64,000 nt of DNA, from NCBI GenBank assembly GCA_947034885.2, contig OX344755.2, positions 2,110,501 to 2,174,500 on the forward strand, given 5' to 3'. Below, one piece after another: positions 1 to 64,000 of this stretch. This DNA is from Thuidium tamariscinum. Lineage: Eukaryota > Streptophyta > Bryopsida > Hypnales > Thuidiaceae. Within the stretch, counting starts at the first letter, position 1; every line of letters starts with the position of its first letter. The notes beneath the pieces are model-generated. The model made no database searches, was not told the origin of the DNA, and saw nothing but the letters and a program-made list of their open reading frames with translations. The position numbers and the translations under genes were made by a program.

Positions 1-1185
1 CATCAAAAATGTGTCTAACAGCCTATTAAGTCAAATCTCAACTGTAAAAGCCTAAAAAATGACCTAGTACAAGACTAAACACTCCTAACAAACGCACCAA
101 AAATGTGAGTGATTGTAACTTCACCCTTGAACTAAAACTTAACACACGGGTTTTGATGGCAATTTTAAACAATAAATTCTAAGGTGATCAAAATAAGCGC
201 CTTTCAAGCAATGGACACTCAAATGATGTGATTTGTTCTTATAAAAGTCTAAAAAGTCTAAAAAGTCTAAAAATTAGTTTAGTTTATGAGTTAATGGTTA
301 GCTAATTGAATGTCAAAGTTTATGGATTCTAATCAAAGTTCTATCTAAACCTATCTCTAAATCTTGTTTTAAGGTTTCTAAAATGGTAAAGTAAGTGAAA
401 TTTGAAAATTCCTTTCAAAAGTTATGAAAGGATGAAAAAAACCACCTAAATTGCCCTTAGAACTTCATCCATTGTTTAAAAATAGCAAATTAGGTTGATT
501 TTACTCCAAATTTTATCCTTGAGCTCCTGACGAGTGAATTCTAGGCTTAGGTTTTATTTTATTTTTGATTTTGGGCTATTTTAAGAAAAGTTCATCCAAA
601 TGAGTTCTAACTTCATCCATCAATATCTCACTCAAAAATGAATGATTTTTCAAATGAAAAATGATTTTAGAATCCTATTTAGATTCTCTAAAAGATTCTT
701 TAATGGAATATCCCTTAAATTTTTTTCTCAAATTCTTAATTAAAAGGTTGGTTTATTTAATCTAATGATGAGTTTGATCTAAATTACTGTTTTTAGATGT
801 TTTGAAGAGTTTAAGTGAAAATTAAGAAATCTTCTTTCCAACGAAGTAAAAAGGTAAAAATTCTAAATTCTAACGAAAAAGTTATCAATGGATGAAGTTT
901 TGGTTTAAAGTTAAGCAAATAAAACTTCATCCATAAATTACTTGTGATCTAAATGAGTGTTTTAAGTTCCTAATTATCCTAAAACTTCTAAATCTATTCT
1001 AAAACTTCTAAATTCTATCAAAATTCTAAAATTCCTTTATTTTATACTTTTGAATGAAAATATCAATTTTTCATCCAAATTTCCAATATAGTTCATCCAA
1101 CTATTAAAGGTTCAAGTTTTAATGGTTTTCTAAAGAAAAATCTAATTTTTAGTTTTCTAAGGCTATTTTCTAATTTTTAAAGTCT
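1..1185. other. AT-rich intergenic DNA, nothing recognised
   Basis: No ORF with coding character, no inverted repeat and no RNA gene is visible. The stretch is low-complexity A/T-rich DNA with scattered short repeats such as three tandem copies of AAAAGTCT near 243-270. Confidence 0.6.
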
Positions 1186-1440
1186 AAATCAAATAAATCA
1201 AATCAAATCAAATCAAATCTTTGAAGATACTATTCCTTATTGTTTATTCAATTCCTCCATTAGTTTAATGTTCAAATTGAATCAAATCAAATCAAATCTT
1301 CCAAAAATACTATTTTTAATTGTTCATTCGATTCCCTTTAGTAGTTTAATGTTTAAATCAAATCAAATCAAATCAAATCTTCAAAAATACTATTCCCTAA
1401 TTGTTTTATCATTTTCCCTATTAGTTTAATGTTTAATTGT
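1186..1440. repeat. Minisatellite of about 80 bp, three units, each with a (TCAAA)n head
   Basis: Each unit starts with four or five TCAAA repeats, continues with a segment containing ATACTATT, and ends with TAGTTTAATGTT. Equivalent points lie near 1219, 1298 and 1379, a period of 80-81 bp. A fourth isolated TCAAA run is at about 1568-1591. It is a microsatellite embedded in a longer tandem repeat. Confidence 0.8.
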
Positions 1441-2505
1441 TAGTTTTGTTTTCTTCTATTTGTCTTATCAGGCCTAATAAGTCAACAAATGACAACTAAC
1501 CTAGCCTACTATTTCTAATAGAAACAAAACTAAATACTAAACAACAAACTAATGAATAGTAAAAGAATCAAAATCAAATCAAATCAAATCACATGACCCT
1601 ACCTAAATCAAATGCAAATATTCCCATAAAATATCTCCCAATTCCTTTAATCCAACATTCTAAATTCTCAAACTTCAAGTTTCCTTGTTCATTTGGTTGT
1701 TGGGATTTGATAGTTTGATGTGAGGTTTAGAAAAGTTAAACTTTGCTTTTGAAGACTTGTATTTGTTTTAGAGAATGAAAACCAAAGATTTAGGTGTCTA
1801 ATTACCCCCTTAGAACTAGCAAAGATTAGTCCAGCAATCAAAGTTGGAGTTGAGAGTTTAATTTAGATCAAATTAATTTAGATATGTACCTTTATTTTTG
1901 TCAAGTAGTCTTTGGCTCCAGTTTAATAGAGATGGCTTGTATTTTGTTTTGGTACCTCTGTTTGCTTACTTTTCTCCAATCTGTCTCCTTTTCCTCCAAT
2001 CACTTAGTCATTCAGTTAGTCACTCAGACAGACCAATCAATTTCCAATACAGTCAGGACCTCCCCGTCTTGGAATTTCAGTTTTGTTAATTGGGACCTCA
2101 ATTTATATATTGGAACCTGGATTAGCTTGGAATCTGTTGTACTGCCACTTCTCAATTTCATTGTTTAGTGACGGTCTAGTTCTAACTAAATTCTTTTAAT
2201 TTTTGAACTTTGATACTCTAATGAGGAAATTGAGAGAATTAAGGCAAATAATAATAAAAATTAACTAACTAATGAACTAACTAAATGACTAACTAATTTT
2301 TATGGGAAATTTTAGAAATAACGAAGAATTAAAGATGGCTAATTTTTATGGATTTTTGGAATAAAAAGACTAGCAACTAAAACCAAAACTAAACAATGAA
2401 TGGCAAGTTTAGAAACAAAGAATTTTCTTACACATGCATAGAAAAAATCAACGAAAATTTGGGTTTACTTAAAGACAAATTCTCACAAATTTTAGAATGA
2501 GCAAA
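1441..2505. other. AT-rich intergenic DNA, nothing recognised
   Basis: Contains two overlapping open frames near 1884-2168 with low-complexity hydrophobic translations and no family resemblance; they are treated as chance. Confidence 0.55.
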
Positions 2506-2681
2506 GTCAAAGCTTCGCCGTGTATGGGCAACCCCAAGTGTAGTAGTATAATTTCTTTAAAATTGAAGTTTTGTAGAGTCAAAGCTTCGCCGTGCGGAGA
2601 CAGCCCCAAATTTTAACGGTTGATTTTAAAGAAATCAAGGATTAAAGACCTATAGCTCCGCCATGTGGGGGCAACCCAAGC
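2506..2681. repeat. Three copies of a GC-rich motif spaced about 70 bp
   Basis: The motif GCTTCGCCGTG followed by GGGCAACCCCAA (with variation) occurs at about 2506-2540, 2577-2610 and 2647-2681. It stands out in AT-rich surroundings. The regular spacing suggests tandem duplication of a unit whose GC core was kept while the rest diverged. Confidence 0.7.
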
Positions 2682-2733
2682 ACTAACAGTAAACAGTGTC
2701 AAAAGACAAAATTAGTATTTTAAGGTTCTTAGA

Positions 2734-2778
2734 TGTTGAAGGAGATATATATGACAATGTTTAAGCTAAACTTCAACA
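2734..2778. other. Hairpin 1 of a pair: 8-bp stem, 29-nt conserved loop
   Basis: TGTTGAAG at 2734-2741 pairs with CTTCAACA at 2771-2778. The 29-nt loop contains ATGACAATGTTTAA. The partner at 2818-2860 has the same loop length and core but different, still complementary stem bases. Confidence 0.65.
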
Positions 2779-2817
2779 CTAAATTCCTCAAAATGTCAAG
2801 GTTGTTGTCACTTAAAC

Positions 2818-2860
2818 ACCAAAGGAGGTACACATGACAATGTTTAAACCGAACTTTGGT
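2818..2860. other. Hairpin 2 of the pair: 7-bp stem, 29-nt conserved loop
   Basis: ACCAAAG at 2818-2824 pairs with CTTTGGT at 2854-2860. The loop matches that of hairpin 1 at 23 of 29 positions. Four of seven stem positions differ from hairpin 1, each with a compensating change. Further short stems follow: GAGGC/GCCTC near 3066 and GAAGG/CCTTC near 3112. Confidence 0.65.
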
Positions 2861-5800
2861 ATTTAAAATTCAAATTTTGTTATACAACAAAATTTGAGCT
2901 AGATAATTAATTTAACTTACTTTTGGCAAGGTCAAGCCTCATCGCTTTAAGTGTATTAATACTAAATGTTGTTGTAAGTACTACAAAATATTAGTTTCAA
3001 ACGATTTTAAGCAATTAGAGCTTTGGAGGTCTATTCCTTCCAAACTCTATCAGAATAAAGATAATTGAGGCTTTGGCCTCTAATACAAAAGTAGAAAATA
3101 AGAATTAATTGAAGGGGCCCTAAGCCTTCAAAGTTTCAACAATAAAACACAAAATAAGCTTGGCTAAAATCTTTGGTCCAAGTTGTGTTTCGACCATGTC
3201 GTTAGCACAAAACAAGAGCAAAAGAACAAAGTGTCGGTGCACAAAAGAAAAAGGTATTGGCAAACTCGAGGGGGGCCCTTATATACCTATGGCCAGTCCC
3301 TCCCTAGTAAATTGCCAGTGAAAATACTTTGTTACTTTTTCCTTTAAAATATCCTAATGTAATTTCAAAATAATACTTGTTTAATGGTGGAAGTTCTTGG
3401 AAACACCCCTATTTAGCTAATAAAATCTTGGCCAAATCAAATCCAAGATCTTAACTCAAGATATTTTGAAATTAACCCTAATCTACCTAAATATTTTGCA
3501 AATTAACCAAAAGTTATTTTGAAAATTGTCTTTCTTTAGCTTAAAGATGATTTTTTACCCAAAAAAGAAATCTTGACCAAATCCAATTTTTGATTTTTCA
3601 AGAGATATTTCCAAAATCACTTTTAATTAACTACAATTAACGATTAAAAAGTCAAACTAAGAGCTGACCCTCTCTATCTTTTAGGGAACAACCCGAAACG
3701 GAAATCCGTCTACGTCATTGTCTACAAAAGACCCCAATTAGCCACAAGGACCCTTTATCCCTCACTCCTAGGCCGTTTGTATACCCAATTTGGAATTACG
3801 GTAACTCCAATTAAAAGTTAAAAATGTAACTTTTAGGATTTGCACATTTTGATGAATCTGTTAGGCCGGGGTTGTTAGGAATGTCTGTGAGAGCAAGGAA
3901 TGTCTCCCCATTTGCATCAATCAAACATCATTCGCTCTTGATACGCCGGTCAACCTGCAGCCAATCTGTAAATTCTGTTGAAATTTGATGTGAATACTGG
4001 TTCTGATAGTTGGGAATGTCAGAATGTCTTTAAATTTGATTGGTCATTTATTAAACACACAAAAACTTATCCTAATTTTTAGTGAGATTTTACCGCAACA
4101 TACATAATTTCTAGGAATTTATGAATATGTTTATGTGCGGTTGACTTCCCATGGAGTCAACGTGGAATTCTAGAAAAATCCGAAATAAATTGGATAACAT
4201 CTAGGGCACTCCTAGATTTTAAGTGTAAGTTCCCAGCTACCTTGCACTTGTCTATTTTTAGTAATTTGGAATTATTTTGCCCAATTGGACAATTTAATTT
4301 CCGATACTCAAGGATCTTGGACAATTGTTTGATTCTCATTCGCTCCTAGCATGCTCCTACCCTTGGAACACCTTTTTGTAGTTTTCAATTTCCAATTCCT
4401 CCATCTTCTATATCTTGATATTTCAATTCTCTAAGTTACTTGTAAAAATCTTACCTCTAAATCCAATTTACATTAGAATTGAATTTAGGCCTTGGTAAAC
4501 CTTCTCGACTTATAATAGACTCTATTGGCTTAGTCAATATGTCATGTGCATCCTTAAAAGGTTTATTTTGTACAAATAGATACTAGGACTGACTAACTCT
4601 CATTCTCTTACTTCTTTCGGAATTACTAAATATTTTCTCAAACTCACTTCTAAGACTTAGAATGATGAAAATTCTTAAAATTAGGAATTTTCCACCTTCT
4701 AAGATGGTTCTTTACCATTTTGGTAGAAACTACTACCAAATCTCTCCTAGTACTCTTTTTATGTATTTTTTCTTATATATTTGAATTAAATTTTGCAAAA
4801 TATTCGCCAAAAATGGATCCAGAGTTCCAAGTGCCAACTTGAGGGCTCATAGTACTGAGACGTATCTAGGTATAGAAACACATTTGCATGACTGCCCCAT
4901 TATAATTCCTCGCTGTCCAGATCAAAATTACAATTGGTATCTGATCTCGTATGAAGGAACTTACCTCAGCTAAATTCACACATGCTTACTTGACTGAACC
5001 CACGATTAGAAGCCAAATCGCACCCCATCCCACAATAGATTCCTAACTGGACTAGGTGCCTCGGCTGGAAGAATTCAACATCACAATGACATTTGTAAAT
5101 AAGGCAGATCTACAGGCGGTACCCACACTCCAATTAACTTAGAAAACTCAAGTAGTCAACCCTTATTACTTTCTTTGTCCGGTAAGTTTGTCGATCATCT
5201 AAACTAGGTCTTCGTGTTATTTTAGATACCCCCAATCTCAATCTCTTAATATTTCCTACATGTCGATTAAGAGGATCCGTGACTCCATGAGCACGTCCAC
5301 TAGTCCACACATTACAAAAATCTCACATCTTCCAACAAAACGCTTGCCACCTAAAACCTAAAGGATGCAAAAGGTGTGAAGTTTTCAAAAACGTAACTCC
5401 AACAAAGAGTAGGTTTCGATGCGGATATTTGAACGCAGTCGTAATCCAAAGGATACTACACTAGTCCACCTTGGCGCTAGCTTGTGCAAGGAAAGTGAGT
5501 GAAGAAGCTAGTGAATTGGGGACAAAGTGTGAGCTAAGCTTTTGTTTCCCGGACATTACTAGAATTCTTATGTCAAAGTAAAGCAATGATGTCTATCAAT
5601 TTGAATGCTCGTAAACTTGTAACTACAATAAATTTTGGCTCTATCTCAATAAGGCAAACACTATCCAACCCTGAAGTACAATTTTAGTTCTGTAATATAT
5701 TGTCCAATTCCTACAGATACACACACAGTTCCCACTGCAATGTAGAATATTAAGTAAACTATTAAAACATCTCTAACTCAACGAAGGCAAGAATGTAAGA

Positions 5801-6863
5801 ATTGACAATGGAATTCATGGTTACAGGATTTGTTGATTAAATACTTGTAAATCAGTAGGATGGCATAGTACCAGCCTTGAGCTCCAAGACTTTTGTACCC
5901 CTCATTGAGTCGTTGTTGTTGCATAAACAATTCCAAACTCATTCCACAATCGTCTTCACCTACGGGTCTCCTAGCTTGTCCTATAATTGCACTCCAATTC
6001 CATTCCAAATTGATCAACATTTAATTTAAGTAGACATTCCTAATTGCAAGTTTGCAACCTTCTAAAAATTCACATATTGAGTTCAGGAATGTACACCTCA
6101 AAATCAGATCTTGTGTCCGTTTAGGTCATTAAAAAATAACACCGTGAACCCTCATAACTCTTGGGAAGGCGAAGCAAATAATTCAAATTCTTGCTTACCA
6201 ATAGGAGAGTACTTCCAGCGGTTCTAATGTTATCTGTTTGTGGTGTTGTAAACAACTAAGTCTATATCATCATTCATCAACATGATCATGCGCACAAAAA
6301 AGGTCAAAATTTGATTTCAGAATCACCAACTGAAATCTTGTAAACAACTGGATAGCGACATACTAGAATTCTAATGTATGAATTATGAAGTCATATTCCT
6401 AATAACACACTGGGATATTGATTGATCACTCTCCATAGTTAGTAATTTATTAATGTGCATATTGAATCAACATTACAAATGATCGAGGACGACAATGATC
6501 ATCAATATGATAAGCATATGTTGAAGGCATATATTCAGGAATTGAAAGGCATATATATACAGGATGATTCCTAACATCCTACACACGAGCTCCAAAAATG
6601 AAAGAGTTAGAAGACGATGATCAAGACTTTGAAGTCACTATCAAAGTCCCAAACTAAGGATCGGAGAAAAATTCTCAAAGAGTACCTGCAGAAAACGCTA
6701 GTCGCATGGCTAGCTCTAGTTTGAGCTCACTGTTTGCTACTTGCAATTGGATGAGCACTAAATGCACTTGTATAACTGAACGTATCCGCACGCACATGAG
6801 CCTCTTTGCATGAAAGACCTTGGCTTCTGCATTAGGGAAAATATGGACTCTATGGAAGGCCGC
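2861..6863. other. About 4 kb without a recognisable gene
   Basis: No ORF over 80 codons has a recognisable product; those at 4157-4339, 5778-6020 and 6675-6872 look random. Base composition is less AT-rich than the first 2.5 kb, so decayed mobile DNA is possible. I found no terminal repeats and make no call. Confidence 0.5.
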
Positions 6864-8700
6864 TAAGAGCATCTCCTGTAGCCCGTTTAAACAGCCCTTC
6901 CAACATGTTTTTGAATGGCCTAGGAAAATCGGATCCCCAACAGCACTGTAGATGGAGATGTAGAGGTGCGGGGCCTCTAGATTACATCTCTATCCCACTC
7001 AAATTTCCATTTCTACAAGGGACCTTCACGGCCCTGCTTGGCCATCAGATTCTTTATTTTGATTAGTCAAGGGTGAAATTGTTGACAAAGTTGCCATTGT
7101 GGAAGCTACAAGTATTTTCCATGGTCGCCTCACCGTCTTTGAACTCTTTGTCCCATGTCTCTACGGCACCTACAACAAGGGTGACAACGGCAACTCCAAT
7201 ATAGAAGCGCAAGAATTACATCACTGATGAGGAGATTCAATTGTGCAGAATTGTAGATCATTTTTGTGTATTTTGCAGGATCCTATAGTTGGTATTGGAC
7301 AACGAAATGGGAATTTTTGGGAGCATATTACTCTTCACTACAATGAGTGCAAGTGTGAAGGAAGTGGAGAGTGACCAGCAAGGAGCTTGGAGAGCAAGTG
7401 GGGCTCCATCAAGCACGATGTTTTAAAATTTTGTGGTATTTATCAACAAGTGAAGGACTTGGATATTAGTGGAACCTCTGAAGAAGACTTGTGCATCCAT
7501 GCTCTTAGCTTGTATCAACACAAGCATCTGGAGAAGAAGAAATTTGCCTACTTTGAGTTTGGCTCATTTTGAGGGAGTGCCTACGTTGGAGTGAGGTGCG
7601 GGAAGAAGTGCGGCAAACTAGCACAATGCCAAGGACAGCTCAAGCTCAAAGCATAGTGACGGACCAAGATGAGGAGTTCAATTATGATGTATCCTCAAGG
7701 GTTGAAGTTTCACCGATGTCTACTCCGAATCCCCCCTCACCACAGAATAATCTTAGGCCTTTGAAGCGGCCACAGGGTTCACAAAATGCTAAAGAAGATG
7801 AGCGAATGATGCGTGGTCAAGAGTCAACAATGCGAGCTCAAGTTGATGCAACACTAGAATTGACAACTACAACACGAGAGAAGTCATGTATTTTACTTGA
7901 CCAATCTGTTTTGATGCTTTTTTCAGTGTCCAAGGCAAGCTTAGACAATAAAAAAGCTTGTGAATATATCTTAAACACCGAAGAAGGGAGGAAATGGATA
8001 AATTGAAATGTTGATTAGAAGAGAAAAAAAACTAGATGCTCTAAAGGCCGCTGCAGTTGTAGCTGAAACTAGAGAAGTAGGTAGTGTGGAGGTGGACGTT
8101 GGAGAGTAGATGGCCAATATAAGCCAACAATATGTAAATGGAGTGGGGATGGTGAATCCAAATAGGGTGGGTGCCTCTCCAACAAGTGATTCACGTAGCA
8201 GAGTATTTCTTCCTCCATCGACTGCAGCTTCAAGCTTTATTTTCCCATCACGACAACATTGGCAAGAGCGGGTGAATCTTCAACCGCCACAAGTCAATTT
8301 GGAGGACCAACACATGGCAAGAGAAGAATTCGAACACACTACCTCAAGATATGTGTGGCCACGACATAATGACTTCAACATTAACAATACCCACAATAGG
8401 ATGACAAAGCAACATCAAGATCAATTTTGGGGTAATAGTCTACTCCACTGAACTAGATAGCAGCCAACACCAAGCCAAGTTGGATATCATTTCAATCACT
8501 CACATGTTCTCCCATACTCCCCCTACTCACATAATGTAGTACTAGGTAGTATAGATCCTAGACTACTACATAGGTATGATTTACAATCAAGCCAAAATAG
8601 TCTAACAAGATTTGATAGTCAAGAAGAGAATCACGACATGAGTGTGGATCAACATTCAAATGTGCTGTTCAATTTGAACAATTCACAATTCTACTAGTCA
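6864..8700 (+). mobile_element. Decayed PIF/Harbinger element with Myb/SANT-type ORF1 remnant
   Basis: The left end is TAA (6864-6866) followed by GAGCATCTCCTGTAGCCCG, matching the TWA target site and GAGCATC-type ends of plant PIF/Harbinger elements; the element at 24957-25915 has a similar end. Inside is a degraded plus-strand gene described separately. No DDE transposase was found and no convincing right terminus could be placed, so the end coordinate is approximate. Confidence 0.55.
7205..8451 (+). pseudogene. Myb/SANT-like protein with NAM-associated C-terminal region (Harbinger ORF1 type), frame-disrupted
   Basis: Translated pieces fit the plant family with a Myb/SANT-like N-terminus and a NAM-associated C-terminal domain (PF14303-like). 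They include ITDEEIQLC (about 7,210-7,250), DPIVGIGQ...FWEHI..HY (7,280-7,340), a piece with LESKWGSIKHDVLKFCGIYQ (7384-7572), and one with LRECLRWSEV then a PLKRPQGSQNAKED motif (7569-8006). A Gln/Asn-rich tail lies at 8110-8451. These pieces fall in different frames, so the copy is not translatable as it stands. Such proteins are encoded beside the transposase in PIF/Harbinger elements, and domesticated host copies also exist. Given the GAGCATC/TAA end upstream, a transposon origin is favoured. Confidence 0.65.
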
Positions 8701-9337
8701 TTAATAAAAAAAAAAAAAGCCATTAAGTGTTCTTTCAATGTTCACAGACAAATCTATTCTACTATTCAAACATTTACAAAAGAAAAATATTTTTAAGAAA
8801 AACAATGACATTCACAACAAATATGAAGCAAAGAAAACTAAAATGACCATCTCCAAAATCAAAATGTCAATGAAAGCAAAAAGAATCACTCATAAACAAC
8901 AAAACAAATAAAACTCTAGCACACAAAACAAAAAAACTAGATGAAACACAAAATCAATAGAAGAACTCCCCAAAGAATAAACAAAGAACAAAAAAATCCC
9001 AAACAAAAAAGAATCCTATTCTCAAAAAACTCTCATTAATCACAATTGCCCAAATTTCAACAAATACTTGCCTTCTCCAACGTGAAATGGTCCCAAAACT
9101 TGAGAATGCTTGCCTTGAAATCCAATTAAGCACCCTATGAAAAAAAATAGAAAATAGGAAGCCTAAGCCTATTTTTCTAAAAATAAAGAGATAAATCACT
9201 TGGAAAATCGTGGAAAACTGTCAAAGTGTCTAATGGCCTCCAAATTTCACACATGGGTGCCTTGAACTACCAAGAACATGTGGACGAAGTTTTGATCCAT
9301 TCCAATAATCCAATTAAAATTTGTGGTGAATTTTGCC
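8701..9337. other. A-rich intergenic DNA
   Basis: A long A-rich stretch with a poly-A run near 8706-8718. The minus-strand open frame at 8954-9199 is low-complexity (F/I/W-rich) and not credible as a gene. Confidence 0.5.
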
Positions 9338-9618
9338 ATTAGGAGGGATTTGAGGACTGCAAAGAGCCGTTTCGGGACTATTCCCGAAACTGGTCTAGGA
9401 ACGGCTGGCCGCTGGTCAGCATTTAAAATTTAAAAAAAAATAAAATTTGGGTCCTGAAATATGAAAAAAAGTCCAAAAAAATTTCGAAAAAAAAAATTGA
9501 TGACGTGGCACGGTCTCGACCACGTCGGATTCCTACAGAACTACGTTTCCGCGGCTGTTTTCGCGATTTTGGGCTGTGGGAACTCATAGGCTCCCAGAGC
9601 CTTCAAATCCCTCCTAAT
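9338..9618. mobile_element. MITE with ATTAGGAGGGATTTGA ends (copy 1)
   Basis: Inverted ends ATTAGGAGGGATTTGA at 9338 and the reverse complement ending at 9618. The interior holds a self-complementary GGGACTATTCCCGAAAC segment, a TCCTGAAATATGAAAA(AT)AAGTCC motif, and a GACGTGGCA...CGACCACGT segment. All of these recur in the copy at about 24998-25283, so this is a repeat family. No clear target duplication; superfamily not assigned. Confidence 0.75.
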
Positions 9619-9850
9619 GTACTGTGACTATTGTGTATTGTCCTTAGTGCATTATTGAGAGTTATTTTGAGTGACAATGTTTCTTTTAGTATAAGGTGTT
9701 TACAATTTATTTTGGTGTTTTTTTTTGGTGCTTGAATTAGTCATAGGTAAGGACATTGTGAAATATTGTTTTATTATTTGTATTGCTTTATATTTTATTT
9801 TAGTACCATATTTTCTTGTGTTGTTGATTCTCTTTGATCTTTTATGTTTT

Positions 9851-9905
9851 TGAAAGTATTTTTATGTGTTTGAAAGCATTTTTATGTGTTTGAAAGTATT
9901 TTTAT
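9851..9905. repeat. 20-bp minisatellite, left arm (3 units)
   Basis: Units of GTATTTTTATGTGTTTGAAA with small variation. The mirrored tract on the other arm has six units. Confidence 0.8.
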
Positions 9906-10068
9906 TTGTTGTATGTGTTATTTTTGGAAAGTACTTTTACTTTGGAGTATACTTTTATTTTATTAGTTTTGGATATATAATGAAGTATAATGAGCTTTCT
10001 TTTGTACATTCTTTCTCATTTGTTGGGCTTTTAGTTTTCTACATATTATATATATTTCCTTTCCTTTT

Positions 10069-10512
10069 GTGTATCACATTTTCTTCTCTGTGGCTTCTTC
10101 TTCAAACTCTAAGGGACGTAAAAACAAAAATTCAAAGAGATCTAAACCACGTGAGTATGGGAAAGTGGAAGGGAGGAGAGTTTTGGAAGATGACAATGTC
10201 TATGAATTATGTTTCAATGACGTTGGATCTGTTGGTTGTACGTACTTTCTTCATCGCAAGCGGCAACGTCATTTGATAATGTATGTTATTCCTTATCCAT
10301 TCACCTTAAGGAATCAAACTTTTAGAAAGTTATTTAATAATGAGGATGTTGAACTTTTTAAAGGGATGATTATACATGAGTGTCACAAGATTTGCAGTAA
10401 TTGCCTTGATAAATATAAAGAGGAAGGGCAAAGATGTAAAGTGTGCCCAAATCTTGCAAATTTGGATTACCAAATTTATTGCAAGCCTATGTTGAATTCA
10501 TGGGTTTGTTGA
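10069..10512 (+). CDS. Unrecognised Cys-rich protein ORF, left arm
   Basis: A 147-residue ORF that I cannot assign. The N-terminus (about residues 10-30) is Ser/Lys/Asn-rich and basic. A central part contains YFLHRKRQRHLIMYVIPYP. Residues 105-126 have a C-x3-C-x2-C-x10-C-x2-C pattern preceded by His, suggesting a small zinc-binding module. A second ORF follows in the same frame at 10690. An identical copy lies on the opposite arm at 12090-12533. Composition is far less random than in chance ORFs nearby. The true start, and whether the two ORFs belong to one spliced gene, is open. An overlapping frame from 9866 is F/Y-rich and probably not coding. Confidence 0.5.
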   Translation: MYHIFFSVASSSNSKGRKNKNSKRSKPREYGKVEGRRVLEDDNVYELCFNDVGSVGCTYFLHRKRQRHLIMYVIPYPFTLRNQTFRKLFNNEDVELFKGMIIHECHKICSNCLDKYKEEGQRCKVCPNLANLDYQIYCKPMLNSWVC

Positions 10513-10689
10513 GGGTTCATAATTGAATCTTTAATAGATTATCATAGAGTTGTTGAAGGGTGCAAAGAGTATATTGCGAAAGAAAGGAATAATGCACTTC
10601 CAAGATTAGTTATACAATGTGAAGTAGAATTAAATTGCACCTTATATACCTCTACTAGTGAAGTTCTAAATTTACCAACAGGAATAACA

Positions 10690-11097
10690 ATGCACATTAG
10701 TTATTCAAATATACCAAGTCAAAATAACACAAGGACTCATACAATACCATATTGGAAATTGAGAGAATATAATAATGACGAATATAAGTGGGAAGACATT
10801 TTCCAAGATGAAAATTTAGTACCTACTATTTCCCAATCAACTGTAATATTTGATGGTATCAAAATTACCCTTGACACTAAAGACTTGGAATTGGAGCATG
10901 TTATTTTAATTTATGTTCCGTGTATGTTAAGTGAAGGTATTTATAACTCTACATTGAGGTTGGAAAATGTTTACTATAAAGGGGCTCTTGTATATGGAAA
11001 GAAAAGTGAAAAAAAAGCAAAAAATTCACAACGTGGAAATTACAAAAATATTAGTCATGGTTATTCTTCAAATATAGGGATGAATACCATTGGATGA
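10690..11097 (+). CDS. Unrecognised protein ORF, left arm
   Basis: 135 residues, acidic to neutral in the middle (WEDIFQDENLVPTI, LDTKDLELEHVILIYVPC), with a Lys-rich tail (KKSEKKAKNSQ). No family recognised. It lies 178 bp after the Cys-rich ORF in the same frame, so it could be a second exon or a separate gene. The copy on the other arm (11505-11912) differs by one residue (Ile/Thr) near the C-terminus. Confidence 0.45.
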   Translation: MHISYSNIPSQNNTRTHTIPYWKLREYNNDEYKWEDIFQDENLVPTISQSTVIFDGIKITLDTKDLELEHVILIYVPCMLSEGIYNSTLRLENVYYKGALVYGKKSEKKAKNSQRGNYKNISHGYSSNIGMNTIG

Positions 11098-11504
11098 GGT
11101 TTTTCTATAGATATTAAAAGTAGAAGGATTTAGCAATAAAATTGACTTAGTTACAGTCATTGTGCTTTTTTCAAGTTAGAATGGGTAAATGTATTATACA
11201 AGTAAAGATTTATGATTTGAAAGGATTAGACAATGTTTTATAAAATGCCGATATTTATAATCATGAATCATAAAATTTTGACTTAAAGCATATTGCTACT
11301 TTTATGAAATCACTAAACAATTAATGAAAGAAAATTGAAATGTCTATTGTCCATGACTATTTTGTGGATCTAGTGTATACCAATATTTTTTATGTGGAAT
11401 TCCAGTACGTCTCTAAGTTTGAGCTGTCAGTTGATTCTATACTCTAGGTTTTAACTACTTTTATTATCAATAGAAAAAACACTTTTAATATCTATAGAAA
11501 AACC

Positions 11505-11912
11505 TCATCCAATGGTATTCATCCCTGTATTTGAAGAATAACCATGACTAATATTTTTGTAATTTCCACGTTGTGAATTTTTTGCTTTTTTTTCACTTTT
11601 CTTTCCATATACAAGAGCCCCTTTATAGTAAACATTTTCCAACCTCAATGTAGAGTTATAAATACCTTCACTTAACATACACGGAACATAAATTAAAATA
11701 ACATGCTCCAATTCCAAGTCTTTAGTGTCAAGGGTAATTTTGATACCATCAAATATTACAGTTGATTGGGAAATAGTAGGTACTAAATTTTCATCTTGGA
11801 AAATGTCTTCCCACTTATATTCGTCATTATTATATTCTCTCAATTTCCAATATGGTATTGTATGAGTCCTTGTGTTATTTTGACTTGGTATATTTGAATA
11901 ACTAATGTGCAT
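11505..11912 (-). CDS. Unrecognised protein ORF, right arm copy
   Basis: Mirror copy of the 135-residue ORF at 10690-11097, differing by one residue. Being on the opposite strand and convergent with it, simultaneous transcription of both arms would produce complementary RNAs. Confidence 0.45.
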   Translation of the reverse strand: MHISYSNIPSQNNTRTHTIPYWKLREYNNDEYKWEDIFQDENLVPTISQSTVIFDGIKITLDTKDLELEHVILIYVPCMLSEGIYNSTLRLENVYYKGALVYGKKSEKKAKNSQRGNYKNISHGYSSNTGMNTIG

Positions 11913-12089
11913 TGTTATTCCTGTTGGTAAATTTAGAACTTCACTAGTAGAGGTATATAAGGTGCAATTTAATTCTACTTCACATTGTATAACTAATCTT
12001 GGAAGTGCATTATTCCTTTCTTTCGCAATATACTCTTTGCACCCTTCAACAACTCTATGATAATCTATTAAAGATTCAATTATGAACCC

Positions 12090-12533
12090 TCAACAAACCC
12101 ATGAATTCAACATAGGCTTGCAATAAATTTGGTAATCCAAATTTGCAAGATTTGGGCACACTTTACATCTTTGCCCTTCCTCTTTATATTTATCAAGGCA
12201 ATTACTGCAAATCTTGTGACACTCATGTATAATCATCCCTTTAAAAAGTTCAACATCCTCATTATTAAATAACTTTCTAAAAGTTTGATTCCTTAAGGTG
12301 AATGGATAAGGAATAACATACATTATCAAATGACGTTGCCGCTTGCGATGAAGAAAGTACGTACAACCAACAGATCCAACGTCATTGAAACATAATTCAT
12401 AGACATTGTCATCTTCCAAAACTCTCCTCCCTTCCACTTTCCCATACTCACGTGGTTTAGATCTCTTTGAATTTTTGTTTTTACGTCCCTTAGAGTTTGA
12501 AGAAGAAGCCACAGAGAAGAAAATGTGATACAC
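12090..12533 (-). CDS. Unrecognised Cys-rich protein ORF, right arm copy
   Basis: Amino-acid identical to the 147-residue ORF at 10069-10512, including the C-x3-C-x2-C-x10-C-x2-C cluster at residues 105-126. Confidence 0.5.
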   Translation of the reverse strand: MYHIFFSVASSSNSKGRKNKNSKRSKPREYGKVEGRRVLEDDNVYELCFNDVGSVGCTYFLHRKRQRHLIMYVIPYPFTLRNQTFRKLFNNEDVELFKGMIIHECHKICSNCLDKYKEEGQRCKVCPNLANLDYQIYCKPMLNSWVC

Positions 12534-12697
12534 AAAAGGAAAGGAAATATATATAATATGTAGAAAACTAAAAGCCCAACAAATGAGAAAGAATGTACAA
12601 AAGAAAGCTCATTACACTTCATTATATATCCAAAACTAATAAAATAAAAGTATACTCCAAAGTAAAAGTACTTTCAAAAAATAACACATACAACAAA

Positions 12698-12815
12698 TAA
12701 AAATACTTTCAAACACATAAAAATGCTTTCAAACACATAAAAATACTTTCAAACACATAAAAATACTTTTAAACACATAAAATACTTTCAAACACATAAA
12801 AATACTTTCAAAAAC
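12698..12815. repeat. 20-bp minisatellite, right arm (6 units)
   Basis: Reverse complement of the left-arm tract with three additional units, one of 19 bp. This is the main difference between the arms. Confidence 0.8.
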
Positions 12816-12850
12816 ATAAAAGATCAAAGAGAATCAACAACACAAGAAAA

Positions 12851-13044
12851 CATGGATGGTCAATTTCATTAAAATGGCGATACTCTAGTAAAATGGCATG
12901 ACATTCTATTAAAATGGTACATTTTCTTCCTCTACTACTAAACCTCTATGTCAAAATGACACTTGAAATTTGTCAAAGTGGCACATGGAATATGTCAAAA
13001 TAGCACTCGGAATACCACCATTTCAACAAAATTGACCATCTATG
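12851..13044. mobile_element. Short MITE abutting the inverted duplication
   Basis: Ends CATGGATGGTCAATTT at 12851 and its imperfect reverse complement (AAATTGACCATCTATG) ending at 13044. The left half contains three TTAAAATGG/TAAAATGG units, the right half three GTCAAAATG-type units, so the interior is itself repetitive. It starts at the base after the last base of the right arm. No target duplication is clear. Confidence 0.65.
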
Positions 13045-14000
13045 TATAGTTTTAAAAATTCCATACAAGAAGTTTCCTCCAATTAAAATTAAAATTTTAT
13101 TAAAAAATCCAAAATTTGAGTAGCTCATCCTATGATACATGTATACAAAAAAAGGTCATATACTTAGTTTTGTAATGCTATTATTTTCTCCAAAAATATT
13201 AATTTCATATATATAATTACATTTTTATATTCCTAATTAAAAGATATATAAGAATTTTCTATACTAGAACAAATTATATCCCTTTGAGATTGGACTGAAA
13301 TACATTCTAAGTGATTATAGTCAGGGCTATATAATATAGGAGTTGCATATTTGACGTAGCCTATGTTCAAATTATATATCTATGAACCCTTTTAGCTCCA
13401 AAGTTGATTTTGGGCGAAGGCAAGACATTTCTAGTACCAAGCTAAACATGGAAATACATAGTGAACGATCATGCATTCCAAAGATTTGACCATTCTAGTG
13501 GAATGGGAATGAATGCTTGGCCTCCACAAAAAATTTTGTGGCAATTATAGGTTTTCTTGCTAAAAGATTTTTGGATTTTTAGTCCATATCTTGTTTGTTT
13601 TTTCAACCCTTAAGTTGCATGCTAGTACAAATTGTTGTCATTCTTGTCCCAATGTATTCAATTCCCAATTTCCCACACAACCTTGTATTTGTATTTGAAT
13701 TAATTCCAAGACTCTAGCTACCATTCTACCAATAAAAAAGTGTCAATTTTGACCAAGAAGTGGTCAACTAATCCCTAAAAGGTTAAAATAGACAAGTCTA
13801 TTACCACCCTAATTTACAATATACCTCAATATCTTTGATCCAATTCAAAAATAGTCACACTTTTTACAAGTGTATTGTTGATTCACAAACCCAATCCAAG
13901 TGGAATTATAGTTTATCAATTGAAGCTGTAATTTACATGAGTTTTTGAAGTGGATTATTGTGAAATTACAAAACCACATAGTAAAGTCATAAACACCCTA
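13045..14000. other. AT-rich intergenic DNA, nothing recognised
   Basis: No coding signal or repeat boundary found. Confidence 0.5.
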
Positions 14001-15047
14001 TTAACCCTTAAACACCGGACCTATAACCACTATTTCCAAGCCTTTGTACCCAATACTCAGTTTGCCACCATTTCGGGACTAAATATGTATGAAAAATTTT
14101 ATACTTATTTTTTAGAGATGAAGTTAAAGTAAAACAACCTATTATAGACCAAATGAGGAGTTTGCCCTCATGTTACTATTGAAATCTTCTAATTTTTTTT
14201 CCACATGTGGACAAATGATAGAAATGATGAAAGCAGTTGAAACTATATTTTTTGGATAAAGTGTGAATTTGTTATGAATTTTTGAAGTGTTCCACCCATC
14301 ATGGTTTTTAGACTACCTCCAAACCAACTACAATTGTATCCATAATGGTCATCTTACTCACCTAATGTAGTCAAAATATTTTCTAACACAAAAGGTTTGA
14401 AAGAATCACTTCCTATAATGAATTAACACTAAAAAGTTGAAAGTTCCTATTATAGTCACTAATCACCCCATTTTTGTTAGCTAAGACATTGATTGTGGAC
14501 AAAATCTCATTCTTTGAAAGAAAACTGTAATGGGCTCATTCCTAGGAGTCTATAATGGGTAAAAATTCTATAATGGGTTGTTTTACATTACATCTCTTTT
14601 AAACTTCCCAAAAAATTTAGATTTTTTTGAGAATTTTTGAAGAAAAGTGAAGAAAAATCATATCAAATAGAAATCTATCTTAAAAAATCTAAGAATTTCA
14701 TCGTGTGTGTACATTTTAGTGGCAAACATCATGGTATAAACTCAATTTTTGTGTCATTCTATAATTACAATCCAAAAGACATTGAAAACACATCCAAAGT
14801 TTAAATTGCATTAAAATATTCAAATTTATGATTTTTTTCAAAATTAGAGAAGAAACTACAATAGATGACCTTCATTTTGTTAGTTGGGTTCAAATTCAAA
14901 AAATATTTTTTTGTGGAAAAATTTCAGTTTTAGAGCAAGGAATAACAACTTTCCAAAATACACTAAAAATTGCTAGCAATCTCCTTAGACATTGCTGCTA
15001 AGTCATCTAAGTGCCACAAAATGGCATCACCAATGTTCCAAGGTTGA
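14001..15047. mobile_element. TTAA-bounded element, family A copy 1 (piggyBac-like ends)
   Basis: Starts TTAACCCTTAAACACCGG at 14001 and ends ...TTCCAAGGTTGA at 15047, the last four bases being a probable decayed TTAA. It aligns along its length with the copy at 30127-31122 (shared segments such as GGCAAACATCATGGTATAAA and TTTAGAGCAAGGA). CCC...GGG ends inside TTAA are the hallmark of piggyBac-superfamily elements. No transposase is present. A PIF/Harbinger-like MITE is nested at 14127-14587. Confidence 0.65.
14127..14587. mobile_element. Nested PIF/Harbinger-like (Tourist-type) MITE
   Basis: Ends GTAAAACAACC and GGTTGTTTTAC, extended by YATTATAG, flanked by TTA on both sides (14124-14126 and 14588-14590). 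The empty site is preserved in the sister element at about 30246-30262, where GAAGTTACATCTC is uninterrupted, so both element and 3-bp duplication are supported. A related divergent member lies at about 45463-45796. Confidence 0.85.
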
Positions 15048-16762
15048 TAACCTATAACCACCTTGAAGTGTATCTATTGACACTTAGGTATCTACCAATC
15101 AAGGATTGACATGTTCTCCAAATTAGAAATAACTACTTATGGAATACACAACATACTACTAACTAATGGTCTGTTTAAAGAGATCTACTAGTCAATGGAT
15201 TTTTTTCTTGCGATTTGGTACAAAATTGCACCAAATTTTTTCACTTGGCACTAAGTCTATAGGAAAAAAACAGTAAAATTTTGAATGAAACTGCCAATAA
15301 ACTTCAAATTTTAAACTAGATGAAATCACCAAATAATGTATTATGCGCTAATATGATATTTTCTCTCCAATATATGGATGAATGTTGAGATTAAGAGCTC
15401 CACAATAAAATGAAATATCGTCACTTTGGCACTTCACAAGAAATGAAAAAGAAAACCCTGCTGCTGGCCCTCATGATAGCCCCCTATGCCTGTGCGCCAA
15501 GTCATGTTACACTTCATGACTTGAATGACAATCACAGTAAGTTAAGGAAGAGGATAGAGTTTCGGTCACTTGAAAACATGCAAGACTCTTGGGAGATCAG
15601 TATATTTAAGGTTAACTTTCTGCAGATCGAATTTCCATCACTCAATGAACAATGACCTCTTATTCCATGATTCCAGCTGGGAGGTTGGAGATCAACCACC
15701 ACTTGAGACAATACACAACCCCGTTTCTATGGAAAAAAAACAAATCAGAGGCCATTCAACAATTTTAACAAAGTCATGTTCACACCAATGGTTGGCAATT
15801 GAAGGCCAACCAAATGGATTGAAAAAAGAGGAGTTGCTGTTGGTAACAGGGGTCACTTACGAGATGGAAACCTTGTTATGACAAAGTACTTCGATCATGC
15901 CAGATGGGAGCCGTGTAAGCACCACCTGTAATCTCAAGCTTATTGTGCAATCTAGAGTGACACTACTTAACACATTGTACAATACATATTGTATGAATTA
16001 ATTTCATCAACATGCACTGAATTTGCCAATCTCACCTGATTGATGAATCTTAAGCAATTGAGTTTAACATAAACTGGGTATGAGTGTCCAATCAGAGACC
16101 CTGTACCCTGAAAGGAAAAAAGGAGCACTGAAGGAAGCAAAGAAGGTTAGTCCGTTAGTACCCTTCAGCCTTTCAATCCATTAACATGGATGGGTACCAC
16201 AAATGCACAACTGGTATTAAGCTTAGCAATCACAGAAGGTTAGTACCCTTGAGCTGTCAATCCAGTGACATGGGGGGTACAAAAACAGGTATTAGAAATC
16301 ATTCAAGATGTCTCTGCTTCTGACAACCCAGTTCTTACCAGATTCCAATTTCAGAAGACGGCAAGCCGGGAAGTTCTCCGTTCACATAGAAGAATAAAAG
16401 CTTTCTAAATTCAAACCTTTATTCTAGTGAACATAATCTGGTCAATGATTTCAAAATTGTAAACAAATTTCAACTATCTTGTGCAATACTCACTTCGCAC
16501 GACTATATGAATCGGCTACTTGATGTAATGATTCCAATATAACGCTAGAGTTTAACGAAGAGGTATTCTCTTATGGGCTACAAAACCGTTGTGATATCCT
16601 AATTTCTCTAACTTAAGAATTCAGTTGCGCAAGGTAGGGTCGCAGCAACTCTGTCCCGTTTGACAAGCTGTGAAATTGAGCTGTCCTCGCTGCAATAAAA
16701 TCACCTAAAATGGAAAGACGGTTTATCTTTGTGTCGGGAGGAAAACAGTCCACAGTGGGTGT
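15048..16762. other. Intergenic DNA downstream of the YchF gene; weak ORFs only
   Basis: Less AT-rich than its left neighbour. Open frames at 15410-15655 (81 aa) and 15570-15881 (103 aa) overlap in different frames and match nothing I know. The segment before 16763 may include the YchF 3' UTR. Confidence 0.4.
16142..16294. repeat. Imperfect tandem duplication, period about 92 bp
   Basis: AGAAGGTTAG...TACCCTT..GC...TCAATCCA...ACATGG...GGTAC...GGTATTA occurs at 16142 and again at 16234. Confidence 0.65.
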
Positions 16763-19700
16763 TTAAACATTGAATCGGAAAAGCATGACATCGCCCTCTT
16801 TCACAGTGTACTCCTTACCCTCTGCACGCATCTGCACACAGATAGATTCACAGTTGTCGTAAGAACTTCCAGCTGCTTGAACCCTCAAAATTTAAAGGGC
16901 ATATACGACCCCTGCATGAAAAATATAACCATACTTTGATCTTCGCAGTTCAAATCCGTGGCAGCGAACTTTGCAAATTACTAATATTTGAACCACATGT
17001 AACATCACATATAACCACATGTAACCACCACGTAACATAACCAGATTTGGAAGGAATTATTAATGTTTTTCTTTAAATTTTTTATTATTGAATATTGACT
17101 AGTGCAATGACTTTTTCATATTTATGATCTATACGTCATAAGTGCACAAGTTTAATATGAATATCACCAACAAATAATTCTTTTAAGCTCCACGGTATAC
17201 GACATCGTCATACTTTTGAAATCTATAGACCCCCATTTATGTTACAAAAAGCTTCCCACTGAGTAATAAGAACCCATTGGACTTGTCCAAAAGCCCGCTT
17301 CCGCCAATAGCTTCAGAAATTAGACTGTGAATGCCTATCTTGGATATGGAAAAATCTCTTACCAAGCCCTTTTCCTTCGCAGCAGTGTAAGAGCCTGCTT
17401 TAACGTAATCCTCATACCCAACCTGCATGCACACAACAGTAGCAGGTATCAGAATTACCACCTCAGGCCTTGGACAGAACGAAAAGATAAAAACTCTACA
17501 AATCTTTCACGAATGCACAAAATCTGTCCCCAAGTGCTCACTTTTAAAATAGATGGTCCACTGTGGAAGCTAGCTGTCAATTATAGTAACTTTTACTACT
17601 GATTTCTATGTTTAAAAAACGTAGTGAATGATCTCTTCATTCAACTGGTAAAATCTTGTTACCACGAAGCTTGGAAAATAATCCTTGTCAACTCCAATAG
17701 ATTTGTAAGCAACTAATATTGCCAATTTGCGCACATAGGGGTTAAACCGCCTAAAACATTTCAATACAGAGTGAGAGCTTACAGTCTCAGCACGAATGAA
17801 TCCGCGCTCAAAATCTGTGTGGATGACCCCTGCAGCCTGTGGTGCTGTCATCCCAGCCAAGATTGTCCATGCCCTTGTCTCCTGTCATCGTTACAAGAGA
17901 ATAAGCCCTCATTCTGTTAGCTGATTAATATGCAATCAGCTAACAATCATATTCGAAGTATTCTGTCCATCACATGTATTGGGTGAAACAAATAGACTAC
18001 AAATAGGAAATTGTTAATGACCGGTAACCAGATAACTTTTCAGTGGTCCGCAATTAGCTCAACATTAACTGATCCTAGACTATTTTGTTAAATCTAGACC
18101 ATCAATGGGCAGTCGATCTTTGCTGAAAGAAATTTAGGTCGAAAATGATTTAATGATCATTTCAAGAGTCAAAATCTCTAATTTCTGAATTCAAAGAGGA
18201 TTTCAGATGGCTTATTAGTCAATTTCATTGCTCACAAACATTTTCTTAAACAAAGCTCTAGAGTTAAACAGCTCTATTAACACTACAGAATCGAAAGAAA
18301 CGACGAAAAACCTAGAAAATATTATATGGATCGAAATAACAGAGAATAGATTCGACAAAGAGGGAATTGCAAGATTTAGAGACGATATCCTTACGGCATT
18401 TATTAAGAAACATAGACACAGAATTAGCAGATTCCCAACCTTTTCTCCAGAAGTAAAATATGTCCGCAATCCCAGAAGGTTATATGTAGCTCGCACAAGT
18501 GAGCCCAGTCCTCCTTCGCTAACACCAAGTGATTGCAAGTAATCCTTCCTCTCTTCTGGGTCAAGCTCGGTCAGTTCTGCCTCCACCTGCGTTCACCTAA
18601 ACAACTGTAAAATCTGGATGAAATCATTATCCACTTCTGACCCATATTTCAAATGAAATACTTCCAACGTCTGAGCTGATTGAAAAGCAACTTCATACAG
18701 CTTCAAATAGTCTGAAAGAGTACTCCATTGAATTTTAAGAACGAGGTCAAAGTGGGATGGGCTTAAAGGATTTATCTGATATTCACGTGTGTCTCAACTG
18801 TGAAAATGTGAGCACATATCGATTACCGGTAGTGTAGAATAAGAAATGCACCTGGGCAGAAACAACCACAACTTCCGCATTGAGAGCGGCAGCACAGTTC
18901 TTGACCTTATCGACATAGGGATTCCCTGATGCATCTGCAAGCTCCGACTCTGCGACGTTGGCAGCAAAAATGACGGGCTTCATGGTGAGTAAACAAAGTT
19001 GCTGGACAACCTTGCTTTCCTCCTCATCTAAAGGTACCATTCTTGCGGGTTTCCCATCCAACAATGCGTCATTGATTCTTTTTAAAGCTGTTATCTCAAT
19101 CTCTTCCTGCACAAGAATATCGTCTCAGGCAACCAATTTGTGCACCTCAATAGTACTCCCTCCGTCCAGAGATAATTGTCCACTTTGGACCTCATGTTCT
19201 TGACGTTGTTTTGAGTAGGTCATATAGAGCTCTCTTGTGTCCAATTTTATTTAGATTGCAATAAGCACATGAATGTTCTTCACAGGTTCTGGTGATAATA
19301 AATTTGGAACCTTCATGAATTATGTTCATCACAATAAGATCAATAAAATTGGAATTAAACATTTTCAACAAAACTGCGGACACTTATTTCTGGACGGAGG
19401 GAGTAATTCATAAAAAGCGGCAGGATTGGAATGCAACACCTCACATGCAACTTAACTCAAATGACTCATGAAATGACTTCTGATTATTTTTATGCAAGAA
19501 GAGCAGAGCAGAGAAGACATTAGAAAGATATCACTCTGTGAAGAGGAAATGCTACCTTCGCTTTGACTTGAGGATCTTTTGCCCTACCCTTTTTGAGCCT
19601 CTCCAACCTCTTCTCAATCTGCAAACTTCGAACATCGTGCCCTTGAGATAGAAAACAAACCACTAAAGATTTGAATATCACGTAGAACGTAATTGAATAC

Positions 19701-21837
19701 CAGAGTGAATAAGGATGGGAGGCATTCTTTCACCTGAGAAATGTCGGCAAATGCGAGCTCTAGGTTGATGATGTCAATGTCCACCTCAGGGTCCACTTTT
19801 CCATTGACGTGTACAATATCGTCATCCTCAAAGCACCGAACTACCTTCCTACCCACAGAACTCAGCCACATCAGTCTCTGTGAATTGAGCTTCTGAAACA
19901 AAAGATGAAAGGTATACTAAACGCCAGAAAGTTGAAATTTAGGGTACGCCAATCGTCTACAGCTACGATTAGGAATAGTTATAAAACATACAAAACAGAG
20001 CGCTAGTTCTTCACCTGAAGAATGCAGTCGACTTCACGAATGTGCGACAGAAACTTGTTCCCAAGACCCTGGATGACCCATGTGCAGCATCAGAAAATCA
20101 TCAAAAGAATACTACCAAAGATTTGAACGCCAGTAGACTGTGAACAAAGGGCTACGAAACTGAGCCTCAGACCACAACTTGGATTTAGATTAGTAACTCC
20201 TGGTGCCCTATACTTGCCAGCATGACGCATTAAGCAAATTTAGTTTCATAAAAGAGGAAGAGAGGGGGAAAAAAATCTTGAATCATGTGACATTGTTTCA
20301 AGTATTATACCTCATTTAAAGTCTAAAAAATGTGCCTCACCACACGTGTTCGTATAGAACCTACTAAATGCTCCCCAATATAGAGGACACTAAAACCATC
20401 AAAGAACCGATTCCGTCTATCCTACATACGTGAAAGTGATGCAAAGGTGATGCAAATAGTATCCTCTACTTCATTGAACTCAGTCCAGCTGAAATTGCAG
20501 AATGGCCAAACTATTACAATCGATAATCAGACTGAGCGAATACATGGGAATCGCCCACTGAAACAATCTCGAGAACAGTTTTCAATGGTGTATGGAGAAT
20601 GGAAATGTACCTCCCCTTGACTTGCACCCTTGACAAGCCCAGCAATATCCACAAACTCAACACTTGTGGGCACGATCTTCTGGGACTTGCTCAGGGTGGA
20701 GAGGACCTCCAACCGTGTGTCTGGCACTGCTACCACGCCCACATTGGGCTCTATAGTGCAGAAAGGAAAATTCGCCGCTTGCGCTTTGCCATTCTCAACC
20801 TGCCTCAAGCGATTCAAAGCTGTGTTTACAACCCTTCAAAACGGCCTAGATTTCTTACACAACATTCTCAAGAATCAAAAATAAGAATCCGGAGCACTCA
20901 AATACTGAAGAACTAGACCACTTTTGAAGCAATTTGTCACATTGCTAGACATGCAATCACTATCAAGCGAGTCTATATGTAAACATGTCAACTAAAGATT
21001 GGATAAAATGAAGTAAGTAATTCTAATGTGATTCACACCTGCCTTTAAAAACATAACATGGGGACACTTGCATTATGGTGTACCTCCTCCAGGCACATGT
21101 CCCTCATGGAGACATTCTCCACGGGGTACCAAGGTCCGCCATAACAGTGTACCCCACGATATGAACTCCAGATTGTGTACAAAAGAATCCGGATTCCTTT
21201 CCTTGGCTCATCGTTCATTAATTCCAAAGGTGTTCAGGAAGCTTCCGAAGAACATTATGTGCAAAACTCGAATTATTTCCAGTTCCAGTTTCAAATAAGG
21301 TTTAGTCGTCACAGCATTGAACGAAGTGGACTATTCTGCAAACATAAAATGAATATCCTGTGATTCAAAAGTTAGGTCTAGCAACCCTGAAATGGAGTAT
21401 TCAGAGACCCGAAATCTAGGTCAAGCAAGCGTGAAATCGAGTGCTCTGTCACAATTTGAGTCTAGCAACCATGAATCGAAATTTAGGTCTAGTGACCGTA
21501 TAGTCCAGTTTTCTTCGAATCTCACCAAAGCATTGAACAATGTCGACTTCCCAACATTCGGAAGCCCCACGATGCCACTCTTCAACGCCATGCTCACTCT
21601 GCCACAGGAGAATCGTCGCCTGAGTTCCATCGCCACCACTCTCTGCCCCATGACGCTCGAAGAAACCGTGCCCAATCTCGACGCAGCTACACTGATTGCA
21701 TTGTTGCCGCGAATCGACAAGAAAATTGTGTGATGAGGGTACACTACTGACATGAGTGGAATTCGGGTGCGGCAAAGCACTGCGGGGATGTGCGACGCCA
21801 TAGCCATCACTCTGCAGCTGCACTTGCAAAGCACCAA
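16763..21837 (-). CDS. ychF: Plastid-type YchF/Obg-like P-loop NTPase
   Basis: Ten exons: 21526-21837, 20611-20799, 20015-20068, 19734-19844, 19556-19618, 18852-19106, 18440-18586, 17783-17881, 17363-17422, 16763-16831. All junctions have GT/AG and keep frame, giving about 452 residues. Seen: G1 loop GLPNVGKST (91-99), [10 protein letters not shown]3 [10 protein letters not shown] (155-164), NVAE (293-296) where classical GTPases have NKxD, and a C-terminal TGS region from LLGLRTYF to the FRFNV end. Known: YchF/OLA1 proteins hydrolyse ATP more readily than GTP and associate with ribosomes. The roughly 80-residue N-terminus, rich in Ser/Arg with few acids, looks like a transit peptide, and the sequence is closer to the organellar plant form (Arabidopsis At1g56050 type, from memory) than to cytosolic OLA1. 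A second Met at 21807 is an alternative start. Intron 5 carries a Stowaway MITE. Confidence 0.95.
19156..19403. mobile_element. Stowaway-type MITE in YchF intron 5
   Basis: Begins CTCCCTCCGTCC and ends GGACGGAGGGAG, flanked by TA on both sides (19154-19155, 19404-19405). This is the canonical Tc1/mariner-derived Stowaway end. 248 bp, wholly intronic (intron 19107-19555). The interior includes a GTCCACTTTGG...GCGGACACTT extension of the inverted ends. Confidence 0.95.
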
Positions 21838-23579
21838 TTCCTCAATGCAGAAAAATTGTCAGAGAAAATTGGAGTTGGAGAGTTCGCTATGCATTTCGAG
21901 AAGACGAGTGAAGGCTCATGGTTGAATGTGGTGGTGATTATTGTCGCTCAAAAGTATTTGGTGGGGATGGTTTTAGAGTTTGTTGGAGGAAAGGAGGCGG
22001 AGGGCTTTGGCTTATCCTCGGATCTCTTTCGCAGGGTTTTACGAACGAACGAATGTATTTAGTGGACGAATTCGGATTCTTTTCGTTCATTCGGTCGCTG
22101 GACCCACCGACGAGTGCGTCTGTTCGTCGGCTTTCTTGAGAATCCAATGGACGCCGACCGGTATTTTGAAATTCGATTTTGTATTCAAAATATCATCTCA
22201 AAGTTTCAAATTCAATACTCCATATTAAAATGCCCCTTTTTTTTAGTACTATTGCATATCAATTATCAGTGTGTGTTTTCTGTACTAACTTAGTCAACTA
22301 TTAAGTCAACATTAAATCAATCATCCATTGATTTTGTACTATAAAAGTACTTTATAAATTAGAGTTTGAAAAAATAATAGATATGCATTTAATTTTATAA
22401 ATTTTTCAATACAAAATCAATATGAATTCAATCATATCCAAAAAAATATTGAAATAGCACATATAGTCAATAATTGAATCAACACTAAATCAATCATCCA
22501 TTGATTTGGTATTACAAAAGCATTTTGTAAATAGGAATTTGAAATAATACTAGATATATAATCAATTTGGTAAATTTCTAGTACAAACTCAATATCAATT
22601 CAAGTGTATCCAAAAAAACATGGAAATATTTCTAATTCTATAATTGTTATTAGAATTCAAGCTTAGTATTATTTTAGTAGAAATCAAAATATATTTTGTT
22701 CAATTCTAGTACTTGTTTAAGGCAAAAGTACAATTTCCTAGTAAAGTGTCATGTTGTAGTAAAGTTCATGAATTATCTTTTCAAAAAAGATTTCATCAAT
22801 ACAATGAAGTGAAGTGTTCAAAGAAGAGGCCATAATATCTCTCCTTTATCTAATCATTGAGTTACAACAAACCATAGCCAAATGTACATGTAATATTAAA
22901 ATTCAACTAATTCAATGATTAATTGGTGTATGTTAATCAAGTTGACCTTAGCTAACTTTTCTAGCTACTTCATCAACACTTCCAATCATCATCATCTCTC
23001 CAAAATAGCAAATGAAAAAAATCAAAAGCCCTTGTTCATTGAGTGCATGTGCCATTTTCAAGCATAGATAGAGAATTTCAAATTGTTCCTTCTCTATCCA
23101 TCATTCTCCTAGCTTGGTGCTTTGGCTTTTGTTTGTTAATCATTTTGGTTGCCCTAGGCTTTCCATCCTTCTACATCCCTATTATAAAAGTTTTGGACTT
23201 GCACTTTGTACTCATTTACTTTTATACCCAAAGAAGGCTTTTTGGTGACAATCACTATCACCATTGACAAATAAATTGTGATGGTTGTAACATCTAGCAT
23301 TGCAAAAAATATAAATTAAGGTGGTAATGACCATCATCACTATGAGCTACATCTTAAAATCTCAATTAGTGTATTTCATTGCCATATCAATGATAGATTT
23401 GATTGAAATTGAATCAAAATTTGGATGGTCTCAAAAATTCCATTAAGTCAATTCATCTTCACATAATAAATAGTTTACAGTATTTTAACACAAAATTAAT
23501 CCTCTTTTTATCAACACTATAACAATCACCTTTGATAATGCACTTCAAATTGGTCCAAGTTCTAGGTGAGTTCAAAAAA
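21838..23579. other. Upstream flank of YchF, then AT-rich DNA
   Basis: 21838-22160 is of moderate GC and probably holds the YchF 5' UTR and promoter; overlapping small frames on both strands here are shadows. 22,200-23,579 is AT-rich. Two similar stretches near 22,280-22,420 and 22,450-22,610 (both with ATCAATCATCCATTGATTT) suggest an old duplication of about 180 bp. Confidence 0.5.
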
Positions 23580-23989
23580 GACTACACTAATGATGATATT
23601 TAGTGTCTTGTACACTAAATACGAAGGCATACACTAAAAGCCAATTACCCTATGAAAGTAAGTAACATTAAATGTCAATTCAAACACTAAATATACTCCA
23701 TAGTAAATCTGAAATCTGAAAAGGTTTACATTTAGTGTTAGAACACATTAATGGAAAGGGAAGAGAAGAGAAAGTGGAGGTGGTGCATTGAAGTCAGAGT
23801 TGTCATATCGGACAATTTTTTACTGCAAAGTTCAGAGCTCTGTAACTTTGCAGTCGGTCCGATATGACAACTCTGATTGAAGTTTAACACAACACTAATT
23901 GTCCTACAATTCAGATTTAGTGTTGCGGCTGGTAGGGTGGTAAAAACACTAATTGTAATCCAACACTAAATATCATCATTAGTGTAGTC
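23580..23989. mobile_element. MITE with GACTACACTAATGATG ends
   Basis: GACTACACTAATGATGATAT at 23580 continues into TTAGTGT; the same sequence, reverse complemented, ends at 23989, a perfect inverted repeat of about 27 bp. CACTAAAT/ATTTAGTG motifs recur inside, as in CACTA-like non-autonomous elements, but the flanks show no clear 3-bp duplication. A smaller palindromic element is nested at 23794-23876. Confidence 0.75.
23794..23876. mobile_element. 83-bp palindromic element nested in the 23580 MITE
   Basis: TCAGAGTTGTCATATCGGAC at 23794 is matched by its reverse complement ending at 23876. An inner ACTGCAAAGTT/AACTTTGCAGT pair nearly closes the hairpin. TTGAAG is duplicated on both sides (23788-23793 and 23877-23882). 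Confidence 0.8.
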
Positions 23990-24029
23990 CTATTTCATGT
24001 CATGATTTAAGTGACATTGTTGTTTCTTG

Positions 24030-24690
24030 CAATAACTTTTGATGCATCAATCCCATAACTTTGAAATTTTTATTAGAGATACCTTACTTGATTTTAATCA
24101 GGTATCATATTTTTTGAAAATTTTAAAAATTAGTTTTATAATTAACTTTTAATTTAGCTAATTTGTCACTACTAGAGTTTCAAGGATTTTGCTACATTAA
24201 GAGTCCCCAAATTTAATGATCTAGAGCTCAAAATTTCATAGTCTATTTGCATAGTAGGGATCATATATCTACCAAAGGAAATTTGAAAATTTATTATTTT
24301 ATGTCCTCCACATGAATACAGACAAGACTTTCATTACGTGCAATTTTTGAACATTGAAGATGGTTTTTAGATCATTATTTTGGTGAAAATTAGTCATCAT
24401 CAACTATTCCCTAATGGGAAATTATTATTTTTTCAAAAAAATTATTTTCCTATTTCTTACAAATTAAAATGTTAAAATGCCTATTTTCATGAGGTTTTGC
24501 ATTTTTTCTAGTTCACCTACTTAGAGAATTTTTCTACACTTTTCCTTCTTAGGGTACCTTCTTCCTAAAGAAATATACATTAAATATATTTTTATATTTT
24601 TAAAATTTATTTTTATATTTTAAAGTACTCTCAAAAAATCATGAGTACTATGGCCAGAGTGTACAAAAATTGGTTAGTCCTTCTTGAACT
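24030..24690. repeat. Dispersed non-coding repeat, family D, copy 1
   Basis: Aligns with about 57635-58310 in the same orientation. Shared landmarks include AGCTAATTTGTCAC, TTAATGATCTA, CTACCAAAGGAAAT, ACTTAGAGAATTTT and CTAGGGTACCTTCTTC-like stretches. No coding signal; the boundaries are not defined by terminal repeats that I can see. Confidence 0.7.
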
Positions 24691-24997
24691 AATCCTTCTA
24701 CAATCTTAACAATATCTTTTTTCATTGTTAATATTCTGACTTAAATTATAAAGAAAGTTTTTGAAAGACCATTATGACCAAAGGAAGCCTTGATTCCCAA
24801 GCCAAACTATTCACACTGACTACACCATACACTACGTATCCCCATACCTAGCATTGATCAACACTCATCGCACAAAGAAAGATTCTTTTCCTTGTCACAT
24901 GTTATGTAGGAATTGGTAAGTGACATGTATTCTTGAAAGCTTACAAGGAAATGTAAGAGTATCCTCAGTCCTCCGCTCGGTTTAGAGCCATTGCAAC

Positions 24998-25283
24998 GGT
25001 ATCATCGAAATCTGAGGGCATTACAGGGCCGTTTCGGGTCTGTTCCCGAAACGGCTCCCAATGCCGCAGACCCCTGTCAGGCCGACTTTTATCGGAAAAA
25101 AAAAAAAAAAAAAAAATTGAATCCTGAAATATGAAAATAAGTCCAATTTTTTTTTTGCAAACAAAAATAAATTATTACGTGGCAGTGTCCCGACCACGTA
25201 GGATTCGAGTTCATTGGGCAGAAACTGCGTTCCCGCAGTCCGAGAACCCGCAGTCTCCTAATGCCCTCAAGTTTCTTCTAATG
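24998..25283. mobile_element. MITE, copy 2 of the 9338 family
   Basis: Shares with 9338-9618 the GGCCGTTTCGGG..TGTTCCCGAAACGGC palindrome, TCCTGAAATATGAAAA(AT)AAGTCC, and ACGTGGCA...CGACCACGT. Ends are inverted copies of CATTAGAAGAAACTTGAGGG with mismatches. Boundaries approximate. Confidence 0.7.
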
Positions 25284-25306
25284 TGATACAAATTCTTATG
25301 ATGTCC

Positions 25307-25524
25307 CACTAGTACAATCCCTTGTTTATCTAGACACGGGTTGTCTAACTTGACGATGTTTACCTAGACGTTCAATGTAGCAACTTCATGTTTTTTTGTC
25401 AACAGTGACGTCCACTGTAACATCTTCAATGACAAAAAAACATGAGGTTTCTACACTAAACGTCTAGGTAAACAGCGTCAAATTAGACAACCCATGTCTA
25501 GATAAACAAGGGATTCTTCTAGTG
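25307..25524. mobile_element. CACTA-type MITE
   Basis: Starts CACTAGTACAATCCC and ends GGGATTCTTCTAGTG, with a 3-bp duplication TCC at 25304-25306 and 25525-25527. Inverted repeats extend for about 85 bp per side (TTGTTTATCTAGACA, GTTTACCTAGACGTT), so the whole element folds into a hairpin. Confidence 0.85.
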
Positions 25525-25918
25525 TCCCCTTTTTTCAATGAGTCTCTTGACGTTTCAAGTGCCTCAATGTAGGCTTGTTATTTGCATCCTGAAACGGCTC
25601 TCCAATAGTGCGGTGGTAGGAGGTTCTTGACATGGTGGCGGAAGGGGTAGCGCAGTTTGTTATTGGAAAAGCTCTTTCCCTTTAGCGCGTTTGAGACTTT
25701 GGCGTCGCCATAAATTCGTTGATCAAGGGATGCAGAGGAGCTTAAAGGGCACAGCAAAAGATCGATTTTTGCCGTGCAAGAGTGAAAAAATGACATGCGT
25801 GGGAAGGTAACAGGAGAAGTGCCGTTAGCATTGGGGCGAGTTCTCGATGCCATTCTGAGAACCCTATAAAAGTTGCCGTTGCCATGGCGTTGAAGAGGGC
25901 GGATTGAGGATGCTCTAA

Positions 25919-27448
25919 GACACCAACTTTTTGTAGAGGATCATGCATGTTCCTATGCTTAAGTGACTTTAATAAATTGTCTTTTGATAGCAATAAATGC
26001 TTTATTTTACAAGGAGAGACATCTTGTTTTGGTAATGCCAAATGTTCTTCTGTTCTCCTTCACAATTTTAGTGAACTCATTTCAATGAATTGTATGGGTC
26101 CTATTCTTGCTTGAAATGTACAACTTCTATTCCTAAGAGCCTATTTTCAATACTTTGAAAACTCATAAAGTCTCCAAAAAATGCTATCCTAAAAGTATCA
26201 AGTGTCCTTCATTTTTACTATCAATAAGCTTCAATAATAACCGATTTATAATTTATCTATAAATGCTAGGCACAAACCCTCACATAAAAACTATAGCTGT
26301 TGTTACTATACAACAATTCATTTGATTAACGTGTCACGTCGAATTCAAATTTGAGCACAAAAGTTTCAACTTTAAAGTTGCAAAAAACAAAATATATATA
26401 TTGACAACATTTTGTGATCCCAAATTTTGTCTTGCAATTAGGTGTAACAATTCATTTCACAAAGACATTCTAGATTTGGAGATTCATTATTCCACTTAGA
26501 AATAGGAAAATATTTTTTATGTCTTGAAAAGAAATGATATTTTCAACTATTTCTTAGAATACCAACAATTCTATCAAATTAACTATCTATAAGAAAAGGA
26601 AGGATTGATGCAAGTGTTCTATAATTTTTTGAACATAGAAAACTACCATAGTTAACCCCTAAATGCCCAAGCCTATTCAAGTGTGTTTTGTCTATAAAAA
26701 ATGTGCATGGACTTGTAGTCATCCCTAGTGAAGCAAATTGATTTGTTTCCAAAATCTAACCACATAGATGTTTAAAGAGCTTGTTTATTAGTAAGTACAC
26801 AAATTTTGAGCACAAAACTCCATTGGAGTTGTGAGATTATAATGAGAGAAGAATACATTTTCTGTATTTAGTATGTTGCCTTTTCCCACAATGTTTCTCA
26901 AATTTGCATATAAATTTTTGGGGGGATTTGAACAACTACAAAAAGTGTTAGCACACTAAAATGCACTTCTAAAAAACTTAATTTCACAAGAAAAGTTATG
27001 AAATTCATTACACAATCCACTTTGCAATTGTTGAAATGCAATTATTTTTATAAGTAGAAATTGAAAATAACTCCAAATCAATAGTTGTATGTTTAAATTT
27101 TCAATGGTGAATATCATGAAAATACTTTCTTCTTTCCATTGGGACCATTTTCAAAGTAAATGGATATGTACAATTTTTTAGATCTCAAATTAAGTGAAAT
27201 TGCATAAAGCTAGGAAATGAAGTAAAATTTGGCAAGCTTTACACTTCACTTATGGTACATGTATGCCTTTGAAGACCTCTCCATAATCAAATATGTACTT
27301 TTTTCAATGAAAAATGAAAGTTTTCAATAGTTAACTCTTAAAACGGCCTGAATTTGTTTTTAAAACGGCCTAAAATTTAGAAATGGACTTGAAATTTTAG
27401 ATCAACCATATATGGTCAATTGGGAAGTTAGAGGTTAATAGAAGGCTA
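25919..27448. other. AT-rich intergenic DNA with one orphan TTAA end
   Basis: A single TTAACCCCTAAATGCCC at 26652 resembles the ends of the TTAA-bounded elements, but I could not find its partner. Nothing else recognised. Confidence 0.45.
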
Positions 27449-28396
27449 TTAACCCCTAAAGGTTTTTGACTATGTTTTCTCCAAAACTGCTCCAAAACTG
27501 TCATTTCTAGAACAACTATCAAATTTATGGAAAAAAGATTTTGAGGAATAATGTAATTGTAGGATCTTTAAGTTCATTGGTTTGAAAGCATGTAGAAAAA
27601 ATTCAGAAAATTCCGCCATGTAAATTGCAAGATATTAGTGTTTGAAGCTATAAAAATCCTTTTTTTACCACTATGGAAATTTGGGCAGATGCACTTCAAA
27701 GGGTCACATTTGTATCAAAAAATGTTCAAAATGATTTTAACTCTTTGAATTCATTCTTCAAGTCAAGTTGGCTACATGCTTGAAAATTTTCAAATCATTT
27801 GGAATTGTACAACATGTACAAAAAAAAAAGTAAGTAGAAAGAAGTAGAGAATGATTCAAAATATTAAATTGTTAACAATTAATTTATTAAATTAAAAAAT
27901 GCCAATCCCAATGGTTGTAATGTTGTAATAAACAAACTACATCCAATGTTTTCTGTTTTTTTTAATATCAAAAATTGAATTAAATAAAGGACTTTCAAAT
28001 TTATTTTAGAGTAGACATTCTATAACTTCCTACAAACTATCTACAAACTAAAACTCCTCATAACTTTCATCTCATTAATCCAAATGGCATGATTCAAAGC
28101 TTCCCATGTCTATATAAATCTAATGAATCAATTTCAAATTTTTATTTCCTAAGAAAATGTTTTTTGAAGAAGTGTTTTTTCCACCTGGGTTGCCCGCTGA
28201 ATAGAGAAAATCACATATCATGCAATAACTTCTAACCATGTAGTCAAAAGTTATGAAAATTGGTGGGCCTTAAAGATACTCCTTGGATGCATGTTTTGTG
28301 AAAATTTCAAAGAAAAAGAAGAAAAAATCCATCCGTAGTAAGCTGCCCAAAATTGCTATGTTGCCAAAAAATGCAACTTGGTCCTTTAGGAGTTAA
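27449..28396. mobile_element. TTAA-bounded element, family C copy 1
   Basis: Starts TTAACCCCTAAAGG and ends CCTTTAGGAGTTAA, inverted ends inside TTAA. About 948 bp, AT-rich, no ORF. The last 220 bp align with 58,900-59,104, which also ends CCTTTAGGGGTTAA, supporting a real right terminus. Confidence 0.6.
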
Positions 28397-30126
28397 AAAC
28401 TAAATTGTTACCATTGAATGTGTTCCATAGATTGGTCACAATGATGATGGTGCTTCTGATGTGGTAATCTTCCTCCTACTTGATGGCAATGATAATGGTG
28501 TGAAAACAAGCTTTTATACACTTTATAACAATGAAAATGTGCCTATTGAATTTATAGGTTGATTGGCAAAAAGTTTTCTATTTTTAGAAAGAAATAAAAG
28601 GACTTTGGAGAATCTTCACATAGGACAGAAAACTAGAATTCAAGGTTGACATTGAAGTGTCAAATGTTACCAATTTTGACACTTTGCATCATATAGATTT
28701 TATAACCATTTGCCAAGTTCATTTTAATGTTTCCCTCATGTGTATGTGTCCCAAAAAATTCCCATTCAAATCCAAAATGGAAAAAGGCTAACAAACCCTC
28801 TCTAAAAATTAAAATTTATATATCCATTGATGAGTTGTTTTGTACATTAGCTTAGAAGAATTAAAAAATAAGATAGTGCAAGTAGTGATGTATGTTTACT
28901 ATTTTGGATACTATCTTAGGCACTCTACATTGTTGAAATTTTTTGCAAACAATATTTTTAATTGAGAAGTTTGAAATAGTTATTACATTTAATTTGTACT
29001 GCAAGAGTGATAGTAAATTTACTTTTTGCCTACATTCTCTCTTATATTCTATAAATATTTTTGTTTTTATATATATTTTTAAAATTCTTCCTCATGGGTT
29101 GTAAAATGATTAGTGTGTGTACAAAAAAAAGTTGTCTTCAATATATCATAGTTAGTTTCTAAATTTGTGTCTTCTCTAAATCCCGTCTATACAAGTAGAT
29201 CAAGTAGTATACAAACAAATATTTTTCAATAAAATTTGAAAGCCAAAAATTGAAAATTATTTCAAACATGAATTATAAATTGGATATGTGTGATTTTTAC
29301 AAGAAATAATTTCCTTTTAGTTTAGAAAATAAAGTTCTAATCATAGTGATTTTTGAAGATTTTTATGATATTTATTTATTGAAGTTGTACGTGAACTAAA
29401 AGAAATTATTGTTTTGAGACTAGAGTTAAATGTACACTTTGAATTATAATATTTACAAAGCAAAGTCTTCAAAATTTATATCATGAAAATGTTAAAGAAA
29501 TAATACAAGAATCTTCAAAAAAATCAACAAATAAAAAAAGAATTGTGCACTTTGGATTTATTTGCATTCATTCATTGTTTGGAATTGAACATTTAGTCTT
29601 TAAGGGATTAAGGACAATAAGACAATCCAAATTTTCAAAATTGTAAAGATGAATTATGAAATGCAATTTAGAGAAATAATTTCATGATGAATTTCAAACA
29701 AAGTTTGTTAAATGTAATCCATAGATCATATTGACATGGCCAATCGATAATATATAATAAAATTTGAATCCAACCAAAAATTGACAACTCTTCTTTAAAA
29801 TGACTATAGATTGAAAGTATAATTTTCATAAGAATTTTTTTCTTAAATTCAAAATGTTAAGTTTTAATTATAGTAATTTTCTAAGGTTTTCATTTTATTT
29901 ATTTATTTATTTCAAGCCATTTTTTAGAGGGTCATTTTTTGAAATTCCTAACATCCTTTAGCATTTTTGTAGATTTCTTAATGCTATGCATTCCCACTTG
30001 ATAAATTTTATTGCCTATGAAAATTTCAAAATAAAAAACAATATGCCACCTATACCTTACTTTATGCTAGGCTATTTGTTTGTTTGTTTTGTTAGTTACA
30101 TTGAGATTTCCCCAATGATGTGTCCT
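28397..30126. other. Very AT-rich intergenic DNA, nothing recognised
   Basis: No coding signal; a short (TTTA)n tract lies near 29893-29912. Confidence 0.55.
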
Positions 30127-31122
30127 TTAACCCTTGAACGCCAAACCTATTACCATTGTTTTCAAGCCCCCATGCCGAAGACTCACTTTGTTGCCATTTT
30201 GGGACTAGATAATTTATATATGAAAATTTTTATATTTATTTTTCAGAGATGAAGTTACATCTCTACTATACTTTCAAAAAAATTTAGATTTTTTTGAGGA
30301 AAATTGATTTTTTTGAGAATTTATGAAGAATTTATGAAGAAAAATCATATCAAATAGAAATTATCTCAAAAAATCTGAAAATTTCACCATGTGTACATTT
30401 CAGTGGCAAACATCATGGTATAAACTCAATCTCCATGTCACTTTGTAATTTCAATCTAAAAGACATTGAAAATATATCCAAAGTTCAAATAGCATTAAAA
30501 TATTCAAAACTATTATTTTTTTTAAAAAAATCAGTTAAAGAGGAAACTAATATAGATGATCTTCATTTTGATAGTTGGCCTCAAACTCAAAAAATATTGT
30601 GTTTTTGGTAAAATTTTAGATTTAGAGCAAGGAGCAACAACTTCCCAAAATACATTGAAAGAAGGATATTTTGTCATCTATTTTTTTTTAATTTCTTATT
30701 CACATGAAGAGAAACACTCACAAGACTACAAAATGAATTAGGTACTCTTCATAATCCTTGGTGAATGGTTCTCCATTTGTTCAAAAAAAATAATAATAAT
30801 CCTTGGTGAAAGGTCAAGCAACAAGAAATGGATGAAAAATTCCTAACAATCTCTCCACTACAAGAGAATGGGGTCTTTTAAGTAGTGTCCTAGACATCAT
30901 GTCTTTTAAGTAATGTCTTTTAATGCGTCTTTTAAGTAAAATTTTACTAAAAAGACTGTCTTTTCAATAAAAATTTACTTAAAAGACACATTAAAAGACA
31001 TTACTTAAAAGACATGATGTCAAGGACACTACTTAAAAGACCCCATTCTCTTGTAGTGCTCTAAATCTATTGCTAAGTCATCCAAGCGCCACGAAATGGA
31101 GTCGCTAGCACTCCAGGGTCAA
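30127..31122. mobile_element. TTAA-bounded element, family A copy 2
   Basis: Starts TTAACCCTTGAACGCC at 30127 and ends ...GCACTCCAGGGTCAA, with the last TTAA decayed to TCAA. Homologous to 14001-15047. It lacks the Harbinger MITE of copy 1 and instead carries a CACTA MITE at 30856-31058. The two open frames in it (29986-30252, 30556-30741) are unconvincing. Confidence 0.65.
30856..31058. mobile_element. CACTA-type hairpin MITE
   Basis: Begins CACTACAAGAGAATGG and ends CCATTCTCTTGTAGTG; CTC is duplicated at 30853-30855 and 31059-31061. Nearly the whole 203 bp is one hairpin, with TCTTTTAAGTA units repeated in each arm. The sister element near 14,970 lacks the insertion. Confidence 0.93.
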
Positions 31123-31178
31123 TCACAATTTTAGTACCATCAGAAGGCCCTTAGTAAGGAGGGGCGCACCAGCTCTAC

Positions 31179-31407
31179 TTAACCCTTAAGCGTCTCAATC
31201 CTTTTTTGAATTTTTGCACATTTTTGCTTACAACTTTGTACAAATATATCATTTTCCAAATTTTAATGAATTTGATCATTAAAGAAGATTGTCTTTTCTA
31301 GATTCAAATATTACATTTGACAAATGAGAGGTTAGTTGGATGAAATAGGGCCTTGAAGCCCTCTATTCATCATCCAGAATATGGACGTTAGCTCACTTCA
31401 GGGCTAA
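31179..31407. mobile_element. TTAA-bounded MITE, family B copy 1
   Basis: Starts TTAACCCTTAAGCGTCTC and ends TCACTTCAGGGCTAA (last TTAA decayed to CTAA). 229 bp, closely similar over its length to 55177-55406 (TCAATCCTTTTTTGAAT, GCCTTGAAGCCCTCT, GAATATGGACGT). Confidence 0.75.
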
Positions 31408-31581
31408 TGATGTTTGGGCTAATGGTGCAAAAATTATGAATTTCTGAATTATTTTATGAAATTAAAAATTAAAAAACTACTTTTATTATTTATTTTGGCA
31501 ACGTTACAGGGCACCCTAATTACAATGAACGAGTGAAAGAATATTCTCTGCGAACCATTTATCTCAATTAGTGAATAACCC

Positions 31582-31988
31582 AGTGTAACATTATTCAAAT
31601 ATGGAGTCGTATTTCAACACAGATTTACAGCATGGTCCCCCTTCATGCCAATCTTCTACTTAAATTATTCTCATAACCTTCACTGAATGTTGAATTTTCA
31701 GAACCAGACAACAATATCTTCAAAATATTATACCTTTAGGATCGAATTTTACCGCAGGGAACTTCCCGAGTGTAACATTATTCAACAATGGAGTCAAGGA
31801 GTTTCGTAAGTCCATGTAAAAACAAGATAATTAAGTTGACTCAAATTTCAACAAAGATTATGACATGGTCCCACTTTATGCCGATCTTCTCCTAACCTTC
31901 ACTGTATGTTGAATTTTCAGCACCTGGCAGCAATATCTTCAAAATATTCTACCTCTAAGATTGAATTGTATCGTGGGGAACTTCCACC
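31582..31988. repeat. Imperfect tandem duplication, period about 187 bp
   Basis: AGTGTAACATTATTCAA...CATGGTCCC...TTCACTG.ATGTTGAATTTTCAG...GGGAACTTCC occurs at 31582 and again at 31769, the second unit carrying about 30 extra bp. It lies downstream of the DUF1218 gene, outside or at the far end of its 3' UTR. Confidence 0.75.
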
Positions 31989-32419
31989 CTCTAATAACCA
32001 AATATCATAGTAACAACAGAAAGCTGACATGAAAGAAGTACTGATTCATGCTATCAGATGGTCTAGTTCAAGTTCAATATTACATTATCAAAAATCTGAC
32101 AGAACATTCCGTCTACGATCTAGAAGCTCAAACCGATAGCTCAGGGACAGCTGAAGGAATCTTCATGGGCAACTGATGAAAATAGCTGCTATCACAGTAG
32201 CGGAAACTACCTAAGCTCATTTCCTAGCAACCATGTGCTTAGCCCCCGATCTCGCATATTCTTCGTGTATTCAGACACTTCGGGCAGAACCCTTTTTGTC
32301 TACATAAAAATCTGGCAAGCAGAATCACACTTGTCGGACACGTAGAGAATGTGTGAGTTCCTGCACTTGCTCAAATGTGGAAATGGCTATGGAAAAACAA
32401 AGGGACATGAAGGGGAACC

Positions 32420-34525
32420 TCAGTTGTAGGCCGTCATGCCAATGGTAGGACCGTCATGCTCGCTGTAGGGATCCGCTTCTCCTCGGTAGGAAGCCCATTG
32501 CTGTTCTTTGGTGCGCGCCCCAGCTCGTAAGACGTAGTACAGAACACTGGAAAGTATTGCTAAAAAAGAGAAGGCAACCCCTACAGCAAAAATGGCTTTC
32601 TTCACGTTTTTGCAGAAGGCGTCATCCACACTGTACACTCCTCGGTCTAATTGCCCGATAGTTCGGGTATTGTTCAAGATTGCACCCGTAAGCAGAAAGA
32701 TCTCAGCAATGATGAAGCTCAGCCTGCAATATCCAAGCCAACCTGAGATGTGTGTGCCCAAGAACCTAATTGCTGCAAAATTTCTTTTCACATTCTAAAA
32801 CAAACCAAGTAGCAAATCAGCTAATTGCAAGTGTCTGCATCTCAAACAGAAACGTCGAATATCCATCTGTCTGTACGTCGAAATATCCATATTTTCCATA
32901 TGACCATCAGTGCAATCCTCTGCACAAACCTCAATGATTGGAAATTTCAAAAGACTGTTTAGATATTATAGAATTTGCCACTTGATCTAAAACTGCATAC
33001 GACAATTCTACTTGACATAAGAAACTTTTCCTTTGGATGGATTGGGAGCCAATGAACTGCTATTGTTTTTCTTATCACTGATCTCATATTCATTGGACAC
33101 CATAACTTTCTACACTTCCAAACAATAGCTTGCTCTCCCCTTGGGGTAGAGACAGTAAAATGCACGGACAATTTCAAGAGGGGCGTACCATGAGAAGATA
33201 AGCAGCAAAACTGCACATACTCGTCCAAACCCACGCTTGTAAGTCACTTTTCCACAGCAGAAGCAACTTGTAGCGATACTGATCACCAATTGGCCTATTA
33301 GAAGAAAAACAAATGCCGAGGCCGCTAGCCCGGTAGCCGTGTCTTTCGTGTACTGGCAGGCGAGATATCCAGGGGCAGCATATTGTGGTGTCCCCTGGAA
33401 CAGCAATGATTAAATTAAGAGTCAGCAACCGTAAACGAGAATCGCGAGTAGTCTGGTTCTTTTTTTCAGCTTGATAGTTCCCAAAGTAAACCCCATATTG
33501 ATCACTAGCTACGGGAATACAGGAATAAGACTAAACCCGTGAGGAGCCTACATTGATCACTGTCACCAACAGTAACTCATCAATTCATAAACTTTTTGGA
33601 CTTGTTAGCAAGAGTTGTAAGCATGAATTCACTAAATGGATCCGACTACTGGCCCTTGAACGAAAATTATGGGGTTGGCTACTGTCACTAATAGCGTTCT
33701 ACAACCTTCCACTTTGAGATTGTATAAGAAATCCATAGATATGATGAAATAATTGACCAAAAACAGTTTTAGCTCTTATACACAAAGTGCTCTCTCAACA
33801 GCTCTCCACTGATCTCCCAAAATCGCGCTTCATAACACGTTGATATGCTTAAGGTGGCGAAAATAGTCTCCAACACCTTAAGTACTTTCCATCATGCATA
33901 CACTCATCCGATCAGGTCAGTTTCTCTTTCACATCTATTGAGTGCAAGAATCCAATATTGAAAACAAGGATCTTTGAGTTCCTAACCCTGATATAAAGAC
34001 ATAGACTACACTGATTTAACCTATAAGTGGAATTAATGTCACTACCAAATTTTTTTTTTTTTTTTTTGTGGAACTTAGTGTAATACAGTCCTATTTTCAC
34101 TTGCAATCGTTAAAAATATTGTCACTTTGATAAATAAGCATCACACACACTGATAGGATAAATCAGAGTACTAGAATTAGTTTTATACTACCTAAATTTA
34201 TTATAGCTCTAGTTCAAAACCTACCGATTGGCATTACCAATACCATCGCCACTAACGACAGCCAACATCATCATTAGGACAACGAGTGAATTCGACTGAA
34301 GCAACCTACCCGCATGAGAGTGCAGACCAAAAAAGATCTCAAACTAAACTTTCTTAATAAGAAACGCAAGCAAATATCAAGCATCCAAATAAACAGAAAC
34401 AAAGAAACAGAGTATCCATCCGAACTAACCTTACTCCGCTTCGCCAAGGCGCCACACGCAAGCCCGAACGCAAGCACATCGAAGAACAAAGCTACGCCCA
34501 GCACGGGCACTGAAAATTTCGCCAT
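32420..34525 (-). CDS. DUF1218 four-helix membrane protein
   Basis: Three exons, 34430-34525, 33189-33394 and 32420-32723, join in frame to 201 residues. Seen: an N-terminal hydrophobic segment (FSVPVLGVALFFDVLAFGLA), a Cys-containing loop with LACQYTKDTATGLA, a second helix ending before SCFCCG, a third formed across the exon 2/3 junction (LLLIFSW then LSFIIAEIFLL), a Cys-containing loop (DAFCKNVKKA), a fourth helix (IFAVGVAFSFLAILSSVLYY) and a hydrophilic C-tail. This layout and the CxCC and AExxLL motifs fit plant DUF1218 proteins, whose described members affect lignin, vascular patterning or leaf symmetry; the exact role here cannot be told. The third exon's own first ATG would give a protein lacking helices 1 and 2 and is rejected. 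Intron 1 (1035 bp) has a poly-T run near 34051. Confidence 0.85.
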
Positions 34526-35713
34526 GTCGCCACCACCTCGTGCACTCTTAAGAACTCAAGAACAAGAAACTCCCGGATAGCCCTAACTCTCTCTCACCAA
34601 TTCCTCTAAAACAATGCAACTCCAAAACTATTCTCACAATGCACCTCTCAGGGTTCTACTTCGATCCCGTCCACAAGCTGACCAGTACAAACCTACACTT
34701 CGTCTTTCCACAAAGTGGAGCTCCGTTCGCTTGGCTTAAGCTACTACGGAGTAAAAAGTTAGGGAAGCATGAAAAACGAAAGAGGAATACGAGCAACAGC
34801 AAATGTGGGGGGTGCGGGACGTCGGAAACCACAAAGAGCTTTCACTGAACTATTATTAACCCTTTTCGAAGCTGAAAAAAGCAAGATCTAGACTGCTGGA
34901 GCATCATTGCTTCATTATTGTTCGGGATAGACGAAGGGGACGGCAAATGGGAGCCGAAGAATGGGTGAAGCGGAGGAGGAGAGAGCAGCAACAATGATTG
35001 ATGAAGAAGAGCAAGGGCAGCGAGGGGAAAGGGACACAGCACCGGGGAAGGGGTCCGGACTCCAGAACAGGTATCTTGCGCTTGAGGTACATGTGAGTGG
35101 AATCTACCGTTTTTGGTTAGTTATCTATGGGTTTGTCCTCGTACTCATGTTCAGTATGACAGTACCGTACTGTACTGGCGCTGGAATTATTGATTTTCTA
35201 CTCAAAATAAAAAACAAAAATTTTACAAATCATTCTTGAACTTCAAATCATAGAAATTGTTTGCTTCCCACGAATCAAGGTTGTTTTTCACTTTAGAGAA
35301 TTTTGAATGCAAGTGTACTAAAAAATTGTGGATCATTGTAAGATAAAGTTGAGGTAGGTTTTTTATTTTGGCTTTTAGACAAATGGTGATGTGGCCTTCC
35401 TTTCAAAAAGGTTTTTAATTGATTGGGTCCTTAACTGAGGGGGTTTTAATTGATAGAAGGAGGTCAATTTTGAGTACACAATTTTGAATATGTAATTTTT
35501 GTATGCAATTTTGGCTTTGCATGACAAATGAAATGAGGTTTTAGAAGCATTTTGGTAGCAATAAAGAAGGCTATGATTATAGTCTAGCATTTTTTTTTCA
35601 CATTTACCCTCTTTTTTTTCTTTAGACTTGAAGCTGCCCATTTGTTTTTTTTAGGAAATTGGGCATTCAATTGCCTAAAAAAGCCCTAGATTGAGGCACT
35701 CATAACTGATCAT
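34526..35713. other. DUF1218 5' flank and AT-rich DNA
   Basis: 34,526-35,090 is moderate-GC and probably includes the promoter. A plus-strand frame at 34961-35239 begins acidic (GEAEEERAATMIDEEEQGQ) and ends in low-complexity sequence; a divergent first exon is possible but unsupported. Confidence 0.4.
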
Positions 35714-35769
35714 TTAACCCCTCAACGCCCAAGCAGCAAAAATATCACCTTCCACAATTTTTCAATATA

Positions 35770-36757
35770 CAGTCAGGTCCAGCTCAATTACGAATTCTTG
35801 CATACACAGGGAACAAAACTTCACTGCTGCCAATTTTGACGCCCTCCCAAGGGCTGAAAAATTATTTTTTTAACATGAAATTTTTTTCACAAGATGGTCT
35901 CTATGTTAATAACACATGTGACAAATTTCAAGGTCAAAAAATTTACCAAAAAAAAGATATTTAGAATCTACTAACATGTGTAGTTAAGAAAAAAAATTCA
36001 CTACTATCAACTTCGACACCCTCCCAAAAATTGAAAAAAAAAAATTGGGCCATGAAATTTTGGTCATGAGATCACCTCTATGTTAATTATATGTGTCGTA
36101 AATTTCAGGTTCAAAAAATTTATTCCAAAAAAGATATTCGAAATCTACTACCATGTGTCAATATAAGGGACAATTTCACTATTGCCAACTTCGATGTACA
36201 TATTGGTAGATTTTAAATATATTTTTTGTGTGAATCTTTTGAACTTGAAATTTATCGTACATGTTATCAACACAAAGATGATCTCATGAAAAAAGTTTCA
36301 TGGCCAAAACTTTTTTTTTCAATTTTTGGGAGGGTGTCAAAGTTGGTAGTAGTGAAAGTTTTTTCTTAACTACACATGTTAGTAGATTTTGAATATCTTT
36401 TTTTCGGTGAATCTTTTGGCCTTGAAATTTTCCACACATATAATCAACATAGAGATGATTTCATTCCAAAAATTTCATGCCAAAAGAAAAAGTTTTCAAT
36501 CCTTGAGACATTGGCAAAGTTGACAGCAATGAAAGCTTACAACTACACATGTTGATAGATTTTGCATATCTTTTTTTGGGTGAATCTTTTGGCCTTAAAA
36601 TTTTCCACATATATTATCAACTTAGAAATGATCTTGTACAAAAAATTTCATAGTAAAAAACTAATTTTTCAGCCCTTGAGAGGGTGTCAAAGTTGGCTGT
36701 AGTGAAATTTTCTTTAACTGTGACTGCAAAAATTCGTAATTGAGCTGGACCTGACTG
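35770..36757. mobile_element. Large mariner/pogo-like palindromic element with internal repeat units
   Basis: CAGTCAGGTCCAGCTCAATT at 35770 and its reverse complement ending at 36757, flanked by TA on both sides (35768-35769, 36758-36759). Each half contains direct repeats of a unit of about 150 bp (ACCCTCCCAA..TTGAAAA, TCATGAGATCA/TGATCTCATG, CTACTAACATGTGTAGTTAAG), and the halves are inverted relative to each other. No ORF. It sits 50 bp inside a TTAACCCCTCAACGCCC end at 35714, so it may have inserted into a TTAA-type element. Confidence 0.75.
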
Positions 36758-36759
36758 TA

Positions 36760-37918
36760 CAGTTGCGGTGGTAGATGAAGCTTAATCACAAAAATTTTAA
36801 ATGGACATTTCAGAATTTTCCCCTCGAACTGACCGGACGATATGCTTGCCGATTACTTAGGTAAGATGAAATTGAAATGGCGTTGCAATTGCAGAGTCCA
36901 AATTGGCACCGAGCCTATTCACGGACATGGCAGTTTGGACGGAAGTCCAGATCTTGACTGGCTATAGCCGGTGGCCGGGTGAACTGTTGCGTCGTCTTCT
37001 AGCTTCGAGGAGGCCTAGGGTTGGAAGCTCCACGCGTACGTAGTGCTCGCATTGGATTGTCCGCACAAGTCTTTCTAGTTTCTTTGACAGCAGCAAGTCG
37101 TGGTAGGAGTGGAGAAGGAGAGATGGCGGTTGTAAAATGTAGCATTTGCACTTGAGGAGACTGATACAGTCGGAACATGCATGCCTGGCCCACTGCGTTT
37201 GCAACAGTGACGACGGACTCCCGTTCCGTTCGTTGCAGCAATTCAACCATCGTCATCGAGGAGGGTTAGTACGTTTTGCAGGCGAGGAATTTTTGCGAAT
37301 AGAGCTTGGTCCCAAGGTGGTCGGTAGCTAGCTCCTGATTCGATCAACGGACTGCAAGTTCTGGACAGTCACCGCCTAGCTCCATACTGCCCGATGTTTG
37401 TGCATGGGATCGGAGTATATATATATGATTTGCTAGATTTTCAGTATGTAGCATGTTACAAACTGCGGATGTCGTCCTTGAACCTTGTAAGAAGTCAATG
37501 ATGTTGCTATTTGAATGTACGTATCCGGCTTTGTATCTATCTACCGTTGTCAGTGCAAGGTTCGTACGGCTGCCAAACATCCCTGCAGTAGATGTTGTGG
37601 TTGTAACACCGGTGCCCGGCCATCCGGTGCCAACACGCCGGCCGGCCTATCTCGATCAACTGCAGACGATGAGTGCCGATCGATCGATGTCCCGCACCTC
37701 CACCAACGCTTCTGGAAAATCGACATCCACCTCACAATGGACCACCTCCTCATTTTCTCGAGTCTATATTTCACGAGGAATCACTCGCAATCTACCTCGA
37801 AAGTGCACCAACCGTAGAAATCGTGGCTCAATCGCTGCTGGTCATCGCCACTAGTACATGTTGTCATAATATTCAATTCAAATCGCTACAGTGGAATCAG
37901 CTTATATTTGTTTCATTC
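36760..37918. other. Higher-GC intergenic DNA without a convincing gene
   Basis: Many overlapping short frames on both strands between 36962 and 37930, none recognisable and none dominant. Confidence 0.4.
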
Positions 37919-38200
37919 GCAGGACGCTAAATCCTCCATTCGAAGTGGGTCAGCAGGGTGGATTTACCTTTACCTCGGGGGAAAACGCAGGAATTTTTTA
38001 TTTTTTGCAAATGATTTTTTTTTTGCAAATTCTGAATTCATCAATTTTGCAATCAAGGGACCCCCAATTTGATAAGGGAGGTTTATAGTATACCCTAGAC
38101 ACAGCCCAAAGTAATAGGGTTTGTTTTTCACTTTTACCCTGGGAAAACCCTCCTGGAGTACTGGCTCCCACTTCGAATGGAGGAGGATTTAGCGTCCTGC
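37919..38200. mobile_element. MITE with GCAGGACGCTAAATCC ends
   Basis: GCAGGACGCTAAATCCTCC followed by ATTCGAAGTGGG at 37919; the reverse complement ends at 38200, with one 3-bp (TCC) length difference. 282 bp, no clear target duplication, superfamily not assigned. Confidence 0.75.
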
Positions 38201-40637
38201 GGTGAGATGGTCATCATTTCCTAGAGGCACCCACAAATCGTTGCATCCTCTTAAAGTGAAAATCTAAGCCTAAGAACTTATCTGAGAAAAAATAAGCTCA
38301 TAGGAACATGATTTCTATATTTTTGGTGCAAGGAGAAATGAAGAGTAGTTTCAAGCCAGTTGAAAACATAATTTTTAGAGCGAACATGAATTGAGGGCAA
38401 TTTTTAGAAGTAGAAGTGTGTAGGTATTTATTATGGTTTAGAGACTGGAGCATTGATGAAATTATAAATGGTTGTGAATAGAGAGAGCAACTCCAATAAG
38501 TCATGAAAACAAAACTCAACAATGTTTGTGAAAGTCGTGAATTTTTATTCACTTGAAATTGGAAATGGTCTTATTGCCATGTTAAACTTGCCCATTGGGA
38601 GCTTCATTGCTAAATCCTTATTCACCCTCCACACTTGCAAATACTAATATTTTACTATTAACCAATTAAAGACACACATCTTAGCAAAAAACAATCATAA
38701 CATTAGCCTCCCTAACTTCATGAACTTTTGAAAATCACTCATGGAAAGCCATTTCCACAACATGCCTACTCTTGATGCATCTTAAAAAGTGCTTATGCTA
38801 TTTTGAAAACATCTACATAGATGATTGCAAATGAGCTAGTGGAATTTAAGTTTATACTTTGCTAATGCGACAATTTATTAAGAATTGATTTCTACTTGCA
38901 CACATAAAGAAGGATTTGATTGATGAACAAATGTTCACATATTAAACTATTCATTATCCACCCCTTACTAACTAGAGCATCTAGAAGTTTGAACATGTGA
39001 CACTATTAGTACTCCAATATTCAAAATCTAGATTATAAATAGAAAAGTTCCATAGACTTTTTTGACAACATAACTTTTGATTCATCCAAACCAATATATG
39101 ACTTTTTTGCATGATGAATTTGATGAAATCTATATCAATTATTTATATAAATATTTTATTTCTATATATATGAAAAAATGTGCAAAAATTTAAGAAATGA
39201 TTTTGGCATTGAAGGATTAAAGAGATTTTCACATTTAAATCCAATTAAAATTGTCCAATAAGTTTTTGAGTTTGGTTCCCAATATTATAGTAAATTGTCT
39301 ACATATTGTTGGGGATTCAAAAAAGGAGTTTTAGACTCCATTTGCTTGAAGAGATTACAAACAACTATATAAAAAATAGATGCATTAAAGATCAAACCTA
39401 ACTTGTAGTATTTACATTTAGCTCTTAAAACAAGCATTGTCCCATAAACATAGTAGTCACCAAAACTGTTCTAATTGTTGGACCAAAAGATGCATTCTTT
39501 ATTTTTATAGTGAACAATGAAATAATCTTTTGACCATTTTTCAACCTCAGTTTCCTTCACAATTGAAGGCAAGAATCAAGATGTAACAATTTTTTTGCAA
39601 AAATATCCCAATTAAGGTAGAACCACCTATACCTAATGACTTCAATGATTTCATAACTAATAAGGAGCAATGTCATGTAGAGAAATAAGAAGTATTATGA
39701 TTGTGAATATTTTTGCAATTTTATTGATGAAATTGAAATAATTATAAATTATGTATTAGATAGCCAACAGTGGTGGTAGCAATGAGTAGGTTATTAGACA
39801 TAATTGAGTTTCTTTTTCCAATCACAACCTTTGATCTTCACGATCCAAGGGTGTACTACTAGGAAGCAAGTTGAAAGGAGAAAAGGTTATGAGTTGCAAC
39901 TTGTGGTGGCGAAGGGGATTGGTAGCCCATGGCATATAGTCATGTTAGTATTAAAAAGTCAACAACTAGTTATGAGAGCTAAAAAGTATTCCAAACCTAT
40001 CTAAAGTCTTTTAATTCTGCTCATATATAGTTGAACTACTTTCCAACACACTACTTTCCACTATTTTGCTCATTACTTCTTGTGCACTTTAGGACATTTT
40101 GAGAAATGTGTCATGACTCATGACCTTGTATGTCATGACCTTTCATGTCCCAACCTTGAAATACACATTCCAAGGGAAAAAAAACATTCCAAAATTAAGT
40201 GCCCACCTTGGTGTGAAATAGTACAGGTGAAGTCATGGGACGTGTGTACCGGGGTTCTCTTTCAGGCGGCAAGTCCCCACTGTTAGGCCCGGCCTTGAGG
40301 GCGGCACCGTCACCCTGATGTCCGCACCCGTATCGTTTCACATACCCTAATCGCATATACCAGGATCCCAGTACCCGGATTGGGTATACCCGGATCAGAG
40401 CCATCACCGGTGTCCAAATTTTTAGCAGTCACGGTTACAAATTTTCATGCTCTCAAATTTCTTTCAGAATTTCGAAGACTTCTATCGATCAGTTTCTTTT
40501 GAGAACAAAATGAATTCCAGGCGATGCGCAGCATTCTCACGTTCGCCATCTGCGAGACGATGAATTAGCGTAAGTCCCCTTGTTGTTGTGCTCTTGTTGC
40601 GGAAGACAGAGAGGGCGATTCTTCAGCATTCCTCTCT
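38201..40637. other. Intergenic DNA upstream of pTAC12
   Basis: 38,201-40,080 is AT-rich with nothing recognised. 40,220-40,430 is a GC-rich patch with CCGGATTGGGTATACCCGG and no credible ORF. TCATGAC is repeated near 40110-40140. The pTAC12 promoter and leader should lie in 40,430-40,640. Confidence 0.45.
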
Positions 40638-43609
40638 ATGACTTCCATAGTCGCAAGAGTCCCGTTCGTTTCGGGACTCATCACAATACGAAGCGACGGG
40701 GAAAACTGGAAATCCAGCCCTGTTGTTTCTACAAATGAGGTCAGAGTTTTCGCTATCTAGCTGCTGGAATTGGATTGGTGGTTGTGAATTTCAGAATTTT
40801 TGATCACTGCTCTGCGACATCTAAAGTAGGGTGCAATTCTCCGGGATTCTTTCGAAAATCAAAGTCTCGCTGATTAGTGTAGCGACTGTAGCTGCACCTT
40901 TAACTTAGAATTTAGGGTTTGAAGTGCTGCTTGCTTCGGGAGGACGGATGTCTGAGTCGTTTAAAATTGGAGGATTCATATCATTTAGGGCTTAAACCCT
41001 AAACCCCGAACCTTAATCTGGTTACAGGGTTTAAATTTTATCGGTGTATATGCCGCATTATGCAGTACCGTAGAGACTCTTGTGGATTTCGGCATTGGGA
41101 GTATTTAGTTCTTGTTTTTGCGGAGCTTATAGGAGGTTAATTTGTAGATTTTCTCATGCTGTACTGATTTTGTGTTTTTGGATTTAGTTGCAGTCTGGAA
41201 ACCAGTTGAAGCAGAGTAGAAGAGTTACGGGGGTTTTGCATCGCTTCCCTCTGTTTTCTGTGCATTTGCACAGCAATGTTTGGGGAAAATGTGGAAGGCT
41301 TGTAACTGTGCGTGGTGCTAAGGAGATGCTCTTTCATCAGAGATCGTCATCATCACTTCAAGGAGGAGCTGACAAGCTGGCTGATGCTGTAGGTGTCGCA
41401 GCATGCCCACGAGGTATGAGGGTCTTGCATTCTCATATTGCGATTGACTGTTTATCCTAGTGATTTATTTCTGGAAAATGCAATTGACCGCTTTTGATTG
41501 TGTTGCGATTTCTGTAACTTACGTTACATTCATTGTACTTCATAAGCTTCAAATTCGTACTTTGTTCTAATGTTGAGAACATGCTGAGATCTGGCTAGAA
41601 GTCACGAACTTTTAATCCAAAGTGTATGTGGTCAATTCCTAAAGTCTGATCAATTTCTCCAGATTTTATTGTTTTCTGTTTACATACATAATTCTCTAGC
41701 GAAGTCAGTCTTTCAACTGTATCCAGACTCCTTTCATTCATCAAGTGAACCGCAACCCTCAATTCTTTGCCATTCTCTTAGCCGTTACAGTATCCACTTC
41801 CATATCTAGAAAAGTTGAAATAAATCACTTAGGAAGCTTTGGGGAAGGTCAAAAGTCGATTTTACCATTTGAAGTAGAAGTCATACCTAACATTTTGGTA
41901 ATAGGAAAAGTATGTTTTGAAAGTTCTGTAATCTACTATCAGCTTTCTAAATTTAAAAGGGGTACTTTATGAACAGCACCTAATTTTTCTTCCTTTTGAG
42001 ATGCTTTCCTTTCCTCCTTGATGTGGTGTGCTGTTCAGGACCGTCACAGTTCATTCATCCAGAGACGCTGAGGTCAACCCACGTAGTGCACAGACCAGAG
42101 AGAGGGTCAAGTGTGAGGACGAATGCCGGGCGTAATAAGAAGTGGCGCACCCTTGAGAAAGGACGTCTGGAAGGAAACAAGCGAACCAGAGGTAGTGGCA
42201 ATGCAGGGAAACCCAAACCACCAAGGCCCGATGGCGCGGTCCAAGGTCCACAGAATGGTGTCAATGAAGACGGAACTGAGAGGCCTGTCAAAGAGCCTCG
42301 AGTCAAGCCCAAGAAGGGTCCAAAGCCCAAGGAGCGCGTTACGTGGGCTGGCCAGGAGATGCTGCTACTCAACAAGGGAGACAGAAGTAAAGTCGGAAAC
42401 GATGTCCAACCTTGGGCCTCGGTTCGAACCGAACGAATGCCGGATGACTACTACAAGTACGGCCCTTTCGGTCCCCACGCCTGGAAAGGCGTCGCTGTTG
42501 GCACCCCTCGGAAGGGAACCCTTTGCAACAACCTTGTAGTGTTTTTCTCAACTGTGAGAAATGAGGAAGAGCATGAGTTGGGAGACATTCAAGATGCCAT
42601 CACAGGGTATGCACAGCGAGTGGATCAAATGGATGACGAAAGTGTGGGAGTTCAATACTACTTTGCGTTTGCACGTCAAATAGTAAAAGTTCCTGGGCTG
42701 TCTCCTTGGGAGGATTGGACACTGGTTGCGCAAGTGGCTGTTGAGTCTGGAGCGGAGCTCGACAAGTTGAGACTGGGATTGAAGCTTGACCGTAAAATGT
42801 GGGAGGCGCTTTCACGGTGTGTAACATGGTATCGTCCTGACCTTATTTATGTCAAAAGACCTGCCTACCAAGTCAGATTTGAGCCGCAGAAAGAGTTTCT
42901 GGAAGGATGGCTTGCATTACTGGGTCCAAAAAGCAGTAGTCATTCCTATTATCAAGGACTTTGCGAATTGCTTGGAGTAGATGAGAATGAGAATGCTGAG
43001 CAGGTGGCTATCATATTTGATGGCTTGAGTGAGGAACGGAAAATGGAGTGTGTTGAACATGTGCTCACGAAGCATCCAGTTTTCCTTTTGACACCATTCA
43101 CTCGTCAAGACTTGAAAGCGGAGCAGCAGCAGAAGTCAGCTAGTGGGATGAACGATGATACGGAGGATGAGATTGAATGCATTGAATCTGCGGATGACGA
43201 GGGTGATGACAGTGGGGATGACACCAATGAAGATGAACCAGAAGAAGATTTTGAGGGATTCAATGGCCAATTTGGGGAAGAATTCGACTTTGATGAACAA
43301 GACTTGGATGATAGTCAGTCTTCTCGGAGTGAATGGGAAATAGAGGAAGCGAAGGCGTTAGCAGCCGAGGCTATGCAGGATTCCCCTAATGCTGAGACTC
43401 TTGATGCTGATGCAGAAGCTTTAAAGGCCTACTCTGAGATTGGCATGACGAGCCAAGGGCAGCCAATAGTTGAGGAAACAGAAACCGAAGAACACGAACC
43501 TTTTCTTGATGCAGCAATTCGACCTTTTTCATACACGAACTTGATCAAAGAGATTTTTATTATTCGAAGAGCGTTAGTGGATTTAGCAGAACTGGAGAGG
43601 TCAATGTGA
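40638..43609 (+). CDS. PTAC12: pTAC12/HEMERA, plastid RNA polymerase-associated protein
   Basis: Firm exons are 41194-41413 and 42039-43609 (stop TGA), joined in frame. A proposed first exon 40638-40739 encodes MTSIVARVPFVSGLITIRS..., giving about 630 residues; that exon and start are inference. The conserved core (42,430-42,920) includes PDDYYKYGPFGPHAWKG, QRVDQMDDESVG, SPWEDWTLVAQV and RPDLIYVKRPAYQ, which I recognise from Arabidopsis pTAC12/HEMERA (PAP5). A basic Lys/Arg/Pro-rich region precedes it. After it come HPVFLLTPF, a long acidic tract (43,152-43,320) and a C-terminus FSYTNLIKEIFIIRRALVD. Known: the protein is part of the plastid-encoded RNA polymerase complex and also acts in the nucleus in phytochrome signalling. 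Most of the coding sequence lies in one exon, so the gene is much less split than others in the window. Confidence 0.9.
40911..41002. promoter_or_regulatory. Two telo-box motifs in the first intron of the pTAC12 gene
   Basis: TTTAGGGTTT at 40911-40920 and AAACCCTAA at 40994-41002. AAACCCTAA telo-boxes near plant 5' ends are known in genes of translation and growth; whether these act is inference. Confidence 0.35.
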
Positions 43610-44847
43610 GGGGACTTTTGCAGCTGCTACTTGCTCAAAGTAGGACCAAGCTCACGAGGACATTCACACCACAACCTCGAGTCAAGAAACAGGTTGGGGT
43701 TTAGCAGAGGCTCACAATTTCATTTCGTTACAGATTGCAGATTTCATCAGATGCTTCATCCGTTGGAGGAAAAGGTTGTAGTTTTTTTATGTGCCTTGTA
43801 GCAAGGAATAAGAGTGATTGCTCTTGAATGCATATGTGATGATACGAGCTTGTGAACTTAGCTTATTCTCTCACTGATGAGAGTTCTATTTTGGTCTGCA
43901 GGTAAAGCATTTCAAGTGCGAGCTGTTTTCTGGTAATGGTTCAATATTGAAATCTGTCCACTCATGGATGAATGGTATTCTTCTGAACTTGAATTCCACA
44001 CGCGATCACCAAGCAGATAATACTTCGGTGACTGCCATTTTTTTATCAAAAAGTTTTGCTAATTCCAGCAGCCGCTCTGACCAGATCATCACGGGATAAC
44101 CGTGAAAGATAAGGTTTACGTTACATTGTGGGACTACTGTTACAGCTTTGCAGAAAGATGCGTAGTTAAATGAATCAGGAGATGCTGAGTGTGACGCAAG
44201 TTCATTATTTCTCTGATTTTTTTCCAGATTTGTTCCAAAGCTCTCTTAGGTATCATCTTTCAGTAGTGGAGGCGTCAGAGTTTCAAGTAGCAAGTTTTTT
44301 TATTTTGTTTTTTTGGACACAAATGAAACGGAATTTCATTGCCAAGTTGGAGTTTGAAAACCTGAGCTTATCTCCTTTCAAGAAGAGGAGGCCACGACAT
44401 CAAATAACAGATTCCCCAAAGTTTCAGTTATTCCCCAAATCCAGCCCCAGACGCACTCACCTAGAACATTGGGGAATCTACTTTGAGTGTCTACTATCAT
44501 TAGAGCTGGGAAAATTGTAGGTTTTATTTTGTGTTGTGCAGGTAAGAGTGATGGGTACCGTAGTCATAGGGTAGGGTCGGCAGAAAATAATTCTAAAAAT
44601 AGAGGCACATGAAAATTATTTTTTCAAGAAACAAACAAACTTTGTACGTGTAACAAAAGAATATCGGCAAATAGATTCTATTTCTAGCATCTTATTTTTT
44701 GGAATAAACGAAGGACTCCGCATTTGGCAGAGGTGCTGACCCTGCCTTACACTTCCGTTCTATGAAATTTGTGTGTTTGCAAAAAGTAGCTACCATTTTC
44801 TATGTGTCTTGGCCCTTACTATTTTGCTGATGTACTAAAGTATCCAC
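43610..44847. other. pTAC12 3' region and following DNA
   Basis: Probable 3' UTR, perhaps with an intron ending near TCTGCAG at 43902. The 116-aa frame at 44170-44520 matches nothing and shows no coding bias; left out as a gene. Confidence 0.4.
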
Positions 44848-45050
44848 CCTTGAAGGATGGAACAGTGGCCTTGGAAATCATGCATTTTGATAATTTGATA
44901 TTGTGTGACATCATCTACTTTGAATAAGTCAAATATACTCATTGGAAGTCAAAATATTGTAGAAGATCTGCCCTTTCCATCCCTAATACCAAGGATGAAT
45001 AGTTGCATTGCATTGAAAGTTGGGATCACTCTTTAAAGAAGTTGGTTTAT
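44848..45050. repeat. Decayed copy of the 61133 MITE family
   Basis: CACCCTTGAAGGATGGA, GCATTTTGATA, ACTCATTGGAAGTCAAAA and CCCTTTCCATCCCTAATACCA match the element at 61133-61362. The ends have lost the TTAA structure. Confidence 0.65.
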
Positions 45051-45462
45051 AAATCTTTACTTTTCTCTATAAGGTACTTCACCTTCTACACTACTATATA
45101 AATATTTATGGTTACTATACAAGAGTGTACTACTTTTGAATTACTTAATGATGTATAGGACTCATAAAATTCTATATGTATAAATGGAAATATTTATAGA
45201 AGTATTTGTCAACTTTGATGGCTTGTAGAGTCACTTTTTGTAGGATAAGGCAACCTAATTGTTTAGATAATCAAGTTTCAATCATTTGTATCTACTATTC
45301 ATGACTTTTTATAAGATTTGATATATCTAGATGATATAAAATAGTTGGTCTAATTTTAGATCCCTTGTCAAACTTCCAATACTATAATGAAGGAATCCAA
45401 CAAGCTCTAAATTAATGTGAATTTAGATGAATGTGCTCCAAAAACATTTAGGTGCAAAGGAC

Positions 45463-45796
45463 TAAGGTAAGAACCATCCATTACGGTCACAATTAGGAAT
45501 AAGTTTACCCTCATGCCATTGTTGAAACTTTTTAATTCCCCCCATCCCCCCCCCCCTCCCCCACAAAATATAAAGACAAGCGTAAAAAACAACAAGAACA
45601 ATTGAAGTTATATATTTTTTTGACAAAGTATGGATTTTCTATGAATTTTTGAAGTGATCAACCCATCATAAAACAATCTTTAGACTATTCCATTGATTGT
45701 GGCCCAAATCTCATTTATTGAAATAAACCATATTGGGGTCATTCTTTAGGTGTCTACTATGGGGTTTTTGACTACAATGGGATATTGTACCTTATA
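45463..45796. mobile_element. Divergent copy of the 14127 Harbinger-like MITE
   Basis: Left AAGGTAAGAACCATCC and right GGATATTGTACCTTA are weak inverted ends. The inside shares TTTACCCTCATG, TATGAATTTTTGAAGTG, ATTGATTGTGG and CATTCTTTAGGTGTCTA with 14127-14587. Confidence 0.6.
45538..45562. repeat. C-tract (G-tract on the minus strand)
   Basis: Runs of 6, 12 and 5 C broken by AT and T. The minus strand could form a G-quadruplex. It lies inside the 45463-45796 MITE, where the sister copy has only T-rich sequence. Confidence 0.7.
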
Positions 45797-45869
45797 GTAA
45801 ATAGTGGAAAACATCATGGTGTAGTTGGTTTATTCTTAAAGCCTGTAAGGACGAGCATATTACCTTTTT

Positions 45870-46030
45870 TAAAATAATGTAAATCATCTATATAAAAATT
45901 AAAAGTACTCATTGGAAGTTAAATTACTATACAAGACCTCCCTTTTTGTTTGCAAAATTCTATAGATGAACAATTGCACTTCTATCTTAGATGGAAGGAT
46001 TCTTTGTTTAGTGTCCATCAAAAAATTTTG
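45870..46030. repeat. Second decayed copy of the 61133 MITE family
   Basis: TACTCATTGGAAGTTAAA, CTATACAAGACCTCCC, GATGAACAATTGCA and the following stretch correspond to the 44848 and 61133 copies. Confidence 0.55.
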
Positions 46031-47241
46031 TGTCCATAACGGGATTATAGGGTTAAGGTTATGCTAAGAGAAATTTGATAGAAAAGCCTTAAAAATATTT
46101 CACTTTTGAGTTTCATACAATCTTTAAAGTGACACAAAAATTACCCTAAACAATTCTCAAAAGAACTAATATTAAAAAATAGATTATTTGAGATTCATTT
46201 TCTTTATTAAGCTTCAAAACATTTAATATCAAGAACTATTGTACACAAAATTTCATTAGATTATTACTTTCAAAATACTAATTGGACTTGCAATTATTAT
46301 ATCCCTTAACCACTACATTCCGAAGGGAACAAATTTTAATGTCAACAATAGTTTGGAGTTAAAATTAAACTTAACCAAGTTGCTATTTTTAGTAGTTTAT
46401 ATTTTTGAAAACTTGTTTTGGAAATAAAAAATCTCATTTTGAAAAATGATTGATTATGATTTTTCTATTCAAGTATATTTGCAAAAGTGTCCATTACTTA
46501 ATCCCTAAGCGCTCTAATGTCCATTTTCCAGACGATGTACGGATTGAATGTCAAACTCCTTTTTCATTACGATTTGGATGAAAATCATCGTAATTTTTAG
46601 GGATAAAGTTGTTGTCCAATTCAAGGGTTAGATTTGTTGTTACTAGAATACATATTTTTTTGAAATTACAAATGTGGAAGTATTTCAAGTGATTGACTAA
46701 GCCAAAATTGCATTGACTTTAGTTCAAACTTGGAATTGCACAAATAAGGTCATAGAATCAAAGAACACAGAAATTCCAAAAAATCACTATGTCAAGAAAA
46801 ACTCATTTTAAAACCATTCCAACAAAATTTACTCAAAAAATGAAAATATTTTGTTTATAATTGAATTTTGAATGAATTTTGAAAATTTTCTTTTTATGTT
46901 TATAGAAAAATATTGACGATAGCATTGGAGAATCAAATCATATGGATATAATCATATTGAGAACTCATAAATTGATTGGGTTTTATACATGTTACACCCT
47001 CATATTTTTGGTTGGGATGAATTGGACTCCTTACTCAATCATTCCATATAATTTCACAAGTGCAAGTAAAACAAAAAGCCCCCTATTTTGAACTTATCTA
47101 ATTTACATTATACACTTCAAGGAGCTAATTTGGAGATTTTGATTGCAAATATAAATTCAGAATTTGAAAAAAGAATTATTTGCAAAAAATTAAAAAATTC
47201 AGCATTTTTCCTAGTGGCCAAGCAAGGGGGTCAATTCACCC
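46031..47241. other. AT-rich intergenic DNA
   Basis: A 134-bp stretch 46498-46631 begins TTAATCCCTAAGCGC and ends CAAGGGTTAG, possibly a small decayed TTAA element. Nothing else recognised. Confidence 0.4.
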
Positions 47242-47354
47242 CATATTTTTTTGATGACCAATTTTTTTGACTTGACATGTGAAAAGAAGATTAAGAAAAC
47301 CTCATATTTTTTTGGTGACCAATTTTTTTGACTTGACATGTGAAAAGAAGACAG
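47242..47354. repeat. Tandem duplication, period 61 bp
   Basis: CATATTTTTTTGATGACC through GACATGTGAAAAGAAGA occurs twice in a row with one substitution (GATGACC/GGTGACC) and slight variation in the spacer; a recent event. Confidence 0.85.
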
Positions 47355-47899
47355 AAAGATCTCAAATCACTTATGTAGTTTAATCAAATTATAACTTTAT
47401 CTTCCAATCCATAATTGACTATGATTTGTTGTCTTTCCTTAGTAATCTCACATGTCTGATTTGAATTCGAACAATTCCAATTTTAAAAAAATTGATAGAG
47501 AGCATAATTTATAACAATGTTGGCTTCTTGCTCAAATTAGAGCAATTTCCTACAAGCTCAAAAAAGGCGTAAGGGTGAAAGGTTCAGTCTCCAATCAAGG
47601 CAAAGCAAGAGAAACGCAAAACTGGCAAAGCTCACTTCTCGGAACAAAATTTCAACAAATTATACGTCTACATGAAAGTTGCCAAAGTACAATGCTGTTG
47701 CAAAGCTATTCTTCAACAGCAACAGCTTACACCTCATAACATCCCCTCTCCAATGGGACCACAATTCTGCAACTAAGTTATCTTTTCAATACAAAATGCT
47801 ATATACAGTACACTACAAGGACGAAAAAAACGGACAAAATAATCTTTTTCTTTCTCTCTCTGCCAAAAAAAAGATGGAACAGAAGAAGTTGAAAGAATT
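47355..47899. other. 3' flank of the ERD4 gene
   Basis: Probably holds the 3' UTR of the minus-strand channel gene in its right part; no other feature seen. Confidence 0.45.
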
Positions 47900-50800
47900 C
47901 TAAACGATTGCATTGACAGTAGAATCGATTTGAGTAGCCAAATTATTCCTCCGGTCCACGATCCCGGGATGACCCTCCTGGAGGCACACAGGCGTGTACG
48001 CATCCATGATGGCGGCGGGAGAGGGCCGATCCTTGACAACGTCAGCTGCGGTATAGAGCGATACGACTTTGATGGAGGGGTAGTAATTTTTCTTGCAAAA
48101 GAAGTAGAAGGCGACTGTGAGCACCGGGAGGATGATGAGAATGGGTGCGTATGCAAACTCTTTCACTCCGAAGTAGCCGATGGCTGTGACCTGCGCCACG
48201 AATAACGCAGCAAGCATGCGGTTGTGAATGTGTGGCCACATACTCCCGTGGCTCTCGAAGTCCGGAACGTGCACATTCAACGCCTGCAAAGTGAAAGCTT
48301 GTTAATAACCCCACTAAGTACAGTAGAAGTCTTGAAAGAGGTTTACTGTTGAAACTTAAGATAAGATCTTACTCTTGTTAGTACTTGAAAATTCAGCCGT
48401 AGTCTGCAAAATAAATTTAGTGTGGCTACATTGTGAAAAAAGCTACAAGACCTTCACAGCTTTCTTCACAATATAACCTCCTCTAGTATCATCCAATGAT
48501 CACTAATTACATTTCAAGGAATGGACTCGGAATGTACAAGGTCGAAGAACTCTTACTATCACTGTATTAAGAGAGAATAAATTGCATACAAATGTGGTAG
48601 CAGTAATTTGGACGAACGAGAAAATGTTTTAGATCAGCTTCTTAACTCGTGTGACTTCAAGAACTTTCTAATTTCACTTCATAAAAGCCAGATTGAGAAT
48701 CTGTTACTGAACTTGCGCGCCCACAGTGCGAAATTAGAGAGGTCATTACGCGAACTGACCTGGTTTCGCATGACCAACCATCCGAGGGCGAAGTACAAGC
48801 CAGCGAAGAGGAGAATCATGGGCGAAATGACGGCGTAGCAGAGCGCAAGGGTGAAAATGAGGAGATCGCTGGCAATGGATTTGTGGTACTTGAAAGCCCC
48901 CGGCGCCCACGCCTCTTTGAGCTCTCTCTCGGTTTTGCATTTGAATTTGCGCTTGATGTGGAAGATAATGAACGGGATCAGGCGTGACAACTCCAATCCG
49001 TAACCAACAAAGAACCTGCATAGTGCAATAAAGTAAATCAAAAGGAACAGGGTGGGTGTACATCACTGCTTAATAAAATTCAAGTTCAAAAATTCTCCCA
49101 ATTCAGTTATCATTGCTGATTGCAATATCTCAAAAAAATTGGAGGATTACAAGGGAAAAAAAGTTATGTTCAAGCTAGCCATTAATCCAATTAGAACAGA
49201 AGATGATGACAACGCGTGATTCTCAAAGAAACAGGGTGCAGGTATACGAGGGGCAAAAAGATAATCTTCACGAATAATCCAGGCATTAATCCAACAAATT
49301 ACTTACTTGAGTGCAACGTATGTGATGTAGTATGTCGCATTTGGAGGCAACTTGGACCCCAAGAGTTGGACCACTTTAGAGGGTGAAAGATTGCTTTGAT
49401 CAATGAGTATTTGGAAACTTTTGATGTTGGAGAACACAGCACCAAAGAGGGTAACTCCTAAAAACACATTGAATATGATGAAGTAGAAATACTTCGCAGA
49501 AGCTGCTCGCACCACTTGAGACTGCGCTGGGTATCCCTCAACCCTTGACAAACTCAATAAAATATTGGGCAACAAAGCCAGGAAGACCAGCAATGCTATT
49601 TGGGGTAGATAACCCTGCCAATTTTACCACAGAAATGGATCGTGAATAAACGGTATTCTACAATTTTGCGTCACATTCTTCAGTACTCTTAGCAAGTCAC
49701 CTTTATAAAACACATGAAAGTCTATTATACCATAGTCATGCTAAATCAAAGAAAAAAAATAAAGCAAGGTATCAAAGATTCCTTCAGGATGCTCAACAAA
49801 GATTCTCTAGAATGTTGAACACAAGAGTGTAAGTGTTTCTAATGATAGGAACTTAATTCAAAGCAACTTCAAAAAAGTAAGCACCTGGATGACGGTTCCA
49901 AGAACTTTGATTTTGACGATTGATTTGATGAATGGAAGGATCTTTTGCAAATTCTCAAGTGTGGTCAGGGACGCAATGAACGCAATAGGAATCATGTAAA
50001 ATACAACTAATAAAAACGTGACAACTGCAACAACGCCTCTTCGAATTGTGCGTTGCCATGCTGGTATGTGCAGATTGTGCCAGATCATCTCTTCCGGTTC
50101 AGGAGCCTGAGTAACTCTCCAACGGAGAGCGTGAGGTGCATGCACTACCTGCAATAAGGAAGAGAATATAAACAACGTTAGACATTACCCAGTCTCATGT
50201 TACAAAAACAGCTCATCTCTTCCAAATGAACACATTCGATTCGCCATCATTGGATGTAAAAAATCATGCTCTGGCTAGTAATGTTCACCCTTCAATGGAA
50301 AATGAGTCGAATTACTTTCTCATCAAAAGCGGTTTATCATCCAATACATTGAGGGAGAAGACAATTTGATCTCAAGGGAATTTAGCTCTTGTAGAACCGG
50401 AATTGATCTTTCCGTCAGAATCGATTCAGTGATATCCCAATGAAAACACAATGCACCATTGATTGGTTGGAATGAGGAAAGAGTTTCCTGTGCTTTGTAA
50501 CAAGAGAAAAATAAACAAACCTGAGCAGCTTCAGTAGCAGAGCGACGATCATTAAAGATGACTAAGGCCGCATCTTGTTCCTGAGCTTGGTGCTGCTTTG
50601 ATTCCAGTTGGGGAAGCAATTCTTGGCTTTGGGCTCTCCAGTAGTCAATGGAGTCAACTTTATGGCCTACCAACCCCATAAACCCGGTCTTGTGCATGGG
50701 ACGTTTCCCCTCCACGCTTCCACCTTTCTTTGACAACTCCAAAACACCTTCAGCATGCTCAAGCTTTCGTAGTGCCTTTTCACGGTCAGCGAAGACCTTC

Positions 50801-52392
50801 TCAGCCTATTCAACCAAATGGAATTACTTAGAAACCGACTGGATAGGTACTATTGAACAACATTCACGATGAAAGGTAATTTTCGTTAAACTAACAAATT
50901 CTATTTCAGATGACAAAGTTCAGTGAGGCTGCGCTAAGAATACCCATAACGCCTCTCCCACGAAAACCACTGGTACATCTCATTTTTGACGATCGAAACC
51001 TTGAAACTTTCATAGTGGAGATGAAGTAGAGGATACAATACTGTTTGGGACCAGGTCTGTTTTCCTATTGACTAACCCGTATTTCCAACAGAAACTCATT
51101 TCTTCAAATTCACACTTGGTTGGCCTTCACTTAGAAACCATTGGGTTTAAGAGATCCTCCTAGAGTGTGCATGGTCACATAAGAAATCGACATAAATTGT
51201 TTGATAAATGCAAATAATGGTTTCAAAGGAGTTTGGCTCTTAAAGACCAAATCAATCTCTCCACTAAGCTCCATTAAAAAATCTTCCAATGAAAGCACAC
51301 TCCGACATTGAATAGATAAAAGACGGAAAGAGAATCCTCTAGACTTGGTACTGGGATTTACCGGTCGGATGTTGTACACAGGTTGCACACGGTTGTAAGC
51401 ACCGGGGTGAACTCTGGCGAAGAAACTGTCCACTTGTTCAGAACGAGACTCCTTTCCCACTGGCTTAGGAATGTCCCTCACAAGCGCCGTGAACTGTTGA
51501 GGGCGAGCGATTGCATGTGCTTGAGCTCTGTCCCGCATGAAAACTACACGCTGGTATGATTTCCACAAGACGTAGTACGTCACGAACGACACCCAAACCA
51601 TCCCAAGCATAAACGCCCAGATCTTCCCACTCTTTGGCTGTTCCACACCCACATTCAACCTCAAGTCAGAAATGCTGCAAAAGATTACAAATTCACCAAA
51701 AAAGACAGCAAGAAAATCGTAACAAGTAAAAATCATAGCGCTACCAAAAACACATGTAACATTTGGAGAAGAACATTCATTTGTAGTTTACCTGAACATT
51801 ACCCATGCCCAACTTATCAAAGTCGGAGTATGTATATCTCGCATCCTGCCTCTTCAGCTCCGCATTATAGTTGCTTGTTGCTGAGAGCGCAATCAATACC
51901 GGCATACAGAACAGCGCCGACAAAAAGATAATCTGGAAGGCTGTAAAAGTAGGCCATCTGTAAGTATCTCTATACCATTTTCTTCGCTTTTGCATGAAGC
52001 TGAATAATCAAAAGTAAAGATTCGTCACAAGAACACTGTGAGAAAGAAGTAACCACAAAATCCACTACCTCACAAAGATTCTTTCTCAACAACAACGGAA
52101 ACAAAGCGCGGTGGTGGTTACCTGCGGTGAAGAGGTGCATGTAAACAGCTGCGTCCAAGCCGGCAGCCGCAACAATATCATCCTCTTTAGCCTTGAACGC
52201 CTCGATAGCCCATGAGAAGAGCTTCCGTCTCTTGGCCAACACGGGCCCATCCTCACCTTTCAGTATCCGCAGCGGGTAATAAATCACAGCGTTCCCAGGC
52301 CGACGCGAAAGAATCGCATAAACCACCATCAGAAGACAGAAGATCACGAAAGAAGTCACCAACGACGTAATGAACGACGACGTGGTCGCCAT
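47900..52392 (-). CDS. ERD4: ERD4-type OSCA/CSC1 channel
   Basis: Eight exons: 52122-52392, 51792-51940, 51362-51637, 50521-50805, 49885-50148, 49307-49614, 48760-49015, 47900-48283. GT/AG junctions keep frame throughout and give 730 residues, close to Arabidopsis ERD4. Seen: an N-terminal helix (SLVTSFVIFCLLMVVYAIL), then GLDAAVYMHLF and a helix spanning exons 1-2, QFTALVRDIP, HKTGFMGLVGHKVDSIDYW, QAPEPEEMIWHNL, FYMIPIAFIASLTTLENLQ, KYFYFIIFNVFLGV, ATYYITYVALKFFVGYGLEL, and a final helix region with SMWPHIHNRMLAALF. Known: the OSCA/TMEM63 family are mechanically and osmotically gated cation channels; ERD4 was found as an early dehydration-response gene. The start at 52392 precedes the first helix and no other in-frame Met fits better. 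Exon 3 was set at 51637 because an earlier AG breaks the frame and the family alignment. Confidence 0.95.
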
Positions 52393-53310
52393 TTTGACCC
52401 CGTAACCTCACCCCTCTCCTTGACACAATCCTCACACCTCACAACACTATCCTCTCCCCGCACTCGTCACAACATCTTGCCTCTCAAACACTCCCCCATA
52501 TTCATCACTCATTACAAAAATTCAATACAAAAGCTCAGTAATCCTTCGCACGTAGAACTCCACTCTCACCGCCACCAAGTGCAGCAAGGACAACGCAATC
52601 ACTCTTGTCAACTCCTCTCAACTCACGGCCTGCAAAATCTCTCCGTGCAGCTAACTAGAAAATCACGAGTTGCAAAATGTGCATAAATATGAAAGCACAG
52701 TTTCATAATCAAACATCAATCACACACTCAAAAATTCGGTGGACAGAGACGAGGAAATGGACTCAGATCACTGGAACTAAAAAATTGGTTCCCGAGTCGG
52801 AATAATAAAAACTTGAGCCGTCTCGTCAAACTTAAGCTCTCGGAGCTACGACTGAAGCTCAAAATTGAAACGGAGAATTTTCCGCGAAGTAGTGAACAGG
52901 AAGATCTGACATGACAGGAGCTACAACAGCACGGGAATCTAAACGAGTTGCGGCCGGCAAGGATTCGGAGACCCGGGAAGAAGAAGGAGCTTGGTTGCAG
53001 CGGCAACGCTTGTATGTGCTTCTGTTGTACTGGCCGGACACAGATGACGACGGAGTCACGAAAAAGTCGGGATTGAGGTCCGGTGCAGGACCGGTTCGGA
53101 TCCGGGGCCGGTGGATTCCGCCACGTGTTGGAAGTACGGGAGGTTGGGTCCCGGGGTGCCACTTGGCAGATAGGGGTCGGAAGGTCCGGGCCTCCGGGGT
53201 CGTGGCCAGGCTGCGCTTGGCGGGTCGTGCATTTGGCGCTTTAACTTTCAAAACATTTTGGTGCGGTGGATTTTAGCGGTGCGTTTTAGTAGGGGCCGGT
53301 GGGGTTAGGG
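52393..53310. other. 5' flank of the ERD4 gene
   Basis: 52,400-52,720 is a likely leader/promoter. 52,730-53,280 is GC-rich with overlapping Arg/Pro/Gly-rich frames on both strands, typical of non-coding high-GC DNA; no gene called. Confidence 0.45.
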
Positions 53311-53700
53311 CGAGTGACCTTATTTTCATCGTTTGAAGAATTTTGGTCTTGAAAAATAACGTAGTAAAAAATCTAAAATTTTTAGAAGTCCATAGTGGCA
53401 ATATAGAATGTTATAGTAGTGCTTCAAATTGCAACATTCATCCACTTGTTGAATGTTTATTATGGTTTTCTTCCACAATCAAGTGATTTCATCTAATATT
53501 TGTTTAATGTTTCAAAGTTGTGTGGCACTTCTTTTAGTGTTTTCTAGCCAAATTATTTTATCTTATCCAATCTGACACTAGAAAGCCAAAAAACAAACAA
53601 ACCCAGGTTCCCTTAAGTCGAGTGACCTTATTTTGATCCTATGAAGATTTTAGGTCTTGAAAAATAACATAGAAAATCTTTAAAAATTTAGGGAAGAGTC
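53311..53700. repeat. Direct repeats of about 82 bp, 308 bp apart
   Basis: CGAGTGACCTTATTTT...GGTCTTGAAAAATAACRTAG...TTTAG begins at 53311 and again at 53619. The 225 bp between them is unique AT-rich DNA. It could be a duplication with spacer or the ends of an insertion; no target duplication seen. Confidence 0.7.
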
Positions 53701-53777
53701 AACAATTTCAGGAACAAACCCTCAAACGGCCCTTGGGAGCCCTCAAATCCCTATAGGAGGAGGCTCTTGAGTGGAGC

Positions 53778-53893
53778 GGGTTCTAAAATGGTGCCCTATC
53801 TTAAATGTACAGTATTTGTACATGTTGCATTTTCATAGCCTTCAGCAGTGTACTGACAGTGTACATTTTAGCTAGGGCACCATTTTAGAGCCC
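53778..53893. mobile_element. 116-bp hairpin MITE with GGGYTCTAAAATGG ends
   Basis: GGGTTCTAAAATGGTGCCCT continues to AAATGTACA, and the reverse complement ends at 53893 with few mismatches, a 33-bp inverted repeat around a short loop. Confidence 0.85.
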
Positions 53894-55176
53894 TATGCCC
53901 TTTCAACTTCAGAAATTGATAACTAATTCTAGAGAGCTCCAAAAAATATGAAACGACTTGGGTTAGATTCCTATTCAAGCTGTCTTTCAAGGAAAATTCT
54001 ATGAAAAATATTTCAAGATGTTTGACCTGCCCAAAATTCTGTTCCAGCCCTTAGATGGTCGGTTTACGGACCTCCTCCCCTACTAATGCCTTGTAAGGGA
54101 GGCAACCCATTTGCAATCAAATAAACAATTGAGCATACCTAGGATATGGAAATAGGAAGTTAGAGATGATTCCCATTCCTAAATAAAAATTGAGAAATTT
54201 CATTTTCATATGCAACTTGAGTAGATATGATCAAACTTGGGTAGATACCATGACAAATTTGGATGAAGTTCATCCGTTCCGTCAACGAACGAAAACTGTC
54301 CCAACCCACTTTCTGCTTCCGTCCAGCAACTTTAACGTACAGGTTGAATTTCTCGCTTTCTGCCCCTGCCTGCCCCCCTGAGCCAGGGTGTGGCGGTGAG
54401 AGGGTACTGGCGACAACTGGGTGAACATTCATGCCATGTGTCGGAGAATCCACGTCAGTCGTGACGTGGACTCCCTTCGTGGGAGGATTCAATCTCTCAA
54501 CCAATGAGACGGAGTTATGATATTCCGACTTTTAGGAGCGAATCCTGTCCTTCATTTGGGGACCCCACCTCAAGTATGGCCCTCGGCCTGGCTCGGGGAT
54601 GAGGTGGACTTCCGATTGAAAAGGTCCCCCTTCAATTCGGGGGAGGATCAGTGACATGGCCTTGCAATGCTGCCACAATGACGTCCTGCCACTTGGCAGG
54701 CAAGTCTTGGTGCTATGGGATAGCTGCATCCCCAAAAAATAAATAAATATAAATAAATTGTAGTCCAATTTTTTTCGCCGTTGAAAACATTACAGTGGAA
54801 ACACCCAAAACCGTCCAAATAAGGAATTCAGCATAGTTGGAGGCAACGTTTTCTAAAAATGATATTTTTCTAGTATTAGCGAGTGAAAATCATGAATATT
54901 CAAAAAAAATTCAGATTTTTCGGATATAGTATGTGATTTCTATAAATTTTCAAAGTATTGGTTCCCCAGACCTGTGGAACCATCCTATAGGTGCCCTCAA
55001 AACTGAACCCTGCGAAAATCAGCACTCAGCCAACCAAATTTCCCTGTATGTCCTTTAGTTGTGTTAGCAAATTACAATCATATATGTGGCGAACACATTA
55101 AGGGAAGTCTATTGATGTATTTGGGTGAATCTACAGTCCACTACAAGGAACAGGTGTGGGAATGGATGTTTTGCCC
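53894..55176. other. Intergenic DNA with a GC-rich island
   Basis: 54,300-54,730 is markedly GC-richer than both sides. Minus-strand open frames 54160-54504 and 54532-54768 have non-repetitive translations I cannot identify. The boundary is abrupt on the right at an A/T-rich run (54736-54760). It may be a decayed insertion of unknown type. Confidence 0.4.
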
Positions 55177-55406
55177 TTAACCCTGAAACGTCTCAATCCT
55201 TTTTTGAATCTTTACACATTTTCGCTTATAGCTTTGTACAAATATATCATTTTACCAGAATTTAATGAATTTCGTCATTAAGGAAGGTTGTCTTCTCTAG
55301 ATTCAAGTATTACATTTGATAAATGAGAAGTTAATTGGATGAAATAGTGCCTTGAAGCCCTCTGTTCATCGGCTAGAATATGGACGTCGGAGCGCTTCAA
55401 GGTTAA
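55177..55406. mobile_element. TTAA-bounded MITE, family B copy 2
   Basis: Starts TTAACCCTGAAACGTC and ends GCGCTTCAAGGTTAA with intact TTAA on both sides; 230 bp. Homologous to 31179-31407. The right TTAA is immediately followed by CCCCTCACCGG, the left end of another element. Confidence 0.85.
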
Positions 55407-56000
55407 CCCCTCACCGGTCAAGGGAACCAAAAGTGTCCTCACACAATCTACGCAATCAATTTCAAATTGCTATAACTTTTGTACTCAATGTCCAAATTCA
55501 ATAAAATTTGTTGAGAAAGTTGTGCATACTAGTCTAGTTAATGTACAAAAAATTTCAGATTTATCCAAGATGTATTAAATTCTTGAAAGCCATTTGAAGT
55601 TTGCAGGTTCAATTTGAATTCATCACACAACATTGAGATGGCTGCAACTTCAAGGCTTTTATCTTTTTCATCAAATTTTAGTTTTCAATCAAATTTGTTG
55701 TGTTTTATTCCCCATAAAGTCTACTTAATGTGGTAAAAAATTTCATATCAATCCATATTGTTTTGAATGCTTGGGAGCAATTTGAAGTTCAAAATCCAAA
55801 CATTTTTGTATAATAGTGAATTTCATCAGCTTGTAACTTCTTCAAACATAGTTTGTTTACAATAATTTTGTTGGAAAAGTTGCAAATAGTAGTCTAGTTC
55901 TTGTGGTAAAAATTTCATATCAATCCAAGAAGTTATGATTGAATGGAAAGCATTTTAGTAGAGGTAGATTCAACCATAGATGTGTTTTTTTTGCTACTTT
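55403..56000. mobile_element. Left part of another TTAA-type element with tandem internal units
   Basis: Begins TTAACCCCTCACCGGTCAAG, sharing its TTAA with the previous element. Inside are three imperfect units of about 170 bp with AAATTTCATATCAATCCA and AGTCTAGTT motifs (near 55,530, 55,730 and 55,890). The right end was not found, so the end given is only where the units stop. Confidence 0.5.
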
Positions 56001-57634
56001 TTTCATTGTCTTTTGACATTTCAAAACAATTTTGCAAGCGTAATGTGTCAATTGAATGATTTCTTTTCCATGAAAGTGTTTCACTTTTGATTTTGAATCC
56101 CTTTGTAGTTTAAAGCTTTTTAATTTAAATAGGTTTAGAAATCGAATTTCACCTCCAAAATAATGTATTTTTAGGAAAATTTTAGCATCTTTTTTCAACA
56201 CTAAAACATTATAATCTTTCAATCTATACTATCAAATGATCCCAAATTTGATTTACACCATCTACAACATGCACACTACAAGATTGTATGGTTCAAATTT
56301 TCATACCTTAATCACATTTAGACTTATAACACTTGAAAAGCAAGGTTGTTTTCTAACATACCTAGGCCTTGGGCAATGCAAAGTTAACCATGTAACAATG
56401 CATTGGACACTAAATGTCTGATGGACATTTTCGGAGAGCTTTGGAGACAACAAAATTCCAAATATCCATCCATTTATATTTTTTTGAATAGTTGGGGTAG
56501 TGGAGAACAAGGCATGAGTATGCTCTAATGCATTGAAGGCCCTTGTTTTTTTTGGCATGTAAGGATTCCAAAAAAGTAGTAGAAAGAACTTGGAAATAAC
56601 TTTATTCATAAGATTAAAGACCATCTTTCTTCCCTCAAATTACCACTCCACCTTCCTTGCCAGTGACTACAACCAATCATTCATCTAATTTGCTTATCGA
56701 GCACTTTGAATTTCAAAAACACATAGATAGGTTTTTTTTCTTCTTCACACTCTCAATAATTGGCTTGCTATTATAGGATTAAGTTTAAAATAAAACTCTC
56801 CATATAGTTTTAAAAAAAAAACTATTATAAGGGAAACCAATCCATATGACTAGCAAAATGACAGGTTTGCCTTCTTTGTACTCATTGTTCGAAATTTTTA
56901 GAAATAGAGAGAGCAATTGAAATTTTTTTTTGAACAAAGCATGAATTTCTTGAGAATTTTTCAACCAAGGTCCATTTTTTATTCATAGTTGGAATTTAGT
57001 AAGTTAAAAAACATACTCGCTTATAATATAAAAGTGTATGGTCCCAATTAACAACAACTAAAGTAGAAGTACCAATAACCATGCCCAAAAACCAACTTCT
57101 AGGTTGTGCTATTTCCAACCTTAGGGTGAAAATCAAATTTAGAACGTCTTTGTTTTAAAAAATTTCCTTTTCAAAGTTAGGACTAATAAGGCTATGACAC
57201 ATGTCAAAACAAAATGAGTTGGAAGATAGTTCTAGCTAGATTAATTTGAATTAGAAGACTCTAGACATTAGAAATGTGTGAAAAGTACTTTTTGGCAATC
57301 AAAATTTACAATAAAATTCTGAAAAAATATCCCCAAATTTTCTATCTTGCTATATAGGAAAAACTTTCACCAGTTCTTATTCCTGACCATTTGCTCCAAA
57401 TTTGCTTATTTGATTAGTTATTAGTCCTTCTACACGTGCTTCTACCTTAAGAGGCAAGAGATTTTTTTTGCCTTCCAAGCAATGCATTTCATTGCATGGA
57501 GTATAGCTTATTGTATGTGAAGGGTAGGTTTGATTTGGTAATTTGGGGACAAAATTGAAACTCCACATCATTTCTCATGAGGGTTGGGTGATTGCAAGAA
57601 AGACCAGTACTATTTTGCGTCACACTTTGAATGA
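56001..57634. other. AT-rich intergenic DNA
   Basis: A stretch from about 56,823 loosely resembles the 14127 Harbinger-like MITE (GGTTTGCC, TTTGAACAAAGCATGAATTT). Open frames at 56236-56421, 56301-56624 and 57377-57674 are not recognisable. Confidence 0.4.
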
Positions 57635-58310
57635 CGGAGTTGTTATTGATTATAACTTTCAAAGTATGAACCATATTAACTTGAAATTTTGACTAAAGAT
57701 TTCTCATATGACAACAATCAAATTCCTTATTTTTCAGAAATTTTCAAAAATCATTTCATAATTAAATTTCAATTAAGCTAATTTGTCACACTTTGCGGTT
57801 TAGGGTATTTTAGTACTGGGGAGCATCCAAAATTAATGATCTAAAGCTGAAATTTTTGTGGCCTATTTCCATACTAGGTAGGCATGTTTCTACCAAAGGA
57901 AATCTTAAAAATCATTATTCTCTTTCCTCTACATATGCGCAAACAGGCCTCCCTTGCGCGCATACTTTTGAACATTTGAAATGGTTTTGAGATCATTCTT
58001 TTGGTGAAATCTCTTCATCATAAAGTTCTCCCCACTTGAAAATTTTTAGTTTTTTTTAAAATTATTTTTCCTATTTTTTACAAATTAAAATGTCAAAGTA
58101 GCTATTTTCATGAAAATTTGCACTTTTTTAGTTCTCCTACTTAGAGAATTTTCCTACACTTTTCCTTCCTAGGGTACCTTCTTCTTAGAGGTATATACCT
58201 AAAAAATATTTTTTACATTTTTTAAAAATTGTTTTTCTAATTATACAGTACTCTTGAAAATTTCAGCAGTACTATGGAAAACGCTACATAAATCGGTCGG
58301 TTTTTCTTGC
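57635..58310. repeat. Dispersed non-coding repeat, family D, copy 2
   Basis: Aligned in the same orientation with 24030-24690; identity by eye is roughly three quarters, with indels. No ORF. Confidence 0.7.
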
Positions 58311-58899
58311 AATGACCCGGTCACATTACCTCACACCATTCACTAAATGACAAGTGGCACTTTTTTTTACAAAATGACTTAGTGTATGTTGGATCTAACA
58401 TTCTTGTAGAATAAATAAGCAGTGGTCTTCCTATGAGTGAAATTCACCATAAGCCAAATTCACCATGAGGCAAAATCCACCCAAAAATTTGGGCTGAGGA
58501 AGAGTGTATGGACCTCTAACCTAAGATGCCTCCAAGCAATGGACTCCACAATGTTTTTTTGGTAATTTTTATCCAATTGACTTTTAGTGAAAGAGGGGCA
58601 ACATTCCTAAATAATCCCAATATGTGTCCAAAAAACACAACATCATCCTAATTCACAATTAGGGAGGTTAGGGTCTTCTACTACATCCAAATCTGAAATG
58701 CCTAATTTGCACCATAAGTGAGCTAAATTGGACCTAAAAAACAATCATAGTACATTTTTCCCAAGCCAAACTCCTAAATCCAACTATGCATTAACCCATG
58801 GACCTCTTCAAAGTCCATTGATCCAATTCTAATACACTGTGCACCACTCATTTTAGACACTATTTTTTACTCCCATCTTATCACTCACAAACTCCAACC

Positions 58900-59104
58900 C
58901 CAATGATCAAAGAAAATCTCATATCATGCAATAACTTTCTCAACGTGTGGTGAAATGTTATGAATATTGTTGGGCCTTAAAGCTACTCCTTTGGGGCATA
59001 TTGTGTGAAAATTCAAAGAAAAAAAAAATATAAACCCCATTTGTAGTAAGCTGTCCAAAATCACTATGCTGCCAAAAAATACAACTTGGTCCTTTAGGGG
59101 TTAA
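58900..59104. mobile_element. Right end of a TTAA-bounded element, family C copy 2
   Basis: Matches the last 220 bp of 27449-28396 (TCATATCATGCAATAACTT, TTGGGCCTTAAAG, GTAGTAAGCTG, ACAACTTGGTCCTTTAGG) and ends GGGGTTAA at 59104. The left end is not identified. Confidence 0.65.
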
Positions 59105-61132
59105 ATACAAAGACAAAAGGCTAACATAATTGATTTTTAAAATTTTATTTAAATCGTATTAAATATATAATATACAAAATGTTTGATCAATTTATTACAA
59201 TTGCATTCCAATTTCAATTCTATAAGAAATTTTAAATATGAAAGAATGATTGAAAATATGCAAGCTTATATTTATGCACTCTTGGAAACTATATAAAACA
59301 ATTCATTAACTTTGTGTGCATACCATACACTTAGGTCAGATTCAGCTCCTTCTACAACATTATTTTAATTTTAGAAATGGAACAATCTAGCATCTTTCTT
59401 TTTTGTTCTTGGATTTCAATACTTTGCTCCTCCTACTTTTTCAAGACTCTCAATTTTGGATTAGTTTTTCCTACTAATGTATAAATGTGTTACTTTTTCT
59501 AAATTCTTTCAAAAATAATTCTTAGATACCTAGCATTGGCAAGAATGAAATTTTTTAGATTTTCAAAAATTAATATTACAAATTATAAAATTTTGGACTT
59601 GTTCTAAATTTTTCTATCTATTTCCAAAATTGACCTATATGTATGGTAAGTAGAGACAAAATCACAATTAGGGGTTATTTTAATTTGTAAACAAGTGAAA
59701 ATCATCAATTTTTAAAACAAAATCAGATTTTTTGAAATTTTGAAATAATTTTTTATGATTATTCAAAGTCACGACTTAAATTAACTTTAAAATTGATTGT
59801 TTTTTCTTTGATTTGGATTTAGTAATCTTCGTGGAGTAAATTCTAGAAGAAGATTCTAGGTAGACCATCTAAGAGTCTCTTAGCTATGCCCTTGTTGAGA
59901 TTGTGGACCTCCTTCATGCCCGAATATGAATTTGCTATCAAAATACATCTATGATTATATTTGGACAAAGAAGCCCATATTTAATATGCCTTGTTTGGAA
60001 ATACCTTAATACCTTGGTTTTCTAAATCCAAATGAGAGGTTTGTTAAGCAAAAGCTCCTTCATTGCATTCTCTCTTGCAAGGGTTTAATCATTATAATAA
60101 GGAACCCACGTTATATGTGATGTTTTCATCATTTTTCTTGATGCAATTTAATAGATGTCAAATAAAACACCTTGTTGTGTTTTTATGTCAATCATATTGT
60201 CCTATGTAACATTCAAATTGCCATTAACTTCATTTGTCACAACAAGCTACTATGTCATTTAAGTTTCAACATCTTTGATCAAACAACAATGTGAAAGATC
60301 CTATAGAATGTATATATGATCTATTGTCAATTTTTGGTCATCTATTAGCAAAGAGTTGAACTATAATAATTTTGCATACAATATCCAAATGATGTGCATT
60401 AATTAGCATCTTCCTTGATTTGCTGACAATAATCTATAAGGATTTGATCATTGTGAAAATAAATACTATGCTCGGCATCATTATAATAGAGTGTTGGTTT
60501 GAGGGATATGAGTTTAACCCTGAAGTGTATAGTCCATGTTCATTGAAATCCAAACCCTTTTATACTCATTCAAATTAAACTATCATTTGAGAAAAGATCT
60601 ACACCAACCAACCATATTGATTGCTAGTAGAGACATGTTTAGAGGTATATAGAAAGAGACACATCCTTTGACTATACTAATGAAAAGATTGTAACACTCA
60701 AATAAGGACATTTTTCAAAGTTGAGAGGCCATATTTGATGCCCAAGGGTACTCAATGGCTAAGAATGCTTTGAAATGGTCCACTTCGTCAGAAACATGTG
60801 TTCCCTTGATTATGTAGAACAAAGGTTGATATTAAAGTTTTCAATAAAATAGTTGCATATTTTAGAGTAGGAATGGATTGAGAATACTCTTATTCTTCAC
60901 TTTCAAGTTTGATAAATCACATTTAATTTTACAAGCATCAAGTTCTACAATTCATACAACAATACTGTAGCTGAGTTATGTCTTTTTGTTCAAAAGTGTT
61001 TGGATAAAAAATTAGGTGAAGTTTCAAAGCATCCTAGGTTCCTTCAATTTATTAACAAAGATGTACAATATAATATTTAGAATGGAACACCTAAATCTTA
61101 CACCCTAAAAAATTGACTCCTCTTCTAGCTGT
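59105..61132. other. Very AT-rich intergenic DNA
   Basis: No gene. An isolated TTAACCCTGAAGTG at 60514 resembles a TTAA-element end without a partner. Confidence 0.45.
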
Positions 61133-61362
61133 TTAACCCTTAAAGGACGGACGGGTGACCGTGGAAAATGATGCATTTTGATAGCGTGTGAAGCATTGGT
61201 ATATCAAATTTGAAAATCACTCATTACAAGTCAAAACACTGGAAAAGATTTCTCCTTTCCACCCCTATAACCAGGGATAAATAGTTGTATTTTTGTTCTC
61301 TACAAGAAACTCCCTTGTCATTCATTGAACACCAAACGTCCGTGTCGACGTTTATGGGTTAA
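61133..61362. mobile_element. TTAA-bounded MITE, family E
   Basis: TTAACCCTTAAAGGACGGAC at 61133 and GTCGACGTTTATGGGTTAA ending at 61362; intact TTAA both sides, 230 bp. Two decayed relatives lie at 44848 and 45870. Confidence 0.8.
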
Positions 61363-61917
61363 CCCTTTAGGGCCTAGCAAACCAATTTTGGTTCTTTTAA
61401 ATTGAATTTTGGGAATTGGAACACTCTCTTGGCCTTAGTTCCTCTTCGGGTATGAATAAGATGTGAGGGCACGAGTATTCTGCTTCCAATGAGCCATTGG
61501 CCATCAAATTTAGAGCAATGATGATTTGTCTATTGCAATTTGAAGTTGGGAATTTTAGAGTTTCAAAATGCACTGTGGAACATGTTTCTCTATTGAATTT
61601 ATTTGTGTATAACTAAAGAGAGAATGCCAACTTCACCATAGTGTTCAATATAATATACTCTATTTTCAATAAAAATTTCATGGGAAATTGAGCTTTTTTG
61701 TAATTACTATGATTTTTCAAAGGCATAAACTTTAAAAAATCATATAAATTTCATTTTTTTTCCAAAAATAAATTAAAAATCACATTAGATAGAAGATATG
61801 AATTTTTATTTGTAGAAAAATAATAATTTTAATTAAATTATAAAATTTTAATATGAAAATTTGATTCTAGAAGAATTCAAGACGTTGTTTGGGGCTCCTT
61901 AGGCCCTAAAGGGTTAA
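61359..61917. mobile_element. TTAA-bounded element abutting the previous one
   Basis: Starts TTAACCCTTTAGGGCCTA and ends TAGGCCCTAAAGGGTTAA, a perfect 14-bp inverted end (CCCTTTAGGGCCTA) inside TTAA. 559 bp including both sites. Its left TTAA (61359-61362) is also the right TTAA of the family E element. No ORF. Confidence 0.85.
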
Positions 61918-63200
61918 GTACTCATTGACAATTGTAAGATAGCGACACAAACACCAAACTTCTAATGGATGACAAAGAATCTTTTACTATGGGACAAAAG
62001 AGCAACTACTCATCCTTGAAATTTTGTGTGGAAATGGGATAATACTCTGACTTGCAATGAGCAATTCTGGATTTTTTTTTGAATGATTGATTCCCATGGT
62101 ATCAAAATGTCATGATTTCATGGTCGTCCTTCAAGGGAGACGAAGACAGGTCGAAGACGACGTCGAACAGGGAGCCTCAGTCGCCGAGTGGAGAACCGGG
62201 CGGGGGCGGGCCTCAAAAATTTGGGGCAGGGTTCTGTGGCGGGCAGGATGAGGGGCCCCGGCGTTTTGCAGAAAACGTCGAGAGCTTAGTGCCGAGGCCC
62301 GCCACATGTGCGCTGGGCAACTCTGCATCTTCTCTTTCCACACTAGTGAATGCTCTCTTCTCTGCTTGTTGGTGTGGTCACCGTGAGGTTTAGGGTTTTG
62401 ATCAGGGGTTTTGGTTGTGTCGGAGCAGTGTGCTGAAGTTCGCCTATTGAAGCACGATTGCGAACGACCATCATCAAGGGCCAACGCGGCAGAAATTACT
62501 CAAAGCTGCAGCAGAAGCTACGAAGGTTTGTGACGATCTTCAAAGCTTTCAATTTGGAGATATCATCTAGTTTTGATTTTGATATAGATATAATCACCAA
62601 GAATCACACTACTCTAGGTTCAGGTCAGGTTCTTGATTTGGGAACGTACGTAATTAAGCGAACCCTTTTCGAAGTCGGTCGATGCCTTACGTCTTCCATC
62701 CCCGACGCTAATTACCACATCTCGGTACTCAATTTGATTCTTCAATCATTTAGATATGTTCCATTTTGTTGCTTGCATTTTGTAACAGCTAGCTCCCCGA
62801 CATCCCAGAAGCAGATTGCCGTATCGATGCAATTACCCTGATCTTCTACACTCGGATGAGAGGTATCTGAAGGACAAGCTCCTTCATCTCCTTCGGGGTC
62901 CAATGGCGATTCCCGAGCGATCCTCGAACAATTCCTTGCAATTGACTTTTCATACTCTCGATGCTCCACAGTCGGAAGGTTTAGGTTTTGAGGAGCTCCT
63001 GGCAATGCGCAGTGTGAGAATAAAGAATTTCCACTGAAGTCACCCATTTTTGCATTAGTCTCCGAGAGAGGTTGATTTTTCTGAAAGGGTGCTCAGCAAG
63101 GGTTCTCTAGAACCTAATGTAGAGGCATGAAATATAGATATTGTTTTATAGGACTGATTTGGGAGATTTCGGTGTGAAGGTGAAACAAAGGGAGAGAGTT
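61918..63200 (+). promoter_or_regulatory. Promoter, leader and possible 5' introns of the 63201 gene
   Basis: GC rises sharply at about 62,130. A telo-box-like TTTAGGGTTT lies at 62389-62398. An acceptor-like TTTTATAG ends at 63149, just before the coding exon, so at least one 5' non-coding exon and intron are likely; donors cannot be fixed. Open frames at 62112-62841 on both strands match nothing. Confidence 0.45.
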
Positions 63201-64000
63201 ATGGCATGCTTGCAACGTCGCCCTCTGTTTACAATGCATGTGCACAGCGCAAGTCCTGGTCGCCCTGAAATTGGTGGCAAATGTGGTATTATTAGCGCTT
63301 TGAGAGCTCCTAGTAAAGTGAATTTTGCAAGAAGACAAAGGTTGAACAAAAACAAAAGGGATTCTGTTCAAGGGGCGGTGCAAAACAAAGCGAAGCAACA
63401 AGAATGGCAATCAGATCTGCAGCGAGAGCCAGAACCTTCACAAATGCCTCCCTTAGACCGCGAAAGGATGTCTACATTCGAGTGGAAAGAATTTGAGGAA
63501 GCTGTGGAATTCAAGGATCTAGGAAGAGCTTTGAAGGCACTCGAGGCTCTGAACAACTTTGAATCAGATGCAACAACAGCAAGGAATGATGCCCAGAACG
63601 TCGATGAGCTTTATGTAGATGGAGAGAGAAATGGATCTTTGAGGGCGGAGTCTTCAAATGGAACAGGAACCTCGTATCCCGCTTTTTCTCTTCCCCGAAC
63701 TGAGTACATGAAGATCCTGGACACATGTCAGAGTGCCATGGATCTGGAATTGGTCGGGCAAGCGTATGGTTGGCTTCAAGATAGGGGATTTTTGCAAGGC
63801 TTTGGAAAATACAAATCTCGGGGTAGGCTTCTTGTTCATCTTGCTTGATATTGCTTTGATAGTGCTTTCCTTCTGTTTGTTTGGCTTCTGACGAGTTCTT
63901 CTTTACTATTGTGAGCAGTTTTTGAAGCTGGTGGAGGGCGAAGGGTTGTCACTGCAGAAGACATGTTGGCATCCTCTGGACTTGCTGGTAAGTCTTGCAA
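63201..64000 (+). CDS. 5' part of a plastid-targeted protein, possibly VIR3/At1g56180-like
   Basis: The coding exon runs 63201-63822, then exon 63919-63987 joins in frame (VFEAGGGRRVVTAEDMLASSGLA) before another GT; the gene continues past the window. The N-terminus MACLQRRPLFTMHVHSAS and the following basic, acid-poor stretch look like a plastid transit peptide. Next come an acidic linker with FEEAVEFKDLGRALKALEAL (helical) and EYMKILDTCQSAMDLELVGQAYGWLQDRGFLQGFGK. That last segment resembles, from memory, the region before the membrane metalloprotease-like part of Arabidopsis VIR3-type plastid proteins; the diagnostic part lies outside the window, so the name is tentative. ATG 63201 is chosen as the first Met in the exon. 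The presequence is similar to that of the pTAC12 gene at 41,208-41,280. Confidence 0.7.

Follow-up and report, generated by a model that had tools for sequence, protein, structure and literature searches.

A near-perfect palindrome in a decayed PIF/Harbinger-associated element of Thuidium tamariscinum, probably formed by template-switch repair of a passenger gene

A near-perfect inverted duplication in the window, which is the whole stretch of 64,000 nucleotides that was analyzed and which a genome search placed on contig C7 of a 363-Mb, 19-contig plant genome, probably records a one-off accident of DNA repair. We propose that fold-back or template-switch repair made a palindrome of the passenger gene in what is now a decayed PIF/Harbinger-associated element. 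Comparison with relatives elsewhere in the genome identifies the arm as the upstream region plus the 5′ part of a gene of about 530 amino acids, and the spacer as the antisense 3′ part of the same gene. The rearrangement is of a known kind; what is unusual is its recurrence within one gene family.

Architecture of the inverted duplication

The locus contains the following features, in window coordinates, with a strand where one applies.

7509 to 7814, plus strand: remnant resembling the NAM-associated open reading frame (ORF) of the PIF/Harbinger-type element at locus L012 (tblastn, 32.7%, E = 4.6e-6)
7713 to 9805, plus strand: part of the element that precedes the gene and is colinear with locus L009 (89.9% over 7713 to 9340; resumes at 9620), with a MITE-like insertion inside it
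9337 to 9619, no strand: MITE-like insertion with inverted ends, missing from the corresponding position of L009 and L010
9806 to 11121, plus strand: left arm, made up of the minisatellite, upstream sequence, and the 5′ part of the passenger gene, 94% to L009
9840 to 9910, plus strand: 20-bp minisatellite of the left arm, 3.5 units
10090 to 11093, plus strand: 5′ part of the gene frame with a RING-like stretch inside, GTG start, and in-frame stop at 10510 to 10512
11089 to 11093, no strand: junction 1, joining the 5′ part of the gene to its antisense 3′ part, with ATTGG common to both
11122 to 11480, no strand: spacer of 359 nt, which together with 11089 to 11121 is the antisense 3′ part of the gene
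11455 to 11502, no strand: junction 2, with CTACTTTT common to both sides, an 18-nt filler, and a 24-bp imperfect tandem repeat
11481 to 12855, minus strand: right arm, an inverted copy of the left arm that includes 28 nt past junction 1
12692 to 12821, minus strand: 20-bp minisatellite of the right arm, 6.6 units
12850 to 13045, no strand: MITE-like repeat with inverted ends, abutting the right arm, with ACAT or ACATGG (4 to 6 nt) common at the joint
13037 to 13349, no strand: high-copy repeat, found at 39 other places among the best 40 of 1213 first-look candidates

Aligned to each other, the arms are identical at 1312 of 1316 bases (four substitutions), with a single 59-nt gap that falls within the 20-bp minisatellite, where the right arm is longer. 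An ungapped match between them runs for 1282 nt at 99.7%, which is not a chance resemblance; the six other inverted matches of at least 100 bp in the window span 117 to 1007 bp at 72 to 95%. The original prediction of a near-perfect 1.3-kb inverted duplication around a 359-bp spacer, with arm lengths that differ by minisatellite units, is thus confirmed, except that the outer ends lie at 9806 and 12855 rather than at 9811 and 12850. The two ORFs that it assigned to each arm (10069 to 10512 and 10690 to 11097 in the left arm) are present but are not separate: they form one frame split by the stop. Two separate genes per arm were accordingly ruled out, both ORFs being in one frame.

Self-complementary sequence occurs elsewhere in the window too. 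The segments at 30856 to 31058 (203 bp at 95%) and 25307 to 25524 (219 bp at 84%) look like small hairpin repeats, and about 1 kb at 35768 to 36759 matches its own reverse complement at 74 to 78%, with a 173-bp tandem repeat at 36198 to 36695.

The arms differ at 9810, 9926, 9987, and 11075. When relatives are aligned, the change at 9926 is assigned to the right arm and those at 9987 and 11075 to the left arm, while 9810 is ambiguous. So few substitutions, polarized on both arms, support the earlier suggestion that the arms are young or have been kept alike by conversion, two histories that are not separable here. An old palindrome whose arms gene conversion keeps identical would explain why they are 99.7% alike when the nearest relatives differ by 4 to 6%, as well as the arms of a second palindrome of the family (L013), which are identical over 1409 nt. 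Youth accounts for the same facts, however, and a third palindrome (L050), with arms alike at 297 of 321 positions (92.5%), indicates that not every palindrome of the family is kept alike; we therefore consider long-term conversion unlikely, if a credible alternative.

Single-arm relatives reveal the source of arms and spacer

A genome search with window positions 9811 to 11121 as the query returned 26 matches in all, including both window arms and weaker pieces. Single-arm copies, for which the original prediction had proposed a search, do exist: an arm on contig C5 (L009) at 94% and half an arm on C4 (L010) at 96%. More distant arm copies lie on C7 (L011) and C5 (L012), both at 76%, and an arm-related palindrome lies on C2 (L013) at 70%. 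In this search, the two arms occurred together only at the window locus, and the nearest relatives were single-armed.

L009, L010, L011, and L012 are colinear with the window locus, and L009 supplies an order for comparison. Read in the sense of the gene, it has the upstream region and 5′ part (window 9620 to 11109), a middle of about 446 bp, and the 3′ part (window 11462 back to 11089), whereas the window has the upstream region, the 5′ part, the antisense 3′ part, and the inverted 5′ part, and the middle is missing. The spacer is therefore the tail of the gene in reverse, and the middle has been lost. The spacer as unrelated DNA was ruled out, given that 11089 to 11462 is 93.9% alike to the 3′ part of the L009 gene in antisense. 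Homology to L009 also continues leftward past the left arm (7713 to 9340 and 9620 to 9805), and no L009 match was found to the right of the right arm when window positions 1 to 20000 were searched.

These relationships bear on a further proposal of the original prediction, that the locus is the unit of a palindromic element. Foldback (FB-type) elements have long inverted arms with subterminal repeats, and the window shares both features, its subterminal repeat being the minisatellite; L013 adds a second near-perfect palindrome of the gene family. Unlike such elements, the window locus was not found as a repeated unit, and its arms are gene sequence. The genome search recovered these breakpoints at no other site, colinearity with single-arm relatives extends leftward far past the arm, and the breakpoints of L013 differ. 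A mobile foldback-type element of which the window is one copy is thus disfavored and, in our judgment, hardly credible.

Other repeats accompany these loci. L009 carries direct repeats of about 735 bp (164 to 894 and 7219 to 7948; 85% alike) that flank the gene and a transposase piece, and its homology with the window ends at the second of them. L019 contains, at 3155 to 4245 (C11:6.064-6.065 Mb), an array of about 1.1 kb whose units of about 21 bp resemble the arm minisatellite.

Junctions and a possible course of repair

All three joints of the rearrangement carry short shared sequences. Junction 1 shares 5 nt (ATTGG), or 3 nt if L009 has the ancestral base; junction 2 shares 8 nt (CTACTTTT) as it stands and 6 nt relative to L009; and the outer joint of the right arm shares 6 nt (ACATGG), or 4 nt if the original end is the one seen at the opposite end of the MITE-like repeat. 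Of 20,000 random joins simulated within L009, 1.0% reach 5 nt, 0.3% reach 6 nt, and 0.04% reach 8 nt. Because the inner end of the right arm holds 28 bases past junction 1, that junction was made earlier than the right arm or in the same event.

We envisage that a broken or gapped copy of the element underwent repair synthesis that switched templates at short common sequences. In a first switch, via 3 to 5 nt, synthesis would have left the 5′ part and continued on the opposite strand at the 3′ end of the gene. A second, via 6 to 8 nt, would have moved synthesis onto the strand just made, after which the 5′ part may have been copied outward for 1.3 kb and joined to the repeat end via 4 to 6 nt. 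A repair origin appears to be the best reading of the colinearity with relatives, the microhomology at three joints, and the other pairs in the family with other breakpoints. Against this reading stand the possible reduction of the overlap at junction 1 to 3 nt, the lack of a transposase in the window at E ≤ 1e-3, and the failure to find element ends or target-site duplications. Moreover, a stepwise history, with the inversion first and the duplication later, fits as well as a single event.

The closest mechanistic precedent is provided by fold-back inverted duplications, which, as reported in PMC3907307, have spacers and 2 to 8 bp of microhomology. The window likewise has a spacer and short microhomology at its joints. 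However, those duplications involve large chromosome segments, whereas the window holds 1.3 kb inside a transposon, with a second switch and the loss of the middle of the gene.

Association of the gene with PIF/Harbinger transposons

The surroundings of the palindrome appear to be those of a degraded element. No transposase was found in the window (tblastn, E ≤ 1e-3), and the window thus holds a PIF/Harbinger remnant, in which the ORF at 7569 to 8003 has no Pfam match. Pfam matches in the window or its relatives include DUF1218, NAM-associated, and Plant_tran, which are plant families and point to a plant genome. The MITE-like insertion at 9337 to 9619 has copies at 79 to 80% in L010 and L020.

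More complete relatives place the gene within a transposon. L011 and L012, which are 97.5% alike over 8.4 kb and lie on different chromosomes, carry the gene with a Plant_tran transposase (PF04827, E = 1.2e-81) on one side and a NAM-associated ORF (E = 1.2e-9) on the other. They represent either a segmental duplication or a PIF/Harbinger-type family that is still young. Neither element ends nor target-site duplications were located, and the 8.4-kb stretches of L011 and L012 stop short of the ends. Among the matches listed, a transposase lies within 10 kb of the gene at 6 of 52 loci, with 0.4% expected per locus (binomial, 9e-8), although at most five of the six are independent, since L011 and L012 are near-identical copies. 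Gene and transposase are convergent at four of these six loci, but not at L011 and L012.

A sibling element at C2:19563716-19569445 has a transposase 95% alike and a further ORF 93% alike to those of L011. The two lie 4.4 kb apart there versus 6.5 kb in L011, i.e., 2.1 kb closer, and no passenger-gene match appears at this sibling among the matches listed. Given this spacing and the lack of a listed match, some copies of the element may lack the gene, which would then be a dispensable module.

Recurrence of inverted pairs in the gene family

The 52 gene loci are clusters of the 80 listed gene matches, from a search that scored the best 81 of 122 candidates, and so the counts are lower bounds. 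Among the matches listed, 7 of the 52 loci contain an inverted pair of one gene segment, overlapping or no more than 425 bp apart. Three pairs were seen as DNA (the window, L013, and L050) and four from protein matches alone. At L013 (2363 to 5205; C2:43.087-43.090 Mb), arms of 1409 nt without a mismatch are separated by 25 nt. Different parts of the gene are represented among the seven pairs, and this argues for repeated accidents rather than for selection of one piece.

Controls yielded fewer such pairs. Transposase loci, drawn from 108 of 153 matches (listed rows at 25 to 29% identity and unlisted rows were left out), had inverted pairs at 2 of 75 loci among the matches listed (Fisher p = 0.03 versus the gene). 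Judged by eye, opposite-strand pairs within 3 kb numbered 1 in 150 rows for RVT_2 (taken as 1/149 in the Fisher test) and none in 150 for hAT, both among the matches listed, and none in 33 for MULE. Because the control domains are short (84 to 244 amino acids, versus 530 for the gene query), partial inverted copies can be missed among the controls. The excess over transposase loci is modest.

The same census bears on the reality of the palindrome. Long-read sequencing is known to generate near-perfect palindromes as artefacts, which makes an assembly error conceivable. But the arms differ at four sites plus 59 nt, their flanking sequences are not alike, and a family with seven inverted pairs, one of them with 7.5% arm divergence, does not look like the product of random artefacts; we consider an error very improbable.

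The passenger protein, a candidate dioxygenase

The passenger protein has an N-terminal RING-like stretch, which scores under Pfam's cut-off, and a C-terminal domain with the motifs HxD, ITWF, and HGTL. Across 13 relatives, the HxD..H pattern has an invariant H119, with D121 and H169 conserved in at least 90%. The window copy stops short of this region, starts with GTG where L009 has ATG, and contains a stop that is missing from L009 at that place; the L009 frame is broken further on.

A profile of the C-terminal domain from 13 sequences, searched against 177,635 PDB sequences, gave Chlamydomonas CMD1 as the first of three matches at an E value of 0.034, which became 0.6 with a 23-sequence profile and is not significant by usual limits at either size. 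The alignment spans the HxD and the distal H and, counted by hand, pairs them with the CMD1 iron ligands, given as His345, Asp347, and His397 in PMC7854593. This resemblance to an algal TET homologue is weak, and we treat a TET/JBP-like dioxygenase as a lead. With a whole-protein profile, CMD1 was not among the 25 matches at E ≤ 10, which were mostly RING proteins. Scans of 23 and 22 members against Pfam matched no dioxygenase family at E ≤ 1; Pfam, NCBIfam, and PHROGs gave no name beyond the sub-cut-off RING finger; and viral contigs and phages held no relative of the gene at the limits used. Predicted models of the C-terminal domain were too poor (pLDDT below 50) to bear on the double-stranded beta-helix fold of TET/JBP dioxygenases, and the first of them had 44 PDB matches at E ≤ 10 and none at E ≤ 0.001.

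The closest precedent for such a gene is PHISTA, the TET/JBP-carrying Harbinger transposons of rust fungi described in PMC12730594; in a literature search for dioxygenases in land plants or carried by plant Harbinger elements, this fungal work was alone in addressing the subject among the best-matching titles. In both PHISTA and the passenger family, the HxD..H pattern belongs to a gene close to a Harbinger-type transposase. In contrast, the passenger family is from a plant and has a RING-like N-terminal stretch, its similarity to TET/CMD1 is only suggestive, and the window copy lacks the HxD..H region.

A possible hairpin RNA and the comparison with Mu killer

Both arms read 5′ to 3′ toward the center and the left arm retains its native upstream region, which makes a hairpin transcript plausible and the long dsRNA of the original prediction structurally possible. 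Transcription from that region could give a hairpin RNA with a stem of about 1.3 kb and a loop of about 0.36 kb, and small RNAs aimed at the two nearest single-arm copies might arise from it. L009 contains exact arm 21-mers at 462 positions and L010 at 324, versus 3 in L011, 12 in L013, and none in L012, L014, and L017. Such sharing marks possible targets only, and its concentration in L009 and L010 means that any effect in trans would be narrow.

The closest functional precedent is Mu killer of maize, reported in PMC3440606 as a partial inverted duplication, of about 1.3 kb, of the 5′ part of the mudrA gene of MuDR. The window, too, contains an inverted duplication of a transposon gene, of similar size and again from the 5′ part, and both could give hairpin RNA. 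However, the window is PIF/Harbinger-associated, its gene is a passenger rather than the transposase, the antisense 3′ part of that gene forms the spacer, and silencing is known for Mu killer only.

By analogy, selection might preserve the window locus for a hairpin RNA that acts in trans to silence the transposon family. The shared architecture, the inverted pairs at 7 of 52 family loci (among the matches listed), and the 21-mers in L009 and L010 favor this idea. Yet pairs spanning different parts of the gene are what accidents would produce, and the five other loci examined share few or no 21-mers with the arm. We consider a selected silencing locus quite unlikely and continue to prefer a one-off repair accident. 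A bolder extension, in which a plant PIF/Harbinger lineage carries a TET/JBP-like anti-silencing dioxygenase and recurrent fold-back copies act as natural hairpin silencers in an arms race over methylation, is a long shot.

Implications

How plants first recognize transposons is unsettled, with naturally occurring inverted copies among the triggers proposed. Among the matches listed, a single gene family offers seven inverted pairs, and for three of these the DNA itself gives arm divergences of 0, 0.3, and 7.5%. With such graded divergence in one family, small-RNA mapping could test whether relatives are silenced, comparing young pairs with old. Finally, if the passenger is a DNA dioxygenase, the theme of transposons that carry their own methylation eraser would extend from fungi to plants.
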